DNA from: Natrinema salaciae
GTDB lineage: Archaea > Halobacteriota > Halobacteria > Halobacteriales > Natrialbaceae
Assembly (NCBI RefSeq): GCF_900110865.1
Contig: NZ_FOFD01000001.1
Span: 992,001 to 1,056,000, forward strand
Direction of reading: 5' to 3'
Length of the DNA stretch: 64,000 bases
Shown here: piece by piece, positions 1-64,000 of the stretch
Position numbering within the stretch: the first letter of the stretch is position 1
Layout: the number at the start of each line of letters is the position of its first letter
The notes under the pieces: model-generated
Database searches by the model: none
Told to the model about the DNA's origin: nothing
What the model saw: only the letters and a program-made list of their open reading frames with translations
Program-made: the position numbers and the translations under genes

Positions 1-1292
1 TCACGATCAGTGTGATACCGCCATAGTTCGCGCTCTCTATCGGCATCTTCGAGCTGGATCCGTTTTTGATTCACCTGCGAGATACTGTCGATGAACCCCA
101 GGAGCTTGCTGCGATCACCGTCTTCGTCCTCGAGAAGGCTGTGACCCAGCATCATGTGCTGCTGGATGGACATTGGAGCCGCACCGGGTCCATCGCTATC
201 TGCGAGCAGGAAGTAGTAGTGTTCGTAGTCGTCGTGATCCTCATCGAAGTCAGACGCGGGCGGTTCTTTCGTTTCGATGTTGTCAGATGAAACGTCAAAA
301 AGACGTTTTCCGAACCTATTCGCATTATCGATTGTTGCACTCGATCCTAACCACAGGATCGGATCGTCAGATGCGTCGTTTACGTTCTTGATTACGTTGG
401 CTGCATGCGATCCCCGTAGCTGGGTGTAGAGGTGAACCTCGTCAAGAACGATCGTGTCGATCAGGTCGACCAGCGGGTAATTCGGTTTGAGAGCGAAGCC
501 CTCGAGAGACTCGAGGGTCGTGAGGATAATATTCGGCTGGTTGTTCGAGACGAGTTCCTTTCGAGCGAGAACCAGATCCCGGTCGGTGAACGTGTGCTCT
601 TCAGGGTGTTGCTCACACCGCAGTTCGTAGGACCTGGATGAGCCGTGGAATTCCAATGCGTTCGATCCGTCCCCACACCAGCAGTTCGTCAGTCTGAACC
701 GAGGAGGAACCTGTGATTGATCGAAGAAGCGCCCATTGCCGGAAACATCTCCGAGTTCGTATGGCTGTCGGCCGACGTAGACGCCTGCTGAGAGTTCGTC
801 ACCGGTTTTTTCACGGATGGTATGGATGTGCTCGAGGATACGCCCGAGTTGGTCCTGGAGTAGTGCTCGGCTTGGATAGACAATCGCAACGGACTCTTGG
901 CGTCCGTCGCGAAGAAGTTGATAGAGTGGTCCGAGGAACGCTTCGGTCTTCCCGAATCCAGTGGGAGCCGAGAAGATCGCGGCTTTGGTCCGACCATCCT
1001 CTCGTTGGGCACGCTCAAGAGTGTCGACCGTTTGCCAGCTGTTGATCTGGAAGTCTAGTGGATCGAAGCCGAAAATATCGATGATATCGTTGACGAACTG
1101 GTTGTCGCCGTCATACGGTGTCGTTTGACGACGCTTCTGTTGCTGCGAGGCGTATTTCAATGCACTGGTGAGGAACGCTGCATCATCCTGTTCAGTGTCG
1201 AACAGTTGGCGATTATGGAGGAAAGACTGGATGAGCGGCCTGACCTCTGGCTTTAGACGATTTGGATCAGTGTTCCGATCGATATGTTTCAT
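1..1292 (-). CDS. DEAD/DEAH-box helicase, N-terminal part, cut by the window edge
   Basis: The frame is open from the left window edge to an ATG at 1290-1292, giving about 430 N-terminal residues; the C-terminal half lies outside. Superfamily-2 helicase motifs are visible in order: Walker A in APTGFGKTEAF (about residues 109-119), YPSRALLQDQ (about 139-148), a DEVH box in IVLDEVHLY (284-287) and SAT (318-320). A small Cys patch (CWC near 204-206 and C226) sits between motifs I and II. The Walker A followed by a TEAF-type stretch and the DEVHLY box resemble the MrfA/YprA/DrmA group of helicases, many of which serve defence systems. I cannot assign a named system from half a protein. It runs in the same direction as the unknown gene at 1592-2422, separated by 299 bases in which I see no gene. 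GC is lower than in the core genes at the right end. Confidence 0.85.
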   Translation of the reverse strand, partial: MKHIDRNTDPNRLKPEVRPLIQSFLHNRQLFDTEQDDAAFLTSALKYASQQQKRRQTTPYDGDNQFVNDIIDIFGFDPLDFQINSWQTVDTLERAQREDGRTKAAIFSAPTGFGKTEAFLGPLYQLLRDGRQESVAIVYPSRALLQDQLGRILEHIHTIREKTGDELSAGVYVGRQPYELGDVSGNGRFFDQSQVPPRFRLTNCWCGDGSNALEFHGSSRSYELRCEQHPEEHTFTDRDLVLARKELVSNNQPNIILTTLESLEGFALKPNYPLVDLIDTIVLDEVHLYTQLRGSHAANVIKNVNDASDDPILWLGSSATIDNANRFGKRLFDVSSDNIETKEPPASDFDEDHDDYEHYYFLLADSDGPGAAPMSIQQHMMLGHSLLEDEDGDRSKLLGFIDSISQVNQKRIQLEDADRERELWRYHTDR

Positions 1293-1591
1293 GTGATAAA
1301 GATGCGAGTTACTTCGTTGTGTTCAATGCGACTGTATGAACGTTTCCCTCGTCGGTGAACCGCCCCAGGGCATTCGCCTCGGCCGCCTGTAAAAAGAATA
1401 AGCGGCTGTGTTGAATCGCCATACGGAGTTGGATTTCGCTGTTTGACAGCCTGCTTGATGTTATAGACGCCGCATCAAGGTGGTTTCACGGAACTCTCGT
1501 CACCAGAGTATGAATAGAAGGAGAATGTGCCGTGTTCAGATCTCTCAGATCGTAACTGCAATGTACTGACCAGCCGACCCGATGTGGCCGG

Positions 1592-2422
1592 TCACTCCAG
1601 CGGCCCGACCACCTCCTCCAGACTGGCCCCTAGTCGGTAGCCCAGCACTTCGTTGACCCGCTCGTATCTGAGCGCGTATCGCATAACTTTCCGAATGAAG
1701 CGGGCGTTTTCCTCGATCGTCTCGATGGTCGCCGGGAACGACAGGAAGTTGAAGGCCTCTTTGTTGTACTTGTACAACAGCCAGACTAGGTGCGGATAGC
1801 CCCGAACGAGGTGGAACTCGGCGGTGAAGCTGTCTGCAGTCAGGCCGGTGAAGTCATCAACGAGGGACAGTCCGCCCGTCCGGACGATCCTGTACACGCC
1901 GCTCGGCGTCGGGACGTCCTCGACGCGGTCGAGGGCGTCTTCGTAGATAGCGAACCTCGATTTAAGGATCCGCCTGAGGTGTCTGTTCATCTTCCGTTGT
2001 TCCCCGGCCGTGAGCATTGAATACGACAACAGTTCCTCGTCGTGTTCGAACAGGATACCCAGTTCCCGCGCGGCCGCGGTCATCTCCTCGACAGGCACTT
2101 CCTCCTCGCGGGCGATCTGCCGGAACAGCGGGCCGAGGATTTCCCGGGCCCGATAGGCCACGAGTTCGTCGTACTCGACGTGTAACGGGACGCCGATAAG
2201 CCCAACCTGGTCCGGGTCGGCCTCGCCACCGGTCTGGGATCCCACGCCAGTTTCGCTCGACCGCTGCATCTCGTTCCAGCTCGGAACGTTCGGTCGCGCC
2301 GTCCGCTCACCGAAGTTACGCTCGAAGAATTTACGCGCCTTCTTCGGATCGAACTCGGGAATTTCACCGCTCGCGTGTGTCACAGTCTGATCACCAAATA
2401 ATAGTACGCCGCGTCGGCGCAT
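1592..2422 (-). CDS. Hypothetical protein, 276 aa
   Basis: No recognised domain. The first 70 residues are polar and low in complexity (an EIPEFDPKKARKFFERNFGE segment, then Ser/Gly/Glu-rich sequence). From about residue 75 onward the protein looks globular and mainly helical, with many Arg/Glu pairs and a Tyr/Phe-rich stretch near residues 205-225 (LVWLLYKYNKEAFNF). There is no signal peptide or clear membrane segment. The ATG at 2422 is the furthest upstream start; a start further in would only shorten the polar N-terminus. It lies upstream of and co-directional with the edge helicase, so it could be that helicase's partner, but the 299-base gap makes a common operon uncertain. Confidence 0.6.
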   Translation of the reverse strand: MRRRGVLLFGDQTVTHASGEIPEFDPKKARKFFERNFGERTARPNVPSWNEMQRSSETGVGSQTGGEADPDQVGLIGVPLHVEYDELVAYRAREILGPLFRQIAREEEVPVEEMTAAARELGILFEHDEELLSYSMLTAGEQRKMNRHLRRILKSRFAIYEDALDRVEDVPTPSGVYRIVRTGGLSLVDDFTGLTADSFTAEFHLVRGYPHLVWLLYKYNKEAFNFLSFPATIETIEENARFIRKVMRYALRYERVNEVLGYRLGASLEEVVGPLE

Positions 2423-2593
2423 AAACAGTGTGTATAGTTAGCATTCAACAATTATGGGATGGCAGGACCCCGGATCATACTCTCCGTGAGTTATTGATTC
2501 GCTTCTATCAGTCTTAAATGATGAAGTGAAAATCACTGTCTCATCTAGTGATAAGATCATTGATAATTTGTTCCTGTTTTGACCGGCTCACGC

Positions 2594-3391
2594 GAGTCAG
2601 TTTCGCTGAACAGTGGATTGAACGATTCCTTCCGAACATCCAGAGGTTATGCTAATCACTCTTGGGCGGTGGATTCGCCAACTATGCCCTCGTTTCGCTG
2701 TATTGTCACCGGATTTACCTCGACATCTCCTATCAGATGACAATCGATCTGCTAAAAGAAATGTTACAAATAACAGGGAAGATCGGCCTTGATGTAGCCG
2801 ATCTCCCCGCACTTTCCACACTGTATAAAGCGTTTGATCGGATCAAGATGAGCATCTGTCGAGTGCTGCTGCGCCAGTCGACGCAGCTGCACGACCTTTC
2901 CGAGCACGCTGCTATCGATACAACCATCTACGAACGAGATCGTGCGAGCCGCCACTATTGCCAGTGAACGAATTATCGCGTCCAGATTCTCAAAGTCTCA
3001 AAATTCATCGATACATCAACGCAGGCTGTACTCGATCTTCACTGTTCGACGACGTTAGAAGTCAGTGACGCGGATCTTTGTGAGCATATCACCCGCCAGA
3101 ACGCGGGCGATCTGCAGTCACTGGCCGCTGATAAGGGCTATGACAATCAACAACTCCGCGAACACGACATTCACCCTTGATTAAACATCGAATCTTCACG
3201 CCGTACGATCACGCACACAACGCTCGTATTGATGAATATCGGTACGCTCAGCAGTCAATTACCGAAATCGTCAACTCAGCCGTTAAGCGCTCGCTCGGCT
3301 ACGCCGTACGGGCGCGTAGCTGATATCGAGAGTCCATGAAATTGCTCTAATGTGTGTCGTCTACAACATCAGGCGTGCCGTCAAACAATGA
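2594..3391 (+). pseudogene. IS5-family transposase, inactivated
   Basis: Conceptual translation follows a haloarchaeal IS5-type DDE transposase: a catalytic-Asp block IDTTIYERDRASRHYCQ, then TNYRVQILKV, then SLAADKGYDNQQLRE, then NSAVKRSLGYAVRARS, and a C-terminus LMCVVYNIRRAVKQ ending at 3391. It is broken by a TAA near 2651, a TGA at 2965-2967, a TGA near 3178, a TGG-to-TGA change near 3320 and a one-base deletion near 3335. I see no intact terminal inverted repeats. It marks old insertion-sequence activity between the edge helicase block and the PD-(D/E)XK/HNA pair. Confidence 0.8.
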
Positions 3392-3489
3392 AATTCACCG
3401 CCTTACAGCGATTCAACAAAATCGAATAAGCCAGTCAAGGGACTGATGACGGTGTTTCTTATTCGTCTAGTTTAGATAGACTGTTAGGC

Positions 3490-3966
3490 ATGGGAGAGTT
3501 CGCATCAGCAGTACAACACCATCTTCACGAGCAGCTTGCCGCATCGTATCCAGAATTTAATTGGAAGACAGAACACAACATTGCTGGAACCCCGGTCGAC
3601 GTTGCTGGACTTGATGATGAGACACTAATTCTCATCGAGCTAGAGTGGCGTCGCGCTGATCCAGCGGATAATTCTGCGAAGCTGTTCCGTCATTTGAGCA
3701 CGGGAACGATAGAAGCTTCAGAGGTCGTTGTTTTCCACGTCTTTACAGGATACTACGACCTTACTCGAGGTGGCGTTTCATCGAAGCGGAAAAACGCCGA
3801 ATTCGTTGGTCACGTCGCGAGCGGCGCAATTGACTATCTTTCCTACTATCCAGTCGATTTTGATTTTGAGCCGCCAAAACGTGGTGAAGAATGGCCAGAT
3901 AGTTGGCAGATAGCTGGAGATGCAGTAGTGAATGAAATACAAAATCAGTTCGAGACACATCGTTGA
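3490..3966 (+). CDS. PD-(D/E)XK-like protein, 158 aa
   Basis: A short soluble protein whose middle looks like a restriction-endonuclease fold: a strand with an acidic residue (GTPVDVAGLDDE), then a hydrophobic strand ending in acidic residues (LILIELEWRRADP, where E-L-E would be the E-x-(E/K) position), then a helix containing NSAKLFRHL. The usual catalytic Lys is not obvious, so it could be a degenerate or divergent nuclease. It starts at ATG 3490, about 100 bases after the transposase remnant, and is followed by the HNA-repeat DNA-binding protein in the same direction. This suggests the two act together, perhaps as a DNA-targeting pair, but that is inferred from position only. Confidence 0.6.
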   Translation: MGEFASAVQHHLHEQLAASYPEFNWKTEHNIAGTPVDVAGLDDETLILIELEWRRADPADNSAKLFRHLSTGTIEASEVVVFHVFTGYYDLTRGGVSSKRKNAEFVGHVASGAIDYLSYYPVDFDFEPPKRGEEWPDSWQIAGDAVVNEIQNQFETHR

Positions 3967-4034
3967 CCCCTGCGTAGGATGACAGTTTGGGCCGTAGTAG
4001 GTAGCGTTTTAACACCGCCTTGCCAAAATGCTAG

Positions 4035-4042
4035 GTATAAAC
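4035..4042 (+). promoter_or_regulatory. Probable TATA box of the HNA-repeat gene
   Basis: GTATAAAC lies about 21 bases before ATG 4057. That spacing fits the leaderless or nearly leaderless transcripts common in haloarchaea. It favours 4057 as the start over the earlier in-frame ATG at 3979. Confidence 0.45.
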
Positions 4043-4056
4043 AACGAACGAGTGTC

Positions 4057-5637
4057 ATGATGGAGATCTTGGCTTCGATTGTTTCTTCTCTCAACGGCGG
4101 TCAGCGTAGCCAGGGCTGGCAATCAACGGCAGCTTCGGCACAACTCATTGCAGATGGGGGAAAGGAAGTGGATAAGTTTGAAGACAGTACTGAAGAAGTC
4201 GGTGGCTTTGTTTTCGGACAGGTAGAGGAGCGAACTGATTCGAATTCGTCAACCCACAGTGAAAGAGAGAGAAGAGATGATACGGTCCTCTCTTCGGAAG
4301 CACAGGCGCGATTAGCAGACCTAATCAATCTCCAACCAACGAAGAACAACGAACTGCAGGAGCGTTGGAACCTAGATTCTGGAAGTGAGGTTCATCAGTA
4401 CCTCGAGTCAGAATTGAAATCGTATTACTACCGTGATGAAAATAGCCTCATCCGGGCCACTGATGGGGCAGAGCAGCTTCTGAATGATGAACCAGACAGT
4501 TCGACTAAGAAAGGGGCGTCTGAAGACGAACTCGAACACTCCAGTACAGCTTCCTCGCCTGATGAATCTATTGACCTGCAAGAACGCGACCTCATCATCG
4601 AATTAGTTTCTCTCACCCAAGAAATGGGGCGGCTTCCCACGGCAAGCGAGGTTAATGATCAGTGTCGGAACACCCATCAGGAATACCGCGAGGTGTTCGG
4701 GTCGCTGGTTACCGCGTACAAGCAGGCTGGTATTGTTCCCGAAGACGTTTCAGAGGCAGAACTCACGACTTACACCACAGAGGAATTTTCAGGCAAGAAC
4801 GGAAGTGAGGCAAAGTCAACATCGGATACTTCCCGCCTTAGTTCTGCGTCTTCTGATAAGGAGGGTGGCAATACAGGAGAAGTGACAACCCACTCCGGTG
4901 CGTCCAGCAAGCTTGAGAAGCCCGCAACACAGGAGCAGACGGAAGACCATGCTGGACAAGTAGAGGTGACCGAGGACGCGCTTGTCAAAGATATACAGCG
5001 TTTTGCGGAGATAATCGATGAGCCTCCGACTGAAGAACTGGTCATTTCCTACGGCGAGTACGGATCGACAGCCTATGAAACGGTTTTCGAGTCGTGGGAT
5101 CACGCACTCGAGGAAGCTGGATTCGATTCTGCAGACGTCCCGGATTGGACTAATCGAAAGTACACTAACACGAAAATCCTCGATGCGATTTCGGACTTAG
5201 CGGAGGAGCTCGGCCATCCACCGACGACAACTGAAATGAATAAGTACGGTGATGTCACTGGTGGAATTGGATCTCTTCGATTCGGATCTTGGGCCAATGC
5301 TATCAGTCTCGCTGGACTCGATTCTGACGAGCGATCTTCAATCCAAAAAGCTACGGCTGCCAGCGATGGTCAATTTGGTAGTTCTACAGCTGATAGCGAG
5401 GGTTCTGCGGAAGAGATTACTGTTACCTCAGATCCCACGGACGCTAGTGCTGAGGAGTCAAGTCTCGAGGAACTAACAAGCGTCAGCGGCGTGCTCAAAT
5501 CAGATGCAATCGCTCTCGCTGAAGCGGGGTATGCGTCGAGAGAAGCACTAAAAGAGGCCTCTGTTGACGATCTCCAGAAGGTAGAGAAGATCGACCTTCA
5601 GATCGCATTGCGAATCAAAGCCGACGTTGAGGAATAG
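4057..5637 (+). CDS. DUF5797-like / HNA-repeat / helix-hairpin-helix DNA-binding protein
   Basis: 526 residues from ATG 4057. Order of parts: a Ser/Glu-rich N-terminus; a winged-helix-like segment at about residues 78-137 (LINLQPTKNNELQERW, SGSEVHQYLESELK, DNSLIRATD) that I recognise as resembling haloarchaeal DUF5797; three copies of the homing-endonuclease-associated repeat at about 176-225, 307-357 and 369-421, each with the pattern LA..LG.PPT..E, then a short FGSW..A...AG.; and a C-terminal helix-hairpin-helix from about 470 (VSGVLKSDAIALAEAGYAS). HNA repeats are small DNA-binding helical units often fused to homing endonucleases. No nuclease motif is seen here, so this is likely a sequence-binding partner, possibly of the PD-(D/E)XK-like protein just upstream. 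The linkers are Ser/Thr/Asp-rich, as is common in haloarchaeal disordered segments. Confidence 0.75.
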   Translation: MMEILASIVSSLNGGQRSQGWQSTAASAQLIADGGKEVDKFEDSTEEVGGFVFGQVEERTDSNSSTHSERERRDDTVLSSEAQARLADLINLQPTKNNELQERWNLDSGSEVHQYLESELKSYYYRDENSLIRATDGAEQLLNDEPDSSTKKGASEDELEHSSTASSPDESIDLQERDLIIELVSLTQEMGRLPTASEVNDQCRNTHQEYREVFGSLVTAYKQAGIVPEDVSEAELTTYTTEEFSGKNGSEAKSTSDTSRLSSASSDKEGGNTGEVTTHSGASSKLEKPATQEQTEDHAGQVEVTEDALVKDIQRFAEIIDEPPTEELVISYGEYGSTAYETVFESWDHALEEAGFDSADVPDWTNRKYTNTKILDAISDLAEELGHPPTTTEMNKYGDVTGGIGSLRFGSWANAISLAGLDSDERSSIQKATAASDGQFGSSTADSEGSAEEITVTSDPTDASAEESSLEELTSVSGVLKSDAIALAEAGYASREALKEASVDDLQKVEKIDLQIALRIKADVEE

Positions 5638-5844
5638 TTAATATTGTCTATACAGTTATCAAGAAGATCACCTCCCATAGCGGCATTTTGGGGGATATGT
5701 ATCCGCTGCCGGTTGGCGAGGTAGGAACTACAGCGACCAGATATTGACGGCAGCGTCCGTCATCTCTTCTGACAGCTGGTCGGTCTCGGCGAGTCCCCAC
5801 TTCGAGTAGTTGTCAGCGACATCGTTCGCCATCGCATATGTTGA

Positions 5845-5961
5845 GTACAAGACGGCTGGATCCCCGGCTACGTGACGCTCATGGAGTGGGGCGAGCAGGA
5901 CGGCGACCCGCTCGAACACAGCCAGCGCGACAAGCTCTTCATCGGCGACGAGTTCTCGAGC
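5845..5961 (+). pseudogene. Fragment of a VP8-like viral ATPase
   Basis: The plus-strand frame reads VQDGWIPGY...MEWGEQDGDPLEHSQRDKLFIGDEFSS. This aligns with residues about 178-216 of the intact ATPase at 43025-44197 (EDGWIPHYPLLEEWVAQDG, RPKLFVGDEFSS) and includes the Walker B region. The similarity stops at a CTCGAG near 5957, where minus-strand DUF7845-type sequence begins. It is a deletion scar of a former provirus and not a gene. Confidence 0.75.
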
Positions 5962-6187
5962 AGGTGCGCCATACTGGCGATGATCCGTCTCGAGCGTGGA
6001 CCGGACCGGACGGTCGCTGTCCAATCGAACGTACCGTTCGCGTCCTGTACGTTGCTGAACGAGTGGGGGTGATCGAAGTACCGGCGATGGATGCCGACAG
6101 ACTCCACGGCTCGGCAAAGCAGTTCGTGGTACCGGCGGAAATCGATGTTCGATCCGTTGAAAGGTACTTCGAAACCCTCTGTGTAGT
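5945..6187 (-). pseudogene. Fragment of a DUF7845-type protein
   Basis: The minus strand from 6187 reads EGFEVPFNGSNIDFRRYHEL, RAVESVGIHRRYFDHPHS, SNVQDA, then with frame changes ERYVRLDSDR, SGPVHARDG and SMAHLLEN. This matches the middle of the DUF7845 family present intact at 30314-32329 and 52697-54316. At least two frameshifts are needed. It abuts the ATPase fragment in the same relative order and orientation as in the intact provirus, so an internal deletion of an older related element is the simplest explanation. The longer minus frame covering 5728-6117 is a chance product of this fusion. Confidence 0.7.
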
Positions 6188-6870
6188 TAGGAGAGAGAGA
6201 GCTTGACGTAGCTTTCTAGATCAGAGTCGCGAAGTTCTTCAATTTGATCGTCAGTCAACGAGTCGAGGTATAACGGATCGTCTGATAAGAGGTCGTCAAC
6301 GATCGGTTCAATCGGAGTTCCCTCATACGGCCCGAAGATATCGTCTCGAGCCTCTTCGAAAAACCGTCGCATATCTCGTCCGAATTCTGCAGCATTCGAT
6401 TTGTGAGCCTCAAGGCTGTCATCCTCACCTCGGTACACATGGCCTTTCCAGTCCCAGTTGTCTAAGAGTTCGTCGATGGCAGTGATCTTTTCCTCACTAA
6501 CTCGTTCGACGCGACTGTTGAGCCGCTGCATACCGTTGACCATACTGTTCATGTTGATCCGTTCTTCGTGGATCTTGTTGCTAACCTGCCGTTCCTGATC
6601 CTCGACCAACTCTTCTACGTTATCAATTATCGAGTTCAGCTCTTCGTACTCGTTATTCTCAAGGTGGCGACGAGCGTTTTGGACTGCTTCCTTTGCCTCC
6701 TGATCGATCTCAATCGTGGCTTGGAGAAACTCCCCAGCAAGAACCTGCTGGAGAACGGTTTCCTCCATTGTTTCCGCAATTTCATCGAGACGGCTCTCGA
6801 GTTTCTTGTGGCGATACTGCTGATAGATATCCTCGATTTGTTCTTCGAACGACTTTGATTCAGTTGACAT
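6187..6870 (-). CDS. Coiled-coil protein, last gene of the defence operon (227 aa)
   Basis: Highly charged and almost wholly helical, with long heptad-like stretches over about residues 5-135 (IDEIAETMEETVLQQVL, IIDNVEELVEDQERQV) that indicate a coiled coil. The last 90 residues contain a Trp pair (LLDNWDWKGHVYRG) and an acidic C-terminus. No catalytic motif. The ATG at 6868-6870 overlaps the stop of the P-loop ATPase (6860-6862), so the two are translationally coupled; an in-frame ATG three codons earlier is possible. Position suggests an adaptor or regulator of the ATPase complex. The 3' end runs into the scar of a decayed provirus. Confidence 0.75.
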   Translation of the reverse strand: MSTESKSFEEQIEDIYQQYRHKKLESRLDEIAETMEETVLQQVLAGEFLQATIEIDQEAKEAVQNARRHLENNEYEELNSIIDNVEELVEDQERQVSNKIHEERINMNSMVNGMQRLNSRVERVSEEKITAIDELLDNWDWKGHVYRGEDDSLEAHKSNAAEFGRDMRRFFEEARDDIFGPYEGTPIEPIVDDLLSDDPLYLDSLTDDQIEELRDSDLESYVKLSLS

Positions 6871-9781
6871 AGTGGTCACTCACCTCCACAAACCGGCCAC
6901 CAAGACGCTCTTTCCCTGCATCACCCTCGTTAATCTCGAGTGGGACGTTCTGATACTGGTTGACGACAGGCATCACCGTTAACTTCTGACTGATCAGCGC
7001 CGCGCGGATCCGTTCCGCTCGGTCACCATCCCGAAGTTCCCTCGCACGGATCGCTGCATCTACGGATTCATCGATATCCTCCTGGGAGTGCCGACAGAAT
7101 TTTCCAAGTTCTTCGATGAAGTCAGGATTCACGTCATCGTACGTTTCGAGGCTCTCGTAGAGGTCCGTAATCCTGTCGAGGTCGACGCCGGCGAACTCTG
7201 TGGAGACCGTTTCGACGGCCTCGTCGTCGAACTCACGTTCGCTGATCTCGTCGAGTTCACGTCGGACGTCGTACATCGCGTGGGCGAAGTCCTTCAGCGA
7301 CTTTCTCGTGTCGAACCGCACTCGGCTCTCGATGTTGTTGATGTACCCGCGTCCAAGCATCGTCAGGACATCGTATGGCTCGGAGCGCTCCATCCGTTGG
7401 CGGACAGCAGGGACGTCGAGACTCCCGGACGAGATTGCAAGTAACTCGCCCATCATCCGCTCGATGTCGTCCGCGTACTCCATCGCAGATTCAATATGTT
7501 CGTACTCTTCTGGCGGTAGTGCCGCCTTCAGTTGTTCCCGAAGTTGTGAGTCCACGGAGAACTCTTCGTCACTCTCAAATCGATCATTGAGGTTTTCTGG
7601 AGTGGGATCCGTCCACGGCGAATCTAATAGGCACAGGTGGGTGTAAGACGCGAGAACGAAATCGGTGAAGTCGTACTTGGCGTGTTGCTTATAGAATACG
7701 CTGTCGTCCTCGAGGTACGTGTCGATGATTTTCTGCCGCCACTGGTGGGCGTAATCGGTCAGCTGCGTACCCAACTTTTCTAGCGTCTCCTCAAGGTCAG
7801 CGGTATTTTTCTTCTCGACTCGCCTGACACCGAACTCGACGAGCGTTCGAAGATCCGATCTCCGGAACTCGTGTCGATCGATGACGATCTGGTCTGGATC
7901 CGGGGATTCAGTACCATCTGGATAAACGAACGGGTACTTCTGGCTACTGAGGTTGTATTCTAACGGTTGTCCCTCGTAGAAACGATATTCGTCCGTCAGC
8001 TCTTCGAGCAAGACACGGAGAGCGGTTTTGATGTATCGATCAGTCTCCGGGTGATCGGTCGGACTGTCGAGCCAAGAGTCGATCGTCGCCTTTTGATCAT
8101 CGATCGTCTGCTCGAGAACGGACTTCTCTTCGACCTGGGTTTCTTTCGTTTTCGTCGTTCCTGTTTTCGTCGTAGTCGTGACTTCACCACTGGCACCGGA
8201 TTCTGCGACGAGTACCTGTTGAGATTGCTGATCGACCGTTATCTGCTCCGGAAGCTCATCCGGGTCTTCAGGAATGAGACCGAACGCATCGGCGAACCGC
8301 TTGTCGATGACGATCGCTGGATTCTCGCCGCTCCGGTCGATGGTGCCGTACCACTTCGCGAAGTCGGCGAACTCCTCTGCATCTTCGTAGACTTCGTCCG
8401 CGGCGGAGACTTTGTTCGTCAGACTTCGGAGAGCGCTCGCACTCGAGGGAACATCGACGAATCCCTCGTGGTACTCCTCGAGCACCTCGAAGACGGTCAT
8501 AATGAACTCTCGGGGTGATTGCTGGCTCTCATCCAGACCAGTATATAGTCGGTAGAGGAAGGTCTGGTTGAAGGGGAACAAGTCGCGGAACGACTCGTCA
8601 CAAAAGTCACACCGAGCACAGATCGACCCGGACGGCGCTTCTTTGAGTGTCAGATCACCGGAGTCGTTCTCTTCGTATCTGACGCTGTCGTCGAACGACT
8701 TGATATAGCCGAGATACGGCCGAACGAAGTCGACGGCGGTGTCTTCGTCCAGGAATAGCACGCTGTTTGAATTACGCTCGTTCGTTTGGAAGAACTCGAA
8801 GCGATCTTCGGCAGTCTGCGTGTGCAAGACGCCAGTCGAATCGCGAGTACCGGCAGCGATGAAGTCCCAGTTATCACTCCCCTTGTCTCGCTCCATGTAG
8901 TTCCGGAGTTTCTCGGCTTCCATCGCCGTGATCGAGAAGTCCTCGAAGATGATGACTGGCCGCGTATCCGTGAACTGGCTGCCGACGTGCTCGAGGACAT
9001 CGTCGAGCGACGCAGTGTTGTATCGGTCACGGACTTCCCGCCACAGTTCCTGGTTGAACGCATCGACCGCTTCCTCTATACCGACAGACTGCTGGAAGAT
9101 TTGTAGCTCATCTCGTTGTTTGTACTCGCCCTCGGTGATGAACTTGATCTCGCGGGCGTACTCGCCCTTTTCCACGAGTAGCTGGAGTTTTCCCCGGATG
9201 AAATCGCGGATATCGTCTTCCTGATCGCCCGTAGGACTAACCTCGTAACCGCGGCTTCGGAGATTGAGAATTGCCCCTGAAGTTGCGTTGTTTGCGACAG
9301 CCTGGGGGATGTTTTGGATGTCGTCTCGGAGCTGTTTGAACTCCGATGCACCCGGAAGTTCTTCGCCGAAGTGTTCCTCGTAAAACTGGGGAATCCGCTC
9401 GGACAGGATCGACATCAGGTCGTCGTCCTTGTCGATGTGGAGGAGTGGTCGCCCGTCGTCACGCAGGCGGTGGGAGAGATACGCACAGAGCTCGGATTTG
9501 CCCGTCCCGACCTCGCCTTCGATCACGACCGCGAAATTACCGACGCGATCGGAAGAAAACAGGCGGTAAACGCGTTCTTCGCCCCACTTCTCTGCATCAG
9601 CTGCGTTCGTTCCCCGGAAGACCTCCATTCGACGATGTGTAAAGTCGAACAACCGACGGTCCTCGGATCGAACCGCCGCGACTTTACTGAACAACCGCCG
9701 AAGGGTCTCTTCGTCGATCTGGTCGAAATGCGGGCACCGAGCATCCGCCATGGCTGGAGTCTGGAGTTCGTTCGTCGTCAT
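6860..9781 (-). CDS. Large P-loop ATPase of the defence operon (973 aa), DpdH/Pbe-like by context
   Basis: Walker A GEVGTGKS lies at residues 89-96, after a short N-terminal region, and a Walker B-like PVIIFEDFS at about residue 275, followed by a sensor-like IAAGTRDST. A Cys cluster (CARCDFCDES, about 385-395) may bind zinc. The middle has a Thr/Lys-rich linker (TTTTKTGTTKTKE) and the C-terminal half is long, helical and acidic with no known domain. ATG 9779-9781 overlaps the upstream stop (9778-9780) as ATGA. Such ATPases accompany helicases in modification-dependent restriction modules (DpdH in bacterial Dpd, Pbe proteins of archaeal phosphorothioation systems), where they are thought to power sensing or assembly on DNA. 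I cannot decide between these families from sequence alone. It is encoded between a winged-helix-like protein and a coiled-coil protein, all in one operon. Confidence 0.85.
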   Translation of the reverse strand: MTTNELQTPAMADARCPHFDQIDEETLRRLFSKVAAVRSEDRRLFDFTHRRMEVFRGTNAADAEKWGEERVYRLFSSDRVGNFAVVIEGEVGTGKSELCAYLSHRLRDDGRPLLHIDKDDDLMSILSERIPQFYEEHFGEELPGASEFKQLRDDIQNIPQAVANNATSGAILNLRSRGYEVSPTGDQEDDIRDFIRGKLQLLVEKGEYAREIKFITEGEYKQRDELQIFQQSVGIEEAVDAFNQELWREVRDRYNTASLDDVLEHVGSQFTDTRPVIIFEDFSITAMEAEKLRNYMERDKGSDNWDFIAAGTRDSTGVLHTQTAEDRFEFFQTNERNSNSVLFLDEDTAVDFVRPYLGYIKSFDDSVRYEENDSGDLTLKEAPSGSICARCDFCDESFRDLFPFNQTFLYRLYTGLDESQQSPREFIMTVFEVLEEYHEGFVDVPSSASALRSLTNKVSAADEVYEDAEEFADFAKWYGTIDRSGENPAIVIDKRFADAFGLIPEDPDELPEQITVDQQSQQVLVAESGASGEVTTTTKTGTTKTKETQVEEKSVLEQTIDDQKATIDSWLDSPTDHPETDRYIKTALRVLLEELTDEYRFYEGQPLEYNLSSQKYPFVYPDGTESPDPDQIVIDRHEFRRSDLRTLVEFGVRRVEKKNTADLEETLEKLGTQLTDYAHQWRQKIIDTYLEDDSVFYKQHAKYDFTDFVLASYTHLCLLDSPWTDPTPENLNDRFESDEEFSVDSQLREQLKAALPPEEYEHIESAMEYADDIERMMGELLAISSGSLDVPAVRQRMERSEPYDVLTMLGRGYINNIESRVRFDTRKSLKDFAHAMYDVRRELDEISEREFDDEAVETVSTEFAGVDLDRITDLYESLETYDDVNPDFIEELGKFCRHSQEDIDESVDAAIRARELRDGDRAERIRAALISQKLTVMPVVNQYQNVPLEINEGDAGKERLGGRFVEVSDHYVN

Positions 9782-10614
9782 CCGATCACCTCGAGTGTGT
9801 TCGCTTCTCGGTCGATGTCGCTGTGACTCGGTATGCGATCGAGACTGATTGCACCTGCATCACCGTGTTCAACGATTCGTATCGCGCCGTTTCGAACGAG
9901 CGTGTACAGCACACGAGCGAACGGTGCAGGGACGGTTCCATCGGATGTCAACTCGATCAACAGGAGATTCTGGTTGAGCCAATCGAGATAGTCCTCAATC
10001 GAAATCCGACCATCATCACCGATATCTTCAACGGCAAATCGGATCGAGTGCTCGATCATGTCTAAATCGGGATAGACCGTGTGTGACCGCCCGCTCATTT
10101 TGTAGATGAGTCCGAGTGAGTCTACGAGCCGCGTCCAGTTGATGAACTTTGGCTCGTTGAGGACGATCGGTCCCTGACTCGAGCGGGGCCGATACCCACA
10201 GTCACTCTGCTGCCAGTCGTTAATCTCGTTGAAGAGAACCTCGTCGTTACTCTCGAAGTACTGGATGTCGTGTTGGAGTAGATACTGGTAGTTCAGAAGG
10301 ACGACTGACTGTTTGCCCCAGTCACCGGGTTCCGCTCGTGTCGCCAGCTGGTTGAGCGCGGTCATGCGGAAGTCGAGTTCGCGATCGGCGGTCTCCCAGG
10401 TGTACTCGATCGTATAGTAGTCCGGCTCTTCGCGACCGATCATGCCAAGCTGCTGAAGCCCATTGAGGCCTTGCTTAAGCAGATTGGCTGGGAGGTCAGT
10501 ATCGTCGCGTAGCTCCTCAGACGTCGTATGACCCCTGTGGATCGATTCGAACACGGTCCGTAGTGGACCAGGTGTCTGTACCGTGTTGAGGATGTATCCT
10601 TGATTTTCACTCAT
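9778..10614 (-). CDS. Winged-helix-like protein of the defence operon (278 aa)
   Basis: The N-terminal 75 residues look like a winged helix-turn-helix (TVFESIHRGHTTSEELRDD, ANLLKQGLNGLQQLGMIGRE), followed by a globular region without known motifs. ATG 10614 (MSENQGYILN) is preferred; an in-frame start at 10668 would add 18 residues and overlap the upstream gene. The stop overlaps the ATPase start as ATGA, so the two products are probably made in fixed ratio. By size and position it could be the counterpart of bacterial DpdG, a protein of about 300 residues next to DpdH; this is inference from context. A role in DNA binding or recruitment of the ATPase is plausible. Confidence 0.75.
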   Translation of the reverse strand: MSENQGYILNTVQTPGPLRTVFESIHRGHTTSEELRDDTDLPANLLKQGLNGLQQLGMIGREEPDYYTIEYTWETADRELDFRMTALNQLATRAEPGDWGKQSVVLLNYQYLLQHDIQYFESNDEVLFNEINDWQQSDCGYRPRSSQGPIVLNEPKFINWTRLVDSLGLIYKMSGRSHTVYPDLDMIEHSIRFAVEDIGDDGRISIEDYLDWLNQNLLLIELTSDGTVPAPFARVLYTLVRNGAIRIVEHGDAGAISLDRIPSHSDIDREANTLEVIG

Positions 10615-10630
10615 CGTATCATCAGTTTCG

Positions 10631-11539
10631 TTAGTTGATGTCCGAGAGCCAACCGTGATAACGTGCATCGATCTGGCTCTCTTCGGGTGCTAGTCGTTGT
10701 CGGGCGGTTCGTGCATCGCGAAGTTTTGGACTCCGTCTGGCATAGGAGGGGTCGAACGTACTCCCATCGTCAGAGACCGTGCGGTTCAACGTTTTGGCAA
10801 CGTCGATCGCGGTTTTTCGATCCCACTCGATTCGTCGACGAAGCCAGTTGCCCAGGGCGGGAACTTGATCATCCGAATCTAACGGAACGCTCCCGTATTC
10901 ATTTGGACGGGCAAAAACGTCACAGAACACCCAGTATAGCGGAAGATATGGTGCCTCGGGAAGACGATCAAATAACTCGGTCGTATTCGAGAGGTCTTCG
11001 CCGGTCACGAGTGAGTAGAGTGACGCGTTATCTTGGACGAACAGGTTTTGCGTGTCAGTTAGGGGCAATTCCCAACCCTCCTGATTATAATACTCGCTGA
11101 ACGCCTCGTAGATGCGGTCCGCAGAGCCAACGCGCGTTGCAAACTGCTCCTGGGAAAGAGGACGCTGCCCACCATCAGGCGTGAAACGTTCGTTTTCGGT
11201 GATTACAACGAGCGTACCCTCTCCTGTCGAGAACTCTGTGACCAACGGTTGGATCGAATACTGAGTCTGTGACTCGTAGTACTCGTTTGTCAGGGCACAG
11301 AGATTAGATCCCTCTTCGAGATCAATACCCCCGAGCACGTGATAGTCGTATCCGGGGAACTGGTACTGTTGGCCCCCGTCGAGCTGTCGCCATGACGTTG
11401 GGAACGTACACTGACCGATCCCGAGATACGAAATCGCTGGCAACGTTCGCAACAGCCACCATCGGGAGTCGGGTACCTCATCGTAGATAACCGCAACACC
11501 CGTTCGTGTCAACCGGTGTTGGATCATCTCGAGACTCAT
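10631..11539 (-). CDS. Hypothetical protein of the defence operon (302 aa)
   Basis: No domain recognised. The N-terminal half is rich in aromatic residues and beta-prone (SRWWLLRTLPAISYLGIGQ, YQFPGYDYHVLGGIDL, EGTLVVITENE), the C-terminal half is helical, and an Arg-rich tail (YARRSPKLRDARTARQRL) could contact nucleic acid. It begins at ATG 11537-11539, 28 bases after the DUF1998 helicase stop, and ends 16 bases before the winged-helix-like gene. It is certainly part of the operon. It may correspond to another accessory Dpd- or Pbe-type protein, but I have no direct sequence signature. Confidence 0.7.
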   Translation of the reverse strand: MSLEMIQHRLTRTGVAVIYDEVPDSRWWLLRTLPAISYLGIGQCTFPTSWRQLDGGQQYQFPGYDYHVLGGIDLEEGSNLCALTNEYYESQTQYSIQPLVTEFSTGEGTLVVITENERFTPDGGQRPLSQEQFATRVGSADRIYEAFSEYYNQEGWELPLTDTQNLFVQDNASLYSLVTGEDLSNTTELFDRLPEAPYLPLYWVFCDVFARPNEYGSVPLDSDDQVPALGNWLRRRIEWDRKTAIDVAKTLNRTVSDDGSTFDPSYARRSPKLRDARTARQRLAPEESQIDARYHGWLSDIN

Positions 11540-11567
11540 CTAGATCACCCTCTTTTGAACGCTCACG

Positions 11568-14500
11568 TTAGTCTCCCCCGATTCCAACGATTCCAGCAAG
11601 CGTCCGTCGGTCCAAGAGGTCGTTCTCGAGATAGTACGCAGGCGTTCGTGAGAGTAACAGACACTCATCACAGTAGCTGTGACATCGCTCACAGCTCGCG
11701 ATGTCTATCACGTGTTCTTCGAGCGTGTCTATCTCTTCGAACACCTGCCAGGTGATCCCGTTGCCTCCCTGACGACCGTCGACGATGAAGATGTCTAACG
11801 TTTCGTCAGTTGTACTCACCTTTACGTTGAAATCGGATCGGTCAGAGTTAGCGACGATTGCGACCGCCTTCTCGAGCGATTGCTCGAGACTGACCAACGC
11901 CTGGGGCCAGGACTTCTCGTCGTGGCCCACACCATCGTATCGGTCCTGAACGCTTGCGAGGTCAACACGGAAGTGAAGCCCCTGTGTATGGTACTGCTGG
12001 CCGACGGGACGATACGTCTCTTCCTCGACGTCCTCTAACTGATCAAGCCACGAGTCTCCGGCCGAATCCGACTCGTTCTCATCACGCTCGACGAGTGCCT
12101 CTGATCGCAGGGTCTTCTTTTTCGGGCTACTCGAGTGACGGCGCTCGAACGCGTAGATGAAATTGGTCAATTCGAACTGGCCGTAGCTGACGGTCGCTGG
12201 CAGGCCAAATAGCGTGATTTCTTCCGACTCGTGGAATTCCTCCGTCGCACGGCGGACGTGCGTCGTCATGAGCCCACGGGTGCTGTAACCGCGTTGACCA
12301 CCGACGGCCGTCTTGCACTCGACACTGCTTACGCCGTGGATATCCGTTATCTCGAGTGGCTCATCACAGTGGGGACAGAACTCCAAATCCGTCTCGTAAC
12401 TCTCGAAGGGGCGGTCGCAATCTTCGTTCGTACACACGGCGAGTTCCACGATTGGTGAGGAAGTCGCTCGAACGTCATCGACGATGTAGTCGGTCCCGTG
12501 AAGCGTGAGCACCGCCCCCAAGTCGTTCTCCTCACCGGGGTACATGTCATACAGCCGCCCCGACGATTCGAAGCTGATGTGCTCTCTGCGTCCACTGAAT
12601 TTTACTGGGAACGTCTGACCGAAGTTGCGGTAGTTCGCTAAGTATCCCAGCCGTGAGAGCCACTGGTCAAGTCGGCTGTTCGTCTCCGTGAGGTTCTTGT
12701 TCGCGTCAGCCCCGCTCGACATCGACGTAAGCCGTGAGAACGTCTGCTCCGTTCGCGTCGACAGCGAGAGCGGCCCCTCATCGAAGAAGACCTCCTCGTA
12801 AACCTCGATACCACGTGGGCCGAACACCGATTCGACGTGTTCTCGGAGCGGTTCGTCCATTTCCTCGCGGATGAAGTTTCCAAGGATCGAGAGGTGCTTC
12901 TCCACTGCAGACACGTAGCTATTCAAGTTCTCTCGCTGGGGCTCGGAGAGCGTGAAGACGCGCTCGAAGACGTTCGATTCGTGTGGGTTCCGGGCCAAGT
13001 AGGCGAACACCTCCGTCACGACGTGGCCGGCGAGTAGTTCATCGAAGTCGTACGGGTCCGGCACTCGGATCGGTTCGAACCCTGCGAGATATCGCTCGAG
13101 GTTTCCGTAGTAGTGTCCGTCGACTGGGTGAGTCCCTCGAGCGACGGTCATTACGAGCGACGAACTACCGCGGGTACGGCCCGTTCGTCCCGACCGCTGC
13201 ACGTAGTTCGTCAACGTCGGCGGGATCCCCACCTGTGCTACCGTGTCGAGAGTCCCGATGTCGACTCCCAGTTCCATCGTCGGCGTTGCACTGACGACGT
13301 TGACGTCCGGGTCGTCTTTTCGGAACCCTTCCTCAATCGCCCCACGGAGCGTGTGTGGGATATCTCCTTTGTGTATTCCGACGGTTATGAATTCAGGCTC
13401 CTCGCCGTCGTGCAACGGTCGCGTGACGTCGTGGGCCCAGTGGTCGATTGCATACGGCCAGCCGGAATCTACTGTTGCGTAACCGGGGTCGGCCCTGAGC
13501 GTATCACCTTCGCGGGTGAACCGCTGATATGTCTCGAGTGTGTCACCGCAGTTCTGGCACTCGTGGACACCGTCTCCGTCGTCAGGGACTGGATAGGACG
13601 AGTAACAGGAAGAACAGAACGCAGCACGCGGGAGTAGGACAATTGTCGACTCGTCGCGCCGAGGCGTTCTGATGAAGACCCCGCTATCCGCTGGCTCGTC
13701 CTGGAGAGATGCCTCGTTGACTTTCTCGCGTGCGTCCTCGAGGTACGCGTGTACCTCGTCGCGCGCAGACTCATCTATTCCAGCCGTCTGCACGGCATTT
13801 TGCACTTCTTCCCAGGATTGGAGCGAAACGATCCCTTCTTCGAGGAACGTTTCGAGGATGGTGTCGAGAACGTCGTCGATCCGTTGTCTCGAGATTTCCA
13901 TCCGACCGTCGAGACGGTCGACCATCTTCTCTCGCGTCAGGCCATCGAAAGCGACCTTGTTGTACCGGAAGGTATCGCTTTGGCCCAGCACAAACATCGT
14001 ATACAGTTCGTGGGCAACGACGAGCGCTTCCGGATCGTCGAAGGACGTCACCGGTTCTGCGGTTATCATCGCGCTCTCGATGAGATTCTCACACCGGCTC
14101 AGCATCGCGTGTGCTTCGATGTCGTCGAGGAGTGTCCGCAGGAAGTTGTAGGCTGTCCCGTCTTCGTCGATTTCGTTCTGAATGAGTGGCTGCCAGTACT
14201 CCTCGCGTAGTCGATCCGAAACGGCGCGGAACAGCTCGTAATTGTCCATCTCGCCGCCAGCCTTGATGAGTTCCTGGACGTAGAGCGTCTCTGCCATCAG
14301 CCCGTACTCGGTTTCGATGATCCGGTCACCGACGCTTTCAGCAGCACTTCGAGAGTCGGAGAAGACAAGCGTCTTCTGAGACGGAGTCACCCGACAGACC
14401 TCGGTCAGCATGTACGACAATAGCGAGGATGTTGGAACACCGGCGTCAGTGGTGTTAATCCAGCCCCCACAGCCGGGACACTCATCGACGGGGCCATCTG

Positions 14501-16295
14501 CACTGATCGGTGCAAACACCGTTTCATCGCCGCTGTCGTCCCACTCGAGATACGGCTCGTGACACCGTCGACAGAACTGCATCTCCGGAAGCGCACTGTT
14601 ACACTCTGGACACTTGCTGTCACGGGTCACGAGATCGCACTCTTGACACCAGTATACCTTGTACGGCGGCTTCAAGAAGACGTGATACTTCTCAGTGATG
14701 ATTCCTGCGAGCTGACCGAACGCCATTACGGTCTCGAGGATACCCTCAGGGTCGTCGAGTCCGAGTTCAGTCGCTTCGGCGATTAAGTCGTCGTAAGCTT
14801 TGAACTCAACCTCACCTGTTGTCCCTGAGTCGAACCACGAGGTGAACGCAGGAACCTCGGGGATGGCACTGATGACGAACTCGTACCAGCCGCTGAAGAA
14901 GCCGCTATCCTCGATGACTGCTTCGACGACGGTGTTTCGGCCCTCTGTCGAAGCGAGAATCTCGAGTTCGTCTTTATCTTCGTGATCGAGTAGCTGTTTG
15001 TCGAGGGCGTCGACGATCGGCTCGAGCATCCAGTCCTCGGCTCGGGGTCCGAGCTGAATGTCATCGGTTGCGATGAGCCCGATAGAACGGAGCGTCTCGA
15101 GTGCACCCTCGAGGTCAAACTGCGCGATCTGTGGTTCTGCGGGTTCATCTACCTGTGCCAGCGCCAGTGTGTGAACGATTTCCTCGAGTGTGGCTGGTTC
15201 GAACCGGTCGAAGTTTGGTGTATCCTGAACGGGGAACTCACGGGCAGTAAAGGAGATGTCGTTGATGTCTCCTTCTGGAGTTCCCGTTAGGTCACTTGCC
15301 AGCGAACGCGGATCCTCGACCGTCGCCGACACCATGGTAACCTGTGGGTCTCGGTCAGCGTAGAACGATTTGAGTCGCCGGGAGAGAAGCGAGACTGCCG
15401 ATCCCTGGATCCCACTCCAGACGTGTGCCTCGTCGAAGACGATATGTTTGACCGGCTGATCGTTCGGCTCGGTGCCGAGGATTGCACGGGTCTCCGGATT
15501 GTTCGAGACGAACATGTAATCGAGTGCCTCCGGGACCGTCAGCAGAATATCGACGCCGCGACGGATCCCGTCACGAGTGACCCGCACCCACGAGTATGAG
15601 TGGTCGTCAGTTCCGACAGACGTCTCATCGAAGACGCGCAACTTCTCCGACTCGTCACGTGGGTCGACGAGCCCGCGAACGTAGGATCCTGCTTCGATTT
15701 CGTGGTCTCGAGTACCCACACGCGTTGGCGTGTCGGAGTCCCAGATACCGATTGTGATCCGGTCTTCAGGGTCGCGATACCGGTTGATATGATCGAGATA
15801 CGTCAGAAACCGGTTGAGTTGGTCGACACCGAGGGTTTTCATCGGGTAGACAACTATTGATTTTAAACCCTCTTCGTCCGTTGACAGGCAGTCGTTGAGA
15901 ATGGGCAGAAAGAACGACTCCGTCTTTCCAGAGGCCGTTGGAACCGCCAAGATGGTATCCTGGTTGGTCGTCTCGATAGCCTCAATCGTTTCAGCCTGAT
16001 GCTGGTAGAGCGATCCCGCGGTGTCCCCACCGAACAGCTCCTCTACGATTGCGTTGTTGATTGCCTCGTCATACCCCAAATCGGCGAGAAAATCCATCGC
16101 AGGTTGATCGTGGAACTGGGGTGCGTCGACGAACTCAACGAAGGGACCCTTTTGCTCAATCAGATCTTCTGTGACGAACGACGTAGCATTGTCAACGCCA
16201 TCTACGTCGTTGAGCTTGGTCATCCCACGGTTCCACCAAGTAATCTCTGCGGCACGGTCTTTCGCGCTCTCGAGGGTGTCGTGTGGTGTGTGCAT
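11568..16295 (-). CDS. DEAH-box helicase with C-terminal DUF1998 (1575 aa)
   Basis: Helicase motifs run in order: Walker A in VPTASGKTESFF (about residue 120), a DEAH box in IVFDEAHVW (about 286), SAT (about 322), a Cys-rich insert (CQECDLVTRDSKCPECNS then CRRCHEPY and CPGCGGW, about 545-600), TPTMELGVDIG and QRSGRTGR (about 1035). The C-terminus carries the DUF1998/MZB signature: a CTNEDC...CPHC pair, DGRQGGNGITWQVFEE and CERCHSYCDECLL. This is the MrfA/YprA-type group found as the motor in DISARM, Druantia, BREX-5 and Dpd-related systems. At 1575 residues it is about twice the length of housekeeping MrfA and in the range of defence helicases. It lies 83 bases after the nuclease-helicase and 28 bases before the 302-aa gene. 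It probably translocates on, and remodels, invading DNA. Confidence 0.9.
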   Translation of the reverse strand: MHTPHDTLESAKDRAAEITWWNRGMTKLNDVDGVDNATSFVTEDLIEQKGPFVEFVDAPQFHDQPAMDFLADLGYDEAINNAIVEELFGGDTAGSLYQHQAETIEAIETTNQDTILAVPTASGKTESFFLPILNDCLSTDEEGLKSIVVYPMKTLGVDQLNRFLTYLDHINRYRDPEDRITIGIWDSDTPTRVGTRDHEIEAGSYVRGLVDPRDESEKLRVFDETSVGTDDHSYSWVRVTRDGIRRGVDILLTVPEALDYMFVSNNPETRAILGTEPNDQPVKHIVFDEAHVWSGIQGSAVSLLSRRLKSFYADRDPQVTMVSATVEDPRSLASDLTGTPEGDINDISFTAREFPVQDTPNFDRFEPATLEEIVHTLALAQVDEPAEPQIAQFDLEGALETLRSIGLIATDDIQLGPRAEDWMLEPIVDALDKQLLDHEDKDELEILASTEGRNTVVEAVIEDSGFFSGWYEFVISAIPEVPAFTSWFDSGTTGEVEFKAYDDLIAEATELGLDDPEGILETVMAFGQLAGIITEKYHVFLKPPYKVYWCQECDLVTRDSKCPECNSALPEMQFCRRCHEPYLEWDDSGDETVFAPISADGPVDECPGCGGWINTTDAGVPTSSLLSYMLTEVCRVTPSQKTLVFSDSRSAAESVGDRIIETEYGLMAETLYVQELIKAGGEMDNYELFRAVSDRLREEYWQPLIQNEIDEDGTAYNFLRTLLDDIEAHAMLSRCENLIESAMITAEPVTSFDDPEALVVAHELYTMFVLGQSDTFRYNKVAFDGLTREKMVDRLDGRMEISRQRIDDVLDTILETFLEEGIVSLQSWEEVQNAVQTAGIDESARDEVHAYLEDAREKVNEASLQDEPADSGVFIRTPRRDESTIVLLPRAAFCSSCYSSYPVPDDGDGVHECQNCGDTLETYQRFTREGDTLRADPGYATVDSGWPYAIDHWAHDVTRPLHDGEEPEFITVGIHKGDIPHTLRGAIEEGFRKDDPDVNVVSATPTMELGVDIGTLDTVAQVGIPPTLTNYVQRSGRTGRTRGSSSLVMTVARGTHPVDGHYYGNLERYLAGFEPIRVPDPYDFDELLAGHVVTEVFAYLARNPHESNVFERVFTLSEPQRENLNSYVSAVEKHLSILGNFIREEMDEPLREHVESVFGPRGIEVYEEVFFDEGPLSLSTRTEQTFSRLTSMSSGADANKNLTETNSRLDQWLSRLGYLANYRNFGQTFPVKFSGRREHISFESSGRLYDMYPGEENDLGAVLTLHGTDYIVDDVRATSSPIVELAVCTNEDCDRPFESYETDLEFCPHCDEPLEITDIHGVSSVECKTAVGGQRGYSTRGLMTTHVRRATEEFHESEEITLFGLPATVSYGQFELTNFIYAFERRHSSSPKKKTLRSEALVERDENESDSAGDSWLDQLEDVEEETYRPVGQQYHTQGLHFRVDLASVQDRYDGVGHDEKSWPQALVSLEQSLEKAVAIVANSDRSDFNVKVSTTDETLDIFIVDGRQGGNGITWQVFEEIDTLEEHVIDIASCERCHSYCDECLLLSRTPAYYLENDLLDRRTLAGIVGIGGD

Positions 16296-16378
16296 CGTGT
16301 GAAATGTCGTCTATGATCAGTTGCTTCGCCCTTGTGTGTCAGTTCCTATAAGATGTTCCGCTTGGATATCACTCGACG

Positions 16379-19300
16379 TCACTCATCGCGATACCCATTG
16401 TATATTTCCACAGAGACGGATCGTCCCGGTGTCAGCTCCGAAGCGTCTTGATGAGTGACCGTCAGGTTCGCATCTGCATCGCGTTCACCGACCCCAAGTG
16501 CCCGATACAGCTGCTTCCACGCCTTCTGGTTTTCGTACTCCTCGACGTCGGGGCTCACTGCGCGGAACAGGGATTTCGAGGCGACGATGAACAGTTTGCG
16601 CTTCATCCGTGAGGCACCGACGTTGAAGCGATTTGCATCGAGCAAGAACTCCGAAACCGTATTGACGTACCCCTGGTTGCCTGCTGTCATCGACAGCACC
16701 ATCACATCTTTTTCGTCGCCTTGGAATCGCTCGACCGTGTCTACAGGCGCGTTTAGTTCGTCACTCAGGCGTCGGCGCATCAGCCGGAACGGGACGACGA
16801 CGCCTGCGGTCACTTCCTCGCTGGACGGCTCTTCATCAGCTGACACCGTCGGCAATGAGTCGAGAAGCTGCTCGGCGAGATACGCCTCGAGTGGACTGTC
16901 CTTCGTGAATTCGTCGTCGTCGTGTAGCAACAGCGTTACTCTGGCCTCAGGGTCGAGCGCAGCGTGCATCCACTCGGGCATCGACGAGTCGCGGACATCC
17001 GGCATCAGTTCGGCCGACGCTTCAGAGGTGAGTTCGATCCCGTCTTTGTGGTAGAACAGATCAGTTTCCATCTCCGCGACCGACTGCGGCAGTCGGTAAG
17101 TGGTTGTCAGCCGATCCATCGGCAGCACGTCGTCTGGGTCAGACCAGTCGGGGGCTTCTCGCTCAAGGTGAGCCAGCGTGTCTTCGGCAGTTCCGCGCAA
17201 GAATCGGAGGAAATCGAGCGCCGACACTGCAGGGGTGTGCGCTTCGATCGTTTCGCGATCCTCAGATACCCAGTCGTGCTGTTGGATCGGCTGCATCTGC
17301 CGGTGATCGCCAACGAGCAGCAGCTGCCGACTCTCGCGAAGAAACGCACCGAGGAGGAACAGCAGTGGAAGGTCGAGCATACTCGCCTCGTCAATCAACG
17401 CGAAGTCAAAGCGGCGAGCGCCGCCAGACTCGAATAAGTCTTCAGCAGTTTCTGCCTCGTCGTCAATCAGGTCCGCGACCGCGTTCATCGCGTTGCGGAG
17501 CGTGACCGGCGTCGCGAATACGAGGACTTGTTCACCGTCTTCCGACTTCTCCTCACCCATCGTGTTCTCGTAGAGTTCACGCCACTGCTCACGATCGTCG
17601 TAGTACTGCAGATCGATCACGTTCTCGGGGAGCGAGCGATCGCTTTCCGAAGAGCGGATTCGAACCAGCGTCAGATCATCGCAAACGCCTCGGTCGGCGA
17701 GATTGCTCACCGCGGTTCCGACCGCATCCGCGATTTCGTCCACGGCGTTGTTCGAGTGCGCTGAAACCACGCCTGCGAAGTCGCGTCCCTCGCGAGCGAA
17801 GGCCGAAACGCGTGAGAGAATCGCCGGCGTCGACGCGTAAGTCGTCTTTCCCGTTCCCGGCGGCCCTTGGAGCCCTGCAACCGAGTGATCGAGCCGCGTC
17901 ACAAACGATCGCTGGTCGTCGTTAGTCGAGAACGGCATCACCTCGTCGAAATCCTTGAGGAACGAATCAACCGCGTCCGGTGAGCAAAACGGCGTCTCGT
18001 ACTGGAGCGCAGTTTCAGTGTGCTCCTCGTAGAGGCGAAGAAGTCTGTTGTGGATGTCGTTCGACCTAGCCTGACGAAGCGCCTCTCGAGCACGGAACGC
18101 CGCGTAGTCGTCAATCGCCTCGTCGACGACGAACTTCGCTCCCTCTGTGATGAGGGTCTTCTCGTCCTCCTTGGGATCGGTCGTCCATCCGACGTGGTTG
18201 GTCATGTTCGGCTTCCGTTTCCGGTGGCCGTCCCATGGGATCGAGATGGAGACGAACCCACTTCGCGGATCTGCTGTTTGAACGACACCAAGAACCTGAT
18301 TCGCGATCTGCTGGGGTTTCTCCACGTCTTCAGTAAGTGTCCCATCGCTCCCCGTCGTCAAGGGGGTGAGGACGACCCACGTCCCGCGTTCGATCGACAG
18401 CGGCGTATCGGTTCGAACCCCATCACCGTTATCGCCGCCGAGATCGCGGAGCATCTCTCCACTAACGACCTTTTGAGGTTCCTCACCGTTTCCGCCAAGC
18501 GTCGGCTGCGTCGTTACTTTGAACGGAACCGCCTGGCCTGAACTGACCCGCTGAGACAGCGGCGTCCGGTATCGGTTCTCCAGCCCACGTCGAGCTGTCC
18601 CATGCTCGAGTTGCTGATACTCGACACACGTCGTCTGGAGCGCCGAGGCACCCAGGGAATTCTCAGTGATGTCCGCCACGTTCACTGGTTGTTTCGGCGT
18701 CTTCGCGTCTTTGTCACGGATGCAGCGTTCGATGTACTCGTAGGCGTCACAGACTGCCCGAACACCGTCTTCAATATCGGCGAGCGTGATCTGGGGCGAG
18801 GTTTCGTCGGTGTAATGGCGATACTGGACGATTCGCTCACGCATCTCGGGCGAGTCCGCCCACTCGGGACTGAGTACGTCGAATTCTTCGCAGGCATAGA
18901 GGTACTCGAGTGGAAGGACCTCAGCGTGTCGACCGACTACCGGGTAGTAGCCGTCAACAGATTCACCACGAGCGAGGTACTGGTCGTCGGGAACCCGAAG
19001 TCCGTCGTTGAAGTCGAGAAGGATTCGGTTTCCGCACTCGGTGTATGGGACAGCCGTTTCGAAGAAGTCGGAACCGAAGATGGTCTTGAGAGACTCCTCG
19101 CTCGAGTCGCGATGGGTGTCCCACGCGAATTCACGATCCGAGCTGTAAAACTGGGCAACCGTCTGAACGAGCCCCAACCCGGGGTACCGGAAGGCGTGGC
19201 GCTGTCGGAACTCCGAACGGAGGATGCTGACCGCTTCTTGGTCGATATCCGCACGATAGCCGAGCAACGTCCGAATCGCCTGTGACGTCTCCAAGTCCTC

Positions 19301-20896
19301 GTGACGTTTCACGGCATCCATCAGTGCGTCCCGCTGTTGTTCACTATAGGGATAGAGATGGACGTACCCCTCTCCGGGATTTTCGCCCTCGTCCGTGAGG
19401 TCGGGAGCGACTTCATGGATGGCATCACCGAGACGGTCGAAGTACGACTCGAGGAGTCGCCGTTCTTCCGCCTCACGCTCGGAGGGCGTCTGCGGCAGTG
19501 ATTGTGGACGAGCGATGATGAACACGCCGTCACCATGTTCCTCTTCATAGCGGGTGCAAGTCACCTTCGCTGCGAGCAGCGTGACTCGGTTACGGACGTG
19601 ATCGTACTGAACGTAGGGATATACTCGAACGAGTGATCCCTTTGGGTACCCGTGCTTCGTGTCTTCCCACGGCGTCTTCCAGTCCTTGTCGTAGGGATTG
19701 TCATCCGGGAGGTTTCGTCCAGTCCCAAGTAACATCTCGGACCACGGTCCACCGTCCCACTCGTCGTCGAATTGCGGGTCGAGTTCGCGGCGGAACCGAT
19801 GAGCAATCTGGACCAGGTCGAGTAGGTTCGAAATCTCCGTCTCACGTTGAATCCGCGCGACTAATTCCGGATCGGTGGCCGTCGGTGTTTCGTAGTTCGT
19901 AGCGCTAAGTTCCCAATCACCGTCAGGAAGCTCGTACAGGTCAGTGAGATCGCCGAGGGTGTCGATCCCGAATTCACGAAGGGACTCTTGAACGCCTTCG
20001 GTCAACCCGAGCAACGCCAAGTCGTGGTTCGTCGCCGCATACGCGAGACATTTCGCTTGTTTTGGACACCCATCACACCGTCCATCGAGGCGGAACGGCG
20101 GATCGTTCGAAGAGCTTGCCATACTGCCGTCGTAGAGTAACACGTCGTCGAGCGTCCCGCCGTCTTCAAGCAGTAGTCGGACATCGTTCTCTCGAGACGC
20201 AAGTTCGAACGTCGGGAGCCGACCAAGCATGATCGACCCTGTCTGCGACACCACGTTTTCGAGGCGGGTTCCCGACTCACTGGTGACGATGGTCGCCGAG
20301 ATGTCGACGGGGTGTCCGGCGAGTAATTCCCGAAGCGCCAACGTATAGACTGCTGCCTGGATCTGGTGGTGCGTCTTTGCCGTTTCCGAAGATTTTATTT
20401 CGAGAACCCGAACCTCGACAACTCGTTCACCACCATCGTCCCTCGGAACGGCAAGGACGATATCCGCGTCGCCACAAATCGGCCACGCCTCAACCGTACA
20501 CTCGAGGGTCGGCTGGAAGAACACAATCGGACGGTCACGGCCACCGCTGGCGAGCTCATCAACGAGTTCGACCAGTCGCTGTTGATCCGACGTTCCGGAC
20601 CACGATTCATCGAACGACGTATCTATGGTGTCTTCTTCAATCTGGTCAGGGCCGACACTATATACGTCGGCCTCGAGCAACGCCTTGAGTTGACCGTGTT
20701 CGAACTCTGTACCCGCCTTCGCGTACAGCGGGCTGAGGGGAACGTCCTCGATAGTGCCAAGCGTGTCATCGATGTACTGCCTGAAGAGATACATCGAACA
20801 CTGGTCTAGTTTGTAAAAATGTGCGATTGAGCTCGGTGCGATTACTTCACGGTCGATTGTCGATGCGTCTCCGTCGGTCGTCGTGGTATCACTCAT
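16379..20896 (-). CDS. Cas4/Dna2-like nuclease fused to SF1 helicase (1505 aa)
   Basis: The N-terminal domain looks like a RecB/Cas4-type nuclease: C33 (DQCSMYLF), an acidic position in GDADIVLAV, the core EIKSSE near residue 165 followed by QIQAAVYTLALREL (motif IV Q and Y), and a cluster CDGCPKQAKC near 272-281. One Cys upstream plus three downstream is the Fe-S pattern of Cas4/AddB/Dna2 nucleases. The C-terminal third is an SF1 helicase: Walker A GPPGTGKTT (about 1010), LIDEAS (about 1165), GDHRQMQPI, TTYRLPQSV, RFQGDEKDVMVLS and RFNVGASRMKRKLFIV. The ATG at 20896 (MSDTTTT) overlaps the stop of the upstream gene, so it is chosen over the ATG at 20962. It is the likely DNA-degrading effector of the operon. 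A housekeeping role is unlikely given the operon context. Confidence 0.88.
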   Translation of the reverse strand: MSDTTTTDGDASTIDREVIAPSSIAHFYKLDQCSMYLFRQYIDDTLGTIEDVPLSPLYAKAGTEFEHGQLKALLEADVYSVGPDQIEEDTIDTSFDESWSGTSDQQRLVELVDELASGGRDRPIVFFQPTLECTVEAWPICGDADIVLAVPRDDGGERVVEVRVLEIKSSETAKTHHQIQAAVYTLALRELLAGHPVDISATIVTSESGTRLENVVSQTGSIMLGRLPTFELASRENDVRLLLEDGGTLDDVLLYDGSMASSSNDPPFRLDGRCDGCPKQAKCLAYAATNHDLALLGLTEGVQESLREFGIDTLGDLTDLYELPDGDWELSATNYETPTATDPELVARIQRETEISNLLDLVQIAHRFRRELDPQFDDEWDGGPWSEMLLGTGRNLPDDNPYDKDWKTPWEDTKHGYPKGSLVRVYPYVQYDHVRNRVTLLAAKVTCTRYEEEHGDGVFIIARPQSLPQTPSEREAEERRLLESYFDRLGDAIHEVAPDLTDEGENPGEGYVHLYPYSEQQRDALMDAVKRHEDLETSQAIRTLLGYRADIDQEAVSILRSEFRQRHAFRYPGLGLVQTVAQFYSSDREFAWDTHRDSSEESLKTIFGSDFFETAVPYTECGNRILLDFNDGLRVPDDQYLARGESVDGYYPVVGRHAEVLPLEYLYACEEFDVLSPEWADSPEMRERIVQYRHYTDETSPQITLADIEDGVRAVCDAYEYIERCIRDKDAKTPKQPVNVADITENSLGASALQTTCVEYQQLEHGTARRGLENRYRTPLSQRVSSGQAVPFKVTTQPTLGGNGEEPQKVVSGEMLRDLGGDNGDGVRTDTPLSIERGTWVVLTPLTTGSDGTLTEDVEKPQQIANQVLGVVQTADPRSGFVSISIPWDGHRKRKPNMTNHVGWTTDPKEDEKTLITEGAKFVVDEAIDDYAAFRAREALRQARSNDIHNRLLRLYEEHTETALQYETPFCSPDAVDSFLKDFDEVMPFSTNDDQRSFVTRLDHSVAGLQGPPGTGKTTYASTPAILSRVSAFAREGRDFAGVVSAHSNNAVDEIADAVGTAVSNLADRGVCDDLTLVRIRSSESDRSLPENVIDLQYYDDREQWRELYENTMGEEKSEDGEQVLVFATPVTLRNAMNAVADLIDDEAETAEDLFESGGARRFDFALIDEASMLDLPLLFLLGAFLRESRQLLLVGDHRQMQPIQQHDWVSEDRETIEAHTPAVSALDFLRFLRGTAEDTLAHLEREAPDWSDPDDVLPMDRLTTTYRLPQSVAEMETDLFYHKDGIELTSEASAELMPDVRDSSMPEWMHAALDPEARVTLLLHDDDEFTKDSPLEAYLAEQLLDSLPTVSADEEPSSEEVTAGVVVPFRLMRRRLSDELNAPVDTVERFQGDEKDVMVLSMTAGNQGYVNTVSEFLLDANRFNVGASRMKRKLFIVASKSLFRAVSPDVEEYENQKAWKQLYRALGVGERDADANLTVTHQDASELTPGRSVSVEIYNGYRDE

Positions 20897-21308
20897 TGGA
20901 GGGAACACCTCGATTTTCGTCGGTCGCGCCAGCCTCGAAACGTTCGCCATGGGAGTCATCACACCAGTGGCAATCGCGGTCGTCGGAACTCACTTCGTAG
21001 AGAAGTCCACACTCCGGGCAGCTGTGCAGATGGTCGTCGTTGACCTCCTGCTCTCCGCGATTGAGGACGGTGATGATGACGCCGTTGCGAGCGCCCATGA
21101 TCGTTCCAGTCGGCGAGTGGAGACGCGCCCGGCCGAAAGAATAGTGCGGAAGCCCAACTGGAACACCTTCATGCCATGCCTCGAGTACGGTCATCTCGCC
21201 GCACACTCCCCTGCTGCGTTGTAACCACCGTAGTTGCGCGTGGTCCGAGGGACGGGGTAGCGTCCTACGTGTCGCTGTCGCCACCGACGAGCAAGTGCTC
21301 GTACTCAC
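20889..21308 (-). CDS. Small zinc-ribbon protein, first gene of the defence operon (139 aa)
   Basis: The central part (DHAQLRWLQRS, VLEAWHEGVPVG, MGARNGVIITVLNRGE) looks like a small alpha/beta fold that I have seen in short haloarchaeal proteins of unknown role. The C-terminus has a zinc ribbon CPECG...CHWC. The GTG start at 21306-21308 is supported by a GGAGGTG ribosome-binding sequence about 10 bases upstream. The stop overlaps the nuclease-helicase start, which makes it the leader gene of the operon. A toxin-like or regulatory role is possible but unproven. Confidence 0.65.
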   Translation of the reverse strand: MSTSTCSSVATATRRTLPRPSDHAQLRWLQRSRGVCGEMTVLEAWHEGVPVGLPHYSFGRARLHSPTGTIMGARNGVIITVLNRGEQEVNDDHLHSCPECGLLYEVSSDDRDCHWCDDSHGERFEAGATDENRGVPSNE

Positions 21309-22925
21309 CGTCCCACCTCCAATACCCTCGCGCTGGACGGAGAACTGATTCCCGCGTGGGCGGCTGCGCTCGCATGTGGAGACGCGAGCGGTACTGTGAC
21401 ACTTGACTCGGCAGGAAGTAAGGTCAGGGACGGACTCAGACGCGGAGTCTGAGAAGAGATGGTTGTATGGGTACGATACCGCTTCGGCTGGTGGATGTCT
21501 CTCAAATTCATGATTTCGTGAAAGCCCAGCACGGATGCTCGAGTAACTCGCAGTGCTGGTATGCGAGCTGATTTTTTGCTAATGCGATACACAGAGCCGT
21601 CCGGTGACGGCTCCGTCTCTGCCACCACGATTCACGACGAGTGGCTCGTCGGTTCCCCTGGTGATGCCCGTGCTGTAATTTTGTGAGGTCACCCACCAGC
21701 CAGCAGAGAGCCTCTGCTAACCAGTGTACCAGTCAGTCGCCTGACCGGCGTTCCCGAGAGTTGTTCGTCCCGTGGGTGAGACGGTCCCCGGTTTTGTTTT
21801 ACAGTGGGCCGCCTGCAGCCGGCAACCGCCACACGATGTTTTGGCGCCGACCACAGCCGTGCACGTCGACCAACACAGGACGCAGTGTTGCCACTCATAG
21901 AGCGCCAGATCTCCGTCACGAATTCGCCGTCTCGAACCCGTCGGTCGAACGACGTGCGGTGGGCGCGTACCTGGGTATCCGGAATAGGATGGCCGCTCGT
22001 ATTCATCCCGGCCCTGTCCCCCATTCGAGCGATGGAGCGGCTGTGGAATGCGGTGCGAGCGTTCCGTCCGTTCTCACACTGGATACCGAGTGACGCATCT
22101 CTCAGCGATGAACAGCGAAACGCACAAAACCAAACCAGCCGTACTTAGTAGTACAGCGACGGTGGCTCGTACGTTTACGCCATCACGCTGGCTTCTGCCC
22201 GACACCGATACCCTGGCAGGTCACGAGGTGTCGGGCGAACGTCACAGTATGGTAATTACATCTCCGAGTACAAAAATATTTGTAACCGTCGATTTCAGGT
22301 ATTTGAGCGGCTAAAAACCAATTTTAGGTTCTACCAATATTGTGTTAGAAAGGCCATATAGCTCGAAGTGAAGAGGGATAAATGCAAATTTGAGAATAGT
22401 ATTTTAATCTGATTTGTTGGTTGCTTTCTATTTATAATATCTGCCCTACCAATAGTAGGAATAATGTCTCGAGATATATTTCCAGAAATTGTTTCGGTGC
22501 ATAGAAATCTGATGAAGTACTCCTTCCTCTCTATGAGTACCCGTGCCGAGTATGGTGGCAAGAGGACGAAAATAGAACATACTCGTCTTAGACTACTCCT
22601 GCTGTAGATATGGCTGTGAGTATTCCCCCAAAGAGTATAGCTAAAGAGGAGTGAGCTGCTCTTTTTGCTTCAAACATAAATCCAGAGATTTCTATCAAAA
22701 TTCAATCTCTAACTACCGTAGTATGGAACACATCACCTCTATCTTCTTGCGATTTCAAACTTTTTCTCACATTTGATAATATTATAAACAAAAAGTAGGA
22801 GGAACTCTTGGAACGTTGGCTGCATGTACTGTACAATCCGCTAACCAACAGCTAACCAACGCGCTATTCTTATCCCAACAATTTTCTACCGAACCTCTTG
22901 TAGTCAGAACTATAGAGCTCCTTCC
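21309..22925. other. Gene-poor stretch with clustered hairpins and an AT-rich right part
   Basis: No convincing gene. 21360-21620 holds four perfect short hairpins: about 21369-21390 (GCTCGC/GCGAGC), about 21434-21451 (CTCAGAC/GTCTGAG), 21526-21559 (CCAGCAC/GTGCTGG) and 21594-21613 (GAGCCGTC/GACGGCTC). From about 22240 to 22900 base composition drops to strongly AT-rich, unlike either flank. Open frames in 21680-22150 have codon use unlike a haloarchaeal gene; they may be decayed mobile-element DNA. The stretch separates the defence operon from the transglycosylase-ArcS gene. Confidence 0.6.
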
Positions 22926-23270
22926 ATGACGCGTGATAACCAACCTAATCCGCCAGACCTCCCCGACTATGTCTGTGATGCGATCAGACGCCGCAGTTCA
23001 AAGGAGGAATTAGAGGCAGTAATTCAGTATGCAGAATCGCTACTCGAATATCGCCGGCAGAATCTGCAGCCGCAGGACGATGCGGACGAAAACAGGAGGT
23101 CTACTAATATCGATGACCTCCCGCGAAATGGCGCTCCTGAGCGGGCGACACTCACGAAAAAGCAAATCGATGGACAGGAATACTATTACTGGCAATGGCG
23201 GGAGAATTCAACGGTCGAGTCTGCATATTGTGCTCCTGTCGATGGGAACGACCTATCCGAAGAAGAATAG
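22926..23270 (+). CDS. Conserved haloarchaeal small protein (114 aa)
   Basis: The N-terminus LPDYVCDAIRRRSSKEELEAV forms a helix pair. The C-terminus contains the block TKKQIDGQEYYYWQWRENS, a signature I recognise from a widespread short haloarchaeal family without assigned function. ATG 22926 follows an AT-rich region. It is convergent with the transglycosylase-ArcS gene, whose stop is 34 bases away, so the two share a terminator zone. Its role is unknown. The family often appears near mobile DNA, which fits here. Confidence 0.7.
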   Translation: MTRDNQPNPPDLPDYVCDAIRRRSSKEELEAVIQYAESLLEYRRQNLQPQDDADENRRSTNIDDLPRNGAPERATLTKKQIDGQEYYYWQWRENSTVESAYCAPVDGNDLSEEE

Positions 23271-23304
23271 ATTGTCGTCGGTGAGAAAATCCGATTATCT
23301 GCTT

Positions 23305-25302
23305 TCAGATGATGGAGTCCAAGTAATCGAGTAACTCTTGAATGTTAGTATTACGAAAATGTTCGGTAAGCTGGAGTGACTTTGGATTTCGAGGAAAGAC
23401 GATTTCATCGCTCGCCCCAACATCAGACTCTTCGAGGGCTGTTTCGATAACATCACGATATTCTGCACTAGCGACGTATGCTACGATCTCGTCATAGTGA
23501 TCACCGTAGGTTTCCAGATACGTCTGTAGACGTTCTGTGACCAAATTTATTTGCTCAGTGTCTTCACCGGTAAGCATATACTCATAGCCGAGAACCGGAT
23601 CCTCCCGCTCTTTCTCTTCAGGAACGGGACCGTACATCCCCGAAAGAGTCACTTTGTGAATCAGATCGCGTTTGTCCTCGAGTTTTGTCTCGAGAACCGA
23701 GTGGGTTCGGGATTCCGAGTAGGGCTTTTTTTGGCTACACGGAACGAGCAGCAGCACCCGCTTATCAGCAGGTGGCTCATACCGCTGGGTGAGGATATTG
23801 AAACTGCTCGGATTGTACTTCAACGAAATACTCCGGGTTTCGGTGCTTTCATCGACGCCACCGCCCCATTTCGAAAGTTTCGTTTGATCACTCGTCAGCT
23901 CTGGCCCTGCAACTAGATCATATGCTTCCTTCTCTTCGAGATCACGACGGAGTTTCTTATCCCGAAGCTGTGCCTGCTTCAGTCCCTTCTTGATATCCGG
24001 GTTGTCCCGGGCAAAGTCGATGACGTACTCGAGAAGTGTACCTTGTTGGATCTGATCACGCACTCGCTGAAGTTCGGAGTTATAGACCTCGAAGTTATGT
24101 CTCGCAAGCGCTGCATAGTAGTCGCTCTTGATTGGGTCACCGTTGTCCTTACGCTCTTGACGCTCATCATAGCTGAGATCCATATTAAGCTCCTCGACGA
24201 GTGTGTTGTAGTCAACTCCACTCTCTGGACCACATAGCGTACAGTGATCGAGCATACATGGGAAGTCACCGTCATTCAGATACGGCTCGAGATCGTTGAT
24301 ATGAACTGTCTCCCACGTATCTGGGAGAGTATACTTTGCATAGGTTGCAGTCTGAACGTGGGTTGAGCAGTCGAAGGTGTCGACACCGAGTAAGGATAGG
24401 AGTGACACTTGTTTCCCGCCAACACCAAAAACGTGAATTCCGATTTCGTCTGCTCGAGAGGACGGTATCGCATCGGTTGCTCCCTGTACGATATCAATGA
24501 GAACGTCGATGCTACTTCGAAGTGGAACGAGTGAACCGATGGCGAACCCTTCAAAGGATTGCTCTACATTTGCCTCTTCAATTCGTTCAAGGAACGTACC
24601 GACGTACCAGTTTACTGTTTCATAATCGTGTCCATGGAGCGCTACGTAAACACCCGGTTCGTCACCGTCTCGCTTTTGTTGCTTCAGCCGCTCAGCTGCA
24701 GCCTCATTTTTCGGGAATCCCTCACTAAGCGTATCAGGTTCCTCGATAATCTTGAGACACTCAACTGCACTATCGATACTACGCTCCATCCGTTCGACCT
24801 TCTCCTCTTCGTTCAGCTTCGGAGGAATAGGGTAGTCGAGTGTTGCGATGATATCAGCTCCAAAATCAATCTGAAGGCCAAGAATACTCTTTGGGGTAGT
24901 GTATAGCCCCCACTCATTTTTGGCCCCACCCTCGACTGGTGCTTGGCCAAACGTATTCGAATTCATCAGTTTGAATCCGCCCGAATCGATGAAGACAGGG
25001 GCGTCGAGATCGGCAAAACGCTCGTGGAATGTTTCAGATCGCCAAAAGTCGTTTAGATTTTTCGGAGAAACACCATAGTCCGTGAAGCTCATTGCCTGGA
25101 ACATAATCCCGTCTAAATGCGCCCCATCAATGAGGTTATCTCGTATGCGACGCCAGATTCCACCGGACTTCTCTGTGGTACCTCCGATGAAATTTATGAC
25201 AGGAAAGAGAGCTGGTGTAGAAACGGGTCCATGTGGAACGCAGAGCTCACCGAGGCGACCATATCCATCTTCACCTTTCTCCTCAACTCGGAACTCCGCC
25301 AT
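23305..25302 (-). CDS. DpdA-like tRNA-guanine transglycosylase fused to an ArcS-type domain (665 aa)
   Basis: The N-terminal part (to about residue 425) is a full transglycosylase fold with catalytic residues in place: FIDSGGF (D106, base recognition), the DIIATLDYPIP strand, VDTFDCSTH (D311, position of the covalent nucleophile), and Cys residues 349, 354 and 357 as the zinc site. The family-typical HNFEVYNSELQRVRD and GTLLEYV follow. The C-terminal part (about 512-665) carries PC at 521-522, KPY at 526-528, S531 and H534, the PC-x3-KPY-x2-S-x2-H signature reported for archaeosine synthase. Archaeal TgtA inserts preQ0 at G15 of tRNA, and ArcS then adds to its nitrile. Housekeeping ArcS also keeps a transglycosylase-like part but not, as known, an active one. 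Here both appear catalytic, with no clear PUA domain. Proximity to the helicase/nuclease operon suggests DNA as the substrate (DpdA function); a second tRNA enzyme is the alternative. Confidence 0.85.
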   Translation of the reverse strand: MAEFRVEEKGEDGYGRLGELCVPHGPVSTPALFPVINFIGGTTEKSGGIWRRIRDNLIDGAHLDGIMFQAMSFTDYGVSPKNLNDFWRSETFHERFADLDAPVFIDSGGFKLMNSNTFGQAPVEGGAKNEWGLYTTPKSILGLQIDFGADIIATLDYPIPPKLNEEEKVERMERSIDSAVECLKIIEEPDTLSEGFPKNEAAAERLKQQKRDGDEPGVYVALHGHDYETVNWYVGTFLERIEEANVEQSFEGFAIGSLVPLRSSIDVLIDIVQGATDAIPSSRADEIGIHVFGVGGKQVSLLSLLGVDTFDCSTHVQTATYAKYTLPDTWETVHINDLEPYLNDGDFPCMLDHCTLCGPESGVDYNTLVEELNMDLSYDERQERKDNGDPIKSDYYAALARHNFEVYNSELQRVRDQIQQGTLLEYVIDFARDNPDIKKGLKQAQLRDKKLRRDLEEKEAYDLVAGPELTSDQTKLSKWGGGVDESTETRSISLKYNPSSFNILTQRYEPPADKRVLLLVPCSQKKPYSESRTHSVLETKLEDKRDLIHKVTLSGMYGPVPEEKEREDPVLGYEYMLTGEDTEQINLVTERLQTYLETYGDHYDEIVAYVASAEYRDVIETALEESDVGASDEIVFPRNPKSLQLTEHFRNTNIQELLDYLDSII

Positions 25303-25508
25303 TGGTTACTGCTCTATGAAGGTCATATGCTGAAATATCTTCTTTGTTCTCCTTCAATAGATGTAACCTTTCACAAGAATCTGGTATGCATGACCGTTTC
25401 CGAGTTCCAGCAAGCAGAATTTGAGTGAGGAGGAGTCATAATCAAATCATCTACGTCTGAAGGAGAAGTTATGTTTATTACGCCACGAAGGGGCGGAGGC
25501 GAATATAG

Positions 25509-25820
25509 ATGAAAGTTCAAATTGAAATTACATTACAAAGTGGAGAAACCACTCATATTAGCGGTAGCAAGCGGGACGACTGGCAGGGCCTGACAAACCC
25601 ATGTCCAGAATGCGGGAGCTGTGAATTCAATCATTTTAGGGTAACTGGAGGGCACTACGGAAAGCAAGGCAGCTCTGTAATTATGCGGACAGACTACTGG
25701 AGCGTAGAACAGACCCTATTCACCCGGTGCAAGTCCTGTAATGAAATACTTTTCAAGCATCCAGCTTTCGACCTGCTCTTCGATCCAGATGGTGAGAATA
25801 ACGCTGTGATCGAAATGTGA
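25509..25820 (+). CDS. Small zinc-ribbon protein (103 aa)
   Basis: Two Cys pairs, CPECGSCEF and CKSCNE, frame a beta-rich region containing a YWSVEQTLFTRC strand, so a treble-clef or ribbon zinc fold is likely. ATG 25509 has a GGAGG sequence about 8 bases upstream. It is divergent from the transglycosylase-ArcS gene across a 206-base intergenic region that must hold both promoters. Function unknown. It may be linked to the modification gene only by position. Confidence 0.65.
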   Translation: MKVQIEITLQSGETTHISGSKRDDWQGLTNPCPECGSCEFNHFRVTGGHYGKQGSSVIMRTDYWSVEQTLFTRCKSCNEILFKHPAFDLLFDPDGENNAVIEM

Positions 25821-25843
25821 TTTCAGAGTACCAAAGCGAATGC

Positions 25844-25904
25844 CACCACGTTCACGCGGGGGATGAAGCCGACGTGGTGATTGTCCCGCCCTGGCCGGCG
25901 GCTA
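25844..25904. repeat. Two adjacent hairpins
   Basis: CACCACGT at 25844-25851 pairs with ACGTGGTG at 25872-25879 across a 20-base loop. About ten bases further, CCGCC pairs with GGCGG. There is no gene around them. They could be a structured RNA, a terminator of the 25509 gene, or the end of a lost insertion sequence. Confidence 0.45.
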
Positions 25905-25971
25905 CTCCTTACCCATCTGGGTAAGCATGAAATCCTCTCGAGACATCTCGAAATTTCTTATTGAGTGACGT

Positions 25972-26211
25972 CTACCCAATCTCGAGTGCATCGACGCCCT
26001 CGCATGGTTCGACATCGTACTCGAGGAGACGATAGGTGGCCAGCTGCTAGGCCTGCTCGGCGAGCTTAGGATCAGCCTGTTCGTAGTGGACTAAAAACTC
26101 GGTCAGTGCAACGGCGATCAGGAGGTCCTCTTGACGATTGGTCAGGGGCATCGCCGCTTGTTTGGCTAGGTGCCGATACTGCTCAACGAAGTCGAGGAGA
26201 TCGAGTTCCAT
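25972..26211 (-). pseudogene. Small haloarchaeal protein gene with an internal stop
   Basis: From ATG 26211 the frame reads MELDLLDFVEQYRHLAKQAA and on to KLAEQA, then a TAG at 26047-26049, and continues in frame as QLATYRLLEYDVEPCEG to a stop at 25972. The sequence after the stop still looks coding, so a CAG-to-TAG change probably truncated an 79-residue protein to 54 residues. Family unknown. Confidence 0.5.
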
Positions 26212-26504
26212 AGATCAGAACCGATTTCCTCGGATTCGTCTTTCTAACCCGTGGTATCCGGTACTTTGACCGCTATTTAACGCGGCAAGAAAATAAATCG
26301 TGGGGATGTGTGGACGGCCGAAGCGCCGCGACCGGGTTATAGGACCGTGCTCGACATCCGTCCGGCCCATCGGGCCACCGAACCCGCTGTGGCGCTTAGC
26401 CTTCGGCAGGTAGTGCTCGTGCTCGAGCACCGTCAAGGCGTAGGCCGTCTTCGCGCCCTTGTTCCAGTCTTTGCGAGCGAACTCGCGACGAGTTCACCAC
26501 TCGC

Positions 26505-26801
26505 TGTGACAACCCCCAACCACCGACCGCACTCGAGGCAGGTGGCTACTCGTTCGACGACCCACGAACCCGCCGTGCACTGAACGAGGACTTGGACATC
26601 CGCTTTGCGACAGTGGGTCCAATCTACGCGGTCGAGAGTGAGAGCGGAACTACCTACGAGGTTGATATCGAGGCAACGACGTGTACCTGCCCTGATTTCG
26701 AGCAGCGCGAGCCAGATGACGGCTGCAAGCATCTTCGGCGTGTCGACCTCGAGATCCGCACAGGACTTGTTCCTGCGCCAAATGGGACGTTCAGTCACTG
26801 A
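26505..26801 (+). pseudogene. SWIM zinc-finger protein, 5' end lost
   Basis: The frame contains DDPRTRRALNEDLDIRFA and a SWIM zinc finger CTCPDFEQREPDDGCKH, a short family abundant in haloarchaea near mobile elements. No good start codon lies upstream in frame; a TTG at 26592 is possible but falls inside the conserved region. I therefore treat the gene as 5'-truncated. SWIM domains bind DNA or protein, so a transposon-linked regulatory role would be usual. Confidence 0.55.
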
Positions 26802-26957
26802 CGAGAGGAGACTGAGTCAGTGCTCGAGACAGTTTGTCGCCCCGGAAGGGGTGCGGGGCTCGAACGGAGCCACCGCAGCAATCCATGAATATAGCAGATG
26901 GAGTAACAGCGTCGCCAGACAGTGAAACGACTCATTTCGACATCGTGGTGTCGTCTC

Positions 26958-27113
26958 ATGACCGACTGTAACGAGTGTCGACTACCAACCTGTACGAGAC
27001 TCGCCCGCAACCAAGTAGGGTATACCGGCCAATTCTGTTCGGACAGGTGTGAGGTCCGATATGAGCACCACCTGACAGACGCTCGAGACGTTGCTCAAGA
27101 GGACGCGTACTGA
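26958..27113 (+). CDS. Small zinc-finger protein (51 aa)
   Basis: The pattern CNECRLPTC...FCSDRC gives four to five Cys residues for one zinc site. ATG 26958 is preferred to the earlier 26922. The stop codon overlaps the ATG of the next small gene by one base (TGATG), so they are coupled. It is one of several short zinc proteins typical of haloarchaeal mobile DNA. Confidence 0.6.
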   Translation: MTDCNECRLPTCTRLARNQVGYTGQFCSDRCEVRYEHHLTDARDVAQEDAY

Positions 27114-27304
27114 TGCTAGAGCAGGTTGATCACCGTGGCAAGTGCTTCACGATCGATGATGCCATCATCGACGAAATAAGCGACGAGCACTTCCGACGGA
27201 CAGATGCACTCGAACAGCAGGCCCAGCGAGAGGCTCGTGAACTCGAGCGTGCGAAGGCAGTCGCTGGACCAGACAGTGTAGGTTCTGATATCGGTGTTGT
27301 TTAA
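27113..27304 (+). CDS. Hypothetical protein (63 aa)
   Basis: Acidic and helical, with a probable helix DEHFRRTDALEQQAQREA. It is translationally coupled to the zinc-finger gene just upstream by a one-base overlap. No motif is recognised; I infer only that the two act together. Confidence 0.55.
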   Translation: MLEQVDHRGKCFTIDDAIIDEISDEHFRRTDALEQQAQREARELERAKAVAGPDSVGSDIGVV

Positions 27305-27354
27305 CAAGTATCTTCCAGTTTTGAATCCTCAAATCACCCGAATATCTAGAGAAG

Positions 27355-27504
27355 TTGTACCCGCGAGTCAAAGACGCGTTTTGCGAGCGCAAACGCGGTT
27401 CATTGCTCGGTGTCGGCTGCGACCCCGAGGGGATCTTCGACTTCGCTCTGGCTGAGCCAGACCTTCATGTCCTCGCGGTTCTTGTGTTGCTGGAAATTTA
27501 TGGT
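27355..27504 (-). pseudogene. Fragment of a tyrosine-recombinase (integrase) gene
   Basis: Translation gives FQQHKNREDMKVWLSQSEVE, then DPLGVAADTEQ, a TGA, then TAFALAKRV before the similarity ends. This matches the start of the catalytic domain in a common haloarchaeal phage-type integrase family. Only about 50 residues remain. It is another trace of former integrations in this island. Confidence 0.6.
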
Positions 27505-27717
27505 GTCCGGAATGCGCGTATTCCGGCCAATTCTGGGCAGAATACTAGTCTTTTCGGTGGGGTTCGGGCGTCGATCAGGGTAAATTCTGTCCGACTTTGG
27601 GAGAGTTCTCGGACATGCTTCTATGGTGTGGAAGTAGTTCGGCTACACGGGTTACTCTCGTTTTCTACTTTCACCTTTGTCCAATGGTAGATATGGATCA
27701 GCCTCGAATGTTAACCT

Positions 27718-27984
27718 ATGACATCCGGCGATGAACCAGACATGGACGTTCGAAATCCGCCTACAGAATGGGAAGACGAGGATTGGCTGTTTGTAATGAT
27801 GGCGCTTCAGGATTTCGCTGAGCAACCAGTCGAATCAGGTAATCAGATTGAGGATATAATGGAGATGTCCGGTGACGGCTATTCGGTCCGTGCGATTCAA
27901 CTCAGAGACGGGATTGCAGACTATCTTGGAATCCGGGTTGGAGAAGCAGAAGAGCAGCTTCGAGGTGGATCTGGAGAACAGTAA
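27718..27984 (+). CDS. Hypothetical acidic protein (88 aa)
   Basis: Very acidic, with a compact middle (EDWLFVMMALQDFAEQPVE, YSVRAIQLRDGIADYLGI) that looks like a small helical domain. ATG 27718 directly follows the TAACCT stretch after an AT-rich segment. No relatives recognised. It stands alone between an integrase remnant and a minus-strand membrane protein gene. Confidence 0.5.
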   Translation: MTSGDEPDMDVRNPPTEWEDEDWLFVMMALQDFAEQPVESGNQIEDIMEMSGDGYSVRAIQLRDGIADYLGIRVGEAEEQLRGGSGEQ

Positions 27985-28061
27985 CACCGACCCTGATTTC
28001 TGGAGGTCACAGTACATGAGTGGGTCCGACACTGTCTGAGTTCTCGGACAGTGACTGTAGC

Positions 28062-28313
28062 CTATCTACCCTTAGATGACCACACCAAAATTCCGATAAC
28101 AAAACTCGTCAAGCCGAAAAGAGACACAATTTCTACAAAACCCCCTCCGACGAACTGGACGAACTCGGAATAGCGACTTCCCAAAGGCGATCCATGTTCA
28201 ACAGCGGTTGCTGAGATCACTCGAGGAAAAATACTCCCAAGAGCAACGATTCCAATAGTTCCACCAATAAGGAGTACAACGAGTTTGCCAGCAAGATCTC
28301 CCTGTGTACCCAT
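28062..28313 (-). CDS. Small membrane protein (83 aa)
   Basis: Two predicted transmembrane helices: LVVLLIGGTIGIVALGSI near residues 11-28 and IVSLFGLTSFVIGILVW near 62-78, joined by a polar loop. Start ATG 28313. Function unknown. Such short membrane proteins are frequent in pleolipovirus-like and plasmid DNA. Confidence 0.55.
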   Translation of the reverse strand: MGTQGDLAGKLVVLLIGGTIGIVALGSIFPRVISATAVEHGSPLGSRYSEFVQFVGGGFVEIVSLFGLTSFVIGILVWSSKGR

Positions 28314-28533
28314 ACACAGTTCAATGCCATCTCCGATAAAATTGTTTCGTGGTGAAATACAGGAGTCTGAGAAGAGTTTGGGATCCTGTGTTGGCGACGA
28401 TAGAAGAGACCGAAATTACTCTACTTCTCGGACACAGCGATCGCAAGAAGTACACACTGCGAGAGCAGCAAGAGCGACCGAGTGGTATCTACTTCAGAAC
28501 TCGCGGTCCGCCTACACAAATCTCATTCCATTC

Positions 28534-28653
28534 TTAGAGCATCAGCGCGTAGCCTGTAATTGTGAACAGAACAAAGAACAACAGTATCCACGGCGCAGAA
28601 TGATGCGCCCACGTTGCGAGCATTGCTCGGAAGGTGGCATTTGCCGACTGCAT
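28534..28653 (-). CDS. Very small membrane protein (39 aa)
   Basis: ATG 28653 opens a 39-codon frame with one strong transmembrane helix (WILLFFVLFTITGYALML) after an amphipathic start (MQSANATFRAMLATWAHH). Although short, the pattern is that of a real single-pass peptide and not random sequence. Possible small viral or plasmid membrane protein. 28314-28533, between it and the next gene, holds no clear frame. Confidence 0.45.
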   Translation of the reverse strand: MQSANATFRAMLATWAHHSAPWILLFFVLFTITGYALML

Positions 28654-28762
28654 ACAATCAAAAACCTACCAGGCGTTATTAAGCAACTAGGGTGGGGGTG
28701 GGTTGCCCGAGCGTCCGACCTTCATCGAATTCTCGGACACGGTCTTGGTTCACCGGATCAGG

Positions 28763-29011
28763 CTATTCGTCACTACTACCGTAGAAAACGTCGATCGATG
28801 CTTCATCTGGGTGTTCTTCGAACATCCGATCCTCTAAATCTGATTTCAGTTTCGATGTACTATCCTCAACTCTCTCGTATTGAGTTCGATACACACTTTT
28901 TGGGACATTGCCCTCGCCCGTGAGTGTTCGAAGTAGGTTTGATCGTGCATCCTGCAGCTGATGGATAGCTTCGGCGATCTTCTCCCACTCCACCATATCT
29001 GTTCGTTGCAT
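28763..29011 (-). CDS. Hypothetical coiled-coil protein (82 aa)
   Basis: From ATG 29011 the protein is helical and charged (WEKIAEAIHQLQDARSNLLR, RVEDSTSKLKSDLEDRMF), consistent with a two-helix hairpin or coiled coil. An ATG five codons later is also possible. No motif. It is encoded just before the integrase gene on the opposite strand. Confidence 0.5.
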   Translation of the reverse strand: MQRTDMVEWEKIAEAIHQLQDARSNLLRTLTGEGNVPKSVYRTQYERVEDSTSKLKSDLEDRMFEEHPDEASIDVFYGSSDE

Positions 29012-29249
29012 CTTCAATATCGAAGACAGTCGCGTTGCATGTAATGTTTCTCTCACGGCGGCGGAAGTGATCGTAGAAAACGAGGTGGGTCCATGTCTCC
29101 AGTCTGTCGCAGAAGACAAGAGGGTACGACACTGGTGAGATTTTCAGACGAAGTATTCTCAAACACCATCTCATCTGTAGAGTGTTAGAATATTGATTGT
29201 GAAATGTAGGGCGTGTCAGATTTAACAGCGATATGCTGGAAAACCAGTC

Positions 29250-29954
29250 ATGGTAACTGATGACCCGAATGGGCGATCCGCTCGATTGGACGCACCAACT
29301 AATCGGCAGTATCGGTTGATGAAGATCGATACGAACAGACACGTTGATCCGGAGTACCGGGAAGAGTGTATGTTCGTTCTCGTAACGATGGGGGAACTAG
29401 GGCTCAGAGCGGGCGAAGTAGCGCATATGCGCCGTGAATGGGTAGATGAATCGAACAAGTCGATCCAAATACCCCGATTCGACGAGTGCGATCACGGTGA
29501 ATCGGGCGGAGTTTGTGGATACTGCACTGCTCAAGCGAAACTCTCCGTCGAGAATAATGGGATTCCGCTGGAAGAGGCACTGGAAAACAGGTGGGAACCC
29601 AAAATTGAGGCTTCTGCGAGAACGATTCCCTATCACTGGTCAGATGAGATTGTCCGGATATACGACCGATTCTTCATCGATCGTGACCGGTTCGATCTGT
29701 CTCGTGTCGCAGTGAACCGTCGGGTTAATCGAATCGCACGGGCTACGGATGTCATCGACGAGGACGATATTTATCCCCATGCTCTCCGCGCTCACGCAGC
29801 GATACATCACGTCAATAATGGTCTTCGAGCCTTCCCTCTTGCAAAATTCATGGGGTGGGATGGACCCAGTGGGGCACTGCCATATATCAAGCTCGCCTCG
29901 AAGGATGTGAAATCTGCTTTCGATCAGGCCTATAAGAACGATCCATTCACGTGA
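29250..29954 (+). CDS. Tyrosine recombinase (catalytic domain only), 234 aa
   Basis: Catalytic residues can be read: Arg in GLRAGEVAHM, the His-x-x-Arg box in HALRAHAAIHH, GWDG, and the nucleophile Tyr in LPYIKLAS. A Cys/His segment (DECDHGESGGVCGYC) may bind zinc. The N-terminal DNA-binding (SAM-like) domain normally found in XerC/D integrases is missing or reduced to about 30 residues, so the protein is short for the family. It is probably the recombinase of the older element whose right end is at 32.98 kb, or a stranded relative. Activity is possible because the catalytic set looks complete. Confidence 0.75.
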   Translation: MVTDDPNGRSARLDAPTNRQYRLMKIDTNRHVDPEYREECMFVLVTMGELGLRAGEVAHMRREWVDESNKSIQIPRFDECDHGESGGVCGYCTAQAKLSVENNGIPLEEALENRWEPKIEASARTIPYHWSDEIVRIYDRFFIDRDRFDLSRVAVNRRVNRIARATDVIDEDDIYPHALRAHAAIHHVNNGLRAFPLAKFMGWDGPSGALPYIKLASKDVKSAFDQAYKNDPFT

Positions 29955-30313
29955 CCAAAGTGCGGTGCTGGCCCCAAGCGACCGAAGCCCTCGCCACGCA
30001 TAAGCGCGCGCTCCATCCCAGTTAGACGGTTCACTAAAATTTTTGCGCACCCGCAGGGGGTGCGTTTCACCTGGATCAACTGGAACTGCCAACCGAACAG
30101 CCGCCGCGGTTTTTTAGATTTTGTACCGTTAGGTACACGCGGTAAGGCCCCTTGCCCGGAAACCGGGAAATCACGGAAATGAGATACTACTCGAGCAGTG
30201 GCGATAGTCGTCGCTCGAGGGTCTGAAAACAAGTAAGGTTGTGAAGCTTCGCTACGGACGAAACTCTGCTTTCAGAAATATGGTCTCCGAACGGTGTTGC
30301 CACTCAGCGGTCG
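29955..30313. other. Non-coding region downstream of the first DUF7845 gene, with conserved anchors
   Basis: Contains hairpins (CGCACCC/GGGTGCG near 30048-30065; GTACC/GGTAC near 30124). Three short anchors recur next to the other DUF7845 gene: GGATCAACTGGA at 30073-30084, GGTTGTGAA at 30237-30245 and GTGTTGCCACT at 30294-30304. No frame looks coding. Candidate replication origin or regulatory tail of the element. Confidence 0.5.
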
Positions 30314-32329
30314 TCACTCAGCGGCGTTCCCGAGACAGAACAGTCGATCTCCGACGTAGTGGAACGGCTCCTGGTCCGGTCGCCGATTTCCATTCATCTG
30401 GTAGGTGAACGACGCGTCGATAAATCGTGCAGCAGTCTTCGCACCAGTATCTCGAGCGGCCTGGAGACCAGAACGGAGCAACTTCTGCAACTCGTACTTC
30501 GAGTAGCTGCCGGTCAACTCGACATCGAATCCATCGTAGTGCTCGTCCAAGACGGCGCCGTGTCGGCGGGCCCACTTCGCAAGCGGAGAGTCGTCGGCGA
30601 TCTCGTCGTTGCCCTCGACAATCGCGTCGATTCCATTCTCGACCCACTCGGTGACGTCTTCGAGGGCGGCAAAGACGTCCTCAATCTTGTCCCGGACGAC
30701 CTCGTCGGCTAAGTCGTAGGTTCCACGGCCGACCTTCTCGACGAGGCCACCCCATTTCTCGATTGCGCGGTACACGCTGCTGCTCGAGGTGTCCGTCTCG
30801 TCGACGAGCTGCTCGTAGTGCATCTGCCCACCGTCGGCCAGGGCCTTCACGACGGCTCGATCAGTCGATGTTAGATCCTCGCGTGCGAGTTGTGCACGCG
30901 TGAGGTCTTCCTCAGTCTCGCGGAGCTCCTCGGTCGGATCCGAGTGAACCGGTATGCTTCGCTCACTCTCGTCGGCGTCCCAGTACGCATCGGAGACGTA
31001 GACATCGGGATCGGCGTGCAACGGAAGGTCAGCAGCGTTCAGCGAGAACACGAGGTACTCGTCGAGCTCACGCTTCAGGTTCTGATAGTCGAACTCGTCG
31101 TCGGACTTGTACGGGACAGCGCTCCCGTCCAAGTAGTCGCTGTGACCGGTATTGAACTGAACCTCGATCTTCGGATGGTACATCGACGAGCCCGACGAAT
31201 GCTTCTCTGGCTGCTTCGGGAGGTAACTCTTCAGCAGTTTCCCGACGGTGTGATCGCCGTAGAGCTTCTCGAGCGAGGTCTCGTTCATCGCGACAGCGTG
31301 GCGGTGACCGATGATCTTCTCGTTGTCCCACTTGTACTCGCCGCGACCGCGCCGAACACTCGAAAACTGCGCGAGCCGATCCATCACGCCGTTCGTATCG
31401 ACGAAGCGCTCTTCGGAGAGTTCACGCTGGATCCGTACGTACAACCCGAGACCCCAGACGCGGGAGTAGTCGTGAATGCACTCGTCTTTGAAGTACCGTG
31501 TGTCGATGTCAAGTTCGTCCATCAGCGTACGGAGGACCTCGAGGACCTCCTCCATTTCGAGGTTGCTCGACTGCGCTTCGACGCGGATCCCGAGCGGGAG
31601 ATTTTTCGGCATCGATTGAATCCGCTCGTCGGTCTCACAGTGTTTTGCGTTCGGCAGCGACGGGCGAAACTGGAAGGTGACCTTCTTTTCGCCGACGTCG
31701 TCAGCAGCGACGACACCGATCACGTACTCGTTGTACGAGTCCCCAGAGTCGCCAGACCGTGTCTTGATCTTCGCATCCTCGTCGCGATAGCTGATCTTGT
31801 TGTCCTCGTGGTTGAGGATCCAGGTATCGCCGGCAGCGTCGAACGCGCCAACGTCGTCTTGCCCGGTCTCGTCCATCATACAGCGGTCCCACTGGCTGAC
31901 AACGGCGAAGTACGGCGCCATCCCGTCCTGTCCCCGGCGGAGATCCTCCTTGAGGGGCTCGAAGAGGAAGTTCGCTCGGAGCTCGTGGACTTGTGGATCG
32001 ATCAGCGGACACCCGTCAGGTCGGAACTTCGGTGAACCTTCCTCACAGCGGTCCTCCGAGTGATGTCGACGTTCGGCGACGACGGTCCGAAACTCGCTCT
32101 GGCAGAACCGACACGCGGATCGAGCCTCCGTTTCGTCGACGTCGCGATCTTTGTCGAACTCGAGTTCGGTGCCACCGTCTACCTCGTCACCGCCAGCGGT
32201 CGGCGTCTCTTGCTCGATCGAACTCTCGATCTCGTCGTCTACACTGCTGACGGGCCGACCAGCATCGAGTAAGTCGAACGTCTCGTCGGCGGCTTCCTCG
32301 AGCTCGTCCCGATCGGACTTACGCGTCAT
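30314..32329 (-). CDS. DUF7845-type mobile-element protein with zinc finger and winged helix (671 aa)
   Basis: N-terminal C2H2-like finger (CRFCQSEF...H...C), then the DUF7845 region with blocks RDEDAKIKTRSGDSG, TRYFKDECIHDYSRVWGLGL and YVRIQRELSEE, an HPKIEVQFN block, and a C-terminal winged helix (TDRAVVKALADGGQMHYEQL...SSSSVYRAIEKWGGL). ATG 32329 overlaps the stop of the small gene upstream. A homologue of 539 aa lies at 52697-54316 at the end of the provirus. The family is carried by haloarchaeal plasmids and proviruses. A role in replication initiation or copy control is a guess based on its constant place beside a conserved non-coding region. Confidence 0.75.
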   Translation of the reverse strand: MTRKSDRDELEEAADETFDLLDAGRPVSSVDDEIESSIEQETPTAGGDEVDGGTELEFDKDRDVDETEARSACRFCQSEFRTVVAERRHHSEDRCEEGSPKFRPDGCPLIDPQVHELRANFLFEPLKEDLRRGQDGMAPYFAVVSQWDRCMMDETGQDDVGAFDAAGDTWILNHEDNKISYRDEDAKIKTRSGDSGDSYNEYVIGVVAADDVGEKKVTFQFRPSLPNAKHCETDERIQSMPKNLPLGIRVEAQSSNLEMEEVLEVLRTLMDELDIDTRYFKDECIHDYSRVWGLGLYVRIQRELSEERFVDTNGVMDRLAQFSSVRRGRGEYKWDNEKIIGHRHAVAMNETSLEKLYGDHTVGKLLKSYLPKQPEKHSSGSSMYHPKIEVQFNTGHSDYLDGSAVPYKSDDEFDYQNLKRELDEYLVFSLNAADLPLHADPDVYVSDAYWDADESERSIPVHSDPTEELRETEEDLTRAQLAREDLTSTDRAVVKALADGGQMHYEQLVDETDTSSSSVYRAIEKWGGLVEKVGRGTYDLADEVVRDKIEDVFAALEDVTEWVENGIDAIVEGNDEIADDSPLAKWARRHGAVLDEHYDGFDVELTGSYSKYELQKLLRSGLQAARDTGAKTAARFIDASFTYQMNGNRRPDQEPFHYVGDRLFCLGNAAE

Positions 32330-32438
32330 CACCCTCACTGGCGTCGGTCTCGATTACCGTGGCGACGTCATCGGAAACCGAGACCAGCTCCTCGGCCCAG
32401 ATCCGCTCGAAGAGTCGAGCATCTGCTGGTTCGCTCAC
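32319..32438 (-). CDS. Small acidic protein in DUF7845 operon A (39 aa)
   Basis: GTG 32438 overlaps the upstream stop (GTGA), and its own TAA lies inside the start region of the DUF7845 gene. Sequence ARLFERIWAEELVSVSDD. No motif. Support comes from the chain of overlaps that runs through the whole operon. Confidence 0.5.
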   Translation of the reverse strand: MSEPADARLFERIWAEELVSVSDDVATVIETDASEGDDA

Positions 32439-32551
32439 AGCAACTCACCCCGAACGCGGCGGATCTCCCGAAAGCAGTCGGGACACAGTGGTCGGGTCGC
32501 GGGGACGGTTGCCTCGCACTGCGGGCACTCCCGTTCGACGACGCGGCTCAC
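32435..32551 (-). CDS. Zinc-ribbon microprotein in DUF7845 operon A (38 aa)
   Basis: GTG start at 32551. CPQCEA...CPDC gives a complete four-Cys zinc site in 38 residues. It has a direct counterpart of 39 aa at 55355-55474 in operon B (CERCGD...CPEC). It is coupled to the genes on both sides by overlapping stop and start codons. Confidence 0.65.
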   Translation of the reverse strand: MSRVVERECPQCEATVPATRPLCPDCFREIRRVRGELL

Positions 32552-32676
32552 GCAGGATCACCTCCGGGGGTCTCGATCACCTCACTGACGTCGTCCGTCC
32601 ACTGTGCCGCTGGATGAGCTATTGTCGTCCGACTCTCGACCTCATATAGCCAACTCGCTGGGACGAACCCAATCAT
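32548..32676 (-). CDS. Microprotein in DUF7845 operon A (42 aa)
   Basis: ATG 32676; the motif GFVPASWLYEVESRTTIAHP is almost the same as GFVPASRLYDVESGTPIAHP in the 44-aa gene at 56313-56447 of operon B. Conservation between two separate elements shows that it is a real gene. Function unknown. Both ends overlap neighbours. Confidence 0.7.
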   Translation of the reverse strand: MIGFVPASWLYEVESRTTIAHPAAQWTDDVSEVIETPGGDPA

Positions 32677-32912
32677 CGCTGCACCTCCTCGCCGTCGGTC
32701 AGTGACGGACGGACTCGGTTCGAACCCGTGCGCTCGAGGCGACGAGAACACCCTCGTTTATGACCCGCTTCCGACTGACCGTCGAGCAAGAGGGTACACC
32801 GGGCACCGCATTCGTCACAGCGAAACTCGCGGCTTTTCGTCGGCAGCGGTGTGATCCCTAGATTGGTTCGGAGGCGCTTCGCTTCCGCGTCGGAAAGCGT
32901 CACGCCGACCAC
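32673..32912 (-). CDS. Zinc-finger protein, first gene of DUF7845 operon A (79 aa)
   Basis: Contains FRCDECGARC and further Cys (GHKRGCSRRL), likely one zinc site, and a basic N-terminal helix (SDAEAKRLRTNLG). It has a positional counterpart of equal length at 56440-56679, also the first gene of its operon and next to the attachment repeat. Possible DNA-binding regulator. Confidence 0.6.
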   Translation of the reverse strand: MVGVTLSDAEAKRLRTNLGITPLPTKSREFRCDECGARCTLLLDGQSEAGHKRGCSRRLERTGSNRVRPSLTDGEEVQR

Positions 32913-32978
32913 CCCGTCAGGTATAGATCCTTTCTGACAGTTTTAATTCGTACAAAACCGCAATGATTAAGGTCAGAG

Positions 32979-32991
32979 TGGGGTCGGAGGG
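32979..32991 (+). repeat. attL-like copy of the tRNA-Trp 3' end (13 bp)
   Basis: TGGGGTCGGAGGG here is identical to 56739-56751, the last 13 bases of the tRNA-Trp gene, in the same orientation. It lies 63 bases from the 3' end of the SNJ2-like integrase gene, exactly where a left attachment site is expected. It is also the right boundary of the older element to its left. Confidence 0.75.
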
Positions 32992-33054
32992 CGCGACTCT
33001 CCCAACTTACACGATACTGACAGGGATCTACAGCGGTTATCTCTGGCGATTAGT

Positions 33055-34083
33055 TCACTCATCAGTCTTCTGGATGTCAAGTTTCAGAGTGACGTCAGCT
33101 CGCAGTTCTTCGAACTCCTCGTGGAGGCCGGCTTTGTAGTAGTGCCGCCGGATCGTCTCCGGCCGGGCGTTCACGCGCTTTGCGACCGTCTCGATATCGA
33201 GACCCTGGAGCAACTGCCAGGTGATCGAACCCGTACGAACGGCGTGGAGCGCGCGGCTGCTCGGGCACTTGCTCGAGAAGTTTCGCGCCGTATAGTCGCA
33301 CGTCTCACGCCGGTTCGAATGCGGACAGTTCGTGATCAGACACGGCTGGGTACCCTGGTAGCTCCAGGCTCGAAACGTCGAGTTCGACGGGCGACCCTGA
33401 CGGGCACAAAACAACGGTTCACGTCCGTTCTTGTCGCGTTTCTCGAAGCGCTCTCTTGCAACGTACGTATCCAGCGCCTCGACCACCTGCTCGGAGATCC
33501 CGACGACGCGTTCGCCCTGCTCCTTGTTTTTGAGACCGGTGAACGGTGGTCGGTGGCGGAACTCGAGCGTCTGGCCGTCCGGGTCGTAGTCACGGAGATC
33601 CAGCGCCCGTAGCCCGCTCATACGACAGCCGACGTGCCAAGCGACCTCGAGTACGGCGTGCTCCGGTCGACCCCGCCATATTCGCGACGACCGGTAGAAA
33701 TCGATCAACTCCTCGGCGTCGTCGTGGGCGAGTTTCTGGTCACTCGATTCTTCGGACCGCGTGACCGTCGGAACGTTCACCTTGTCGGCAAACCCATCGT
33801 CGACGACTTCGACGGTCTCGCAGTAATCGAGTAGCTGTTTCAGGGCGACCATCGACCCGCGTAAGGTCGTCGGGGCAATCTCCGCAGCCTCCCGGTCGGC
33901 CCGAAACTCGTCGAGATCCCACCCGGAGAGTTCGGACATACGGCTAATATCTCGCTCTTCGCAGAACTCGACGAACCGCGTGAGGCGATTCTCGTAGGTT
34001 CGAATGGTTCGGTCGGTATTCTCAGTCTTCCGTCTCGAGATGAACCGATCGCGGGCCTCCCGCGGGGAGAGGTCTCGGCTCAT
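33055..34083 (-). CDS. int: SNJ2-type tyrosine integrase (342 aa)
   Basis: N-terminal SAM-like domain (NTDRTIRTYENRLTRFVEFC) followed by a catalytic domain: Arg in GCRMSGLRALDL, a HRPPFTGLKNKE beta-hairpin with a candidate Lys, HAVRTGSITWQLL as the His-x-x-Arg box, and Tyr in IRRHYYKAG. A Cys/His insert (CLITNCPHSNRRETC) is seen. Its ATG overlaps the stop of the 92-aa gene (ATGA), and the gene ends 63 bases from the attachment repeat. IntSNJ2-type integrases act with two small co-transcribed proteins, matching the genes just upstream. It should catalyse integration and excision at tRNA-Trp. Confidence 0.88.
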   Translation of the reverse strand: MSRDLSPREARDRFISRRKTENTDRTIRTYENRLTRFVEFCEERDISRMSELSGWDLDEFRADREAAEIAPTTLRGSMVALKQLLDYCETVEVVDDGFADKVNVPTVTRSEESSDQKLAHDDAEELIDFYRSSRIWRGRPEHAVLEVAWHVGCRMSGLRALDLRDYDPDGQTLEFRHRPPFTGLKNKEQGERVVGISEQVVEALDTYVARERFEKRDKNGREPLFCARQGRPSNSTFRAWSYQGTQPCLITNCPHSNRRETCDYTARNFSSKCPSSRALHAVRTGSITWQLLQGLDIETVAKRVNARPETIRRHYYKAGLHEEFEELRADVTLKLDIQKTDE

Positions 34084-34358
34084 GACCGATCACCATCCCC
34101 GACCGAGTCTCGACGGCTGTCGTCGAGGAGGTCGTTCATCTCGGCCATGTCGCCGTGAATTCGGTCGAAGACGTCTTCGGCGACCTCGGCGAAGTCCACC
34201 ATCACGTCGTCGGTGATCCCGATCTCGACGGTCCTGGCATCGCCAATAAATCGAACAGTCTTCACGTCCTCCGCAACGTCGTAAACCTCCATTTCGCGGA
34301 CGTAGGGGATCGATTCGTCGGGCTCCGACCCTCTGTTCTCAGAGCGATCGTCACTCAT
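34080..34358 (-). CDS. Integrase helper-type small protein (92 aa)
   Basis: Begins at ATG 34358 with YVREMEVYDVAEDVKTVRF, a beta-rich acidic domain, then a helix (VDFAEVAEDVFDRIHGDMAE). Stop overlaps the integrase start as ATGA. By position it matches one of the two small proteins required with the SNJ2 integrase. Function is inferred from that arrangement. Confidence 0.65.
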   Translation of the reverse strand: MSDDRSENRGSEPDESIPYVREMEVYDVAEDVKTVRFIGDARTVEIGITDDVMVDFAEVAEDVFDRIHGDMAEMNDLLDDSRRDSVGDGDRS

Positions 34359-34686
34359 CGCGATCACCACTGGTCCAGTTCCCCGGACTACCCCAGCGGA
34401 ACTCGGGGTGGTCGTCCTCGAGCTGGTCGCGTTCGAACAGGCGATCGTGAATCCACGTCTGCAGCGCGGGTCCGGACCGATCGTGCGGCGGGTGGTCCGG
34501 CATGTGATGCTCGTCGACGCGGGTCGAGAGATCGTCCAGACAGGCGACCATCTCGACGAGGACCGCGTTCTGGTAGCGCATCTCCGTCGCGATCGCCTCG
34601 AGGGCCGCCGTCTGTCGTTCGACCGCGTCGGCCTGGCGCTCGAGGACTTCGAGTTGGGCCTCGAGGGCGAGGAACTCGTCACTCAT
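34351..34686 (-). CDS. Coiled-coil small protein of the integrase operon (111 aa)
   Basis: Residues 1-55 form a long coiled coil (LALEAQLEVLERQADAVERQ), followed by a polar tail with a His-rich stretch (HHMPDHPPHDRSG). ATG 34686 overlaps the stop of the PadR-like gene; the stop overlaps the next start. Second probable integration helper, or a DNA-bridging factor. Confidence 0.65.
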   Translation of the reverse strand: MSDEFLALEAQLEVLERQADAVERQTAALEAIATEMRYQNAVLVEMVACLDDLSTRVDEHHMPDHPPHDRSGPALQTWIHDRLFERDQLEDDHPEFRWGSPGNWTSGDRDE

Positions 34687-35092
34687 TACGACCACCGTCG
34701 GTCGCGCCGATCTCGATCTCGAAGGTATCTGCGAGCCGCTCGACGCGCTGGCGTAGCAACCCATGCGCATCGTCCGTGAGCGCGTACTCGTTCGTTCGCT
34801 TGTCGAATGCGGACTTCTCGACGAGCCCGCGCTCAACGAGCGTATCGAGGTTCGAGTACAGCCGTCCGTGATTTACCTCACCGTATTGGGGCTCGAGGAG
34901 CCGCTTGATCGCGAGCCCGTAACTGATCTCGTCGTCGTGCTCGAGGCGAGCGATCGCCTCCAGGGTGTCACGCTGGAACCCGGTGAGATCACCCCACGTC
35001 GTGCCGCCGTCGGCCTCGATTCGCTGGTCAGAAACGATCGATACGTCTGTCGTGTCGGGGCTTTCAAGACCCCGCGAACTGTCGTCGTACAT
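34679..35092 (-). CDS. PadR-like winged-helix regulator (137 aa)
   Basis: Core DLTGFQRDTLEAIARLE, YGLAIKRLLEPQYGEVNHGR and LYSNLDTLVERGLVEKS is the PadR-type winged helix (YG..I...L, then the LY..L..L...GL pattern), ending in a dimerisation helix. ATG 35092 chosen; upstream codons are non-coding in character. It heads the integrase operon, so it probably controls integration or excision and its own promoter, where short inverted repeats occur at 35236-35275. Confidence 0.75.
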   Translation of the reverse strand: MYDDSSRGLESPDTTDVSIVSDQRIEADGGTTWGDLTGFQRDTLEAIARLEHDDEISYGLAIKRLLEPQYGEVNHGRLYSNLDTLVERGLVEKSAFDKRTNEYALTDDAHGLLRQRVERLADTFEIEIGATDGGRNE

Positions 35093-35235
35093 GGCTTGCG
35101 TGCCTGGTTCACGCGAGCCGCGCGGACCCGGTGTCCCTAGCACCGGACCGCATTTTCCAAATGGGCCCGACGGACAGTCGGACCCGCGTGAAACTCGCGT
35201 TATCAGACTAGTCCCAACTCTACCACAATAAATCC

Positions 35236-35275
35236 TTCTACAGAATAGTAGAATAAGATGTTCTATATTGTATAG
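35236..35275. promoter_or_regulatory. Inverted repeats in the divergent promoter region
   Basis: TTCTAC/GTAGAA with a 6-base spacer at 35236-35253, and CTATA-TTG-TATAG at 35263-35275, lie in the AT-rich gap between the PadR-like gene (minus) and the winged-helix gene (plus). They are likely operators or TATA elements for one or both regulators, a lysogeny-switch layout. Confidence 0.45.
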
Positions 35276-35326
35276 CTTGACCAATATTTCGAACGAGGTA
35301 AGAACCCCCTCGAAAACCCTTCTGTA

Positions 35327-35590
35327 ATGAGAAAACCCGGTAGCTGGATGCAGAATCCGACTGACGAGAGGATTCTGGAAGTTCTCGGCACTGGGTTGGA
35401 ACTGGGCCCGACGACCATTGCGAGAAATATTGATCGTCACAGGACAGGTGTGAATCGGCGGTTGTCGACGTTGGTCGAGTATGGGCTCGTAAAAAAAGTC
35501 GATGAAGGGTACTACGAGATCACTGATGCCGGCGAACGATACCTCGCTGGAGAACTCGATGCCGACGATCTCGAGTCGGCCGAGGACTGA
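35327..35590 (+). CDS. Winged-helix transcription regulator (87 aa)
   Basis: A MarR/ArsR-like winged helix spans nearly the whole protein: NPTDERILEVLGTG, TTIARNIDRHRTGVNRRLSTL (recognition helix), VEYGLVKKVDEGYYEIT (wing), AGERYL. Divergent from the PadR-like gene, it may be the opposing regulator of a lysogeny decision. Confidence 0.75.
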   Translation: MRKPGSWMQNPTDERILEVLGTGLELGPTTIARNIDRHRTGVNRRLSTLVEYGLVKKVDEGYYEITDAGERYLAGELDADDLESAED

Positions 35591-35595
35591 ATTAC

Positions 35596-35877
35596 TCACG
35601 TTTCGACCCCCTCGAGTCCGATCCGTCGGAGTAACGGCTCGAGCCAGCTGGGAATTTCGTCGTCGACGCGCTGGCCGTTCGCGTTCAGCGTCATAATTAG
35701 GCCAGCGGTCTGGTTCTGGACTGCAAGAACCCAGTGCCGTCCACCTTCAACGCGAACATCGACCCGTTTCTTGTTCTCTGGCGACCCGGTGATCTCGACG
35801 TCGACGAATCGACCGTCTTCGAGTTCTCTACGCAACCGTGATTCGCTCGACCTCTGGTGGTCTGTTTGAACAGACAT
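35596..35877 (-). CDS. Small provirus protein (93 aa)
   Basis: Beta-rich protein (GRFVDVEITGSPENKKRVDV, HWVLAVQNQTAGLI) ending in a helix. ATG 35877. It ends 5 bases from the convergent winged-helix gene and lies before Orc1/Cdc6. No family recognised. Confidence 0.55.
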   Translation of the reverse strand: MSVQTDHQRSSESRLRRELEDGRFVDVEITGSPENKKRVDVRVEGGRHWVLAVQNQTAGLIMTLNANGQRVDDEIPSWLEPLLRRIGLEGVET

Positions 35878-36018
35878 GAATGGGCGAAGGTAATGGCTAT
35901 TGATAAGATCAGAGCGGAGATGAACGGAAAGCAGCCGAAAATGGCTCTCGAACCCGTTAACAAGCGGTACACGGACTCTATTCCGGTGAGCGGAAAATGG
36001 ACGGAATGAACGGAAAAC

Positions 36019-37029
36019 TCAGAAGTCGGGGACGGCGTAGACCTTCCCTCTCCCACTTCCGTTCGATTCGATCAGTCCGTACTTCTCCTCGAGGTTCGCG
36101 AGGTACCGTCGACGGGTGCTCTTCGCCTTCGGATTGTGCGCGCGCTGTTCGTAGGTCTCGTGCAACTGCGTGCCGGAGACTTCTCTCGCCGATTCGATGA
36201 TGTCGTAGAGTAACCGCTTGTGCGTCCCGAGGTCTTCGACGCGCTCGAGGTGGATTTCTTCCAGAGCGGCGGTGCGAATCTCGCCGACGGTGCTGGTCGT
36301 GATCTGCGAGCGATCACTGTCCATTGAGACGGCCTTCGCGGCGCTACGGAGGATGCCGATCGCCTCGCGAGCATCTCCTGCAGCAACGTCAGCAATGTAG
36401 TCGATTGCGTCGGTAGAGATCGTTCCCGGCCGTAGTCCGGCACGGATACGAGCTTGGAGAATATCGACCAACTGCGTGTGCGTAAACCGGTCAAGTGTGA
36501 TCGTCTCCGCGCTTCGGAGTCGACTCCGAACGCGAGAATCGAGGTGTGCGAAAAGGTCGTCCTCGCCGATCGTGATGGCGACGATCGTTACATTTGGAAT
36601 CTCATAGAGCGCCTGAAGTGTTGTGTCGTCCTCGAGGACGTCGACCTCGTCGACGATCGCGACGACGCGCTTGTCGCTCTCGCGAAGTCGGTCGACGAAC
36701 GCGCTCGTCGGCGAGCCCAACTTCTTGAGGTTCGCTCCGAGATCCGCATCGCGCATGATCCCGTGGAGTACCTCGGCTTTCGACGACCCGGAAATACAGT
36801 TGTGGTATCCCCAGCGGAAATCGAGCGTCTCGCGCTCGAGTTCGCGAACGACGAATCTCGCGAGGGTCGTCTTCCCCGTGCCACTCGGCCCGAAGATGAG
36901 AACGTTCTCGCCCATATCTCCGTCAGCGATGGGCCGGAGCGCGTCAGCCAACTGCTCAATCTTGGCGTCCCGGTGATAGAGATCGCTCGGGATATGAGAC
37001 GGCCGGAGGGCTCGTGCATTCGTAATCAT
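36019..37029 (-). CDS. orc1/cdc6: Orc1/Cdc6-type replication initiator (336 aa)
   Basis: AAA+ domain with Walker A GPSGTGKTT (residues 47-55), Walker B VVAIVDEVDVL, sensor 1 in IPNVTIVAITI, and an arginine finger in LDSRVRSRLRS. Sensor 2 lies in GDAREAIGILR, and a C-terminal winged helix follows (SGTQLHETYEQR, STRRRYLANLEEKYGL). It is shorter than chromosomal haloarchaeal Orc1 proteins (about 400-600 aa), as is usual for plasmid and virus versions. An AT-rich intergenic region with an 18-bp palindrome precedes it. It probably initiates replication of the excised element. Confidence 0.85.
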   Translation of the reverse strand: MITNARALRPSHIPSDLYHRDAKIEQLADALRPIADGDMGENVLIFGPSGTGKTTLARFVVRELERETLDFRWGYHNCISGSSKAEVLHGIMRDADLGANLKKLGSPTSAFVDRLRESDKRVVAIVDEVDVLEDDTTLQALYEIPNVTIVAITIGEDDLFAHLDSRVRSRLRSAETITLDRFTHTQLVDILQARIRAGLRPGTISTDAIDYIADVAAGDAREAIGILRSAAKAVSMDSDRSQITTSTVGEIRTAALEEIHLERVEDLGTHKRLLYDIIESAREVSGTQLHETYEQRAHNPKAKSTRRRYLANLEEKYGLIESNGSGRGKVYAVPDF

Positions 37030-37040
37030 TAACGGTAGTT

Positions 37041-37058
37041 ATTAATAGACCTATTAAT
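37041..37058. promoter_or_regulatory. 18-bp palindrome upstream of orc1/cdc6
   Basis: ATTAATAG-AC-CTATTAAT is a perfect inverted repeat 12 bases before the Orc1 start codon, in an AT-rich stretch. Likely autoregulatory site or part of an origin. No long origin-recognition boxes were recognised by eye. Confidence 0.45.
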
Positions 37059-37171
37059 TCCTGTCGGGTTAGATGTGTTATGAGCATTCTGTTTGTATGA
37101 ATTACCAGAACTAGTTATCAATACAGATGATCAGAGAAAGAATCAAATTGGTCGACTGATATTAGCGACCA

Positions 37172-37669
37172 ATGAGACGACGTATGTTCTTAGCAGGTGT
37201 CGGATCTAGTTCAATAGTCGGACTAAGTGGGTGTGCAGCCCTTAGCGATGATAAAGAGAAAGAAGAAGAGCTTGTAGAAAATTACTCTACGGCTCTCGAC
37301 CTTTTTGAAGAAGGATTTGATGCGCTCAAAACAGGCCGAGATTATATGCAAGATCTTGAACATAGGGAAGCAGAGATTTGGTTTAATCAGGCAGACAATA
37401 CTGTCGATGACGGACAAGAAGTATGGGACGATATGACAGAATTAGCCGCGGAAGCCGGTGTCTCTCAGGATGACTTCCGCCAAATGTTGGATTTAGAAAG
37501 TGCAAGGATGGCATTAGGGTCTGCAGTTGCTTCACATAAATCTGCAGTCCAAAATACGGATGATGGAGAAGAACTCCCACCATACACAGAAGAGTTAGCG
37601 ACGGAAGACTATGTTGAAGTTCAGGAAGTAAATTATCTATCGGTAAACGAAGTCAAAGACCTTCTGTAA
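37172..37669 (+). CDS. Tat-exported lipoprotein in the provirus (165 aa)
   Basis: The N-terminus MRRRMFLAGVGSS ... LSGCA is a Tat signal with lipobox; the mature protein would start at the Cys near residue 21. The rest is acidic and helical (EEELVENYSTALDLFEEGF, QDLEHREAEIWFNQA) with a TPR-like feel. It resembles the larger lipoprotein at 44976-45956 in design. It could be a surface exclusion or envelope factor; that role is a guess. GC is lower than in the virion genes. Confidence 0.7.
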   Translation: MRRRMFLAGVGSSSIVGLSGCAALSDDKEKEEELVENYSTALDLFEEGFDALKTGRDYMQDLEHREAEIWFNQADNTVDDGQEVWDDMTELAAEAGVSQDDFRQMLDLESARMALGSAVASHKSAVQNTDDGEELPPYTEELATEDYVEVQEVNYLSVNEVKDLL

Positions 37670-37929
37670 GTACCACTACCTTAAGATGCACGGAGATACA
37701 ATCACGCAGCCGACCGGGCGCGTGCCCGAACTGATCCGCCGCGGAGATCGCGGGGACTCTCAACGCCGACGAGATGCCCAACAAGTATCAGTCAATTAAA
37801 TTATCAGCGAATAGCAGTTCTTCTCAACCATAATATAGGAGTCATTTAGCAAGACCCGTACTCGTTCACCGTACGAATCAAAACCATATCATCAATAGAA
37901 TTATTAATCAAGGATATAATTTCTTTGCT

Positions 37930-38586
37930 ATGTCTATCCAGAATATGAGATATATGAAAAGACGGATAGCACCACACTTAGACTGGTTCACTACGATCAC
38001 GATGGTTTTCTTGGTTGGTATTGGTATCTATTCTTGGTTTCAACCTCGTTTTTTGGGACTTCCTCAAATGGGTAGCTCTACTGCTGTCGCGATAATTTCT
38101 GGACTAACGGTTGGCTTGGCTGTTCACAGGCTAAGACGACCAAAAGAAGTAGAACAACCGTCTGTTAAACAAACGTTCAACTGGTCAGACCACACTAATA
38201 TTGCTGATTTCGGTTTGAAAAATTATGGTAATGGGACAGCACACTATATACAAATCGAAGTGACAAATGCTAATTCGGGAAAGGAATTATTCAGTTTAAA
38301 ACCTCGTGAACCTCCAGTTCACTTGGAAGAAGACGAGTTTTTTGGATTTATGTACGACAGAAGATCTGAAGATGATAGACTGTTAGCCGAAATTAGAGAG
38401 AAGAAAGAAATTGATGGAATGGTACATATCTATTATAGTTTTGTATCATCTATGGGTTCTCGAGCACCACCAGAGGCCTATTCAGAGCGTCCAGATGAAT
38501 ATGTCCTTGATAATGTTGTAGAAGTAGCAAAGATGGAACCTCGACGAATGGAGCTCAAAAGGATACAATCCCTCTGCAGAGATTAG
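37930..38586 (+). CDS. Membrane-anchored hypothetical protein (218 aa)
   Basis: Two transmembrane helices near the N-terminus (FTTITMVFLVGIGIYSWF; SSTAVAIISGLTVGLAV) and a soluble beta-rich C-terminal domain (NYGNGTAHYIQIEVTN, FGFMYDRRSEDD). ATG 37930. Markedly AT-rich compared with the virion genes, suggesting recent acquisition. The 260 bases before it include a GC-rich patch without a complete gene. Function unknown. Confidence 0.65.
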   Translation: MSIQNMRYMKRRIAPHLDWFTTITMVFLVGIGIYSWFQPRFLGLPQMGSSTAVAIISGLTVGLAVHRLRRPKEVEQPSVKQTFNWSDHTNIADFGLKNYGNGTAHYIQIEVTNANSGKELFSLKPREPPVHLEEDEFFGFMYDRRSEDDRLLAEIREKKEIDGMVHIYYSFVSSMGSRAPPEAYSERPDEYVLDNVVEVAKMEPRRMELKRIQSLCRD

Positions 38587-38634
38587 ATTAAAATTCATTC
38601 TCTCTAAGGACGTCAGGAGCATTCATTATTTTGA

Positions 38635-38820
38635 TTACATCTCGACCCCATCGACAAGCTCAAGCCTCCATTGGCCGTCGTCAATGTGACGGATGTGGAC
38701 GTGATGTTCGCCGTCGATCTCGCCGTCCTCGTTGAGCAGTCCCTCGAGTCGGAGATCGTCTTTCGGCAGTGTCACACCGGCAGAGTTCTGATCTAACTGT
38801 CTGAGTTTATTCAGCGCCAT
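38635..38820 (-). CDS. AbrB/SpoVT-like small protein (61 aa)
   Basis: From ATG 38820: MALNKLRQLDQNSAGVTLPK resembles the swapped-hairpin AbrB fold in short haloarchaeal DUF8053-type proteins, followed by HHVHIRHIDDGQWRLELVDG. It is transcribed away from the virion block and may repress it. The longer frame to 38916 adds residues that overlap the opposite promoter region. Confidence 0.65.
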   Translation of the reverse strand: MALNKLRQLDQNSAGVTLPKDDLRLEGLLNEDGEIDGEHHVHIRHIDDGQWRLELVDGVEM

Positions 38821-38861
38821 ATGAAGAGGCGGGCAACCCGCCTTGGCATAAAGATTGTTGA

Positions 38862-39344
<483 letters not shown>

Positions 39345-39356
39345 GTGGTTCGGGAT

Positions 39357-39890
39357 ATGAACGACCACTCGTCGACGGCGAAACGAATCGGCTTTCTGCT
39401 ACTACTCGCCGCGGTCGTTACCGTGGGACTCGCAGGAATCACCAGCGCACAGACTGGCGAGTACAGCACGAACGAGACGGTCAAACTCACCAACGACACC
39501 GATCCCATCACCGTCTCAGTCGACTGGAACGAATCGATCACCGACCCCGCGAATACCTCCGCGGCGGTCGTGTTCTACAACGAGACCGAGTACGCGGCTG
39601 ATCCCGCGAACGCGACAGTTGCTCTTGAGAGCGTCATCCCATCCGATCCGGGCAACACGACCGAGGCCGAGTTCAACCAAACGGACTCTGGTCTAGAGCT
39701 GGGCAACGAGTACCGAGTGACCGTCACCGGGCCCGCGACGGTCGACGGCGCGTCGATCGAAGACAGTTCTGGGTTCCTTGGCGGCGTGATCGGCGGCGGC
39801 GGCGGGCTCGAAGGCAACGGGATGCTCGTCGGCCTCGCGGTGATCGGCCTCGCGGTGATCGGGGCGGCTGTGTATACGATGCGGGACTAA
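39357..39890 (+). CDS. Secreted/membrane-anchored virion-block protein (177 aa)
   Basis: Signal peptide (IGFLLLLAAVVTVGLAGITS, cleavage after SAQ), an extracellular beta domain with many N-x-T/S glycosylation sites (NETVKLTND, NESITD, NTSAAV, NETEY), a Gly-rich linker and a C-terminal transmembrane helix ending in a basic-acidic tail. ATG 39357 is taken over the GTG at 39345. Likely an envelope protein exposed on the virion or infected cell. Confidence 0.7.
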   Translation: MNDHSSTAKRIGFLLLLAAVVTVGLAGITSAQTGEYSTNETVKLTNDTDPITVSVDWNESITDPANTSAAVVFYNETEYAADPANATVALESVIPSDPGNTTEAEFNQTDSGLELGNEYRVTVTGPATVDGASIEDSSGFLGGVIGGGGGLEGNGMLVGLAVIGLAVIGAAVYTMRD

Positions 39891-39902
39891 CGAGGTGAAA
39901 CC

Positions 39903-39977
39903 ATGAATTTAGGAATTTTCGACAGTACGAACGCTGAGTTGTACAGGGACGCGACGATCGCTGCGGGGGTGCTCTAA
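39903..39977 (+). CDS. Possible 24-residue peptide between envelope genes
   Basis: ATG 39903 is preceded by GAGGTG at the usual ribosome-binding distance, and its TAA overlaps the spike ATG (TAATG). Peptide MNLGIFDSTNAELYRDATIA plus four residues. It may encode a peptide, or mainly serve to couple translation to the spike gene. Confidence 0.35.
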   Translation: MNLGIFDSTNAELYRDATIAAGVL

Positions 39978-41683
39978 TGGCAGCCCAAAGCCCACAGCCC
40001 ACCGAGTTAGACGCGGCCGGCTCGGGCATGACCCGGCGCGGGCTGTTCAAGCGCGCGGCGATCGCGGGCGGAACGATGGTCGCGGCTCCGGCGGCCGTCG
40101 ACCAGTTCGCTCCGCGATACTCGCCGATCGGGCGTGCTGCTGCGTTCCCGCACCTGCTTGTCGGAGTTGCTGCGCTGGCTGCTGCAAGCTACATCGCAGG
40201 TCGCTACGACGGTTCGGACATCGAGGGCGTGCAAGGTGCGATGGAGTTCGAAGATCATCTCGAGATCTACAACGAGGCGCGAGAGATCCACGAAGTTAGC
40301 GATCCCGAACTGCTGGCATCGCTCAAACGCGATGCTCGGAATCTACAGGATGCCGTCCGGGAGGCGGCTATTATGACGATGTACGAGTCTGTCGCAACCG
40401 GTGCGAGTCGTTCGGAGGCTCGGGTTGCTGCGGAGGAGGCTGTTGCTGGTCGGTTCGCTGTGCCCCAGGAGTCAATCGCGACCCGTGTTAATTCCATCTC
40501 GGAGGGAATTATCCAGTCTGCGATCGATCTCGGAGTCCTGTATAGTGCGAACCCGTATACCGGTCGATCCGCCACCAATCCGGAGAATCACGGTGACTTG
40601 CGTGAACGGCAAGTGGAGTTGCATGATGGCTCTACGGTGCCTCTCATGTTCTTGAACAAGACTGGTGGGAATACTGACAACCAAATTGAGTGGGACCCGT
40701 TCAACACCCCCGGCACCAGCAACTACGAGGGCGGCAACTATGACTTCGTCGTCGTCGGGGTCGAGGAGCCTGACCCTGCCAACTACGACGGTGTCAACGC
40801 CGACGACTACGATCTTGATCACGTGGATGGTCGGCAGCCGATCGCGAACGCTGATGAGTACGCTGACGTGCTCGCTGAGATTCAGGACGGCTACAATGGT
40901 GTGATGAACGAGATCGATGCCCTGCTCGATACCCACTACGACGGAATCGCGGCGGGCGATCTCTCTGTGGCTGAAATGCTGTCTACCGATGCGATGCTGG
41001 ACGTGGTTGCTGAGGCTGAGTCGTGGCAAGAGGCGGCGCTGTACTTCCGAGCGTTGGGTCTCTCTGAGGCAGTTGAGCCTGGCCGTGTTTCGTTCGACGT
41101 GTCGGAGGTTGAGACTCCCGACGGCGGCGGCAACGAGACCGACGGAAACACGACCGATAACAACAGCACTGACAACGCCACGGACCTGCCTGATGACGGT
41201 GTGGCGACCTACGACGGGAAGCTCGCATGGTCGATCTCCGATGAGGTTCAGGGCAGCGAGCTTCCTGTCGGGTCCCAGATCATCCCTGAGAGCTACCCCG
41301 GAGATTTCTACATGGCTCTGGAGTACGAGGATTCGGACGGCAATATGGTCGGAGAAGTCGTCCACTTGACAACGCCGTTCACGATTGAGGGCACTAACGG
41401 AGGTGGCAACGTGCTCCCGTTTGAGGCTCGCGACGTCGTCACTAGCGATACGGACCCCTCGGATGCTCAGGAGATTTTCCGCGAGAACCGCAAGAGCGAG
41501 CAACAAGCTCGTGAGCAGACGATCGAGGTAGTTATTGATGAGAGCGGAGGCGGCGGCCCGCTGTTCCCCGACGGATTCGGACTCGAGGGGGGCGGTCAGT
41601 GGCTCGGACTCAGTATCATCGGTGTCGTCGTGCTGGCCGTCGTCGGCATCGTAACCGACGCGATTCCGGGGATGGGGAACTGA
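39977..41683 (+). CDS. Pleolipovirus-type spike protein, VP4-like (568 aa)
   Basis: Twin-arginine signal (MTRRGLFKRAAIAGGTMVAA, R20-R21), a large ectodomain with a helical first third and a beta-rich middle (NKTGGNTDNQIEWDPFN), then a Gly/Asn/Thr linker at about 378-400 and a single C-terminal transmembrane helix (LSIIGVVVLAVVGIV) with a short tail. Length and layout match VP4 spikes of pleolipoviruses, which bind the host and drive membrane fusion. It lies between the VP3-like and ORF6-like genes, as in that virus family. The Tat signal implies folding before export. Confidence 0.78.
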   Translation: MAAQSPQPTELDAAGSGMTRRGLFKRAAIAGGTMVAAPAAVDQFAPRYSPIGRAAAFPHLLVGVAALAAASYIAGRYDGSDIEGVQGAMEFEDHLEIYNEAREIHEVSDPELLASLKRDARNLQDAVREAAIMTMYESVATGASRSEARVAAEEAVAGRFAVPQESIATRVNSISEGIIQSAIDLGVLYSANPYTGRSATNPENHGDLRERQVELHDGSTVPLMFLNKTGGNTDNQIEWDPFNTPGTSNYEGGNYDFVVVGVEEPDPANYDGVNADDYDLDHVDGRQPIANADEYADVLAEIQDGYNGVMNEIDALLDTHYDGIAAGDLSVAEMLSTDAMLDVVAEAESWQEAALYFRALGLSEAVEPGRVSFDVSEVETPDGGGNETDGNTTDNNSTDNATDLPDDGVATYDGKLAWSISDEVQGSELPVGSQIIPESYPGDFYMALEYEDSDGNMVGEVVHLTTPFTIEGTNGGGNVLPFEARDVVTSDTDPSDAQEIFRENRKSEQQAREQTIEVVIDESGGGGPLFPDGFGLEGGGQWLGLSIIGVVVLAVVGIVTDAIPGMGN

Positions 41684-41685
41684 CC

Positions 41686-42228
41686 ATGCGCCGGCTTTTC
41701 ATCGTTGCCACGGTTGCAGCAGCGGCGCTCGCGATGGGCATGGGCGTTGGGCCAGTCGCCGCGCAGGATAGCAACGTGACCAACGAGACGGTCGCACAGG
41801 CCCCGGACGACTCGATGCAGACGATCGACAACGAGACGCGGGTGATCGATTGGAGTTACGCACCCGGTCGATTCTCTCTCGAGATCGAAGCCGACGAACC
41901 GACCACGATCTCGCTCACCGAGGCGGGGGCCTTCGAGGAGGGAACGACCAGCTTCAACTACGCCGAGAGGAAGCTCGAGCAGGGCACCCAGACGGTCACT
42001 TTCGTCGTCGCCGATCGGGACGGGGCCGCCGTCGCGATCTCGACTCGGAAGTCCCTCGAGCAGGGCACCGGTGCGATCGTCTCGACCGGGACGACCGAGT
42101 CGAACCCGTTCCGTCACTTCGGCGGTGAGACGGGACTGTTCTCCGGTGTCGTCATGACTGTCGGGTGTGCCGCGCTCGGAGCCTGGTACGTCGTTCGTTC
42201 CGAAGAAAACGGGGTGATCGAGGCGTGA
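41686..42228 (+). CDS. Signal-peptide membrane protein of the virion block (180 aa)
   Basis: ATG 41686 comes 3 bases after the spike stop. Signal peptide (ATVAAAALAMGMGVGPVAAQ), a beta domain (RFSLEIEADEPTTISLTE, TQTVTFVVADRDGAAVAIST) and a C-terminal transmembrane segment (GVVMTVGCAALGAWYVV). It corresponds in place to the conserved ORF6 of pleolipoviruses. Extracellular; function unknown. Confidence 0.7.
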   Translation: MRRLFIVATVAAAALAMGMGVGPVAAQDSNVTNETVAQAPDDSMQTIDNETRVIDWSYAPGRFSLEIEADEPTTISLTEAGAFEEGTTSFNYAERKLEQGTQTVTFVVADRDGAAVAISTRKSLEQGTGAIVSTGTTESNPFRHFGGETGLFSGVVMTVGCAALGAWYVVRSEENGVIEA

Positions 42229-43028
42229 GCGGTACGAGCGGGACGTTCGCGAACTGGAAGGACCGAATCACCTACGTCGTCGCTGAAGCGCAGTTACTCG
42301 TGTTCGCAGTGCTGTTCTCAGTCGGCGTAGCGATCCTCTGGATTCGGCCGTCGGTCCCCGGAATCCCGCCGATCGTCTTCGGTTGGTTCGCGGCGGCGAT
42401 CCTCCTGGGACCGCCGCTGATCGCGATCTTCGTTACCGGTACTCGGAAGCTCCGAAACCGACGAATGGAGACCGTCTACCACATCAACGGCGTTGACGAC
42501 ACTCGTCGGAAACTCTACGTCGCTCCCGAAGTCTGGAAAGAGAAGACAGTCGAAGGACCGTCGCCGTACCACTGCAACGACGGCGACGCCTTCGAAGTCC
42601 GCGAGTTTACCTATCACGAGGACACCGACCAGCTCGTCGTTCGGGGATGCTATTTCAGTCAGCTTGCCGACTCCAAACTCGTCACGATCAAAGCCATGCT
42701 CGAGGACGTTCACGGCGACCTCGTCGACGCCTTTCTCGAGTACAACCGACTCCGCGGGCGGATCTCGAAAATGGGTCTCGAGATCCAGCGCGACGTGGTC
42801 AACGAGGAAGCCGAAGCTGACGAACGCGGGCTGATGAACCCGCGGACGGCGGTCAAGGATCGCTTCGAGGCGGCCAAGAGCAATGCCGAAGACAGCGATA
42901 TCGACGAGATCAAAGATATCTCGCAGTACGTCGACGACTATACCGAACAGCACGGGCCGCGCACGCCCGTTTCAGCCGACGAACAGACAGCGGAGCCCGC
43001 AACAACCGACGGAGGAACGGACCGATGA
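42225..43028 (+). CDS. Two-helix membrane protein, ORF7-like (267 aa)
   Basis: GTG 42225 overlaps the upstream TGA (GTGA). Two N-terminal transmembrane helices (AQLLVFAVLFSVGVAILWI; FGWFAAAILLGPPLIAIFV) and a cytoplasmic domain of about 190 residues with beta strands and a long helix (VHGDLVDAFLEYNRLRGRIS). It precedes and overlaps the ATPase gene, as ORF7 precedes VP8 in pleolipoviruses. The pair probably forms a membrane-ATPase assembly. Confidence 0.7.
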   Translation: MSGTSGTFANWKDRITYVVAEAQLLVFAVLFSVGVAILWIRPSVPGIPPIVFGWFAAAILLGPPLIAIFVTGTRKLRNRRMETVYHINGVDDTRRKLYVAPEVWKEKTVEGPSPYHCNDGDAFEVREFTYHEDTDQLVVRGCYFSQLADSKLVTIKAMLEDVHGDLVDAFLEYNRLRGRISKMGLEIQRDVVNEEAEADERGLMNPRTAVKDRFEAAKSNAEDSDIDEIKDISQYVDDYTEQHGPRTPVSADEQTAEPATTDGGTDR

Positions 43029-44197
43029 GCGACGAGCAAGATAACTACACGGTCGGCGGCTTTCGCGAGTACCAGGATAATAACCACGAGCGCGATCCCG
43101 ATGAAGTGCTCCCCCACTCGGGGTTCGTTCGGGACGAGCAGATCGATCGTCAGCTTTCCGTCCGAGCGATCCATCACGATCCCGATCGGTGGGACTCCAA
43201 GCCAGCAGCCGACTATCTCTCGGTCGGAAAGAATCGCGATATCCTCAAAGCGGAAGGTGGTCATACGGCCCGGAAGGCACTCGAAAACGGAGACACGGTC
43301 ACACTGAAACACTACATCGGCGACCCGAGCCAGCAGGCCGACCTCGCCGGCATCAAGGCCGTCACCCGCCTCCAGGAGATCGTCGCCGGGCCCGCGCCTG
43401 TGATCGTCATCCTCGGAGAGATGGGTGCCGGGAAGTCGGACTTCGCCGGCCTCCTGGGCCAGCTCCGACAGCGGTGGGTCGACGGCGATCTCCTTGTCGG
43501 CTCGAATATCCGTACTCTGGATCGCAACGACGACTGGGTTCGCGACGATGGCACCGTCGAAGACGGTTGGATTCCGCACTATCCCCTCCTCGAGGAGTGG
43601 GTCGCCCAGGACGGCAACCCGGTTGAGAACCCCCAACGACCGAAACTCTTCGTCGGCGACGAGTTCAGTTCTGCGGGAGACGGTACTGGTGAGAATGGCC
43701 ATCTCGTGCGGAAGCTGATGGGGCCGCTCGTGTTCAAGATCCGAAAGTACGGCGGCGCGCTGATCTACATCGGCCACGACGAGTCGTCGATTCATCCGAT
43801 GCTCTGGCGCGTCGGCACCATCATCAAGAAACAGTCGAAGAAGCGGGCGGTCGTCGCCGATCGCATCTCCGGTGGGAAGCTCGTCGATGTTGATCCCCGA
43901 CCGCTCGAGGGTATCCCACCGACCGACTGGTCGATGGCGACAGAGGAAGCGTCGGACTGGTCGTGGACTGCACCTGACGGTGAAGACGTCGACGAGGACG
44001 CCCTCGAGAAAGACGACGTGAAGCAGGTCGCGATGTGGACGATCAAAACCTGCGTCGACGAGGGAATGTCGCCCAATCAGGCATCGACCTACGTCCCGTT
44101 CAGCAACACGACCGTCTACAATTGGTTGGAGGATTACAACGACGGGGACCGCGAGAAGCGCGACTGGGTTGAAAGCGTCGAGCAGGTGATCGCATGA
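43025..44197 (+). CDS. VP8-like viral ATPase (390 aa)
   Basis: Walker A GEMGAGKS at residues 131-138, a strand NIRTLDRNDDW, Walker B in RPKLFVGDEF (D212-E213) and a sensor-like IYIGHDESS. The last 60 residues form a helix-turn-helix (MSPNQASTYVPFSNTTVYNW). Start overlaps the membrane-protein stop. This is the FtsK/HerA-like ATPase of pleolipoviruses, proposed to act in genome handling or assembly. A 39-residue fragment of a close relative is fossilised at 5845-5961. Confidence 0.8.
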   Translation: MSDEQDNYTVGGFREYQDNNHERDPDEVLPHSGFVRDEQIDRQLSVRAIHHDPDRWDSKPAADYLSVGKNRDILKAEGGHTARKALENGDTVTLKHYIGDPSQQADLAGIKAVTRLQEIVAGPAPVIVILGEMGAGKSDFAGLLGQLRQRWVDGDLLVGSNIRTLDRNDDWVRDDGTVEDGWIPHYPLLEEWVAQDGNPVENPQRPKLFVGDEFSSAGDGTGENGHLVRKLMGPLVFKIRKYGGALIYIGHDESSIHPMLWRVGTIIKKQSKKRAVVADRISGGKLVDVDPRPLEGIPPTDWSMATEEASDWSWTAPDGEDVDEDALEKDDVKQVAMWTIKTCVDEGMSPNQASTYVPFSNTTVYNWLEDYNDGDREKRDWVESVEQVIA

Positions 44198-44364
44198 CTG
44201 CGACGGGGTTCCAACCTTCCAACTTCCACCAACCCCCCTTTAGAACGGTTCGAAGCCCATGGCATGCGCCGCTCCCTGAGGGGAGCGACGCGACCGATGG
44301 GCGTGCGCCTCGAGGCCAGCGGAGGAGTATATATAACAGCGCGCGATGCGCGTGGGCCACGTGA
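44194..44364 (+). CDS. Possible small ORF after the ATPase (56 aa)
   Basis: ATG 44194 overlaps the ATPase stop (ATGA), which argues for translation. However, the sequence is Pro/Arg-rich and low in complexity, and it overlaps the next gene by 19 bases. A hairpin (CGCTCCC/GGGAGCG near 44269-44286) and a TATATATA run near 44329 lie inside, so it may instead be the promoter region of the 44346 gene. Confidence 0.3.
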   Translation: MTATGFQPSNFHQPPFRTVRSPWHAPLPEGSDATDGRAPRGQRRSIYNSARCAWAT

Positions 44365-44744
44365 ACCGCTCGAAGCGAGCGAACCACTTCGGGACCGCCG
44401 TCGAGAAGCGGATGGCCGAAAAGCGACGGTTCGATCTCGAGCGGGCCAGTTGGCACGACGCTTGGTTCGGCAATGGAACGCCGGTCGAAATCAAGAGCAC
44501 GATGCACGAACACGCAGACGGACAGCCCGGGAATTGGAAGGTCTACCGCGAGTACCACGAGAAACTCCGGCGTCACGACGGCTGGTATTGCTTCGTCGTC
44601 TATCGGCCACACGGCCGTTCGGGTTGTACAATTCTTCAGGACAAGATGGTCCGCTCGTGTGATCTTCCGTTGCTCAGGTGGCACGGCGGCGGCGATCACC
44701 GCGGGACCGAACAGGCGAAGATCGCGATCAGCGATATCTTCTGA
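44346..44744 (+). CDS. PD-(D/E)XK-like nuclease domain protein (132 aa)
   Basis: Core WHDAWFGNGTPVEIKSTMHE with E-I-K as the catalytic E-x-K, followed by helix YREYHEKLRRHDGWYCF and strand FVVYRPHGRS: a resolvase-like restriction fold. A related 173-aa protein (VPVEIKGCQ) is encoded at 54837-55358. ATG 44346 may be preceded by a TATA run near 44329; a GTG a few codons later is also possible. Possible viral endonuclease or recombination enzyme. Confidence 0.65.
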   Translation: MRVGHVNRSKRANHFGTAVEKRMAEKRRFDLERASWHDAWFGNGTPVEIKSTMHEHADGQPGNWKVYREYHEKLRRHDGWYCFVVYRPHGRSGCTILQDKMVRSCDLPLLRWHGGGDHRGTEQAKIAISDIF

Positions 44745-44975
44745 GCAGTTCGCTCAAATGATGACGAGCATTTCGACGACTGGTTCCCCGCTCATTATGA
44801 GGAAGACATTATTAGTCGCACAGACGGTATACACAAGAACATTGATACACCGATTATCGCCACTCCTGGTTTACCCAGTTCAGATCGTCGCGATGCTCCT
44901 CAAGCCAGCGCTCGAAATCAAAGGCCGTCGATAATTCCCGAAACATGTATCACTGTCCCATCCAGTCACAGTGAT

Positions 44976-45956
44976 ATGAATCGACGAACGATACTGGTGG
45001 GGGCTGGAGTTTCAATAACAAGTGTGCTTGGTGGTTGTCTATCGAGTTCTGACGACGAGGGAGATAGCTCTCCCGACTCAGATTCCCAAGGGAGTTCGGC
45101 AAACACTGAAGCGCTAAATGAAGCGTATGACCACCTTGAGACTGCTGGAAATGAATTCGCAACACAAGCTGACGTGACGTTTGAGACAGATCCTGAGAAT
45201 CCACTTTCCACTAGTGGACTTGAAACAGCAATTGGAAATGCAGAATCAGCACTGGAAGACATCAATGAGGACGAAGCGAGTGACGAACAATTAGACCGTC
45301 TTGAGAATGCAGAACATGCACTATCCCTATTTGAGGATTTACTATCTGTGTTAGTCGAGCTTGAGGCTGGTTTCAATGCTGTAGCAACAGCTGATTCATA
45401 TTCGACCAATGATCGCTTCAGTGACGCAGGAGACCAATTGGAGATTGCGGCAGAACACTTCCGTGAGGGGGAGTCTCTCTTGAGCGATGCAAAAACATCG
45501 TGGGATAACCTGGATGCCAGCCAGTTTGAGGCAAATGACGTAGAGTTAGCGACTGGGTCGGACGATCTTGAGCATCTTGGCGATGTCTGCGACGCTTTTT
45601 CGCGGTTCTGTACGGCAACTGTCGATCTCTATTCAGGCGTAGAATATTATGTCGAGGGTGCGAATCTCATCGAACAAGAACGCTATGGTGCCGCCGCATC
45701 TGCATTTGAAGACGCATCTAATACACTAACAGACGCGAATAGCCAGTACCAGGACGCCGAAACAGCAGTTCCCCAATCCTTCCGAAAAGACTTCATCGAC
45801 TTCACTTGCTTAACTGATGCTTTTATTGAATCTAGCGACCTATTTAAAGAAGCGAGCGAAGCGATGGAACGTGGGGATTGGCAGACAGCAGACACGAAAG
45901 CTACCGAGGCTGAGGAAGCGCTAAACGCCAGTTGTGGGGGAGAGAACATAGTATAG
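44976..45956 (+). CDS. Tat lipoprotein in the provirus (326 aa)
   Basis: MNRRTILVGAGVSITSVLGG plus Cys21 is a Tat signal with lipobox, followed by a Ser/Asp-rich tether. The rest is acidic and helical with repeating units (NEAYDHLETAGNEFA, ALEDINEDEASDEQLDRLE, AASAFEDASNTLTDAN), like TPR-type or DUF-like exported haloarchaeal proteins. Similar in design to the lipoprotein at 37172-37669. Likely on the cell surface of the lysogen. I would look at superinfection exclusion first, but nothing in the sequence proves it. Confidence 0.7.
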   Translation: MNRRTILVGAGVSITSVLGGCLSSSDDEGDSSPDSDSQGSSANTEALNEAYDHLETAGNEFATQADVTFETDPENPLSTSGLETAIGNAESALEDINEDEASDEQLDRLENAEHALSLFEDLLSVLVELEAGFNAVATADSYSTNDRFSDAGDQLEIAAEHFREGESLLSDAKTSWDNLDASQFEANDVELATGSDDLEHLGDVCDAFSRFCTATVDLYSGVEYYVEGANLIEQERYGAAASAFEDASNTLTDANSQYQDAETAVPQSFRKDFIDFTCLTDAFIESSDLFKEASEAMERGDWQTADTKATEAEEALNASCGGENIV

Positions 45957-46097
45957 TCAAAGACGGACAGCAACGTTCAATCCGCACACTGTTGCGCTTC
46001 GTCCGGTCGCAGATGTCTTGGATGGCCTCGTTGACCGACTGTGTTGAGGCCGGCTGTTTCCGCTACCAGCTAAAAGCTCAGTGTTTATTTTCTCACG

Positions 46098-46388
46098 TTA
46101 CATCTCTCCCTTCGTCGTCACTGAGACGGAACTCTCGAGGTCGAAACTGACGGCTCGAGTGCTGAGAGTCTCGGCGATCTCCTGACGTTGCTCGCGAGTG
46201 AGGTCATCTCGCTCAAGAACGCGCCGAGCTGCGGAGACCAACGCGTCTACATCGTTGCATGCGAACGCGATCGCGTTCGATCGGTTGCAGTCGTAGAAGC
46301 GGGAAGCTTTCTGGATGGCGTTGAAGCGCCACTCGTTACCGTCGTCGGTCCGGATGCGTACCGATCCGGGAGTCTCGTTGTGAGACAT
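46098..46388 (-). CDS. DUF7692-type small protein (96 aa)
   Basis: SVRIRTDDGNEWRFNAIQKA, FYDCNRSNAIAFACNDV, LVSAARRVLERDDL: a short haloarchaeal family I recognise from mobile DNA, with an AbrB/ribbon-helix feel and unknown function. ATG 46388 (MSHNETPG) is preferred. It is divergent from the pentapeptide-channel gene; the 309-base gap carries a strong inverted repeat that this protein could bind. Confidence 0.65.
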   Translation of the reverse strand: MSHNETPGSVRIRTDDGNEWRFNAIQKASRFYDCNRSNAIAFACNDVDALVSAARRVLERDDLTREQRQEIAETLSTRAVSFDLESSVSVTTKGEM

Positions 46389-46514
46389 GGCCGTGAACAC
46401 AACCCGCCTATCCTAGTTTTTTCGGTTCACTCAAACGGTCACAGTTTATAAAGAGAGGTTCAGGTCCGTCATGATCGGCGCGGCTACTGGCGCGATCTTA
46501 TGGGGGATGAGCCG

Positions 46515-46552
46515 AATATGAACACGACTGGTACGCGGTTCGTGTTCATATT
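46515..46552. promoter_or_regulatory. Perfect 13-bp inverted repeat, candidate operator
   Basis: AATATGAACACGA (46515-46527) and its exact reverse complement TCGTGTTCATATT (46540-46552) are separated by 12 bases. The site lies in the 309-base gap between the divergent DUF7692 and pentapeptide-channel genes, about 145 bases before the latter. Nothing else in the gap looks coding. Confidence 0.65.
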
Positions 46553-46697
46553 GAGGAAACCGTTCTTCGTGACGCGCAACTCCGAGGGCGGGAGGATAGT
46601 AGACGATAAGATCTATAGAAGGGACATAGGATCTAGTTAGAAATCATTAAGGGAGACAACTAACACATCTCACAGACACAGAACACTTCTAAGGAAG

Positions 46698-48653
46698 ATG
46701 TGCCAATTTGTATTTGATCCAGATCTCTGGTTTAACGAGGTTCGATATCTCGAGGAAAAGTGGGAATGCCCCTATCCCTCACTACCAGGTTTTTCGCACT
46801 GTATATTCCACATACTCCCTCATACTAGAGACAGGATTTTTGATTCTTACGCAGAAATAGAGCTAGAATTTATAAAAGCGATACGATCGGTTGGATTTAT
46901 AGATATAATATGTACTACAGTTAGGGTATTGGACCTGGGCAAACTTTCGTTAGTAGCTAGCTTGAACCGAAATATCCAGTTAGGGTATTCTACCGTAGTC
47001 AACGAACTCGATATTAGCAGGAGCCAAATTGGGAGGAGAACATTCATAGAGGATTGTTGGATAGAGTCGCTCAATGCGACTGATACAGTGTTTGAATCTG
47101 ATTTCCTGTTAAGTGGGTCAAAGGTTAAGAACGCCCACTTTCTAAATGCTGATTTTAAGAGGACCAGTCGGTTCCGAGACGTTCGATTCGGTAAGACAGA
47201 TTTTACCGAAGTAGAATTTAGAAACGTCGTTTCTTTCTGTGAATCAATACCCGAAGAGGCCAATGTTTATCAGGTAGAGAAACACTTAGGAAAAAACCCG
47301 AGTGTTTTCAAAGAGACACCCGATTTTATGAATGCCAATTTTCGGAACGGTGCGATTTTCTCAGGAACTTTATTTAAGAAGGCGGGTAACTTCTATCACG
47401 CAAATTTTGAAGGGGGCTGTACCTTTCACAACACGGAATTCAATATTGGCTGTTATTTTGACTTTGCCACCTTTGATAGCGAAACAGAGTTTGTTGAATG
47501 TGAATTAGGTATAGCGAGTTTTGAAAAGTGTGTATTTGATGGCCCAACAATTTTTGATAAGTCTAAATTAGGGGGAGAAAAAGGATATCTACAGGAACAG
47601 AGCATCGAAAGCCATGCTATCTTTGAAGGAATATCTAACCATAAATCAAATAATATAAATAATATTTTAGTAGATAGTATACCAGCACATAATTTTGAAG
47701 AGGTCTTACCTCACGCTGCATCCTTTACAAACTGCCAATCGGAGGATTTGTTATCATTAGAGGGTGTAAAATCAAATGGATCAATAAAAGCATTCACAAG
47801 TGACCTAGATTTCATTGAACTCGATTTCGAATTTGAGACATCATCTCCAACGATATCTTTCCATGGATCGACAATTAGAGGTGGGACTATAACGATATCA
47901 AGAGAAGATTCCTTCTACGAACTCGTACGGTCCACCATTGGGGACGTAAATATTAGAACAAAGTCAAGCAAAAACCCTTTCAAAAATCTCTATATCCAGA
48001 ACACCAATTTTGATGGTTTTAATTTCTCTGACTATAGGGAAGAACTGCGAGATGTCAACTGGAAAATTGACGGGTATGTTCACAATGGAGAACATAACCC
48101 TTCGGATAAAAGAGAAACAACCTATTCAAAGGCCAAAGCAGGGGCAGAGCAGATCGGCGATACCTATGCAGAATCAAAGTTCTTCATAATTGAGAAGAGA
48201 TTGCGGAGAGAAAATCATAGAAAGCAAATCAGCGATCCCAGGGATAAGAAGGATAAGATAGCTGGATTTTGGGGATATTTGTCCAACCTCGCCTATGACT
48301 ATACTTGCAGGTATGCGGAAAGTTCTTCAAGAGTAGTTGGCACATCAATTACTGCCGTCCTAGTATTCTCACTACTATATCGTTTAACGGATATTGATTT
48401 GGCCTATGAATCTAATTTTGTGCTACGAGCCCCGAGTTTCGTGCCAGCGCCAACTATTCCCAGTAAATATGTTGACGAGCTTGGGATCGAGTATTTAATA
48501 TTCAGTCTAGAATCGTTCACCTCTTTTGTTTTAGGAGGGGGACCAGAAGTCACGAACTCTACAGTACGGCTATTAGCAGCCCTTCAGAGCTTTTTAGGCG
48601 CCTTCCTAATTGGCCTATTTGTAGCTACATTAGTTAGAACAGTTAAAAGATGA
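46698..48653 (+). CDS. Pentapeptide-repeat protein with C-terminal ion-channel-like domain (651 aa)
   Basis: Residues about 100-300 contain degenerate pentapeptide repeats (NADFKRTSRFRDVRFGKTDF; MNANFRNGAIFSGTLFKKAG), giving a right-handed beta helix, with a second beta-rich stretch at about 380-450. A basic region (KFFIIEKRLRRENHRKQ) leads to a transmembrane helix near 545-565, a pore-like loop LESFTSFVLGGGPEV (about 604-618) and a final helix (LGAFLIGLFVATLV, 631-644). The layout is that of two-helix K+ channel modules fused to sensor domains. ATG 46698. AT-rich, so probably acquired. Membrane-permeabilising effectors of this kind serve abortive infection; that role is inferred. Confidence 0.7.
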   Translation: MCQFVFDPDLWFNEVRYLEEKWECPYPSLPGFSHCIFHILPHTRDRIFDSYAEIELEFIKAIRSVGFIDIICTTVRVLDLGKLSLVASLNRNIQLGYSTVVNELDISRSQIGRRTFIEDCWIESLNATDTVFESDFLLSGSKVKNAHFLNADFKRTSRFRDVRFGKTDFTEVEFRNVVSFCESIPEEANVYQVEKHLGKNPSVFKETPDFMNANFRNGAIFSGTLFKKAGNFYHANFEGGCTFHNTEFNIGCYFDFATFDSETEFVECELGIASFEKCVFDGPTIFDKSKLGGEKGYLQEQSIESHAIFEGISNHKSNNINNILVDSIPAHNFEEVLPHAASFTNCQSEDLLSLEGVKSNGSIKAFTSDLDFIELDFEFETSSPTISFHGSTIRGGTITISREDSFYELVRSTIGDVNIRTKSSKNPFKNLYIQNTNFDGFNFSDYREELRDVNWKIDGYVHNGEHNPSDKRETTYSKAKAGAEQIGDTYAESKFFIIEKRLRRENHRKQISDPRDKKDKIAGFWGYLSNLAYDYTCRYAESSSRVVGTSITAVLVFSLLYRLTDIDLAYESNFVLRAPSFVPAPTIPSKYVDELGIEYLIFSLESFTSFVLGGGPEVTNSTVRLLAALQSFLGAFLIGLFVATLVRTVKR

Positions 48654-48912
48654 GCATATTTATATTTGAGGTGGAGATACCTATATTGAAGTTCCTTTGA
48701 TAATCTCTTCTGTGGTTCGGATCAACGATCCGGTACTTGAGCGCCGGCTCGCCGAGGCTGTCGACGATGAGTTCAACCGAATTCGCTTAGCAGTTCTTTC
48801 GAAATAGCGTCGCAGTCGGGCCTTTATTGAGTAAACCTTACTCGTCGTCCCTAGGTTGGCAAGAAGACGGCGAAGGAAGTGCTTGATAGGGCCTGGGAGT
48901 AAAAGCAGCCCC

Positions 48913-49491
48913 TCAGCTGACTGCATCTACTGAGAGGTGAACAATACCTCCGAGAGTGACGGCGACTGCAACGGGTATAGCCGCAAGCGTCGGTAGTTCT
49001 CCCCACTGCCACAGCCCTAGGAACGCGATGAGGCCACATCCGATTACGAACTCTTTCGAGTGTATCAGTCCCCGATGATCTGTGAGTTCATCCAGGCCGA
49101 ACCCGATCGTTTTCGCGATACCCAGACCAAGCACGAGTAGTGTCACGGCCCCGATTACCTCGGTTGAAACGCTACCAATACTTAGGATCGTGGCGGCGAG
49201 ACTACCGATTCCATACAGTCGTGCTGGTTCTGTGATCAAGAAATATAGGGGCGCAACTGTTGCAACAGCGAGAATTCCTTTCCCGAATAGACGGCGGGGA
49301 ATCGAAGACCACACGTCGATGTCAAGTAGCACGCCGAATACTACGACGCCGCCAAACGCGAGTACAAGATATAAAATCCGATGCTCAAGCGTCATCAGAA
49401 CACCGTGAGCGATGAGTTTCGGGAGTGTATATGCTGTGAACAGTGCCCCAACGACAATTGCAACTTTGAGATGCCCGTCGAATCCAGCCAT
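48913..49491 (-). CDS. YdjM/DUF457-like membrane protein (192 aa)
   Basis: Six or so transmembrane segments with the family's metal-site residues: H7 in the first segment, D57-x-D59 (LLDIDVWSSIPRR) and D138-H-R...H144 (TDHRGLIHS). Members are called membrane-bound metal-dependent hydrolases; substrates are unknown. It is coupled to the 45-aa gene upstream. Its presence among provirus cargo is unusual; it may alter the envelope. Confidence 0.7.
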   Translation of the reverse strand: MAGFDGHLKVAIVVGALFTAYTLPKLIAHGVLMTLEHRILYLVLAFGGVVVFGVLLDIDVWSSIPRRLFGKGILAVATVAPLYFLITEPARLYGIGSLAATILSIGSVSTEVIGAVTLLVLGLGIAKTIGFGLDELTDHRGLIHSKEFVIGCGLIAFLGLWQWGELPTLAAIPVAVAVTLGGIVHLSVDAVS

Positions 49492-49493
49492 AG

Positions 49494-49631
49494 TTACACC
49501 ACCGACCGGATTATCGACGCGAACACGGCTATGAAGATAGCAATCATCCCCACATAGATGAGGAGTGTGAAGTCATTCACAAACTGTTCTGTACCGTAAC
49601 TGACCGCTCGAAGGATTGTTTGCTCTACCAT
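49494..49631 (-). CDS. Small membrane protein (45 aa)
   Basis: ATG 49631; one transmembrane helix (LLIYVGMIAIFIAVFASII) after a polar start (MVEQTILRAVSYGTEQF). The stop at 49494 lies 2 bases before the YdjM-like start, so the two are co-expressed. Probably a small partner subunit. Confidence 0.55.
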   Translation of the reverse strand: MVEQTILRAVSYGTEQFVNDFTLLIYVGMIAIFIAVFASIIRSVV

Positions 49632-50217
49632 TGTCGATCTGGTTGCGTCTTCGGTATCAGTGCAACCAGTTGATTAGTCTACGTCTGTGTATTTATACTT
49701 CTAGTATAGAACAGGTCCGGAATATGGAGAAACCGGACATTGCGAACCCGCTTGTCGGAGATTGAGATGTGAACAGCCTACACTAATCCTCCATCATAGT
49801 CTCATTCTCTAACCTCCTAAGCGGACTCGACAACCCTCGTTATCGAGGTCCTATCCTCACATCCTGGTGGAGCAGCACCACTGAACTGTCCCAAATCGGC
49901 CAGACCATCTATTCGTGAGCGCGGCGCGCGCTCTGCGCGCCGCGCAATTGCCCTGCCCCCTTAGGGGCATTTACAGCGATCTCCACTTTTTTCATTCAGG
50001 TAGACGATTTCGAAGAGGCTGATAACAAGACGTGCTTATCGAGCAGCGATGGTGCTATCAGCTGTAAGTAATGTTCCGGGAAGCGTACTAAATAGACCGC
50101 GCATCTCGGTCAGGAAGGTCGGCACGGAATCACATCGCTAAAATTTATTATGGGTCATCTGTCTCTGTAGTTGACGCCGCGCTCTGAAAAGGGCCTGTAT
50201 AGGGGGATGATCGGTGT
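49632..50217. other. Intergenic region with GC-rich hairpin
   Basis: No gene seen in 586 bases. 49919-49945 forms an 11-bp perfect GC hairpin (GCGCGGCGCGC / GCGCGCCGCGC, 5-base loop), followed by a second short one (TGCCCC/GGGGCA near 49958). They may be terminators or cruciform sites. The region separates the envelope-type cargo from the PIN-like block. Confidence 0.5.
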
Positions 50218-50394
50218 CTACCGGGTTCCGGCCATCGCTTGCTCAACCGTGATGTAGCTGGCGATGCCGACGACGAGCGCAACCAGCCAGACGGCGAGCT
50301 GAGCGTCACCAGTGAAGGTGGTCGGGAGCATCCCCGCGAAGATATTTGTCAGTGCGAACATCGCTACCGCCGCGAGTAGTCCAATTTCGGACAT
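50218..50394 (-). CDS. Small membrane protein (58 aa)
   Basis: From ATG 50394: two transmembrane helices (IGLLAAVAMFALTNIFAGM; AVWLVALVVGIASYITV) in 58 residues. Resembles small membrane proteins of haloarchaeal proviruses. Function unknown. Confidence 0.6.
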   Translation of the reverse strand: MSEIGLLAAVAMFALTNIFAGMLPTTFTGDAQLAVWLVALVVGIASYITVEQAMAGTR

Positions 50395-50491
50395 ACACAC
50401 CAAACCAAAACAGGAGTGAAATTTAACAGATCTGTTGCCTAAGCCTAGAGACTAAGTTTAGGGGCACATATATTAGCTGACGAGCTAATAC

Positions 50492-51139
50492 ATGTCCGAA
50501 GAATTTGATTGGATTGAACGAGATCGAGGTATCTTGACCGAGCGCGACCGGGAGATCCTTCTCGGTAGAGCTGGCGAGAATCTCGATAAGAACGCTCAGA
50601 ATGTACGTCGGTATAATATCCGAGAACGGATCAAGAACGCTCTCTACGACTTCCACATAATAGCCCAGAACCTCCCTCTCGCAGACATCCAGCAGCTGTT
50701 TGAACCCGCCTACGACTGGTCGAGGGAGCGTCGACGGTTGGATGAAGAGGGGCGGACATCGACACCACCGGATTTAGATCAGTTGCTCTGGAGTTGGTTG
50801 TCCGTCTTTGAGTTCTTCAGCTACGGAATGTATGCTGGAGGAAAACAGGAGACGCAAGTCCTAATGCAAGGGCTTGTCGAGGGAGGTATTGAACGGGGAT
50901 ACCGTGAGTACCAGCACGACAACCTCCAGACGTATCGAAAGATCGATGTAGACCTCAGACTCAACTACGGGAATCTTGTACTGCGGAACAACTACCTACG
51001 GGGAATTCAGCAAGATTTGCCGTCAGAAACGTCGGAAATCGCCGAGGAGGTACTGCGACTTCGCCGACTGAGGAAAATCTCACAGGCAGACGCGTCTCGC
51101 TGGTTCGATGAATACGTCCGGAAACCGGAATTCGACTGA
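50492..51139 (+). CDS. Hypothetical helical protein (215 aa)
   Basis: The start GILTERDREILLGRAGEN with NVRRYNIRERIKNALYDFHI is a pattern I have seen in haloarchaeal proteins of unknown function. The rest is helical and Arg/Glu-rich. ATG 50492 follows an AT-rich promoter-like stretch (ATATATTAGC). It is convergent with the PIN-like gene. A two-gene defence or toxin unit is possible but the divergent expression argues against a simple toxin-antitoxin pair. Confidence 0.6.
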   Translation: MSEEFDWIERDRGILTERDREILLGRAGENLDKNAQNVRRYNIRERIKNALYDFHIIAQNLPLADIQQLFEPAYDWSRERRRLDEEGRTSTPPDLDQLLWSWLSVFEFFSYGMYAGGKQETQVLMQGLVEGGIERGYREYQHDNLQTYRKIDVDLRLNYGNLVLRNNYLRGIQQDLPSETSEIAEEVLRLRRLRKISQADASRWFDEYVRKPEFD

Positions 51140-51196
51140 GCGAATGCCCTCAATTTGACCACGGAATGCAGAATCCATAGTGATACGGCAGCCCGC

Positions 51197-52252
51197 TCAA
51201 TCAAGCCGCTCCTGCAGGAAAGCGATGAATTGCTCTGTATCGGTAAATACCTCTGTGTCAAATGTCTCACCAATATTGAACTTGTACAGCATCCCACCAA
51301 AGAACTGCTCGGTCACGACAACGTCGGCATAAGGGGCAGCCACGGCCAGTTGGCTGATGTCGAAAACGTCGTTGAAGTCGGGGCTGTTGTTTCTCCGAGC
51401 ATCGGCGGCAAAACACAGAGTTGCGTACGTATAGAACGCCGGGAACTGCTGGAAGAAGGCCTCGAATGACCGCTGATAGGGATCTGTCGCCACTATTTCT
51501 GCCGGGTGAAGTCCCAGTTCGAAAGCGTACTGCCTGAGGTCAGGCATCATTCGTTCGCCGAAGACATCAGCAAGGTATAGACTCCTGTCTTCATCACTAT
51601 CGAGATCTAACTCTCCCTCCGTCTCCTGAACGTTCTCCCGGTACCGTTCCTCGTACTCCTTCTTTTCCTCATTCGGAACCCCGGGAGCTTCCTCGCTCAG
51701 CGCCCGACTCTGGAGCAGCCGTCGGTTTATCTCCTCGTCTCTGAGTACCTTCTCGAACTCCTCCTCGAGACCTTCCGGCACCTCCATACCTCCCTCTGTC
51801 TTAATTTTCCAGTCGCCACCGACGTGGACGAGACCCTCTCCAAAGACGAACGACTGGGTGTCCAGCTCGGGCAGCAGCTCATGCCACTTACAGATGTAGC
51901 GCCGCACCTCGTGGTCAAACACGTCGAAATAGTTCCTGATAGAGAGGTTCCCAGACAAGTCCATCATTATGTCGAACAGTTCGGTCTTGAATTCCAGATC
52001 ACTCGCAGAGGTAGTTTCTACCAGATTCTCTATTGAGAACGGGTAGACGAAATTCAGTTCATCAGCGGAACGTTTGGCCAGCGTGTCGAGAGTAGTCGCG
52101 TCGGCGCCCACGGAATTCGCGGCCTCCCATGTTGCGCCCCAAGCCTTCTGATCGAAGTAGATGACAGTCTTGTCCGATAGGTCGGCAACAGCCTCGTTAT
52201 TGGGGCTCGCGACTGCATCGTCGATCAGCTCCTTTGGGATTTCCTCATCCAT
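51197..52252 (-). CDS. PIN-like domain protein (351 aa)
   Basis: The N-terminus has a strand plus acidic residue VIYFDQKAWGAT (D34), and the C-terminus VAAPYADVVVTEQFFGGML ends in a TEVFTD strand. These are the hallmarks of large PIN-like (VapC-fold) proteins of the IYLDQN...PYADVVVTE type. Between them lies a 200-residue helical and acidic insert. PIN domains are Mg-dependent RNases. Located in the provirus cargo zone with an unlinked 215-aa neighbour, it may be an RNase used against competing viruses. No antitoxin gene is adjacent in an operon. Confidence 0.65.
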   Translation of the reverse strand: MDEEIPKELIDDAVASPNNEAVADLSDKTVIYFDQKAWGATWEAANSVGADATTLDTLAKRSADELNFVYPFSIENLVETTSASDLEFKTELFDIMMDLSGNLSIRNYFDVFDHEVRRYICKWHELLPELDTQSFVFGEGLVHVGGDWKIKTEGGMEVPEGLEEEFEKVLRDEEINRRLLQSRALSEEAPGVPNEEKKEYEERYRENVQETEGELDLDSDEDRSLYLADVFGERMMPDLRQYAFELGLHPAEIVATDPYQRSFEAFFQQFPAFYTYATLCFAADARRNNSPDFNDVFDISQLAVAAPYADVVVTEQFFGGMLYKFNIGETFDTEVFTDTEQFIAFLQERLD

Positions 52253-52696
52253 AGTAGACCATATAGGTAGATTACTGATAGGTTTTGCCCGAGAGTAGAT
52301 GATTGTTGGGTGGCGTGCGGCTGCAGGAGTAATCTGACTTGCTAACAGAATGCGTCTGTCCTCAATTTCCTCGACCAGGGATATTGACTCCTAAACCTTA
52401 CTCCTCCAGATCGGCATTGATCACGAACCTCCGCTTCGTTTGGATCAACTGGAGATTTTTGTACGGAGATGGGAGTGGGGCGCTGTAATTTTTTGGTTCA
52501 GTCCCCTTGGGGACACCCGCCAAGGGGGCTTTCGCGCGAAGCGCGAAACGACCCCGCAGGCGTTGCGGTGCGATCGCGGCGATCGCCACAGCCATCCCTC
52601 GCCCTGATACAACTCAGGTTGTGAAAATCAGCGATTGATGAAAGTATAGTTGCGCAAACGAAACAGAGGGGTAGTGTTGCCACTACTCAGGCCGGT
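52253..52696. other. Non-coding region downstream of the second DUF7845 gene
   Basis: No coding frame. It shares anchors with 29955-30313: GGATCAACTGGA at 52442-52453, GGTTGTGAA at 52617-52625 and GTGTTGCCACT at 52674-52684. The last two are 57 bases apart start to start in both copies. Strong hairpins include TTTCGCGC-GAA-GCGCGAAA near 52530 and CCCCTTGGGG near 52502. Candidate origin or conserved RNA end. Confidence 0.55.
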
Positions 52697-54316
52697 TCAG
52701 CGGTCGGCGACCGCGCCGACGAATCCGGTTTCAGTCCCGCCGCCGGGAGTCTTCCAGGTCAGCTCCACGCCGCGGAGGTCCATCGGATCGTTCCCTGACT
52801 TCGACCACTTCTCGAGGGCCTCGCTGGCGATCGTCGCGACGTTCTCGAAGCTGTCCGACTTCAACCGGGAGAGTATCGTGTCGATCCGCATCCGTCGGGG
52901 CTCGCCGTTCTCGTCGAACTCGAGGTCGGCCCCGTTCTTCGCGAGCCACTCCTGGAAGGGAGAGGACTCGGCGACGTGATCGGCCAAGCCCATGATGTGC
53001 TGCATCCGATCGGCGTAGCTCTCGATCGCGTACTCGGCCGACTCGACGAGCGCCCGGAGTTCCTCGCGGTACTTCCGGGCCCGAAACGAGATCTCGCCCT
53101 GGTCGAGCTCGAGGACCTCGCCGAGATCGTTGATCGCTCGGTAGATCGTCGCGGGGTGTTTCCCCAACTCGTCGGCGAGGCCGTCGACCGTCGCACCGCC
53201 GTCGGTCGCGACGGTCTCCGTCACGTCGCGGGCAGTCTCGCCCATGTCCCGCAGCGTCGTCATCAACAGGTGGTCCGACTTCGCTTCGAGACGCGGCGTC
53301 GGATCTTCGTAGAGTTCGACCAGGTCGTCTCGAGCGACCGCGTCGAAATGGTCGTCAGCCACGTAAACGCCGCTCCCATCGGGTCCGAGCGGGATGTCTT
53401 CCCAGTGGAGCGCGTTCAACAATGTCTCCTCGATTTGCTCGGTCACTTCGTGACGATCGGACCACGCCCATGCCTCGCCGCCGTTCATCGACTTGTTCAC
53501 CAGGACCTCCACCTTCGGATGATACGACGGGTGATCTTTCGACACTGCGTCCGGATCGGCCAGCTGGTAGATCTCGAACTTCCGCCCGTAGGTGTGGCCG
53601 GGTAGCAACTCGCTGGCCGACGTGGGGTTCAAGAACAACCGATTCTGGTGGTTGACGATCTCCTGATTGTCGATGTGGAGTTCGGCCTTCACCCCCTCAA
53701 GGTCGGAGAGATAGTGCGCGACCTTCTGCAGTACACCGGCCGACGAGAGCTTTTCTGCCCACTCGCGACGAATCCGAACGTACCGCTCGTACGCCCACAT
53801 CCGGCTCGCCTCGTGGGGCTGCGTACGGAAGTACTCCGAATGAATCCGCTCGCCAGCGTGGTCGAAGATCGCCGCGAAGAACTCCGGCAGCAACTCGAGG
53901 CCGCGATCGGGTTCGATGTTGCTCGTGTGGAACTCGACGTCGACGCCGTCGACTTCACCGACCTGATTCTCCCACGGGAGTTGCAACCGCTCGCCGCTCT
54001 CCCAGTGGCGCATGTTCGGGAACCGCGGGCCGATGTTGTACGACGCCTTTCGCTCCCCGCGCCCACGGCCCTTAATATCCCACTCGTAGAGCCGCTCGGC
54101 GTTGATCCCGTCGGACAGCCGCGGAGCGAACCCCGACTTGCTGTAGCTCACCTCCAGGTGCCAGGGCTCGCCGTCGACCTCGGTCGTGATCTCGAGGTAG
54201 CCTTCGAAGGGCGGCCCGAGCATCACCGACGACAGCGCGTCGTAGGGCCCGCGGCCCCAGTCGGGCCACTTCCAGCGCCCCTCGATCTCGTGCGGCGTCG
54301 TCTCGACCTGAGACAT
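52697..54316 (-). CDS. DUF7845-type mobile-element protein (539 aa)
   Basis: DUF7845 blocks from the N-terminus (EGYLEITTEVDGEPWHLEVS, YSKSGFAPRLSDGIN, GERKASYNIGPRFPNMRHWE), a middle with RMWAYERYVRIRREWAEKL and SYHPKVEVLVN, and a C-terminal winged helix (GATVDGLADELGKHPATIYR). Unlike the 671-aa relative at 30314 it lacks the N-terminal zinc finger. ATG 54316 overlaps the DUF488 stop. It is the last gene of operon B and is followed by the conserved non-coding region. A replication-linked role is possible. Confidence 0.75.
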   Translation of the reverse strand: MSQVETTPHEIEGRWKWPDWGRGPYDALSSVMLGPPFEGYLEITTEVDGEPWHLEVSYSKSGFAPRLSDGINAERLYEWDIKGRGRGERKASYNIGPRFPNMRHWESGERLQLPWENQVGEVDGVDVEFHTSNIEPDRGLELLPEFFAAIFDHAGERIHSEYFRTQPHEASRMWAYERYVRIRREWAEKLSSAGVLQKVAHYLSDLEGVKAELHIDNQEIVNHQNRLFLNPTSASELLPGHTYGRKFEIYQLADPDAVSKDHPSYHPKVEVLVNKSMNGGEAWAWSDRHEVTEQIEETLLNALHWEDIPLGPDGSGVYVADDHFDAVARDDLVELYEDPTPRLEAKSDHLLMTTLRDMGETARDVTETVATDGGATVDGLADELGKHPATIYRAINDLGEVLELDQGEISFRARKYREELRALVESAEYAIESYADRMQHIMGLADHVAESSPFQEWLAKNGADLEFDENGEPRRMRIDTILSRLKSDSFENVATIASEALEKWSKSGNDPMDLRGVELTWKTPGGGTETGFVGAVADR

Positions 54317-54843
54317 TACGCACCTCCGGCCTCGGCGAAGTCGGCGAGCGTCGCATCCGGATCATCGTCGGGCTCGTCGTCACCGGTGTCGACGGGGATC
54401 GTCGACGGGTTCGGATGATGGACAACCTCGGTGTCTTCAAGTTGAGCGACGACCGCGTTCGCGAGCAACCGACGGTGACACCACCGGGCATCTTTTTCCC
54501 AGCAGACGAGCCAGATATCCCGCTCGCGAGCACGATCCGCCAGCTCCGCGATCACCGTCTGTGGGCCCGGTTGCTCGAGGGATTCGAGATACCGCCGCTC
54601 GTAGTCGACGGAGTTCCACGCGATCGCGGCCGGGTTCGGTTCGCCGTTTTCCTCGGCGGCCTCCTCGACGGCCTTGTACGCGTTCAGGAGATCCTCTGGT
54701 GGCGCAACGGCAGGGATGTTCCGATCGGTGACCCGTTTCACGAAGTCCCGCGGGTAGCGCACGACGCCGAATACGGCATCCTCGTCCCCGGGTTCGAACC
54801 TCGAGTTGAGCCCGCCGAAGTACGTCGTTCGGACGGTCACCAC
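54316..54843 (-). CDS. DUF488 family protein (175 aa)
   Basis: Family signature VCWEKDARWCHRRLLANA in the C-terminal half, and an N-terminal TYFGGLNSRFEPG with a VVRYPRDFV strand. DUF488 proteins are small alpha/beta proteins with two conserved Cys and uncertain function. Fully overlapped on both sides within operon B. It is absent from operon A and so is part of the extra module. Confidence 0.7.
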   Translation of the reverse strand: MVTVRTTYFGGLNSRFEPGDEDAVFGVVRYPRDFVKRVTDRNIPAVAPPEDLLNAYKAVEEAAEENGEPNPAAIAWNSVDYERRYLESLEQPGPQTVIAELADRARERDIWLVCWEKDARWCHRRLLANAVVAQLEDTEVVHHPNPSTIPVDTGDDEPDDDPDATLADFAEAGGA

Positions 54844-55358
54844 GAATCACCCACAGTTACCGACGGATCGACGCTCGCCGGATCGATCACGTGCGACCAC
54901 GCGAGTTTCGCGACCTCTTGCTCGGAGCGCGAGCCCCCAACCTCGTACCATCGGCCGGACAGCAGCTCGTCGACGAGCGTCGCCGGCACGATCGCGCGGG
55001 CGACCTGTGGCAGTCCCGGCCGCGGGAGGTAGACGACGAACAGGTACATCCCCGCCGTCTCGACCAGTCGCTCGTGGGCCGCTCGCTTGACGTAGAATCG
55101 ACCGCGAGTCGAACTATTCCCGTTGCTCGTCTCTATCTGACAGCCTTTGATCTCGACCGGAACGTCCGGTTCGACGAGGACGATTCCGTAGAACGGCAGC
55201 GACTGGCACGCCTCGAGGACGGCCGTCGTTCGGGCGTCGTGCCACGTCGCAGTGTGATCACTAATGTACTCGAGTTCGTCGACAACCTGGACGATCTCCG
55301 CCTCGAGCGCGTCGCCGCTGGCCTTCGAACTCTCGAGTTCTGACGCTCGAGAACTCAT
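54837..55358 (-). CDS. PD-(D/E)XK-like protein (173 aa)
   Basis: The core DVPVEIKGCQ (E-I-K) with upstream acidic residues, then RFYVKRAAHERLVE and strand GMYLFVVYLPRPG, is a restriction-like nuclease fold and resembles the provirus protein at 44346-44744. ATG 55358 overlaps the zinc microprotein stop. Together with the Dam-type methylase in the same operon it could form a small restriction-modification-like pair, but the nuclease may equally serve replication. Confidence 0.65.
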   Translation of the reverse strand: MSSRASELESSKASGDALEAEIVQVVDELEYISDHTATWHDARTTAVLEACQSLPFYGIVLVEPDVPVEIKGCQIETSNGNSSTRGRFYVKRAAHERLVETAGMYLFVVYLPRPGLPQVARAIVPATLVDELLSGRWYEVGGSRSEQEVAKLAWSHVIDPASVDPSVTVGDSW

Positions 55359-55474
55359 AGCGGTCCCTCCCGCGCGTCACGCACCGCGCGTGTACATTCG
55401 GGACAGAGACGCCGGAGTGCGTCGACGCGATCACCACACCGTTCGCACTCGTCGGATTCGACGAGTCGATTCAC
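55355..55474 (-). CDS. Zinc-ribbon microprotein in operon B (39 aa)
   Basis: GTG 55474. CERCGD...CPEC forms one zinc site; its counterpart in operon A is at 32435-32551. Overlaps both neighbours by a few bases. Confidence 0.65.
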   Translation of the reverse strand: MNRLVESDECERCGDRVDALRRLCPECTRAVRDAREGPL

Positions 55475-56316
55475 GCCGACTCACCACCGGTCGAACAGAC
55501 ATCCGCAAGCGTTCGCTGATTGAACTCACGCTCCGTCGACGGCTCGAAGTTCAGTATCAGGCGTTCGTTGGCAGTTTTCCCGTTTCCTGCAGCGGAGTGG
55601 GTAACCGTCCGCTCGACGATGTTCCACTCGTCGCCCTCGTACAGTCCTGGTGGGATATCCGTGTACGAGACAATGGCGTAGCCCTCGATTTCACAGAGCG
55701 TATGCTCAAGCGTGGTGTGATCAGCAGATGCACGATAGAGGTCTTCTTTCTCGTAGTACGGCGGGTCGAGGTAGAACGCTGTCTCGGGCGAATCGTATCG
55801 CTCGACGACGCTCTGGAAATCCTCATGGACGACAGAAACGCCACGGAACCGTTCTGCGACTTGCTGGATGCGCTCAGGAGCGTTAACCCAGTTTCTCGCG
55901 TTCCGGCTTCCCTTCTCATCACGTGGGCTCTCCCGTTTGAATCCGCTTTTACGCGAAACCTTCCCCGCATACTGACTATAGCGGAGAAACAGCCACTTCC
56001 CGGCATGCTCGATGTCGTCACTCGGGCGTTCGCCAGCGAAGAACTCGTCAGCCCACTCAGCATGAAGCTGTTCGGAAAACGGTGTATACCGGCACCATTC
56101 CGCAAGTTCGTCCGGACGCTTTCGAGCCACCCGGAAGAACGTCACCACGTCGCTATCCTTGTCGTTGAAGACCTCGACGTTGCTACGAGGCTTATTCAGG
56201 AGGACAGACGCGGAGCCGCCGAACGGTTCGACGTACGTAGTATGTTCAGGCAGGTGTTCAATTACCCACTCCGCAAGGCGGGTTTTCCCACCAATGTACG
56301 GGAACGCGCTTATCAC
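55471..56316 (-). CDS. Dam-type DNA adenine N6-methyltransferase (281 aa)
   Basis: Class-alpha (D12/Dam) order: SAM-binding PYIGGKTRLAEWV and YVEPFGGSASVLLNK, then ...VEVFNDKD, a target-recognition middle, and catalytic DPPYY in TAFYLDPPYYEKEDL. It is placed between the two microprotein genes, exactly where operon A has none, so it looks like an insertion into a conserved operon. It likely protects the element DNA or marks it against host restriction. The methylated sequence cannot be read from the gene. Confidence 0.85.
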   Translation of the reverse strand: MISAFPYIGGKTRLAEWVIEHLPEHTTYVEPFGGSASVLLNKPRSNVEVFNDKDSDVVTFFRVARKRPDELAEWCRYTPFSEQLHAEWADEFFAGERPSDDIEHAGKWLFLRYSQYAGKVSRKSGFKRESPRDEKGSRNARNWVNAPERIQQVAERFRGVSVVHEDFQSVVERYDSPETAFYLDPPYYEKEDLYRASADHTTLEHTLCEIEGYAIVSYTDIPPGLYEGDEWNIVERTVTHSAAGNGKTANERLILNFEPSTEREFNQRTLADVCSTGGESA

Positions 56317-56447
56317 GCCACTTCACCTCGATTCTCGAGCGCGCGGCGAACATCCTCATCAGTCGCCTGATGGGCTGGATGAGCGATGGGCGTCCCGCTC
56401 TCGACATCGTACAGCCGACTCGCGGGCACGAAGCCGGCTTCACGCAT
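56313..56447 (-). CDS. Microprotein in operon B (44 aa)
   Basis: ATG 56447. GFVPASRLYDVESGTPIAHP matches the operon A gene at 32548-32676. Its stop overlaps the methylase start (ATGA). Function unknown, conserved between elements. Confidence 0.7.
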   Translation of the reverse strand: MREAGFVPASRLYDVESGTPIAHPAHQATDEDVRRALENRGEVA

Positions 56448-56679
56448 CGGCCTCACCTCCGTGGCGGCCGGGCGAGGTTTCCGGATCTGGAATCCCAACG
56501 TCGATGCCAGCGGCGGAGCCGCGGCTCAGTCGCGCGTAGGAGTCACAGTCACCGCAGCGGTGGACTCGGTCGTCGTCGTCACCGAAGACCCGCCGGAAGC
56601 GGTCCGTGACGTGAGCGCCGCAGTGCTGGCACGTCGAGTGATTGACCGACGACCACGGGGCGACCGTCACGCGGACCAC
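56440..56679 (-). CDS. Zinc-finger protein, first gene of operon B (79 aa)
   Basis: CQHCGAHVTDRFRRVFGDDD followed by HRCGDC is a zinc site of DUF7563 style, common in haloarchaeal small proteins. It is the first gene after the tRNA end, counterpart of 32673-32912. The promoter of operon B must lie in the 60 bases between it and the attachment repeat, or in the tRNA region. Confidence 0.65.
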   Translation of the reverse strand: MVRVTVAPWSSVNHSTCQHCGAHVTDRFRRVFGDDDDRVHRCGDCDSYARLSRGSAAGIDVGIPDPETSPGRHGGEADA

Positions 56680-56738
56680 CCCCTGTTCAGACTATGTCGA
56701 GAATGCGAGAAAAGCCGCTCAGGGCTTTTTATTTCAAA

Positions 56739-56751
56739 TGGGGTCGGAGGG
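56739..56751 (+). repeat. attR-like end within tRNA-Trp (13 bp)
   Basis: TGGGGTCGGAGGG, the complement of the tRNA-Trp 3' end, is identical to 32979-32991. The tRNA gene stays intact after integration because the element carries the replaced bases. Confidence 0.75.
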
Positions 56752-56774
56752 ATTTGAACCCCCGATCTACTGAT

Positions 56775-56875
56775 ATCTCCGGTGCGCCTCGGAACTCCAG
56801 AGGGTCATCACACGAGCACTGATCAGGTGCCCGATCAGTATATCAGTCTGGAGTGTCGTCCCGGGCGCGTTGCCT
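56775..56875 (-). ncRNA. tRNA-Trp intron, probable box C/D guide RNA
   Basis: The intron carries a box C-like GTGATGA (complement of 56805-56811) and CTGA box D-like elements (in ACTGATATAC and CCTGATCAG). In haloarchaea this intron guides 2'-O-methylation of the same pre-tRNA; that role is known for relatives and inferred here. Confidence 0.65.
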
Positions 56876-56965
56876 CTGGAGTCAGCCGCCATGCCTGGCT
56901 TGGCCACGACCCCTCGAGTCTCAGTTGGGCTATCGGCCCTAAAGTGGTTTCGATTCAGAATCGCG

Positions 56966-57883
56966 TTACAGCCACGGGGCTCGGCCCGCCGTGTCCGTCC
57001 CGTCGTCGCCAGGATACGCGCCGGGCTCGGTCTCGGGATTGGGGTCGGTGTCGGCGTCGACCGCCGGCGACTCGTCCGCCTCGCCGCCGTCGGCCACCGC
57101 CCCCATCTGGGCGGCCGCGTCGTCTGCCCCCACGCTCGAGTTCGCGTCCGAATCCGAGCGGAAGGGGAAGTCGACGGCGAACAGGGCGGCGACGATCAGC
57201 GCGGCCAGCGGGGCTTGTCCGAACCCCATCCCGAGCAGGGACAGCGGGAGCAGGCCGAGGGCGACCGCGCTCCCGAAGCGGAACCGGTCGATGTCCATGT
57301 ACTCGCGCAGGTACGGGCCAGCGAGGGCGATGGTCAGCGCGAACGCCACCCCGATGGCCGCCGCCAGCGTCGCGTTGGCCACGAGTACCGGGTTGGTCAT
57401 CACGACGAAGTTCGCCCCCGAAGGGTCGACGCTCGCGACCAGCCCCAGCCCGATGACGACGACGGGGTTGGGGAGGTAGTCGCCGATCGTTGCGCTGGCG
57501 GTCTTGGCCGCGATGGCGGCGATCACCAGCGCCGCGAACCGCTCGAAGATGACGATGTCGAGCACGCTCTCGATCGCCGGTGCGAGCGCGGCCTGGACCA
57601 CCGCCAGCAGTATGAGCGGGATTCCGACCAGCAGGACGACCGTGGCCTGCTCGCGGGGCGTGCCGTCCATCTCCGCAAGGATCACGGCGACGGTCGCGCT
57701 GCCGCCGAAGATGAGGAGCCCGACCTGGATCGCGCCGAGCGGGTCGTCGAGCGCGCCGGCCAAAATTAGTGCGGGGAAGACGCCGTCGACTAACGGCAGC
57801 ATCATCACCAGCGCCAGGAGCCTGGCGTCACCCCCGACGATGCGCTCCATCTGGAGCGCGACTGGGTGCTGTGACGTACTCAT
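56966..57883 (-). CDS. DUF5794 family membrane protein (305 aa)
   Basis: Seven to eight hydrophobic helices in the first 235 residues (LLALVMMLPLVDGVFPALIL; ATVVLLVGIPLILLAVVQAA; TLAAAIGVAFALTIALAG) and an acidic, disordered tail rich in Asp/Glu/Gly/Ala. This is a haloarchaea-specific core family without known activity. ATG 57883. It shows the high GC of the host genome, in contrast to the island on the other side of the tRNA. Confidence 0.75.
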   Translation of the reverse strand: MSTSQHPVALQMERIVGGDARLLALVMMLPLVDGVFPALILAGALDDPLGAIQVGLLIFGGSATVAVILAEMDGTPREQATVVLLVGIPLILLAVVQAALAPAIESVLDIVIFERFAALVIAAIAAKTASATIGDYLPNPVVVIGLGLVASVDPSGANFVVMTNPVLVANATLAAAIGVAFALTIALAGPYLREYMDIDRFRFGSAVALGLLPLSLLGMGFGQAPLAALIVAALFAVDFPFRSDSDANSSVGADDAAAQMGAVADGGEADESPAVDADTDPNPETEPGAYPGDDGTDTAGRAPWL

Positions 57884-58398
57884 CGGTCAGGGTCGATGGC
57901 CATGACCCGAGGCCGGTGGGCGATAGGAGGGACGGTCCCGTACCAACTGGTCCACACACCAGTCGATCGCATTCGGGGAGGGGCCTCGCGCTGTGAGTTT
58001 CTGTGTAAAATTCCCGAAGGTGGCGACGGAGTCGAAGCTCGTCCGGCCAGCGGTTCGGGCGTCGGCTGCACTCACAGCGTACATACCCAAACGCACGAGA
58101 GGATTGTCAATAAACGTTGCGTGAGACAGGATTTCACGACCCGGCACTCTTTCGCCAGTAGCGGACAGATCCGGACGGGAATGCACAGATCCGGTTCCGA
58201 TCCGGGAACCCGTCGCGGCCGATCGCTTCACCACGTGACGCTCGAGCGACGAGTCACCGGTCCGGGCGACGACGGGCCGTGTGTGTGAGTGGCACTCAGA
58301 GAGAGAGAGCGGCCGAAACCCCCGGTTCGGGCCTCGTCAACCGTTCGCATCCGATTATATCTCGCAACGCTTTTGCCTCGGGGGTTCGGACGGTTTAC
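57884..58398. other. Intergenic region with guaB promoter
   Basis: No gene supported in 515 bases; long frames here have poor codon use. A TATA-like TTATATC at about 58354-58360 lies some 40 bases before the guaB ATG, at the usual archaeal distance for a transcript with a short leader. Confidence 0.5.
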
Positions 58399-59901
58399 AT
58401 GGCGAACGACGTTCCCGAGCACGAGCCCTATTCTTCGAAACTGCAGGTACCGGAAGCGCTAACGTTCGACGATGTCCTTCTGCGTCCGAAGGAGAGCCGC
58501 GTCGAACCCGACGACGCCGACCTCACGTCCCGCGTCTCGAAGAACGTCGAGGTTTCGGTGCCCATCCTCTCGGCGGCGATGGACACCGTCACCGAGAGCG
58601 ACATGGCGATCGCGATGGCCCGCCACGGCGGCCTCGGCGTCCTCCACCGCAACATGAACATCGACGAGATGGTCGAGGAGATCGGCCGCGTCAAGAGCGC
58701 CGACGAGTTGATCATCCCCCTCGACTCCGTCGTCACCGCGGATCCGGAGATGACCGTCCGCGAGGTCGACGAGCGAATGGCCCGCCAGGGCGTCGGCGGC
58801 GCGCCCGTCGTCAACACCAACGGCGAGGTCCTGGGGATCATCTCGAGCACGGACATCCGGCCACACCTCGAAGTCAACGAGGACGACCCGGTGACCGAAG
58901 CGATGACCGACGAGGTCATCACGGCCCACGAGGACGTCGACGCCCGCGAGGCGTTCGAGCTGATGTACGAGCACAAGATCGAGCGGGTCCCGGTCGTCGA
59001 CGACGAGAACCTCCTCGTTGGGCTGGTGACGATGCAGGGCATCCTCCAGCGCCGCGAGTATCAGGAGGCCGTCCGCGACGAGGACGGACGCCTCCGCTGT
59101 GGCGTCGCGGTCAGTCCCTTCGAACAGGACCGCGCGCTCGCGGCCGACGAGGCCGGTGCGGACATCCTCTTCATCGATACCGCGCACGCGCACAACCTGA
59201 ACGTCATCGACGGCGCTCGAGAGATCAAGGAGTCCGTCGATGCCGACGTCGTCGTCGGCAACATCGGCACCCGCGAGGCGGCCGAAGACCTCGTCGACTT
59301 CGCCGACGGCCTGAAGGTCGGTATCGGCCCGGGATCGATCTGTACCACGCGCGTCGTCTCCGGCTCAGGTATGCCGCAGATTACGGCCGTCGCGCAGGTC
59401 GCCGACGTGGCCGCCGAACACGACGTGCCGGTGATCGCGGACGGCGGCATCCGCTACTCCGGCGACGCGATCAAGGCGATCGCGGCCGGCGCGGACGCCG
59501 TCATGCTCGGCTCCTACTTCGCCGGCACCGACGAAGCCCCCGGTCGGGTCGTCACGATGAACGGCAAGAAGTACAAGCAGTACCGCGGCATGGGATCGGT
59601 CGGCGCGATGAAGTCCGGTGACAGCGACCGCTACCTCAAGGACGAGCCCGACGAGGAAGACGAGTACGTCCCGGAGGGCGTCGAGGCGGCGACGCCGTAC
59701 AAGGGCTCGCTCCAGTCCGAACTCCACCAGCTCGCGGGCGGCATGCAGTCGGGCATGGGCTACGTCGGTGCGGAGACGATCCCTGGCTTCAAGGAGCGCT
59801 CGGAGTTCGTCCGCATCTCGGCGGCCGGACAGGCCGAGAGCCACGCCCACGACGTCGTCATCACCGACGAAGCGCCGAACTACTCGCCCGATAGCGAGTA
59901 A
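58399..59901 (+). CDS. guaB: IMP dehydrogenase (500 aa)
   Basis: Oxidises IMP to XMP with NAD, the first committed step to GMP. Features in order: [16 protein letters not shown] at the N-terminus, two CBS domains (about 105-220), catalytic loop [13 protein letters not shown] with Cys315, [18 protein letters not shown], the [10 protein letters not shown] flap region and GYVGAETIP. Length fits full-length IMPDH. ATG 58399 ([10 protein letters not shown]) is preferred to an upstream in-frame start at 58279, which would add a poorly conserved basic stretch over the promoter. Core gene. Confidence 0.96.
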
Positions 59902-59927
59902 CGACCGCAACCCGCTCGAGCGAAGAC

Positions 59928-61571
59928 TCACCCCAGTTCGGTCCGCCGAATCTTTCCCGTCGTGGTCGTCGGCAGTTCGTCGACGAACTCGATCTCGCGC
60001 GGGTACTCGTACTCAGCCACCCGCTCTCTGACGAGGTCGCGGATTTCGCGACGTAGTTCGTCCGTTCCCGTCTCCCCCGCGACCGGTTGGACGACCGCCT
60101 TGATGATCTCGCCCCGCGTGTCGTCGGGAACGCCGACGACGCCGACCTGTTCGACGGTCGGGTGCTCGAGGATTGCCTCCTCGACCTCTCGGGGCGCGAC
60201 GCGGTACCCGCTCGTAATGATGAGGTCGTCGTCGCGAGAGACGAACCAGACGTAGCCGTCCGCGTCGCGTTTCGCGAGGTCGCCGGTGAGATGCCACTCG
60301 TCGAGCGTCACCGCGGCCGTCTGCTCCGGAGCGTTCCAGTACGCCTCGAAGACGGCCGGATCGTCGCCGCGCCGAACCGCGATCTCGCCGACCTCGCCCG
60401 GTTCCACGGGATCGCCGGTGTCGGGGTCGATGACGGCCACGTCGTGTCCAGGAACGGGTTTCCCCATGCTGCCCGGCTTCGCGGGGAACCACTCCCGGCA
60501 GTTCGTGACCAGCAGGTTCGCCTCCGTCTGGCCGTATAGCTCGTTGATGACCGTCCCCGCGAGTTCCTCGTCGGCCCACTCGAGGATCTCGCTCGTCAGC
60601 GGTTCGCCGCCGGAACAGATCGCCTCGAGCGACAGGTCGAACCGGTCGGTCGGCTCGTCGACGGTCGTGAGCATCCGGATGGCCGTCGGCGGGACGAAGG
60701 CGTTCGTCACGTCGAACGCCGCGGCGATCTCGAACGCGGTCTCCGGATCGAACGATCCCATCGGATAGCCGACGACCGGCCGGCCGTAGTGCCACGCCGG
60801 GAAGACGAGATCGCCCAGCGCGCCGATCCACGCCCAGTCGGCGGGCGTCCAGTAGACCGAGTCGCCGCGGACGTCCCGCTCGAAGTACATCGAAAACGCC
60901 GGGCAGTGGCCGAGCCAGACGTCGTGGGTGTGGAGGACGCCCTTCGGCTCGCCGGTACTCCCGCTCGTGTACATGACGATCGCCGGCGTGTCGGCGTCGG
61001 TCTCGACGGGGTCGTACTCGCTCGAGCGGTCCTCGACGGCTCCCTCGAAGCTCCTGACGGTCGCCTCGCCGACGCGCGCCGCCTCCGGATCGGCGTCGAC
61101 GACGAGGACGTGCTCCAGGGCGGGGCAGTTCGGCGCGACGGCGCGGATCGTCTCCCACTGGGCGGCGTCGACGACCGCCACTCGCACCTCGCTATCTCGC
61201 AGCCGGTACCGCAGCGCGTCCGCCCCGAACAGCACCGACAGCGGGAGCGACACCGCCCCGCGTTTCCAGCTGGCGAGGTGCGCGAGGACGTTTTCCGGTT
61301 TCTGCGGGACGACGACCGCGACCCGGTCGCCTCGAGCGACCCCCATCGACTCGAGCGCGTTCGCGACGGCGTTCGACCGCCGATCGAGGTCGTCGAAAGT
61401 GTACGTCTCGCGGCGACCGTCCGGGTACGCCTGGAAGAGCGCCGGCCGGTCGCCGTCCGGGTGCTTCCCGACCAGATCGGTCGCCGCGTTGAACCCCGCT
61501 GGGACGTCCCACGAGAACGCCTCGCGCGCCGCGTCGTACGACTCACCCTCGAGCGTAATGTGCCATGCCAT
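59928..61571 (-). CDS. Acyl-CoA synthetase, AMP-binding family (547 aa)
   Basis: Activates a carboxylic acid with ATP and CoA. P-loop-like IVMYTSGSTGEPKGVLHTH, CSGGEPLTSEILEW, NELYGQTEAN, hinge GDLAKRDADGYVWF, GYRVAPREVEEAI and the C-terminal catalytic Lys in PTTTTGKIRRTELG. It resembles acetyl/medium-chain acyl-CoA ligases, substrate uncertain. ATG 61571 (MAWHITLEG) is chosen over 61586. It is co-directional with the symporter cassette, which could import the same acid. Confidence 0.9.
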   Translation of the reverse strand: MAWHITLEGESYDAAREAFSWDVPAGFNAATDLVGKHPDGDRPALFQAYPDGRRETYTFDDLDRRSNAVANALESMGVARGDRVAVVVPQKPENVLAHLASWKRGAVSLPLSVLFGADALRYRLRDSEVRVAVVDAAQWETIRAVAPNCPALEHVLVVDADPEAARVGEATVRSFEGAVEDRSSEYDPVETDADTPAIVMYTSGSTGEPKGVLHTHDVWLGHCPAFSMYFERDVRGDSVYWTPADWAWIGALGDLVFPAWHYGRPVVGYPMGSFDPETAFEIAAAFDVTNAFVPPTAIRMLTTVDEPTDRFDLSLEAICSGGEPLTSEILEWADEELAGTVINELYGQTEANLLVTNCREWFPAKPGSMGKPVPGHDVAVIDPDTGDPVEPGEVGEIAVRRGDDPAVFEAYWNAPEQTAAVTLDEWHLTGDLAKRDADGYVWFVSRDDDLIITSGYRVAPREVEEAILEHPTVEQVGVVGVPDDTRGEIIKAVVQPVAGETGTDELRREIRDLVRERVAEYEYPREIEFVDELPTTTTGKIRRTELG

Positions 61572-61635
61572 ACCACGACGTACCACGGAGGCTGGAATAA
61601 ACGGCTGGGCCGGACGCGACCGGGGGCCGCCCGAC

Positions 61636-62148
61636 TCAGAGGCGGGGGAACCGCGGCGCGTCGACGCCCACGTCGACGCCCTCGAGTCGCGGGTCCGACG
61701 CCAGTTCGGCCACGAGCTCGCGTTGCGGGTCCGCGGTTCGCGACTGGTACAGGGTCCGTTCGTCGGCTCGGCGGTCGTCCCCCGCCCGCCAGCCGACGAC
61801 GAGCCGCGCGCGGCGCAGCCGCGTTCCGGTGACGAGCCGGAGCCGCTCGAGGTCCGCGAGCGGGACGGCGAGGTTCCGCTCGTCGTATCCCGCGATCGCC
61901 GAGGGCGACAGATCCGCGACCGCGGCCCGGTTGCGTTCGCCCATGTCCGCGCGCAGGAGCACCGATCGGAACGACTCGCCGACGAAACACCACAGGAGCC
62001 GCTCGTCGGTCAGGACCAGCTCCCAGAACTCGATCGAGTTCGGCCGCTGGCGGAACCAGTGCGTGAGTCTGGCGATGACGGTCTCGTTCGCCGTCGGCTC
62101 CTCGTCGGCGGCGTCGGTCGCCGGTCGGGTCGGCGTGTCGTCGGTCAC
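61636..62148 (-). CDS. Hypothetical protein (170 aa)
   Basis: Residues 20-150 look like one alpha/beta domain (SIEFWELVLTDERLLWCFVG, YDERNLAVPLADLERLRLV, RRARLVVGWRAGDDR), in style like a PH-type or phospholipid-binding small domain, but I do not recognise it. ATG 62148; it starts 6 bases after the symporter stop, so it is probably co-transcribed. Confidence 0.7.
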   Translation of the reverse strand: MTDDTPTRPATDAADEEPTANETVIARLTHWFRQRPNSIEFWELVLTDERLLWCFVGESFRSVLLRADMGERNRAAVADLSPSAIAGYDERNLAVPLADLERLRLVTGTRLRRARLVVGWRAGDDRRADERTLYQSRTADPQRELVAELASDPRLEGVDVGVDAPRFPRL

Positions 62149-62154
62149 GTGCGA

Positions 62155-63732
62155 TCACCGCTCGAGGAGCGCGTGGAGGTCCGCGGGCAGTTCGTCACCG
62201 TTCTGGGTCGCGAGCGAGACGCCGACGAACAGGACGGTCGCGACGAGTAACGCCACGGTACCGACTGGGAACACATCAGGATACGGATAGGTCGCCATGA
62301 TCCCGCTCGTGAGTCCACCGTAGCCGGCGACGTCCGCGGCCATCGGGAGGGCGCTGTAGACGACGTTGATCACGAGGCCGCCGACGATGGCGGCGATCGC
62401 ACCCCACTCCGTCGCGCCCTTCCAGTTCATCCCGAAGACGACGACCGGGACGAACGCCGCGGCGAAGAAGCCCCAGCCGATCGTCCCGAGGATGCCCACC
62501 AGCGCGTCGGAGAAGTAGACGACGCCGGTCGCAAGCACCGTCAGGCCGGCGAGGGCGGCCTGCGTGACCCGGAGTTCCGTCCTGTCTCGCTCGATCGGGC
62601 GGCCCAGCGCTCTCGGAATGTCCCGAGAGACGGCCGCCGCGCCGATGTTGAGAAACGAGTCGCTCGTCGACATGATCGCAGCCAGCAGCGCCGCGAGGAT
62701 GAGCCCCGCGACGACGCTCGGCGTGTACTCGAGGACGAAGACCGGGCCGACCTCGCTCGCGCTGAACGTCTCCTGAATCTCGCCGGCCTCGACCATCGAC
62801 CGCATCGAGAGCCCCGCCGAGAAGGCGATCAGGCTCGAGACCGCATAAGAGAGCGCGGCGATCGGCGCGCCCCACTTCAGGATCTCGAGGTTGCGGCTCA
62901 TGTAGAACTTCGTGATGAGGTGGGGCTGGCCGGCCGCGCCGACCGAGAAGAGGATCCACCACGCGACGCCGACGAGCACGGCCGCCGTCGGTCCGCCCAT
63001 CGCGCCGAACGGCGAGACGAGGGCCGGGTCCGCGCTGGCGAGGTTCCGCGAGATAGTCCCCATGCCGCCGCCGAAGGACATCGCGTAGACGAAGACGAAC
63101 ACCGCGCCGGTGATCATCGTCAGCGCTTGCAGGAAGTCGGTCCAGACGCCGGCGATCATCCCGCCGAGCATGCTGTACAGCAACAGGATGAGCGCGCCGC
63201 CGAGCAGGCCCCAGACGACCGGTACCCCGAAGATCGCGCGCATGACGAACTGGAGCGCAGCGAGGTTCGTCGCCAGATAGGCGATCACGCCGACGACGAC
63301 GGCCAGCCCGGTGAGTCCGCGCACCCAGTCGCTCTCGTAGCGGACGTACATCCCGTCGGCCAGCGTCAGGACGTTTCGGACGTCCGCGAGCAGGCGCAGC
63401 CGTTTGGCGAGGACGACCCAGGTGAGCAGAAAGCCGAGCGGCGCGGTAAAGAAGATCCAAAGCGGCGTCGTTCCGAACGCGTAGACGAGTTCGGGGCCGC
63501 CGACGAAGCCGAACCCGGACTGGATGACCGAAAAGGCGGTCATCGCGAGGACCCAGGTCCCGATGCTCTTGCCGGTGATGAGGAAGTCGCCGGTCGTCTG
63601 GGTTCGCATGTATCCCCAGACGCCGATCAGGACGACGATCAGCAGGTAGACCGATCCGAACGCGAGGATGATCGGGTCCTCGGCAACCGGAATCCCCTCC
63701 GTCTGCAGCGGTAGCGGTTCGAACTCAGTCAT
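62155..63732 (-). CDS. Sodium:solute symporter, SSS family (525 aa)
   Basis: Twelve to thirteen transmembrane helices; typical blocks include SGFGFVGGPELVYAFG, YLATNLAALQFVMRAIFG, GGMIAGVWTDFLQALTMITG and the ALLAAIMSTSDSFLN helix that carries Na2-site residues in this family. Related to pantothenate/acetate/proline symporters; substrate not decided. The start overlaps the stop of the small gene upstream, which fits the small-subunit plus permease pairs seen in haloarchaea. The acyl-CoA synthetase downstream suggests import of an organic acid. Confidence 0.9.
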   Translation of the reverse strand: MTEFEPLPLQTEGIPVAEDPIILAFGSVYLLIVVLIGVWGYMRTQTTGDFLITGKSIGTWVLAMTAFSVIQSGFGFVGGPELVYAFGTTPLWIFFTAPLGFLLTWVVLAKRLRLLADVRNVLTLADGMYVRYESDWVRGLTGLAVVVGVIAYLATNLAALQFVMRAIFGVPVVWGLLGGALILLLYSMLGGMIAGVWTDFLQALTMITGAVFVFVYAMSFGGGMGTISRNLASADPALVSPFGAMGGPTAAVLVGVAWWILFSVGAAGQPHLITKFYMSRNLEILKWGAPIAALSYAVSSLIAFSAGLSMRSMVEAGEIQETFSASEVGPVFVLEYTPSVVAGLILAALLAAIMSTSDSFLNIGAAAVSRDIPRALGRPIERDRTELRVTQAALAGLTVLATGVVYFSDALVGILGTIGWGFFAAAFVPVVVFGMNWKGATEWGAIAAIVGGLVINVVYSALPMAADVAGYGGLTSGIMATYPYPDVFPVGTVALLVATVLFVGVSLATQNGDELPADLHALLER

Positions 63733-64000
63733 CGTCGCCCCCCGCGTCGGCCGGTCCGTCGACGCCGTCCGACCTCGCGGTCGCGTCGGTCCGCTGTGGG
63801 GCCAGCGGGAGATCCGTTCGCCGCTGTCGGTTCCGCGCCTCGGTGATGATCTCGTCGACGATATCCTCGCTCCCGATCCGATCGAAAATCACCGAATAGT
63901 AGATCGCCGCGAGCGCGGGTCCGAGCCACAGGAGCGCGAAGTAGACCAGCGTCGGCCGCGGCACGCCCAGCGCGTACGTGTAGCTCGTGACGCCCGGGCT
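63725..64000 (-). CDS. Small membrane partner of the symporter, partial at the window edge
   Basis: The frame is open to the window edge, so the true start may be beyond 64000; at least 91 residues are seen. One transmembrane helix (TLVYFALLWLGPALAAIYYS) and an acidic tail (DEIITEARNRQRRTD). Its stop overlaps the symporter start. Such small proteins accompany SSS permeases. Confidence 0.7.
   Translation of the reverse strand, partial: SPGVTSYTYALGVPRPTLVYFALLWLGPALAAIYYSVIFDRIGSEDIVDEIITEARNRQRRTDLPLAPQRTDATARSDGVDGPADAGGDDD

What the first reader, a model, noticed from the sequence alone, without database searches (positions are those of the whole stretch)
23305..25302. Transglycosylase and archaeosine-synthase signatures in one apparently active protein
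Seen: a complete transglycosylase core (D106 in FIDSGGF, D311 in TFDCS, zinc Cys) followed by PC-x3-KPY-x2-S-x2-H at 521-534. Known: TgtA inserts preQ0 into tRNA, ArcS (TgtA2) then adds to the nitrile, and DpdA relatives insert preQ0 into DNA. Inferred: one polypeptide could insert preQ0 and start its conversion towards a formamidine- or lysine-linked base, possibly in DNA. I know of no described system with this fusion beside a restriction-like operon.
Basis: partly seen in the sequence, partly recalled or inferred. Interest (0 to 1): 0.92.

Follow-up and report, generated by a model that had tools for sequence, protein, structure and literature searches.

The report
Second transglycosylase of haloarchaeal DNA-modification cassette
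This gene encodes an enzyme that probably swaps guanines in a salt-loving archaeon's own DNA for a modified base and then alters that base, as one part of a mobile self-marking and restriction system related to, but distinct from, the bacterial Dpd system.

Summary
ORF 25302..23305 (minus strand, 665 aa) carries an intact tRNA-guanine-transglycosylase (TGT) domain and a DUF5591 domain with the ArcS motif PC-x3-KPY-x2-S-x2-H. It is not the housekeeping enzyme. The genome keeps separate TgtA and ArcS genes. All key TGT residues that ArcS has lost are invariant in 20 homologues, and its TGT half is not TgtA.

The decisive finding lies outside the window. Every genome with this gene (20 of 20) also has a coupled trio: a DUF6884 protein (the DpdC-type, CxxxK, YaaA-like family), a second intact TGT of 412 aa, and a GHKL ATPase. 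The trio usually lies 18-132 bp from it; in the window's genome, 34 kb away. TGT and trio co-inherit (distance correlation 0.86) independently of TgtA (0.09). Several loci add folE, queD, queE and queC, which make preQ0. Others place the cassette beside DpdJ/DpdK-like genes, PglZ/HerA, DISARM-like drmABC, or (trio only) GmrSD.

Best reading: a haloarchaeal Dpd-like 7-deazaguanine DNA modification cassette built from two TGTs, each with a nitrile-processing domain, one fused and one split. The DNA target and final base are inferred, not shown.

The parts
23305..25302 (-). TGT-DUF5591 protein ('TGT5591'), 665 aa: intact transglycosylase domain (about 1-450), linker, DUF5591 domain (about 504-640), no C2 or PUA domain
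16379..20962 (-). 1527-aa SF1 helicase with an N-terminal region weakly like Cas4 nuclease (PADLOC MkoA 4e-32, Cas4 0.003); homologues beside TGT5591 or the trio in L029, L034, L040, L085
11568..16295 (-). 1575-aa DEAD/DEAH helicase with C-terminal MrfA-type Zn domain (DruE 5e-45, SngC 1e-38, DpdJ 2.5e-27); first gene of the conserved hel1575-p302-p296-aaa973-p230 operon
10631..11539 (-). 302-aa protein without a family, conserved member of the same operon
9778..10668 (-). 296-aa protein without a family, same operon
6860..9781 (-). 973-aa STAND/AAA-type ATPase, same operon
6187..6879 (-). 230-aa protein, last gene of the operon
1..1292 (-). 5' part of a DpdJ-like helicase of about 1362 aa that continues left of the window (C1:989204-993292), paired with a DpdK-like PLD protein (C1:988780-989232)
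   Evidence: complete homologues of 1362 aa in L078, L079

Best explanation
TGT5591 is the second base-exchange enzyme of a mobile haloarchaeal 7-deazaguanine DNA modification cassette, which works like the modification half of the bacterial Dpd system. Steps inferred: (1) Host or island-encoded FolE, QueD, QueE and QueC make preQ0. (2) Two catalytically intact transglycosylases, the 412-aa TGT and the TGT half of TGT5591, replace chosen guanines in DNA by preQ0, probably as a complex assisted by the GHKL ATPase. (3) The nitrile is then processed on the DNA by CSxxK-type (YaaA-like) domains: DUF6884, the DpdC-type protein that partners the 412-aa TGT, and DUF5591 fused to TGT5591, giving an amide, amidine or lysine adduct. 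(4) The mark labels self DNA, and adjoining, exchangeable restriction modules attack unmarked DNA; in the window these are the helicase/nuclease genes at 6187-20962, and to the left the DpdJ/DpdK-like pairs. Shown here: domain and residue integrity, phylogenetic separation from TgtA, obligate co-occurrence and co-inheritance with the trio, linkage to preQ0 genes and to varied restriction modules, and retention of the housekeeping TgtA and ArcS. Inferred: DNA as substrate, physical complex, chemistry of the product, and restriction.
For: Intact TGT and DUF5591 domains with invariant catalytic residues. Housekeeping TgtA and ArcS are present separately in all 18 TGT5591 genomes tested. The TGT tree places TGT5591 on the side of the 412-aa TGT, the plasmid TGT344 and phage DpdA (97*), apart from TgtA (AU p 0.0025). 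TGT5591 and the 412-aa TGT share a Q-to-H change at the preQ0-contact position (20/20 and 21/22, against 16/16 Q in TgtA). All 14 TGT5591 genomes among 149 relatives also carry the 412-aa TGT (14 within 18 genomes; hypergeometric p 2e-16); 20 of 20 over all loci collected. The trio genes overlap by a few bases in most loci. Distances of TGT5591 and the 412-aa TGT correlate at 0.86, while each correlates with TgtA at only 0.09 and 0.03 (partial 0.86, permutation p < 1/5000). folE/queD/queE/queC genes adjoin in L036, L037, L038 and L080, including a second, dedicated queC in G003 and G069. The trio's DUF6884 protein matches DpdC (PADLOC 2.5e-7) and YaaA/DUF328 (3e-6); DUF6884 is the domain of bacterial DpdC (PMC11888242). 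Neighbouring helicase/PLD pairs match DpdJ (7e-52) and DpdK (2e-15). Alternative restriction neighbours: DrmA/DrmB/DrmC (L082), PglZ/HerA (L034), GmrSD (L073, trio only). ArcS transfers lysine to preQ0 nucleosides and nucleotides without needing tRNA (PMC11298593), so a DUF5591 domain acting on another polymer is chemically plausible.
Against: No direct evidence of any modified base in DNA. No DpdB homologue was recognised; a GHKL ATPase is there instead. In the window's genome the trio is 34 kb away and in G093 180 kb away. The structure model of the protein is poor (mean pLDDT 46.8), so both pockets are judged from sequence alone. The AU test does not exclude that the TGT half shares ancestry with ArcS (p 0.138). 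Restriction modules are assigned by weak-to-moderate profile matches below the curated equivalog cut-offs.
Confidence: 0.78

Rival explanations
1. TGT5591 is an accessory RNA-modifying enzyme (tRNA or another RNA) of mobile elements, for instance altering tRNA during virus infection, and only happens to sit in defence islands.
For: TGT and DUF5591 are otherwise known from tRNA enzymes; the substrate-binding face could not be modelled.
Against: It lacks the TGT_C2 and PUA domains that Pfam finds in the same genome's ArcS. Housekeeping tRNA enzymes are complete in every carrier. It is linked to DpdJ/DpdK-, Drm-, and PglZ-type DNA restriction genes and to a DpdC-type protein.
Confidence: 0.1
2. 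The two transglycosylases form one heteromeric enzyme in which TGT5591 chiefly supplies the DUF5591 or DNA-binding function, the 412-aa TGT doing the base exchange.
For: Co-occurrence is obligate in one direction only: TGT5591 never without the trio, the trio without TGT5591 in G002, G006, G010 and G045. TGT enzymes are dimers (established knowledge of the family).
Against: All TGT catalytic, pocket and zinc residues are invariant in TGT5591 as well, which argues that it also turns over.
Confidence: 0.25
3. TGT5591 is a BREX-related capture (BRC) component as described in PMC12839542, the rest of the island being unrelated neighbours.
For: That paper reports a TGT in a subset of PglZ/DUF6079/HerA loci, including archaeal ones; L034, L035, L036 and L181 show PglZ- or HerA-type genes beside or near the cassette.
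Against: Most TGT5591 loci, the window included, show no PglZ or HerA neighbours in the stretches read, but do have the trio. That paper found no DpdC homologue in BRC, whereas a DUF6884 protein is part of the trio here.
Confidence: 0.07

Closest known systems
Dpd system (dpdA-K; Salmonella Montevideo, Kineococcus), bacterial 7-deazaguanine DNA modification and restriction
   Same: TGT-family enzyme plus DUF6884 (DpdC-type) protein plus an ATPase; preQ0 synthesis genes nearby; DpdJ-like helicase and DpdK-like PLD in the same island
   Different: Two intact TGTs instead of one; DUF5591 fused to one of them; GHKL ATPase instead of a recognisable DpdB; DpdA model scores far below cut-off (20 against 200 bits for the 412-aa TGT, no hit for TGT5591); haloarchaeal
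ArcS (archaeosine synthase alpha, TgtA2)
   Same: Same order: TGT-like domain then DUF5591 with PC-x3-KPY-x2-S-x2-H
   Different: ArcS has a degenerate TGT pocket (D130 lost in 16 of 16, G196 lost) and ends in TGT_C2 and PUA domains, both absent here; NCBIfam ArcS score 119 against a cut-off of 440
TgtA (arcTGT)
   Same: Intact TGT catalytic and zinc residues
   Different: Separate clade (AU p 0.0025), Q169 replaced by H, score 99 against cut-off 350; a true TgtA is present elsewhere in the genome
Phage and halovirus DpdA (phage 9g, HVTV-1)
   Same: 7-deazaguanine insertion into DNA with virus-borne preQ0 synthesis genes (PMC6884629)
   Different: Phage 9g DpdA is 317 aa, very divergent (branch 4.1) and alone; no close homologue of TGT5591 in 50,697 phage records or in IMG/VR
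BREX-related capture (BRC) systems with TGT
   Same: Some TGT5591 cassettes lie beside PglZ and HerA genes
   Different: Most do not; DUF5591 and DUF6884 are not named in the published description that I could read

Membership tests
TgtA (tRNA guanosine-15 transglycosylase) | NCBIfam TIGR00432 equivalog cut-off 350 bits | tested here: not met
   98.6 bits
TgtA (tRNA guanosine-15 transglycosylase) | phylogenetic membership | tested here: not met
   separate clade; joint clade with TgtA rejected, p 0.0025
ArcS (archaeosine synthase) | DUF5591 with PC-x3-KPY-x2-S-x2-H | tested here: met
   PF17884 E 6e-23; motif 521-534
ArcS (archaeosine synthase) | NCBIfam NF040592 equivalog cut-off 440 bits | tested here: not met
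   118.8 bits
ArcS (archaeosine synthase) | C-terminal TGT_C2 and PUA domains | tested here: not met
   absent in TGT5591, present in the genome's own ArcS
ArcS (archaeosine synthase) | degenerate TGT pocket | tested here: not met
   all pocket residues intact in 20 of 20 homologues
ArcS (archaeosine synthase) | TGT half of common descent with ArcS | tested here: inconclusive
   tree places it elsewhere, but a joint clade is not rejected, AU p 0.138
Dpd system | DpdA over its model cut-off (NF041059, 200 bits) | tested here: not met
   no hit for TGT5591, 20 bits for the 412-aa TGT
Dpd system | DpdC-type (DUF6884/YaaA) protein encoded with the TGT | tested here: met
   DUF6884 9e-15, PADLOC DpdC 2.5e-7; overlaps the TGT gene by a few bases in most loci
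Dpd system | DpdB (ParB/DndB-like ATPase) | tested here: not met
   a GHKL ATPase stands in its place
Dpd system | restriction genes DpdJ/DpdK | tested here: inconclusive
   DpdJ-like 7e-52 and DpdK-like 2e-15, both below NCBIfam cut-offs (149 of 800 and 57 of 100 bits)
Dpd system | 7-deazaguanine in DNA and restriction of unmodified DNA | not testable with these tools
   needs LC-MS and transformation assays
BRC (BREX-related capture) | HerA/FtsK, PglZ and DUF6079-like ATPase in the locus | tested here: not met
   not seen near the window's gene; present next to some relatives
DISARM | DrmA, DrmB and DrmC with methyltransferase | tested here: not met
   not in the window; in relative G426 DrmABC adjoin the cassette and no convincing methyltransferase motif was seen in the roughly 15-20 kb read on either side (a motif scan only)

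The most novel reading that the evidence does not exclude
Two different, both active, DNA transglycosylases act as an obligate pair, each with its own nitrile-processing domain (DUF6884 split, DUF5591 fused), so that the two strands of one asymmetric site, or two different sites, receive 7-deazaguanines, possibly two different ones, one of them an amidine or lysine adduct (archaeosine-pathway chemistry on archaeal chromosomal DNA). The cassette is a portable self-mark that several unrelated restriction modules (DISARM-like DrmABC without methyltransferase, BRC, DpdJK) have adopted.
Probability: 0.3. Interest if true: 0.9.

Novelty: new variant of a known kind. Interest (0 to 1): 0.76.

Why it matters
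7-Deazaguanine DNA marks are known from bacteria and from viruses; the survey of dpd islands that I could read lists eight bacterial phyla and does not mention archaea (PMC11888242). A mobile archaeal cassette with two intact DNA transglycosylases would extend this chemistry to archaeal chromosomes, where the same building block is used in tRNA. It would also raise a direct question about evolution: whether ArcS, with its decayed transglycosylase half, descends from a two-function enzyme like this one. The apparent exchange of restriction partners around one modification cassette makes a testable prediction about how self-marking and attack modules recombine.

Tried and rejected
Translation of the given coordinates on the plus strand gave stops: the gene is on the minus strand.

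AlphaFold2 models of TGT5591 (5 sequences allowed, mean pLDDT 46.8) and of DUF6884 (2 sequences, 43.7) were too poor to use; no fold search was run on them.

Halovirus HVTV-1 candidates for DpdA (genes 69 and 83) showed no usable similarity and were left out of the tree. Bacterial DpdA proper could not be fetched, so the tree has only phage 9g DpdA, on a very long branch.

Searches of IMG/VR with both TGT profiles found nothing. Phage records gave only remote TGT matches.

Rejected: housekeeping TgtA or ArcS; pseudogene; chance motif match; virus gene.

Full report
Observation. The ORF at 25302..23305 (minus strand, 665 aa) is complete. Pfam finds TGT (PF01702, residues 15-328, E 9.5e-26) and DUF5591 (PF17884, 504-628, E 6.1e-23). 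In an alignment of 16 homologues down to 50% identity, D106, D311, the zinc ligands C349/C354/C357/H402 and the P521-C522-x3-K526-P527-Y528-x2-S531 motif are invariant. Between the first two zinc cysteines the window's subgroup has three extra residues; the ligands themselves are kept.

It is not the tRNA enzyme. The window lies in a 4.86-Mb haloarchaeal genome (G000:C1:992001-1056000) that has a separate TgtA (C7:209898) and ArcS (C7:215140). All 18 carriers tested keep one of each. NCBIfam scores for TgtA (99 of 350 bits) and ArcS (119 of 440) are far below the equivalog cut-offs. ArcS in the same genome has TGT_C2 and PUA domains that TGT5591 lacks. Column by column, TGT5591 keeps D95, S96, D130, G196, V198 and D249 (TgtA numbering, from established knowledge of the family) in 20 of 20 rows. 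ArcS has lost S96, D130, G196 and V198, but keeps the nucleophile D249 and the zinc site. At the preQ0-contact glutamine (Q169), TGT5591 has H in 20 of 20, as does the second TGT described below (21 of 22), whereas TgtA has Q in 16 of 16.

Phylogeny. In a tree of 81 TGT domains, TGT5591 forms one clade (100*), near the 412-aa TGT clade, phage 9g DpdA, a cyanobacterial plasmid TGT and another haloarchaeal plasmid TGT (97* for the whole side), apart from TgtA and ArcS. Holding TGT5591 with TgtA is rejected (AU p 0.0025). Holding it with ArcS is not (p 0.138), so shared ancestry with the decayed TGT half of ArcS stays open. The DUF5591 domains of TGT5591, of ArcS and of free-standing AF0587-like proteins form three separate groups (few columns).

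The missing partner. About 34 kb to the left, outside the window (C1:980017-983332), lies a coupled trio: a 170-aa DUF6884 protein, a 412-aa TGT with all catalytic and zinc residues, and a 521-aa GHKL ATPase. In relatives the trio and TGT5591 are neighbours, in most cases 18-132 bp apart. In L035, L036 and L038 they run in one direction: TGT5591, DUF6884, TGT412, GHKL. Among 149 relatives 14 have TGT5591 and 18 have the 412-aa TGT, and all 14 are among the 18 (p 2e-16). Over all loci collected it is 20 of 20. Protein distances of TGT5591 and the 412-aa TGT across 18 genomes correlate at 0.86, while each correlates with TgtA from the same genomes at 0.09 and 0.03. The genes therefore travel together and horizontally. 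A phylum-wide sample of 393 genomes gave nine carriers, all in the same order.

Two transglycosylases, two nitrile-type domains. The trio's DUF6884 protein also matches YaaA/DUF328 (3e-6), DUF5591 weakly (0.0025, under the cut-off), and PADLOC DpdC (2.5e-7). Profile-profile comparison aligns DUF5591 with DUF6884 (probability 82% for TGT5591, 94% for ArcS), with the CSxxK and LS[A/G]xxG motifs in register. The Pfam authors call DUF6884 a YaaA-like fold with CxxxK and LSAxxG motifs (PMC11701544), and DUF6884 is the domain given for bacterial DpdC (PMC11888242). So the cassette holds two units of the same logic: a TGT with a CSxxK domain, one split (TGT412 + DUF6884) and one fused (TGT5591). In Thermococcus, ArcS moves lysine onto preQ0 nucleosides and nucleotides without needing tRNA (PMC11298593), so such chemistry on DNA is plausible. 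Which product forms here is not known.

preQ0 supply. L036 and L038 carry QueC, QueE and QueD; L037 carries QueC, FolE and QueE; L080 carries QueD, QueE, FolE and QueC, all within a few kb of the cassette. G003 and G069 have a second queC elsewhere, so the island copy is dedicated; in G114 and G495 the island copy is the only one. The window's genome has its queC elsewhere (C2:669201).

Restriction partners. In the window, TGT5591 stands upstream of a 1527-aa helicase with a weak Cas4-like region, and of a five-gene operon (hel1575, p302, p296, aaa973, p230) that recurs in L006, L007, L029, L030, L031 and L085, and in part in L037, L080 and L083. To the left lie two DpdJ-like helicase plus DpdK-like PLD pairs, one of which reaches into the window at 1-1292. 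A Haladaptatus plasmid holds nearly the whole set contiguously within 30 kb, with two TGT5591 genes (L085:17139-46954). Elsewhere the cassette adjoins DrmA, DrmB and DrmC homologues with no convincing methyltransferase motif in the stretches read on either side (L082), or PglZ and HerA genes (L034). The trio alone adjoins a GmrSD-type protein (L072-L075; identified in L073, the same-sized gene in the others). A modification unit that changes restriction partners is what a self-mark would look like. These partner assignments rest on profile matches, mostly below curated cut-offs. Low GC of the gene (0.47 to 0.49 at 22-26 kb against 0.65 to 0.70 at the right end of the window) fits recent transfer.

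Prior art. BREX-related capture loci with a TGT in a subset have been described, without DpdC-type proteins (PMC12839542). I found no open-access paper that names DUF5591, and none that describes such a cassette in haloarchaea. Subscription papers, preprints and supplements were not available.

Verdict. A new variant of a known kind: Dpd-like 7-deazaguanine DNA modification and restriction, in haloarchaea, with a second transglycosylase that carries its own ArcS-type domain and never occurs without the first. The role in DNA modification is well supported by context. The substrate, the final base and the division of labour are inferences that an LC-MS experiment and a few mutants would settle.

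Noticed in passing
L149:3018-7026 and L086:3945-9026 (Haloferax alexandrinus and Haloarcula sinaiiensis plasmids): A second haloarchaeal two-gene arrangement: an intact 344-aa TGT beside a 964/969-aa protein with a TGT-like segment and a C-terminal DUF6884 domain (CSGSK; Pfam match in L149), with a BREX-type ATPase and QueD nearby (QueE also in L086). Looks like an independent TGT plus CSxxK fusion.
   Followed up: partly
L072-L075 (genomes G002, G010, G006, G045): Trio without TGT5591: a 310-aa orphan, a second DUF6884 protein, DUF6884, TGT412, GHKL, then an 829-aa GmrSD/SspE-like protein. The 310-aa orphan has no Pfam, NCBIfam or PADLOC match.
   Followed up: partly
L082:11920-18033 with L181 (genome G426): DrmA/DrmB/DrmC homologues next to the TGT cassette with no convincing methyltransferase motif nearby, and phosphodiesterase/HerA/AAA (BRC-like) genes further left: possibly DISARM with a base-exchange mark.
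   Followed up: partly
L008, L031, L036, L038, L039, L083 (for example L038:10797-16327): Recurrent gene cluster beside the cassette: zinc-ribbon protein, RAMP-like protein, two orphans (one weakly Cmr3-like), exonuclease, HNH-like protein; looks like a CRISPR type III-derived or RAMP module.
   Followed up: partly
L085:17139-21838 (Haladaptatus sp. YSMS36 plasmid): Two TGT5591 genes in one island, of two different subclades.
   Followed up: no
L150-L158 (other Halobacteriota): Free-standing DUF5591 proteins of about 200-270 aa (AF0587-like, PDB 2q07) beside a full ArcS in the same genome; function unknown.
   Followed up: no
L010:1439-3124: DUF262-like (GmrSD N-domain-like by eye) protein just left of the trio in the window's own genome; not run through a family search.
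   Followed up: no
window 25509-25820: Divergent 103-aa zinc-ribbon-like protein next to TGT5591; homologues also lie near the trio-only loci L073-L075.
   Followed up: no

Follow-up and report, generated by a model that had tools for sequence, protein, structure and literature searches.

Here we present an analysis of an operon (operon B, positions 52697–56679, minus strand) within a 64,000-nucleotide stretch of a Natrinema salaciae contig (NZ_FOFD01000001.1; hereafter the window). Very probably, operon B belongs to an integrated SNJ2-like betapleolipovirus and constitutes the half of its replication operon that lies next to the attachment site; the whole operon is probably completed only on excision and circularization. 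What had looked like a defence oddity can now be read as a replication operon, with an initiator characterized only in 2026, and comparison across loci gives a map that separates fixed from exchanged accessory genes. Haloarchaeal elements of this very common class probably assemble their operon on excision as a rule, as SNJ2 does, att-spanning gene included. Rep and origin function and the essentiality of each operon gene have been shown by others for SNJ2 (PMC13107129), and would carry over to the present element by homology.

An SNJ2-like provirus in tRNA-Trp

Judged from its genes and ends, the segment 32979–56751 is an SNJ2-like betapleolipovirus provirus inserted in tRNA-Trp (Table 1). 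Collinear relatives of 17 of the 25 SNJ2 ORFs were found within it (phmmer, E ≤ 1e-4), and the set typical of an SNJ2-like betapleolipovirus, a collinear virion core (spike, ORF14, ORF15 and NTPase) with Orc1, integrase and Rep, is represented. The spike of SNJ2 itself, ORF13, has no sequence match in the provirus; its place is occupied by 39977–41683 (PHROG 2231). As in SNJ2-like proviruses, integration is at a tRNA 3′ end with a short att repeat (13 bp), the core of which has two matches within the window at up to one mismatch, against 0.12 expected. The target is tRNA-Trp here and tRNA-Met in SNJ2 (PMC5867852). ARAGORN found the tRNA-Trp gene only when introns were allowed, and missed it otherwise. 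The gene identities, gene order, attachment sites, frame continuity and origin hairpin of the element are read directly from the DNA; there is no sign in it that the element is active, and its functions are assigned by analogy with SNJ2.

Table 1 Features of the provirus, operon B and operon A (E values from the searches named)
Feature	Position	Strand	Evidence or remark
Left attachment core TGGGGTCGGAGGG	32979..32991	+	Exact 13-bp repeat of tRNA-Trp 3′ end
Predicted att-spanning gene, N-terminal half	32979..33062	-	Begins on integrase stop codon
SNJ2-type tyrosine integrase	33055..34083	-	9.6e-56 to SNJ2 ORF1; points to left att
Orc1/Cdc6 (SNJ2 ORF8)	36019..37029	-	5.7e-194
Virion NTPase (SNJ2 ORF17)	43025..44197	+	8.1e-203
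Second conserved block TCCAGTTGATCCA...	52434..52453	-	Conservation among relatives stops shortly beyond
Origin hairpin GTGTCCCCAAGGGGAC, nick-site equivalent	52501..52516	-	183 nt past Rep B stop
Conserved block 1 AGTGGCAACACT	52673..52684	-	Directly after Rep stop
Operon B DUF7845, Rep-Arvir rolling-circle initiator (SNJ2 ORF19)	52697..54316	-	PF25227 2e-106
DUF488-N3a protein (SNJ2 ORF21)	54316..54843	-	Pfam 9e-14; phmmer 2.4e-100
Putative E-x-K nuclease (SNJ2 ORF22, PHROG 2095)	54837..55358	-	phmmer 3.8e-103
39-aa zinc ribbon (SNJ2 ORF23)	55355..55474	-	phmmer 1.7e-22
D12 class adenine methylase (Dam)	55471..56316	-	PF02086 2.3e-20
44-aa FVRAS-type microprotein (SNJ2 ORF24)	56313..56447	-	phmmer 2e-18
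Zinc finger, DUF7563 (SNJ2 ORF25)	56440..56679	-	Pfam 1.3e-21; phmmer 1.8e-48
Predicted att-spanning gene, C-terminal half	56667..56738	-	Ends GWSA; stop overlaps zinc-finger start
Right attachment core = tRNA-Trp 3′ end	56739..56751	+	
tRNA-Trp gene with intron, 175 nt, integration target	56739..56913	-	ARAGORN, introns allowed
Operon A origin hairpin GTGTACCTAACGGTAC	30123..30138	-	178 nt past Rep stop
Operon A Rep (DUF7845) with extra N-terminal Cys/His segment	30314..32338	-	PF25227 8.7e-92
Operon A 39-aa gene	32319..32438	-	
Operon A zinc ribbon, SNJ2 ORF23-like	32435..32551	-	phmmer 2.8e-9
Operon A 42-aa FVRAS-type microprotein	32548..32676	-	phmmer 9e-9 to SNJ2 ORF24
Operon A zinc finger, separate family	32673..32912	-	

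Operon B and its relatives

The genes lie where the first-pass annotation had placed them, with every neighbour in operon B overlapping (by 8, 4, 4, 4, 7 and 1 nt), and its calls of DUF7845 in both operons, of a D12 methylase and of DUF488-N3a were borne out by Pfam. Operon B matches SNJ2 orf25-24-23-22-21-19 one to one (phmmer). The SNJ2 unit (orf26, orf25–orf19 and origin; NC_074646, PMC13107129) has the same gene order with overlapping genes, and shares with the provirus an att-spanning first gene ending in GWSA, an integrase across att and a hairpin origin behind Rep. By comparison, operon B has the D12 methylase as its sole added gene, between the ORF24-like and ORF23-like genes; orf20 is absent, the ORF24 counterpart is short and Rep B shares only 24% identity with its SNJ2 counterpart. 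It follows that the nuclease and DUF488 genes are not insertions into the plan of operon A, as had been proposed: the polarity is reversed, because SNJ2 itself carries both in the same places.

Operon A belongs to a second element and is a relative of smaller size and divergent sequence; no SNJ2-type integrase of its own was found within the window. The backbone that the two operons had been said to share stands for the 42/44-aa gene (with FVPAS-LY-VES-IAHPA in common), the ribbon (both copies match SNJ2 ORF23) and DUF7845. It does not clearly extend to the first zinc finger, which is DUF7563 in operon B but has no significant Pfam match in operon A, where its link to SNJ2 ORF25 is weak (2.5e-4) and its family recurs in 8 of the 126 operons described below. 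A search of upstream stretches found the 39-aa gene of operon A at no locus but its own.

In two isolated betapleolipoviruses, Halorubrum pleomorphic viruses 9 and 12 (HRPV-9, NC_048160; HRPV-12, NC_048156), a DUF7845 gene also ends a run of small overlapping genes. Both runs include a methylase-like gene (in HRPV-12, its annotated DNA methyltransferase), the products of which have no Pfam match and show no clear relationship to the D12 methylase of operon B (best 0.018). HRPV-9 ORF26 belongs to the same nuclease family as the operon B protein (1.2e-31). Single-protein scans of viral metagenome contigs gave few relatives or none at all, the majority being isolates already known.

A probable rolling-circle initiator and its origin

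DUF7845 was described in 2026 as the rolling-circle initiator Rep-Arvir; a plasmid replicates with SNJ2 ORF19 and its 210-bp origin, the tyrosine is required and origin hairpin mutants fail (PMC13107129). Equivalents of SNJ2 E25 and of the catalytic tyrosine, Y283, are invariant in 12 aligned Reps including those of operons A and B. For the central winged helix of Rep-Arvir initiators, Pfam gave only sub-threshold helix-turn-helix matches, and glycines 409/410 are invariant or nearly so. The equivalent of E303 is absent from the conserved columns of this alignment; that residue is also lacking in HRPV-3 and HGPV-1 (PMC13107129). Behind the gene, block 1 is present in 141 of 151 DUF7845 loci and a perfect-stem hairpin in 112 of 151, with eight different complementary stems among the loci. 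By analogy with SNJ2, the hairpin origin that follows the DUF7845 gene of the provirus would be bound and nicked by the product of that gene. Bacterial Rep_trans initiators (pT181 family, RepDE) likewise pair a binding site with a hairpin nick site, and resemble SNJ2 ORF19 in structure with no recognizable sequence similarity (PMC13107129).

The PHROG 3288 label, transcriptional regulator (E 4.8e-222), and weak, sub-threshold Pfam matches to a helix-turn-helix at residues 361–400 would fit a DUF7845 that regulates transcription of an att-proximal cargo operon. We regard this as highly improbable in view of plasmid replication by the SNJ2 homologue and its need for the tyrosine, the invariance of the equivalent residue and the hairpin behind the gene. 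A structured RNA behind DUF7845 was dropped as a candidate, as the equivalent SNJ2 stretch is the replication origin (PMC13107129); the stretch has no match in Rfam, and the SNJ2 transcript ends 50 nt past the Rep gene, before the hairpin (PMC13107129). A short element ending just past the origin was rejected too: no tRNA-end repeat lies within 2.5 kb behind Rep, and the att copies lie farther away.

A predicted gene split by the attachment site

Between the tRNA and operon B lies the predicted C-terminal half of a gene whose two parts are separated by integration at the attachment site, and the att-spanning ORF of the window is in phase across the predicted junction. Far ends were examined at 40 loci hand-picked for long contigs and varied tRNAs. 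In 30 the integrase shares a strand with Rep and is followed at short distance by a copy of the tRNA end; in 9 the search of about 20 kb showed no SNJ2-type integrase, and in 1 it is on the other strand. With these ten left out, an in-frame att-spanning ORF running from the integrase stop to the operon start is present in 28 of 30 elements (10 expected) under the stricter choice of att copy, and in 26 of 30 under a looser one. Excision-dependent assembly of the operon thus looks general beyond SNJ2. The ten loci without a same-strand integrase imply either that the arrangement is not universal or that those elements are decayed or larger.

The SNJ2 operon forms upon excision, its promoter lies within the integrase gene, and nonsense mutations in each of orf19 to orf26 abolish the rise in copy number (PMC13107129). 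In the chromosome, operon B abuts the tRNA and its leader is coding, which leaves little space for a separate promoter. Expression from the tRNA promoter came into consideration because tRNA and operon share a strand, and was set aside. Excision would create one co-directional unit of integrase, orf26-like att-spanning gene, zinc finger, FVRAS gene, Dam, ribbon, nuclease, DUF488, Rep and origin; since the operon would be joined only then, the virus should replicate only outside the chromosome.

Accessory genes exchange slot by slot

A class-wide search found DUF7845 in 265 of 391 haloarchaeal genomes, and the ordered operon recurs in many of the 151 loci fetched (after removal of L001–L006, duplicates or fragments of own-genome matches, and of L158–L160, which have no DUF7845 ORF). 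A tRNA, of 12 isotypes in all, lies immediately upstream on the same strand in 125 of the 151. Operon statistics refer to 126 tRNA-bounded loci, the 25 outside the tRNA rule being excluded, and the Pfam scan covered part of the operon proteins. Between tRNA and Rep, accessory genes keep their order and exchange slot by slot: the zinc finger precedes the FVRAS gene in 43 of 43 cases and the ribbon precedes the nuclease in 11 of 11. Near-identical neighbours exchange the Rep-proximal gene (DUF488 or a zinc protein), and their slot after FVRAS is either empty or filled by Dam or a C5 methylase fusion; each exchange concerns one slot rather than a pair. The fixed backbone with swap-in slots foreseen in the first-pass annotation is therefore upheld, and the random gene content that would have spoken against it was not found across the operons. 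Rep is the only gene in 27 of the 126 operons, so accessory genes are dispensable in some elements, though each is reported to be essential in SNJ2.

We are evenly divided on a wider proposal. Most tRNA-integrated haloarchaeal Rep-Arvir elements may have a topological lock, consisting of a small gene divided between the two ends of the element and read in frame across the tRNA-derived att core; neither it nor the replication operon would be a working unit until the element is excised as a circle. The slots between lock and Rep would be a general docking place for unrelated DNA-modifying enzymes (D12 and C5 methylases, PF01555, PF05869 and DpdA) that mark DNA during copying. The map opens three questions to testing: why a reading frame persists across tRNA-derived DNA, which function the Rep-proximal slot has and for what reason a rolling-circle replicon recruits DNA-modifying enzymes.

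Nuclease and methylase

The putative nuclease has no Pfam match; a pattern E19...D41...E69-x-K71, which we take to be that of a PD-(D/E)XK nuclease, is invariant across 14 aligned members, 12 of the 13 others being 32–46% identical to the operon B copy. An AlphaFold2 model from 15 close sequences was unusable (mean pLDDT 39.9), and the single match in a PDB profile search, a designed binder, was judged to be chance. The methylase has a DPPY motif, which we presume to be that of the D12 class.

For SNJ2, the authors suggested an addiction module (PMC13107129), which here would have the nuclease and att-spanning protein as toxins and the zinc and ribbon proteins as antitoxins, stabilizing the replicon. 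SNJ2 Rep and origin alone replicate but are lost, ORF22 is a putative endonuclease and ORF26 is toxin-like in HHpred (PMC13107129). We nevertheless consider the idea rather unlikely for operon B, which matches no toxin–antitoxin family, given the single exchange of slots and the 27 operons with no accessory gene. An addiction module is compatible with a replication operon.

The suggestion of a mini restriction–modification or anti-restriction unit, in which Dam protects, the E-x-K protein cuts and DUF7845 regulates, is not sustained and has very little probability in our judgement. The D12 methylase and the nuclease-like gene are two genes apart, and all four tRNA-bounded D12 operons also have the nuclease; however, the D12 gene is missing from 26 of the 30 operons that have the nuclease, contrary to the linked pair of a type II system, and Dam sits before the ribbon in two operons and after the nuclease in two. 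Operon B, moreover, ends in a replication initiator and origin, and its SNJ2 homologue is a replication operon (PMC13107129). GATC sites number 206 in the element, where 189 are expected, so they are not depleted; this count gives no hint of the specificity of Dam, which may differ from GATC. Within the replication operon, Dam would be a plug-in, most likely modifying newly made viral DNA.

An SNJ2-like provirus with a methylase in its replication operon

The integrated element that carries operon B is bounded at both ends by a 13-bp direct repeat, which corresponds to the 3′ end of a tRNA-Trp gene with an intron. Operon B abuts the tRNA at one end, and an outward-pointing integrase lies at the opposite end. 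Seventeen of the 25 SNJ2 ORFs have matches in the element, in SNJ2 order, running from the integrase (9.6e-56), Orc1 (5.7e-194) and the NTPase (8.1e-203) through to the operon of DUF7845, the Rep initiator. Because of this collinearity, the element is classed as an SNJ2-like betapleolipovirus provirus. DUF7845 itself was found by tblastn in 21 phage-collection records, mostly betapleolipoviruses, and in 21 plasmid records, small Haloquadratum plasmids among them.

SNJ2 orf25, orf24, orf23, orf22, orf21 and orf19 were each paired by phmmer, one to one, with an operon B gene (E = 1.8e-48, 2e-18, 1.7e-22, 3.8e-103, 2.4e-100 and 3.1e-26, respectively). Operon B differs in three respects: orf20 is missing, the orf24 counterpart is shorter, and a D12 methylase (Dam) stands between the orf24-like and orf23-like genes. 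The first-pass annotation had described the methylase, the nuclease and DUF488 as modules added to the operon. Given the one-to-one match, however, the nuclease and DUF488 belong to the normal gene set of the operon, as in SNJ2, and the methylase is the sole insertion relative to SNJ2.

Four things are already known for SNJ2: the initiator, its origin, an operon assembled by excision, and the gene spanning the attachment site (att). As far as literature searches reach, the new findings are this provirus with Dam in its operon, the corrected account of the inserted genes, a slot map of 126 operons, and evidence for a wide occurrence of the split gene and operon.

Two further features of the provirus were observed. 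A 651-aa pentapeptide-repeat protein has no relative among the SNJ2 ORFs. SNJ2 ORF18 (12297–12680 of the SNJ2 sequence, L161) is weakly similar to the operon B nuclease (4.7e-6), and SNJ2 ORF22 to the ORF18 relative in the window (1.3e-5); on account of these cross-similarities, the provirus may carry two diverged copies of this family.

Coordinates of the features in the window
Feature	Position	Strand	Remark
Fragments related to SNJ2 ORF17 and ORF19	5845–6215	+ (ORF17), − (ORF19)	at one place
Row of large genes	6187–20962	−	AAA helicase, 1527 aa, like MkoA; DEAD/MZB helicase, 1575 aa, like DruE; nSTAND3-like ATPase
TGT + DUF5591 protein	23305–25302		by family, archaeosine-type tRNA-guanine transglycosylase
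Tyrosine recombinase	29250–29954	+	234 aa; PF00589, 2.7e-7
Operon A	30314–32912	−	
Stretch with integrase of first element, upstream of operon A	32912–34083 (integrase 33055–34083)		
Provirus	32979–56751		
ORF18 relative	44337–44741		
Pentapeptide-repeat protein	46698–48653		
TCCAGTTGAnnCAnnTGAAA block	52434–52453		
Operon B	52697–56679	−	
Operon B nuclease	54840–55376 (gene 54837–55358)		

Constant gene order with exchangeable slots

DUF7845 is present in 265 of 391 Halobacteria genomes in a class-wide search. We fetched 154 stretches, three of which were without a DUF7845 ORF, leaving 151 loci that include operons A and B. In 125 of these, the sequence immediately upstream contains a tRNA gene on the same strand (Ala 31, Met 17, Thr 16, Pro 15, Trp 12, Arg 10, Tyr 7, Ile 7, Phe 6, Lys 2, Gln 1, Val 1); operon statistics are based on 126 loci, obtained with a slightly wider tRNA rule.

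Gene order is constant over the 126 operons, 27 of which consist of Rep alone, with the reservation that related genomes are not independent and that the Pfam scan covered part of the operon proteins. The zinc finger (two families pooled) precedes the FVRAS microprotein in 43/43 cases, an HTH protein precedes FVRAS in 28/29, FVRAS and the ribbon precede the nuclease in 16/16 and 11/11, and the nuclease precedes DUF488 in 8/8. Dam follows FVRAS in 4/4, upstream of the ribbon in two and downstream of the nuclease in two. One exception is a 98-aa zinc protein, located after the nuclease in 12 operons and before it in 2. Three families occupy the place adjacent to Rep and do not co-occur: DUF488 in 9 operons, the 98-aa zinc protein in 17 and a membrane protein in 10.

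Exchange of a single slot is seen between neighbours with nearly identical Rep. Locus L138, whose identity to operon B is 96% in Rep, 100% in the ribbon, 95% in Dam and 91% in the nuclease, has the zinc protein where operon B has DUF488; L129 (Rep 95%) is missing Dam; and L147 (Rep 95%) encodes a fusion of its FVRAS protein with a C5 cytosine methylase (PF00145, 4.3e-8). Operons elsewhere carry PF01555 (L039), a PF05869 Dam (L054) and DpdA (L044). A protein in L029 without a Pfam match is presumably C5-like by motif, and L032 has a relative-sized gene.

A predicted gene split across the attachment site

The leader, which separates the tRNA from the first gene, is coding. It has a frame that stays open from the tRNA until a stop at the first-gene start in 102 of the 126 loci, in 82 with a four-base stop/start overlap. 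Other leader frames were equally long or longer in 22 of 202 cases. When the ends of the window element are joined, a 51-aa ORF starts on the integrase stop, passes through the att core and ends in GWSA, as does the SNJ2 att-spanning ORF; its stop overlaps the zinc-finger start.

For the far end, 20 kb (14 kb in one case) was fetched behind the first stretch at 40 loci. An SNJ2-type integrase was found in 31, on the Rep strand in 30, and in all 30 the tRNA end recurs a short way past the integrase stop. The N-terminal frame was taken solely from the start codon closest to this stop, and the C-terminal frame solely from the leader; defined in this way, the two frames agree in phase through the att core in 28 of 30 loci (10 expected; binomial 9e-12). 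After merging loci with the same tRNA and Rep at least 50% identical, 14 of 16 groups, covering seven tRNA kinds, are wholly in phase. In the two misses the rule chose GTG, and a looser choice finds an in-phase ATG close by. ORF24 of the isolated virus HHPV4, annotated at the corresponding place, resembles by eye the att-spanning ORFs of the tRNA-Met class. The available passages of PMC13107129, the only directly relevant source as far as literature listings show, give an att-spanning ORF for SNJ2 and not for other elements, and tRNA is absent from its main-text words.

The initiator and its origin

According to passages of PMC13107129 (NAR, April 2026), SNJ2 ORF19 acts as a rolling-circle initiator whose origin needs a hairpin located in the 210 bp behind orf19; orf19–25 are united with the integrase genes and the att-spanning orf26 only once excision has taken place, and a nonsense mutation in any one of orf19 to orf26 abolishes the rise in copy number. 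The equivalents of SNJ2 E25 and Y283 are unchanged across 12 aligned Reps, A and B included. The SNJ2 hairpin recurs in the sampled loci. A AGTGGCAACACT/AGAGGCATCACT-like block lies at most 60 nt past the Rep stop in 141 of 151 loci, and in 112 of 151 there is a hairpin behind Rep with a perfect stem and a (T/C)AA(G/C) loop, its 3-bp stems occurring in eight different complementary versions. No Rfam family matches this hairpin stretch.

In 32 of 151 loci a second conserved block, TCCAGTTGAnnCAnnTGAAA, lies 220–305 nt past the Rep stop, with 0 occurrences in a control stretch inside Rep; the SNJ2 stretch lacks it. Conservation among 14 relatives of operon B stops right past this block, which is perhaps a single-strand origin or terminator.

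Operon A and other elements in the window

Operon A lies immediately outside the left att core, oriented as operon B, and makes up the equivalent end of a second element; the window to its left yielded no SNJ2-type integrase. Its ribbon and FVRAS microprotein are shared with SNJ2 (phmmer, 2.8e-9 and 9e-9, respectively); its zinc finger differs from that of SNJ2 (best 2.5e-4), and a 39-aa gene is private to it. In the tandem array the first element's integrase adjoins operon A on its upstream side, with the middle att between them, an order that otherwise arises by excision. An active integrase promoter might lead to transcription of Rep A in the lysogen. The hybrid frame that spans the att is interrupted just beyond the att core; operon A's own leader frame, ending in LYLTGWSA, is in a different phase.

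The tyrosine recombinase near operon A was unmatched by SNJ2-type integrase queries. The row of large genes has the look of a defence island rich in helicases and of no assigned class, and the ORF17- and ORF19-related fragments are, judging from similarity, a putative remnant of a third SNJ2-like element.
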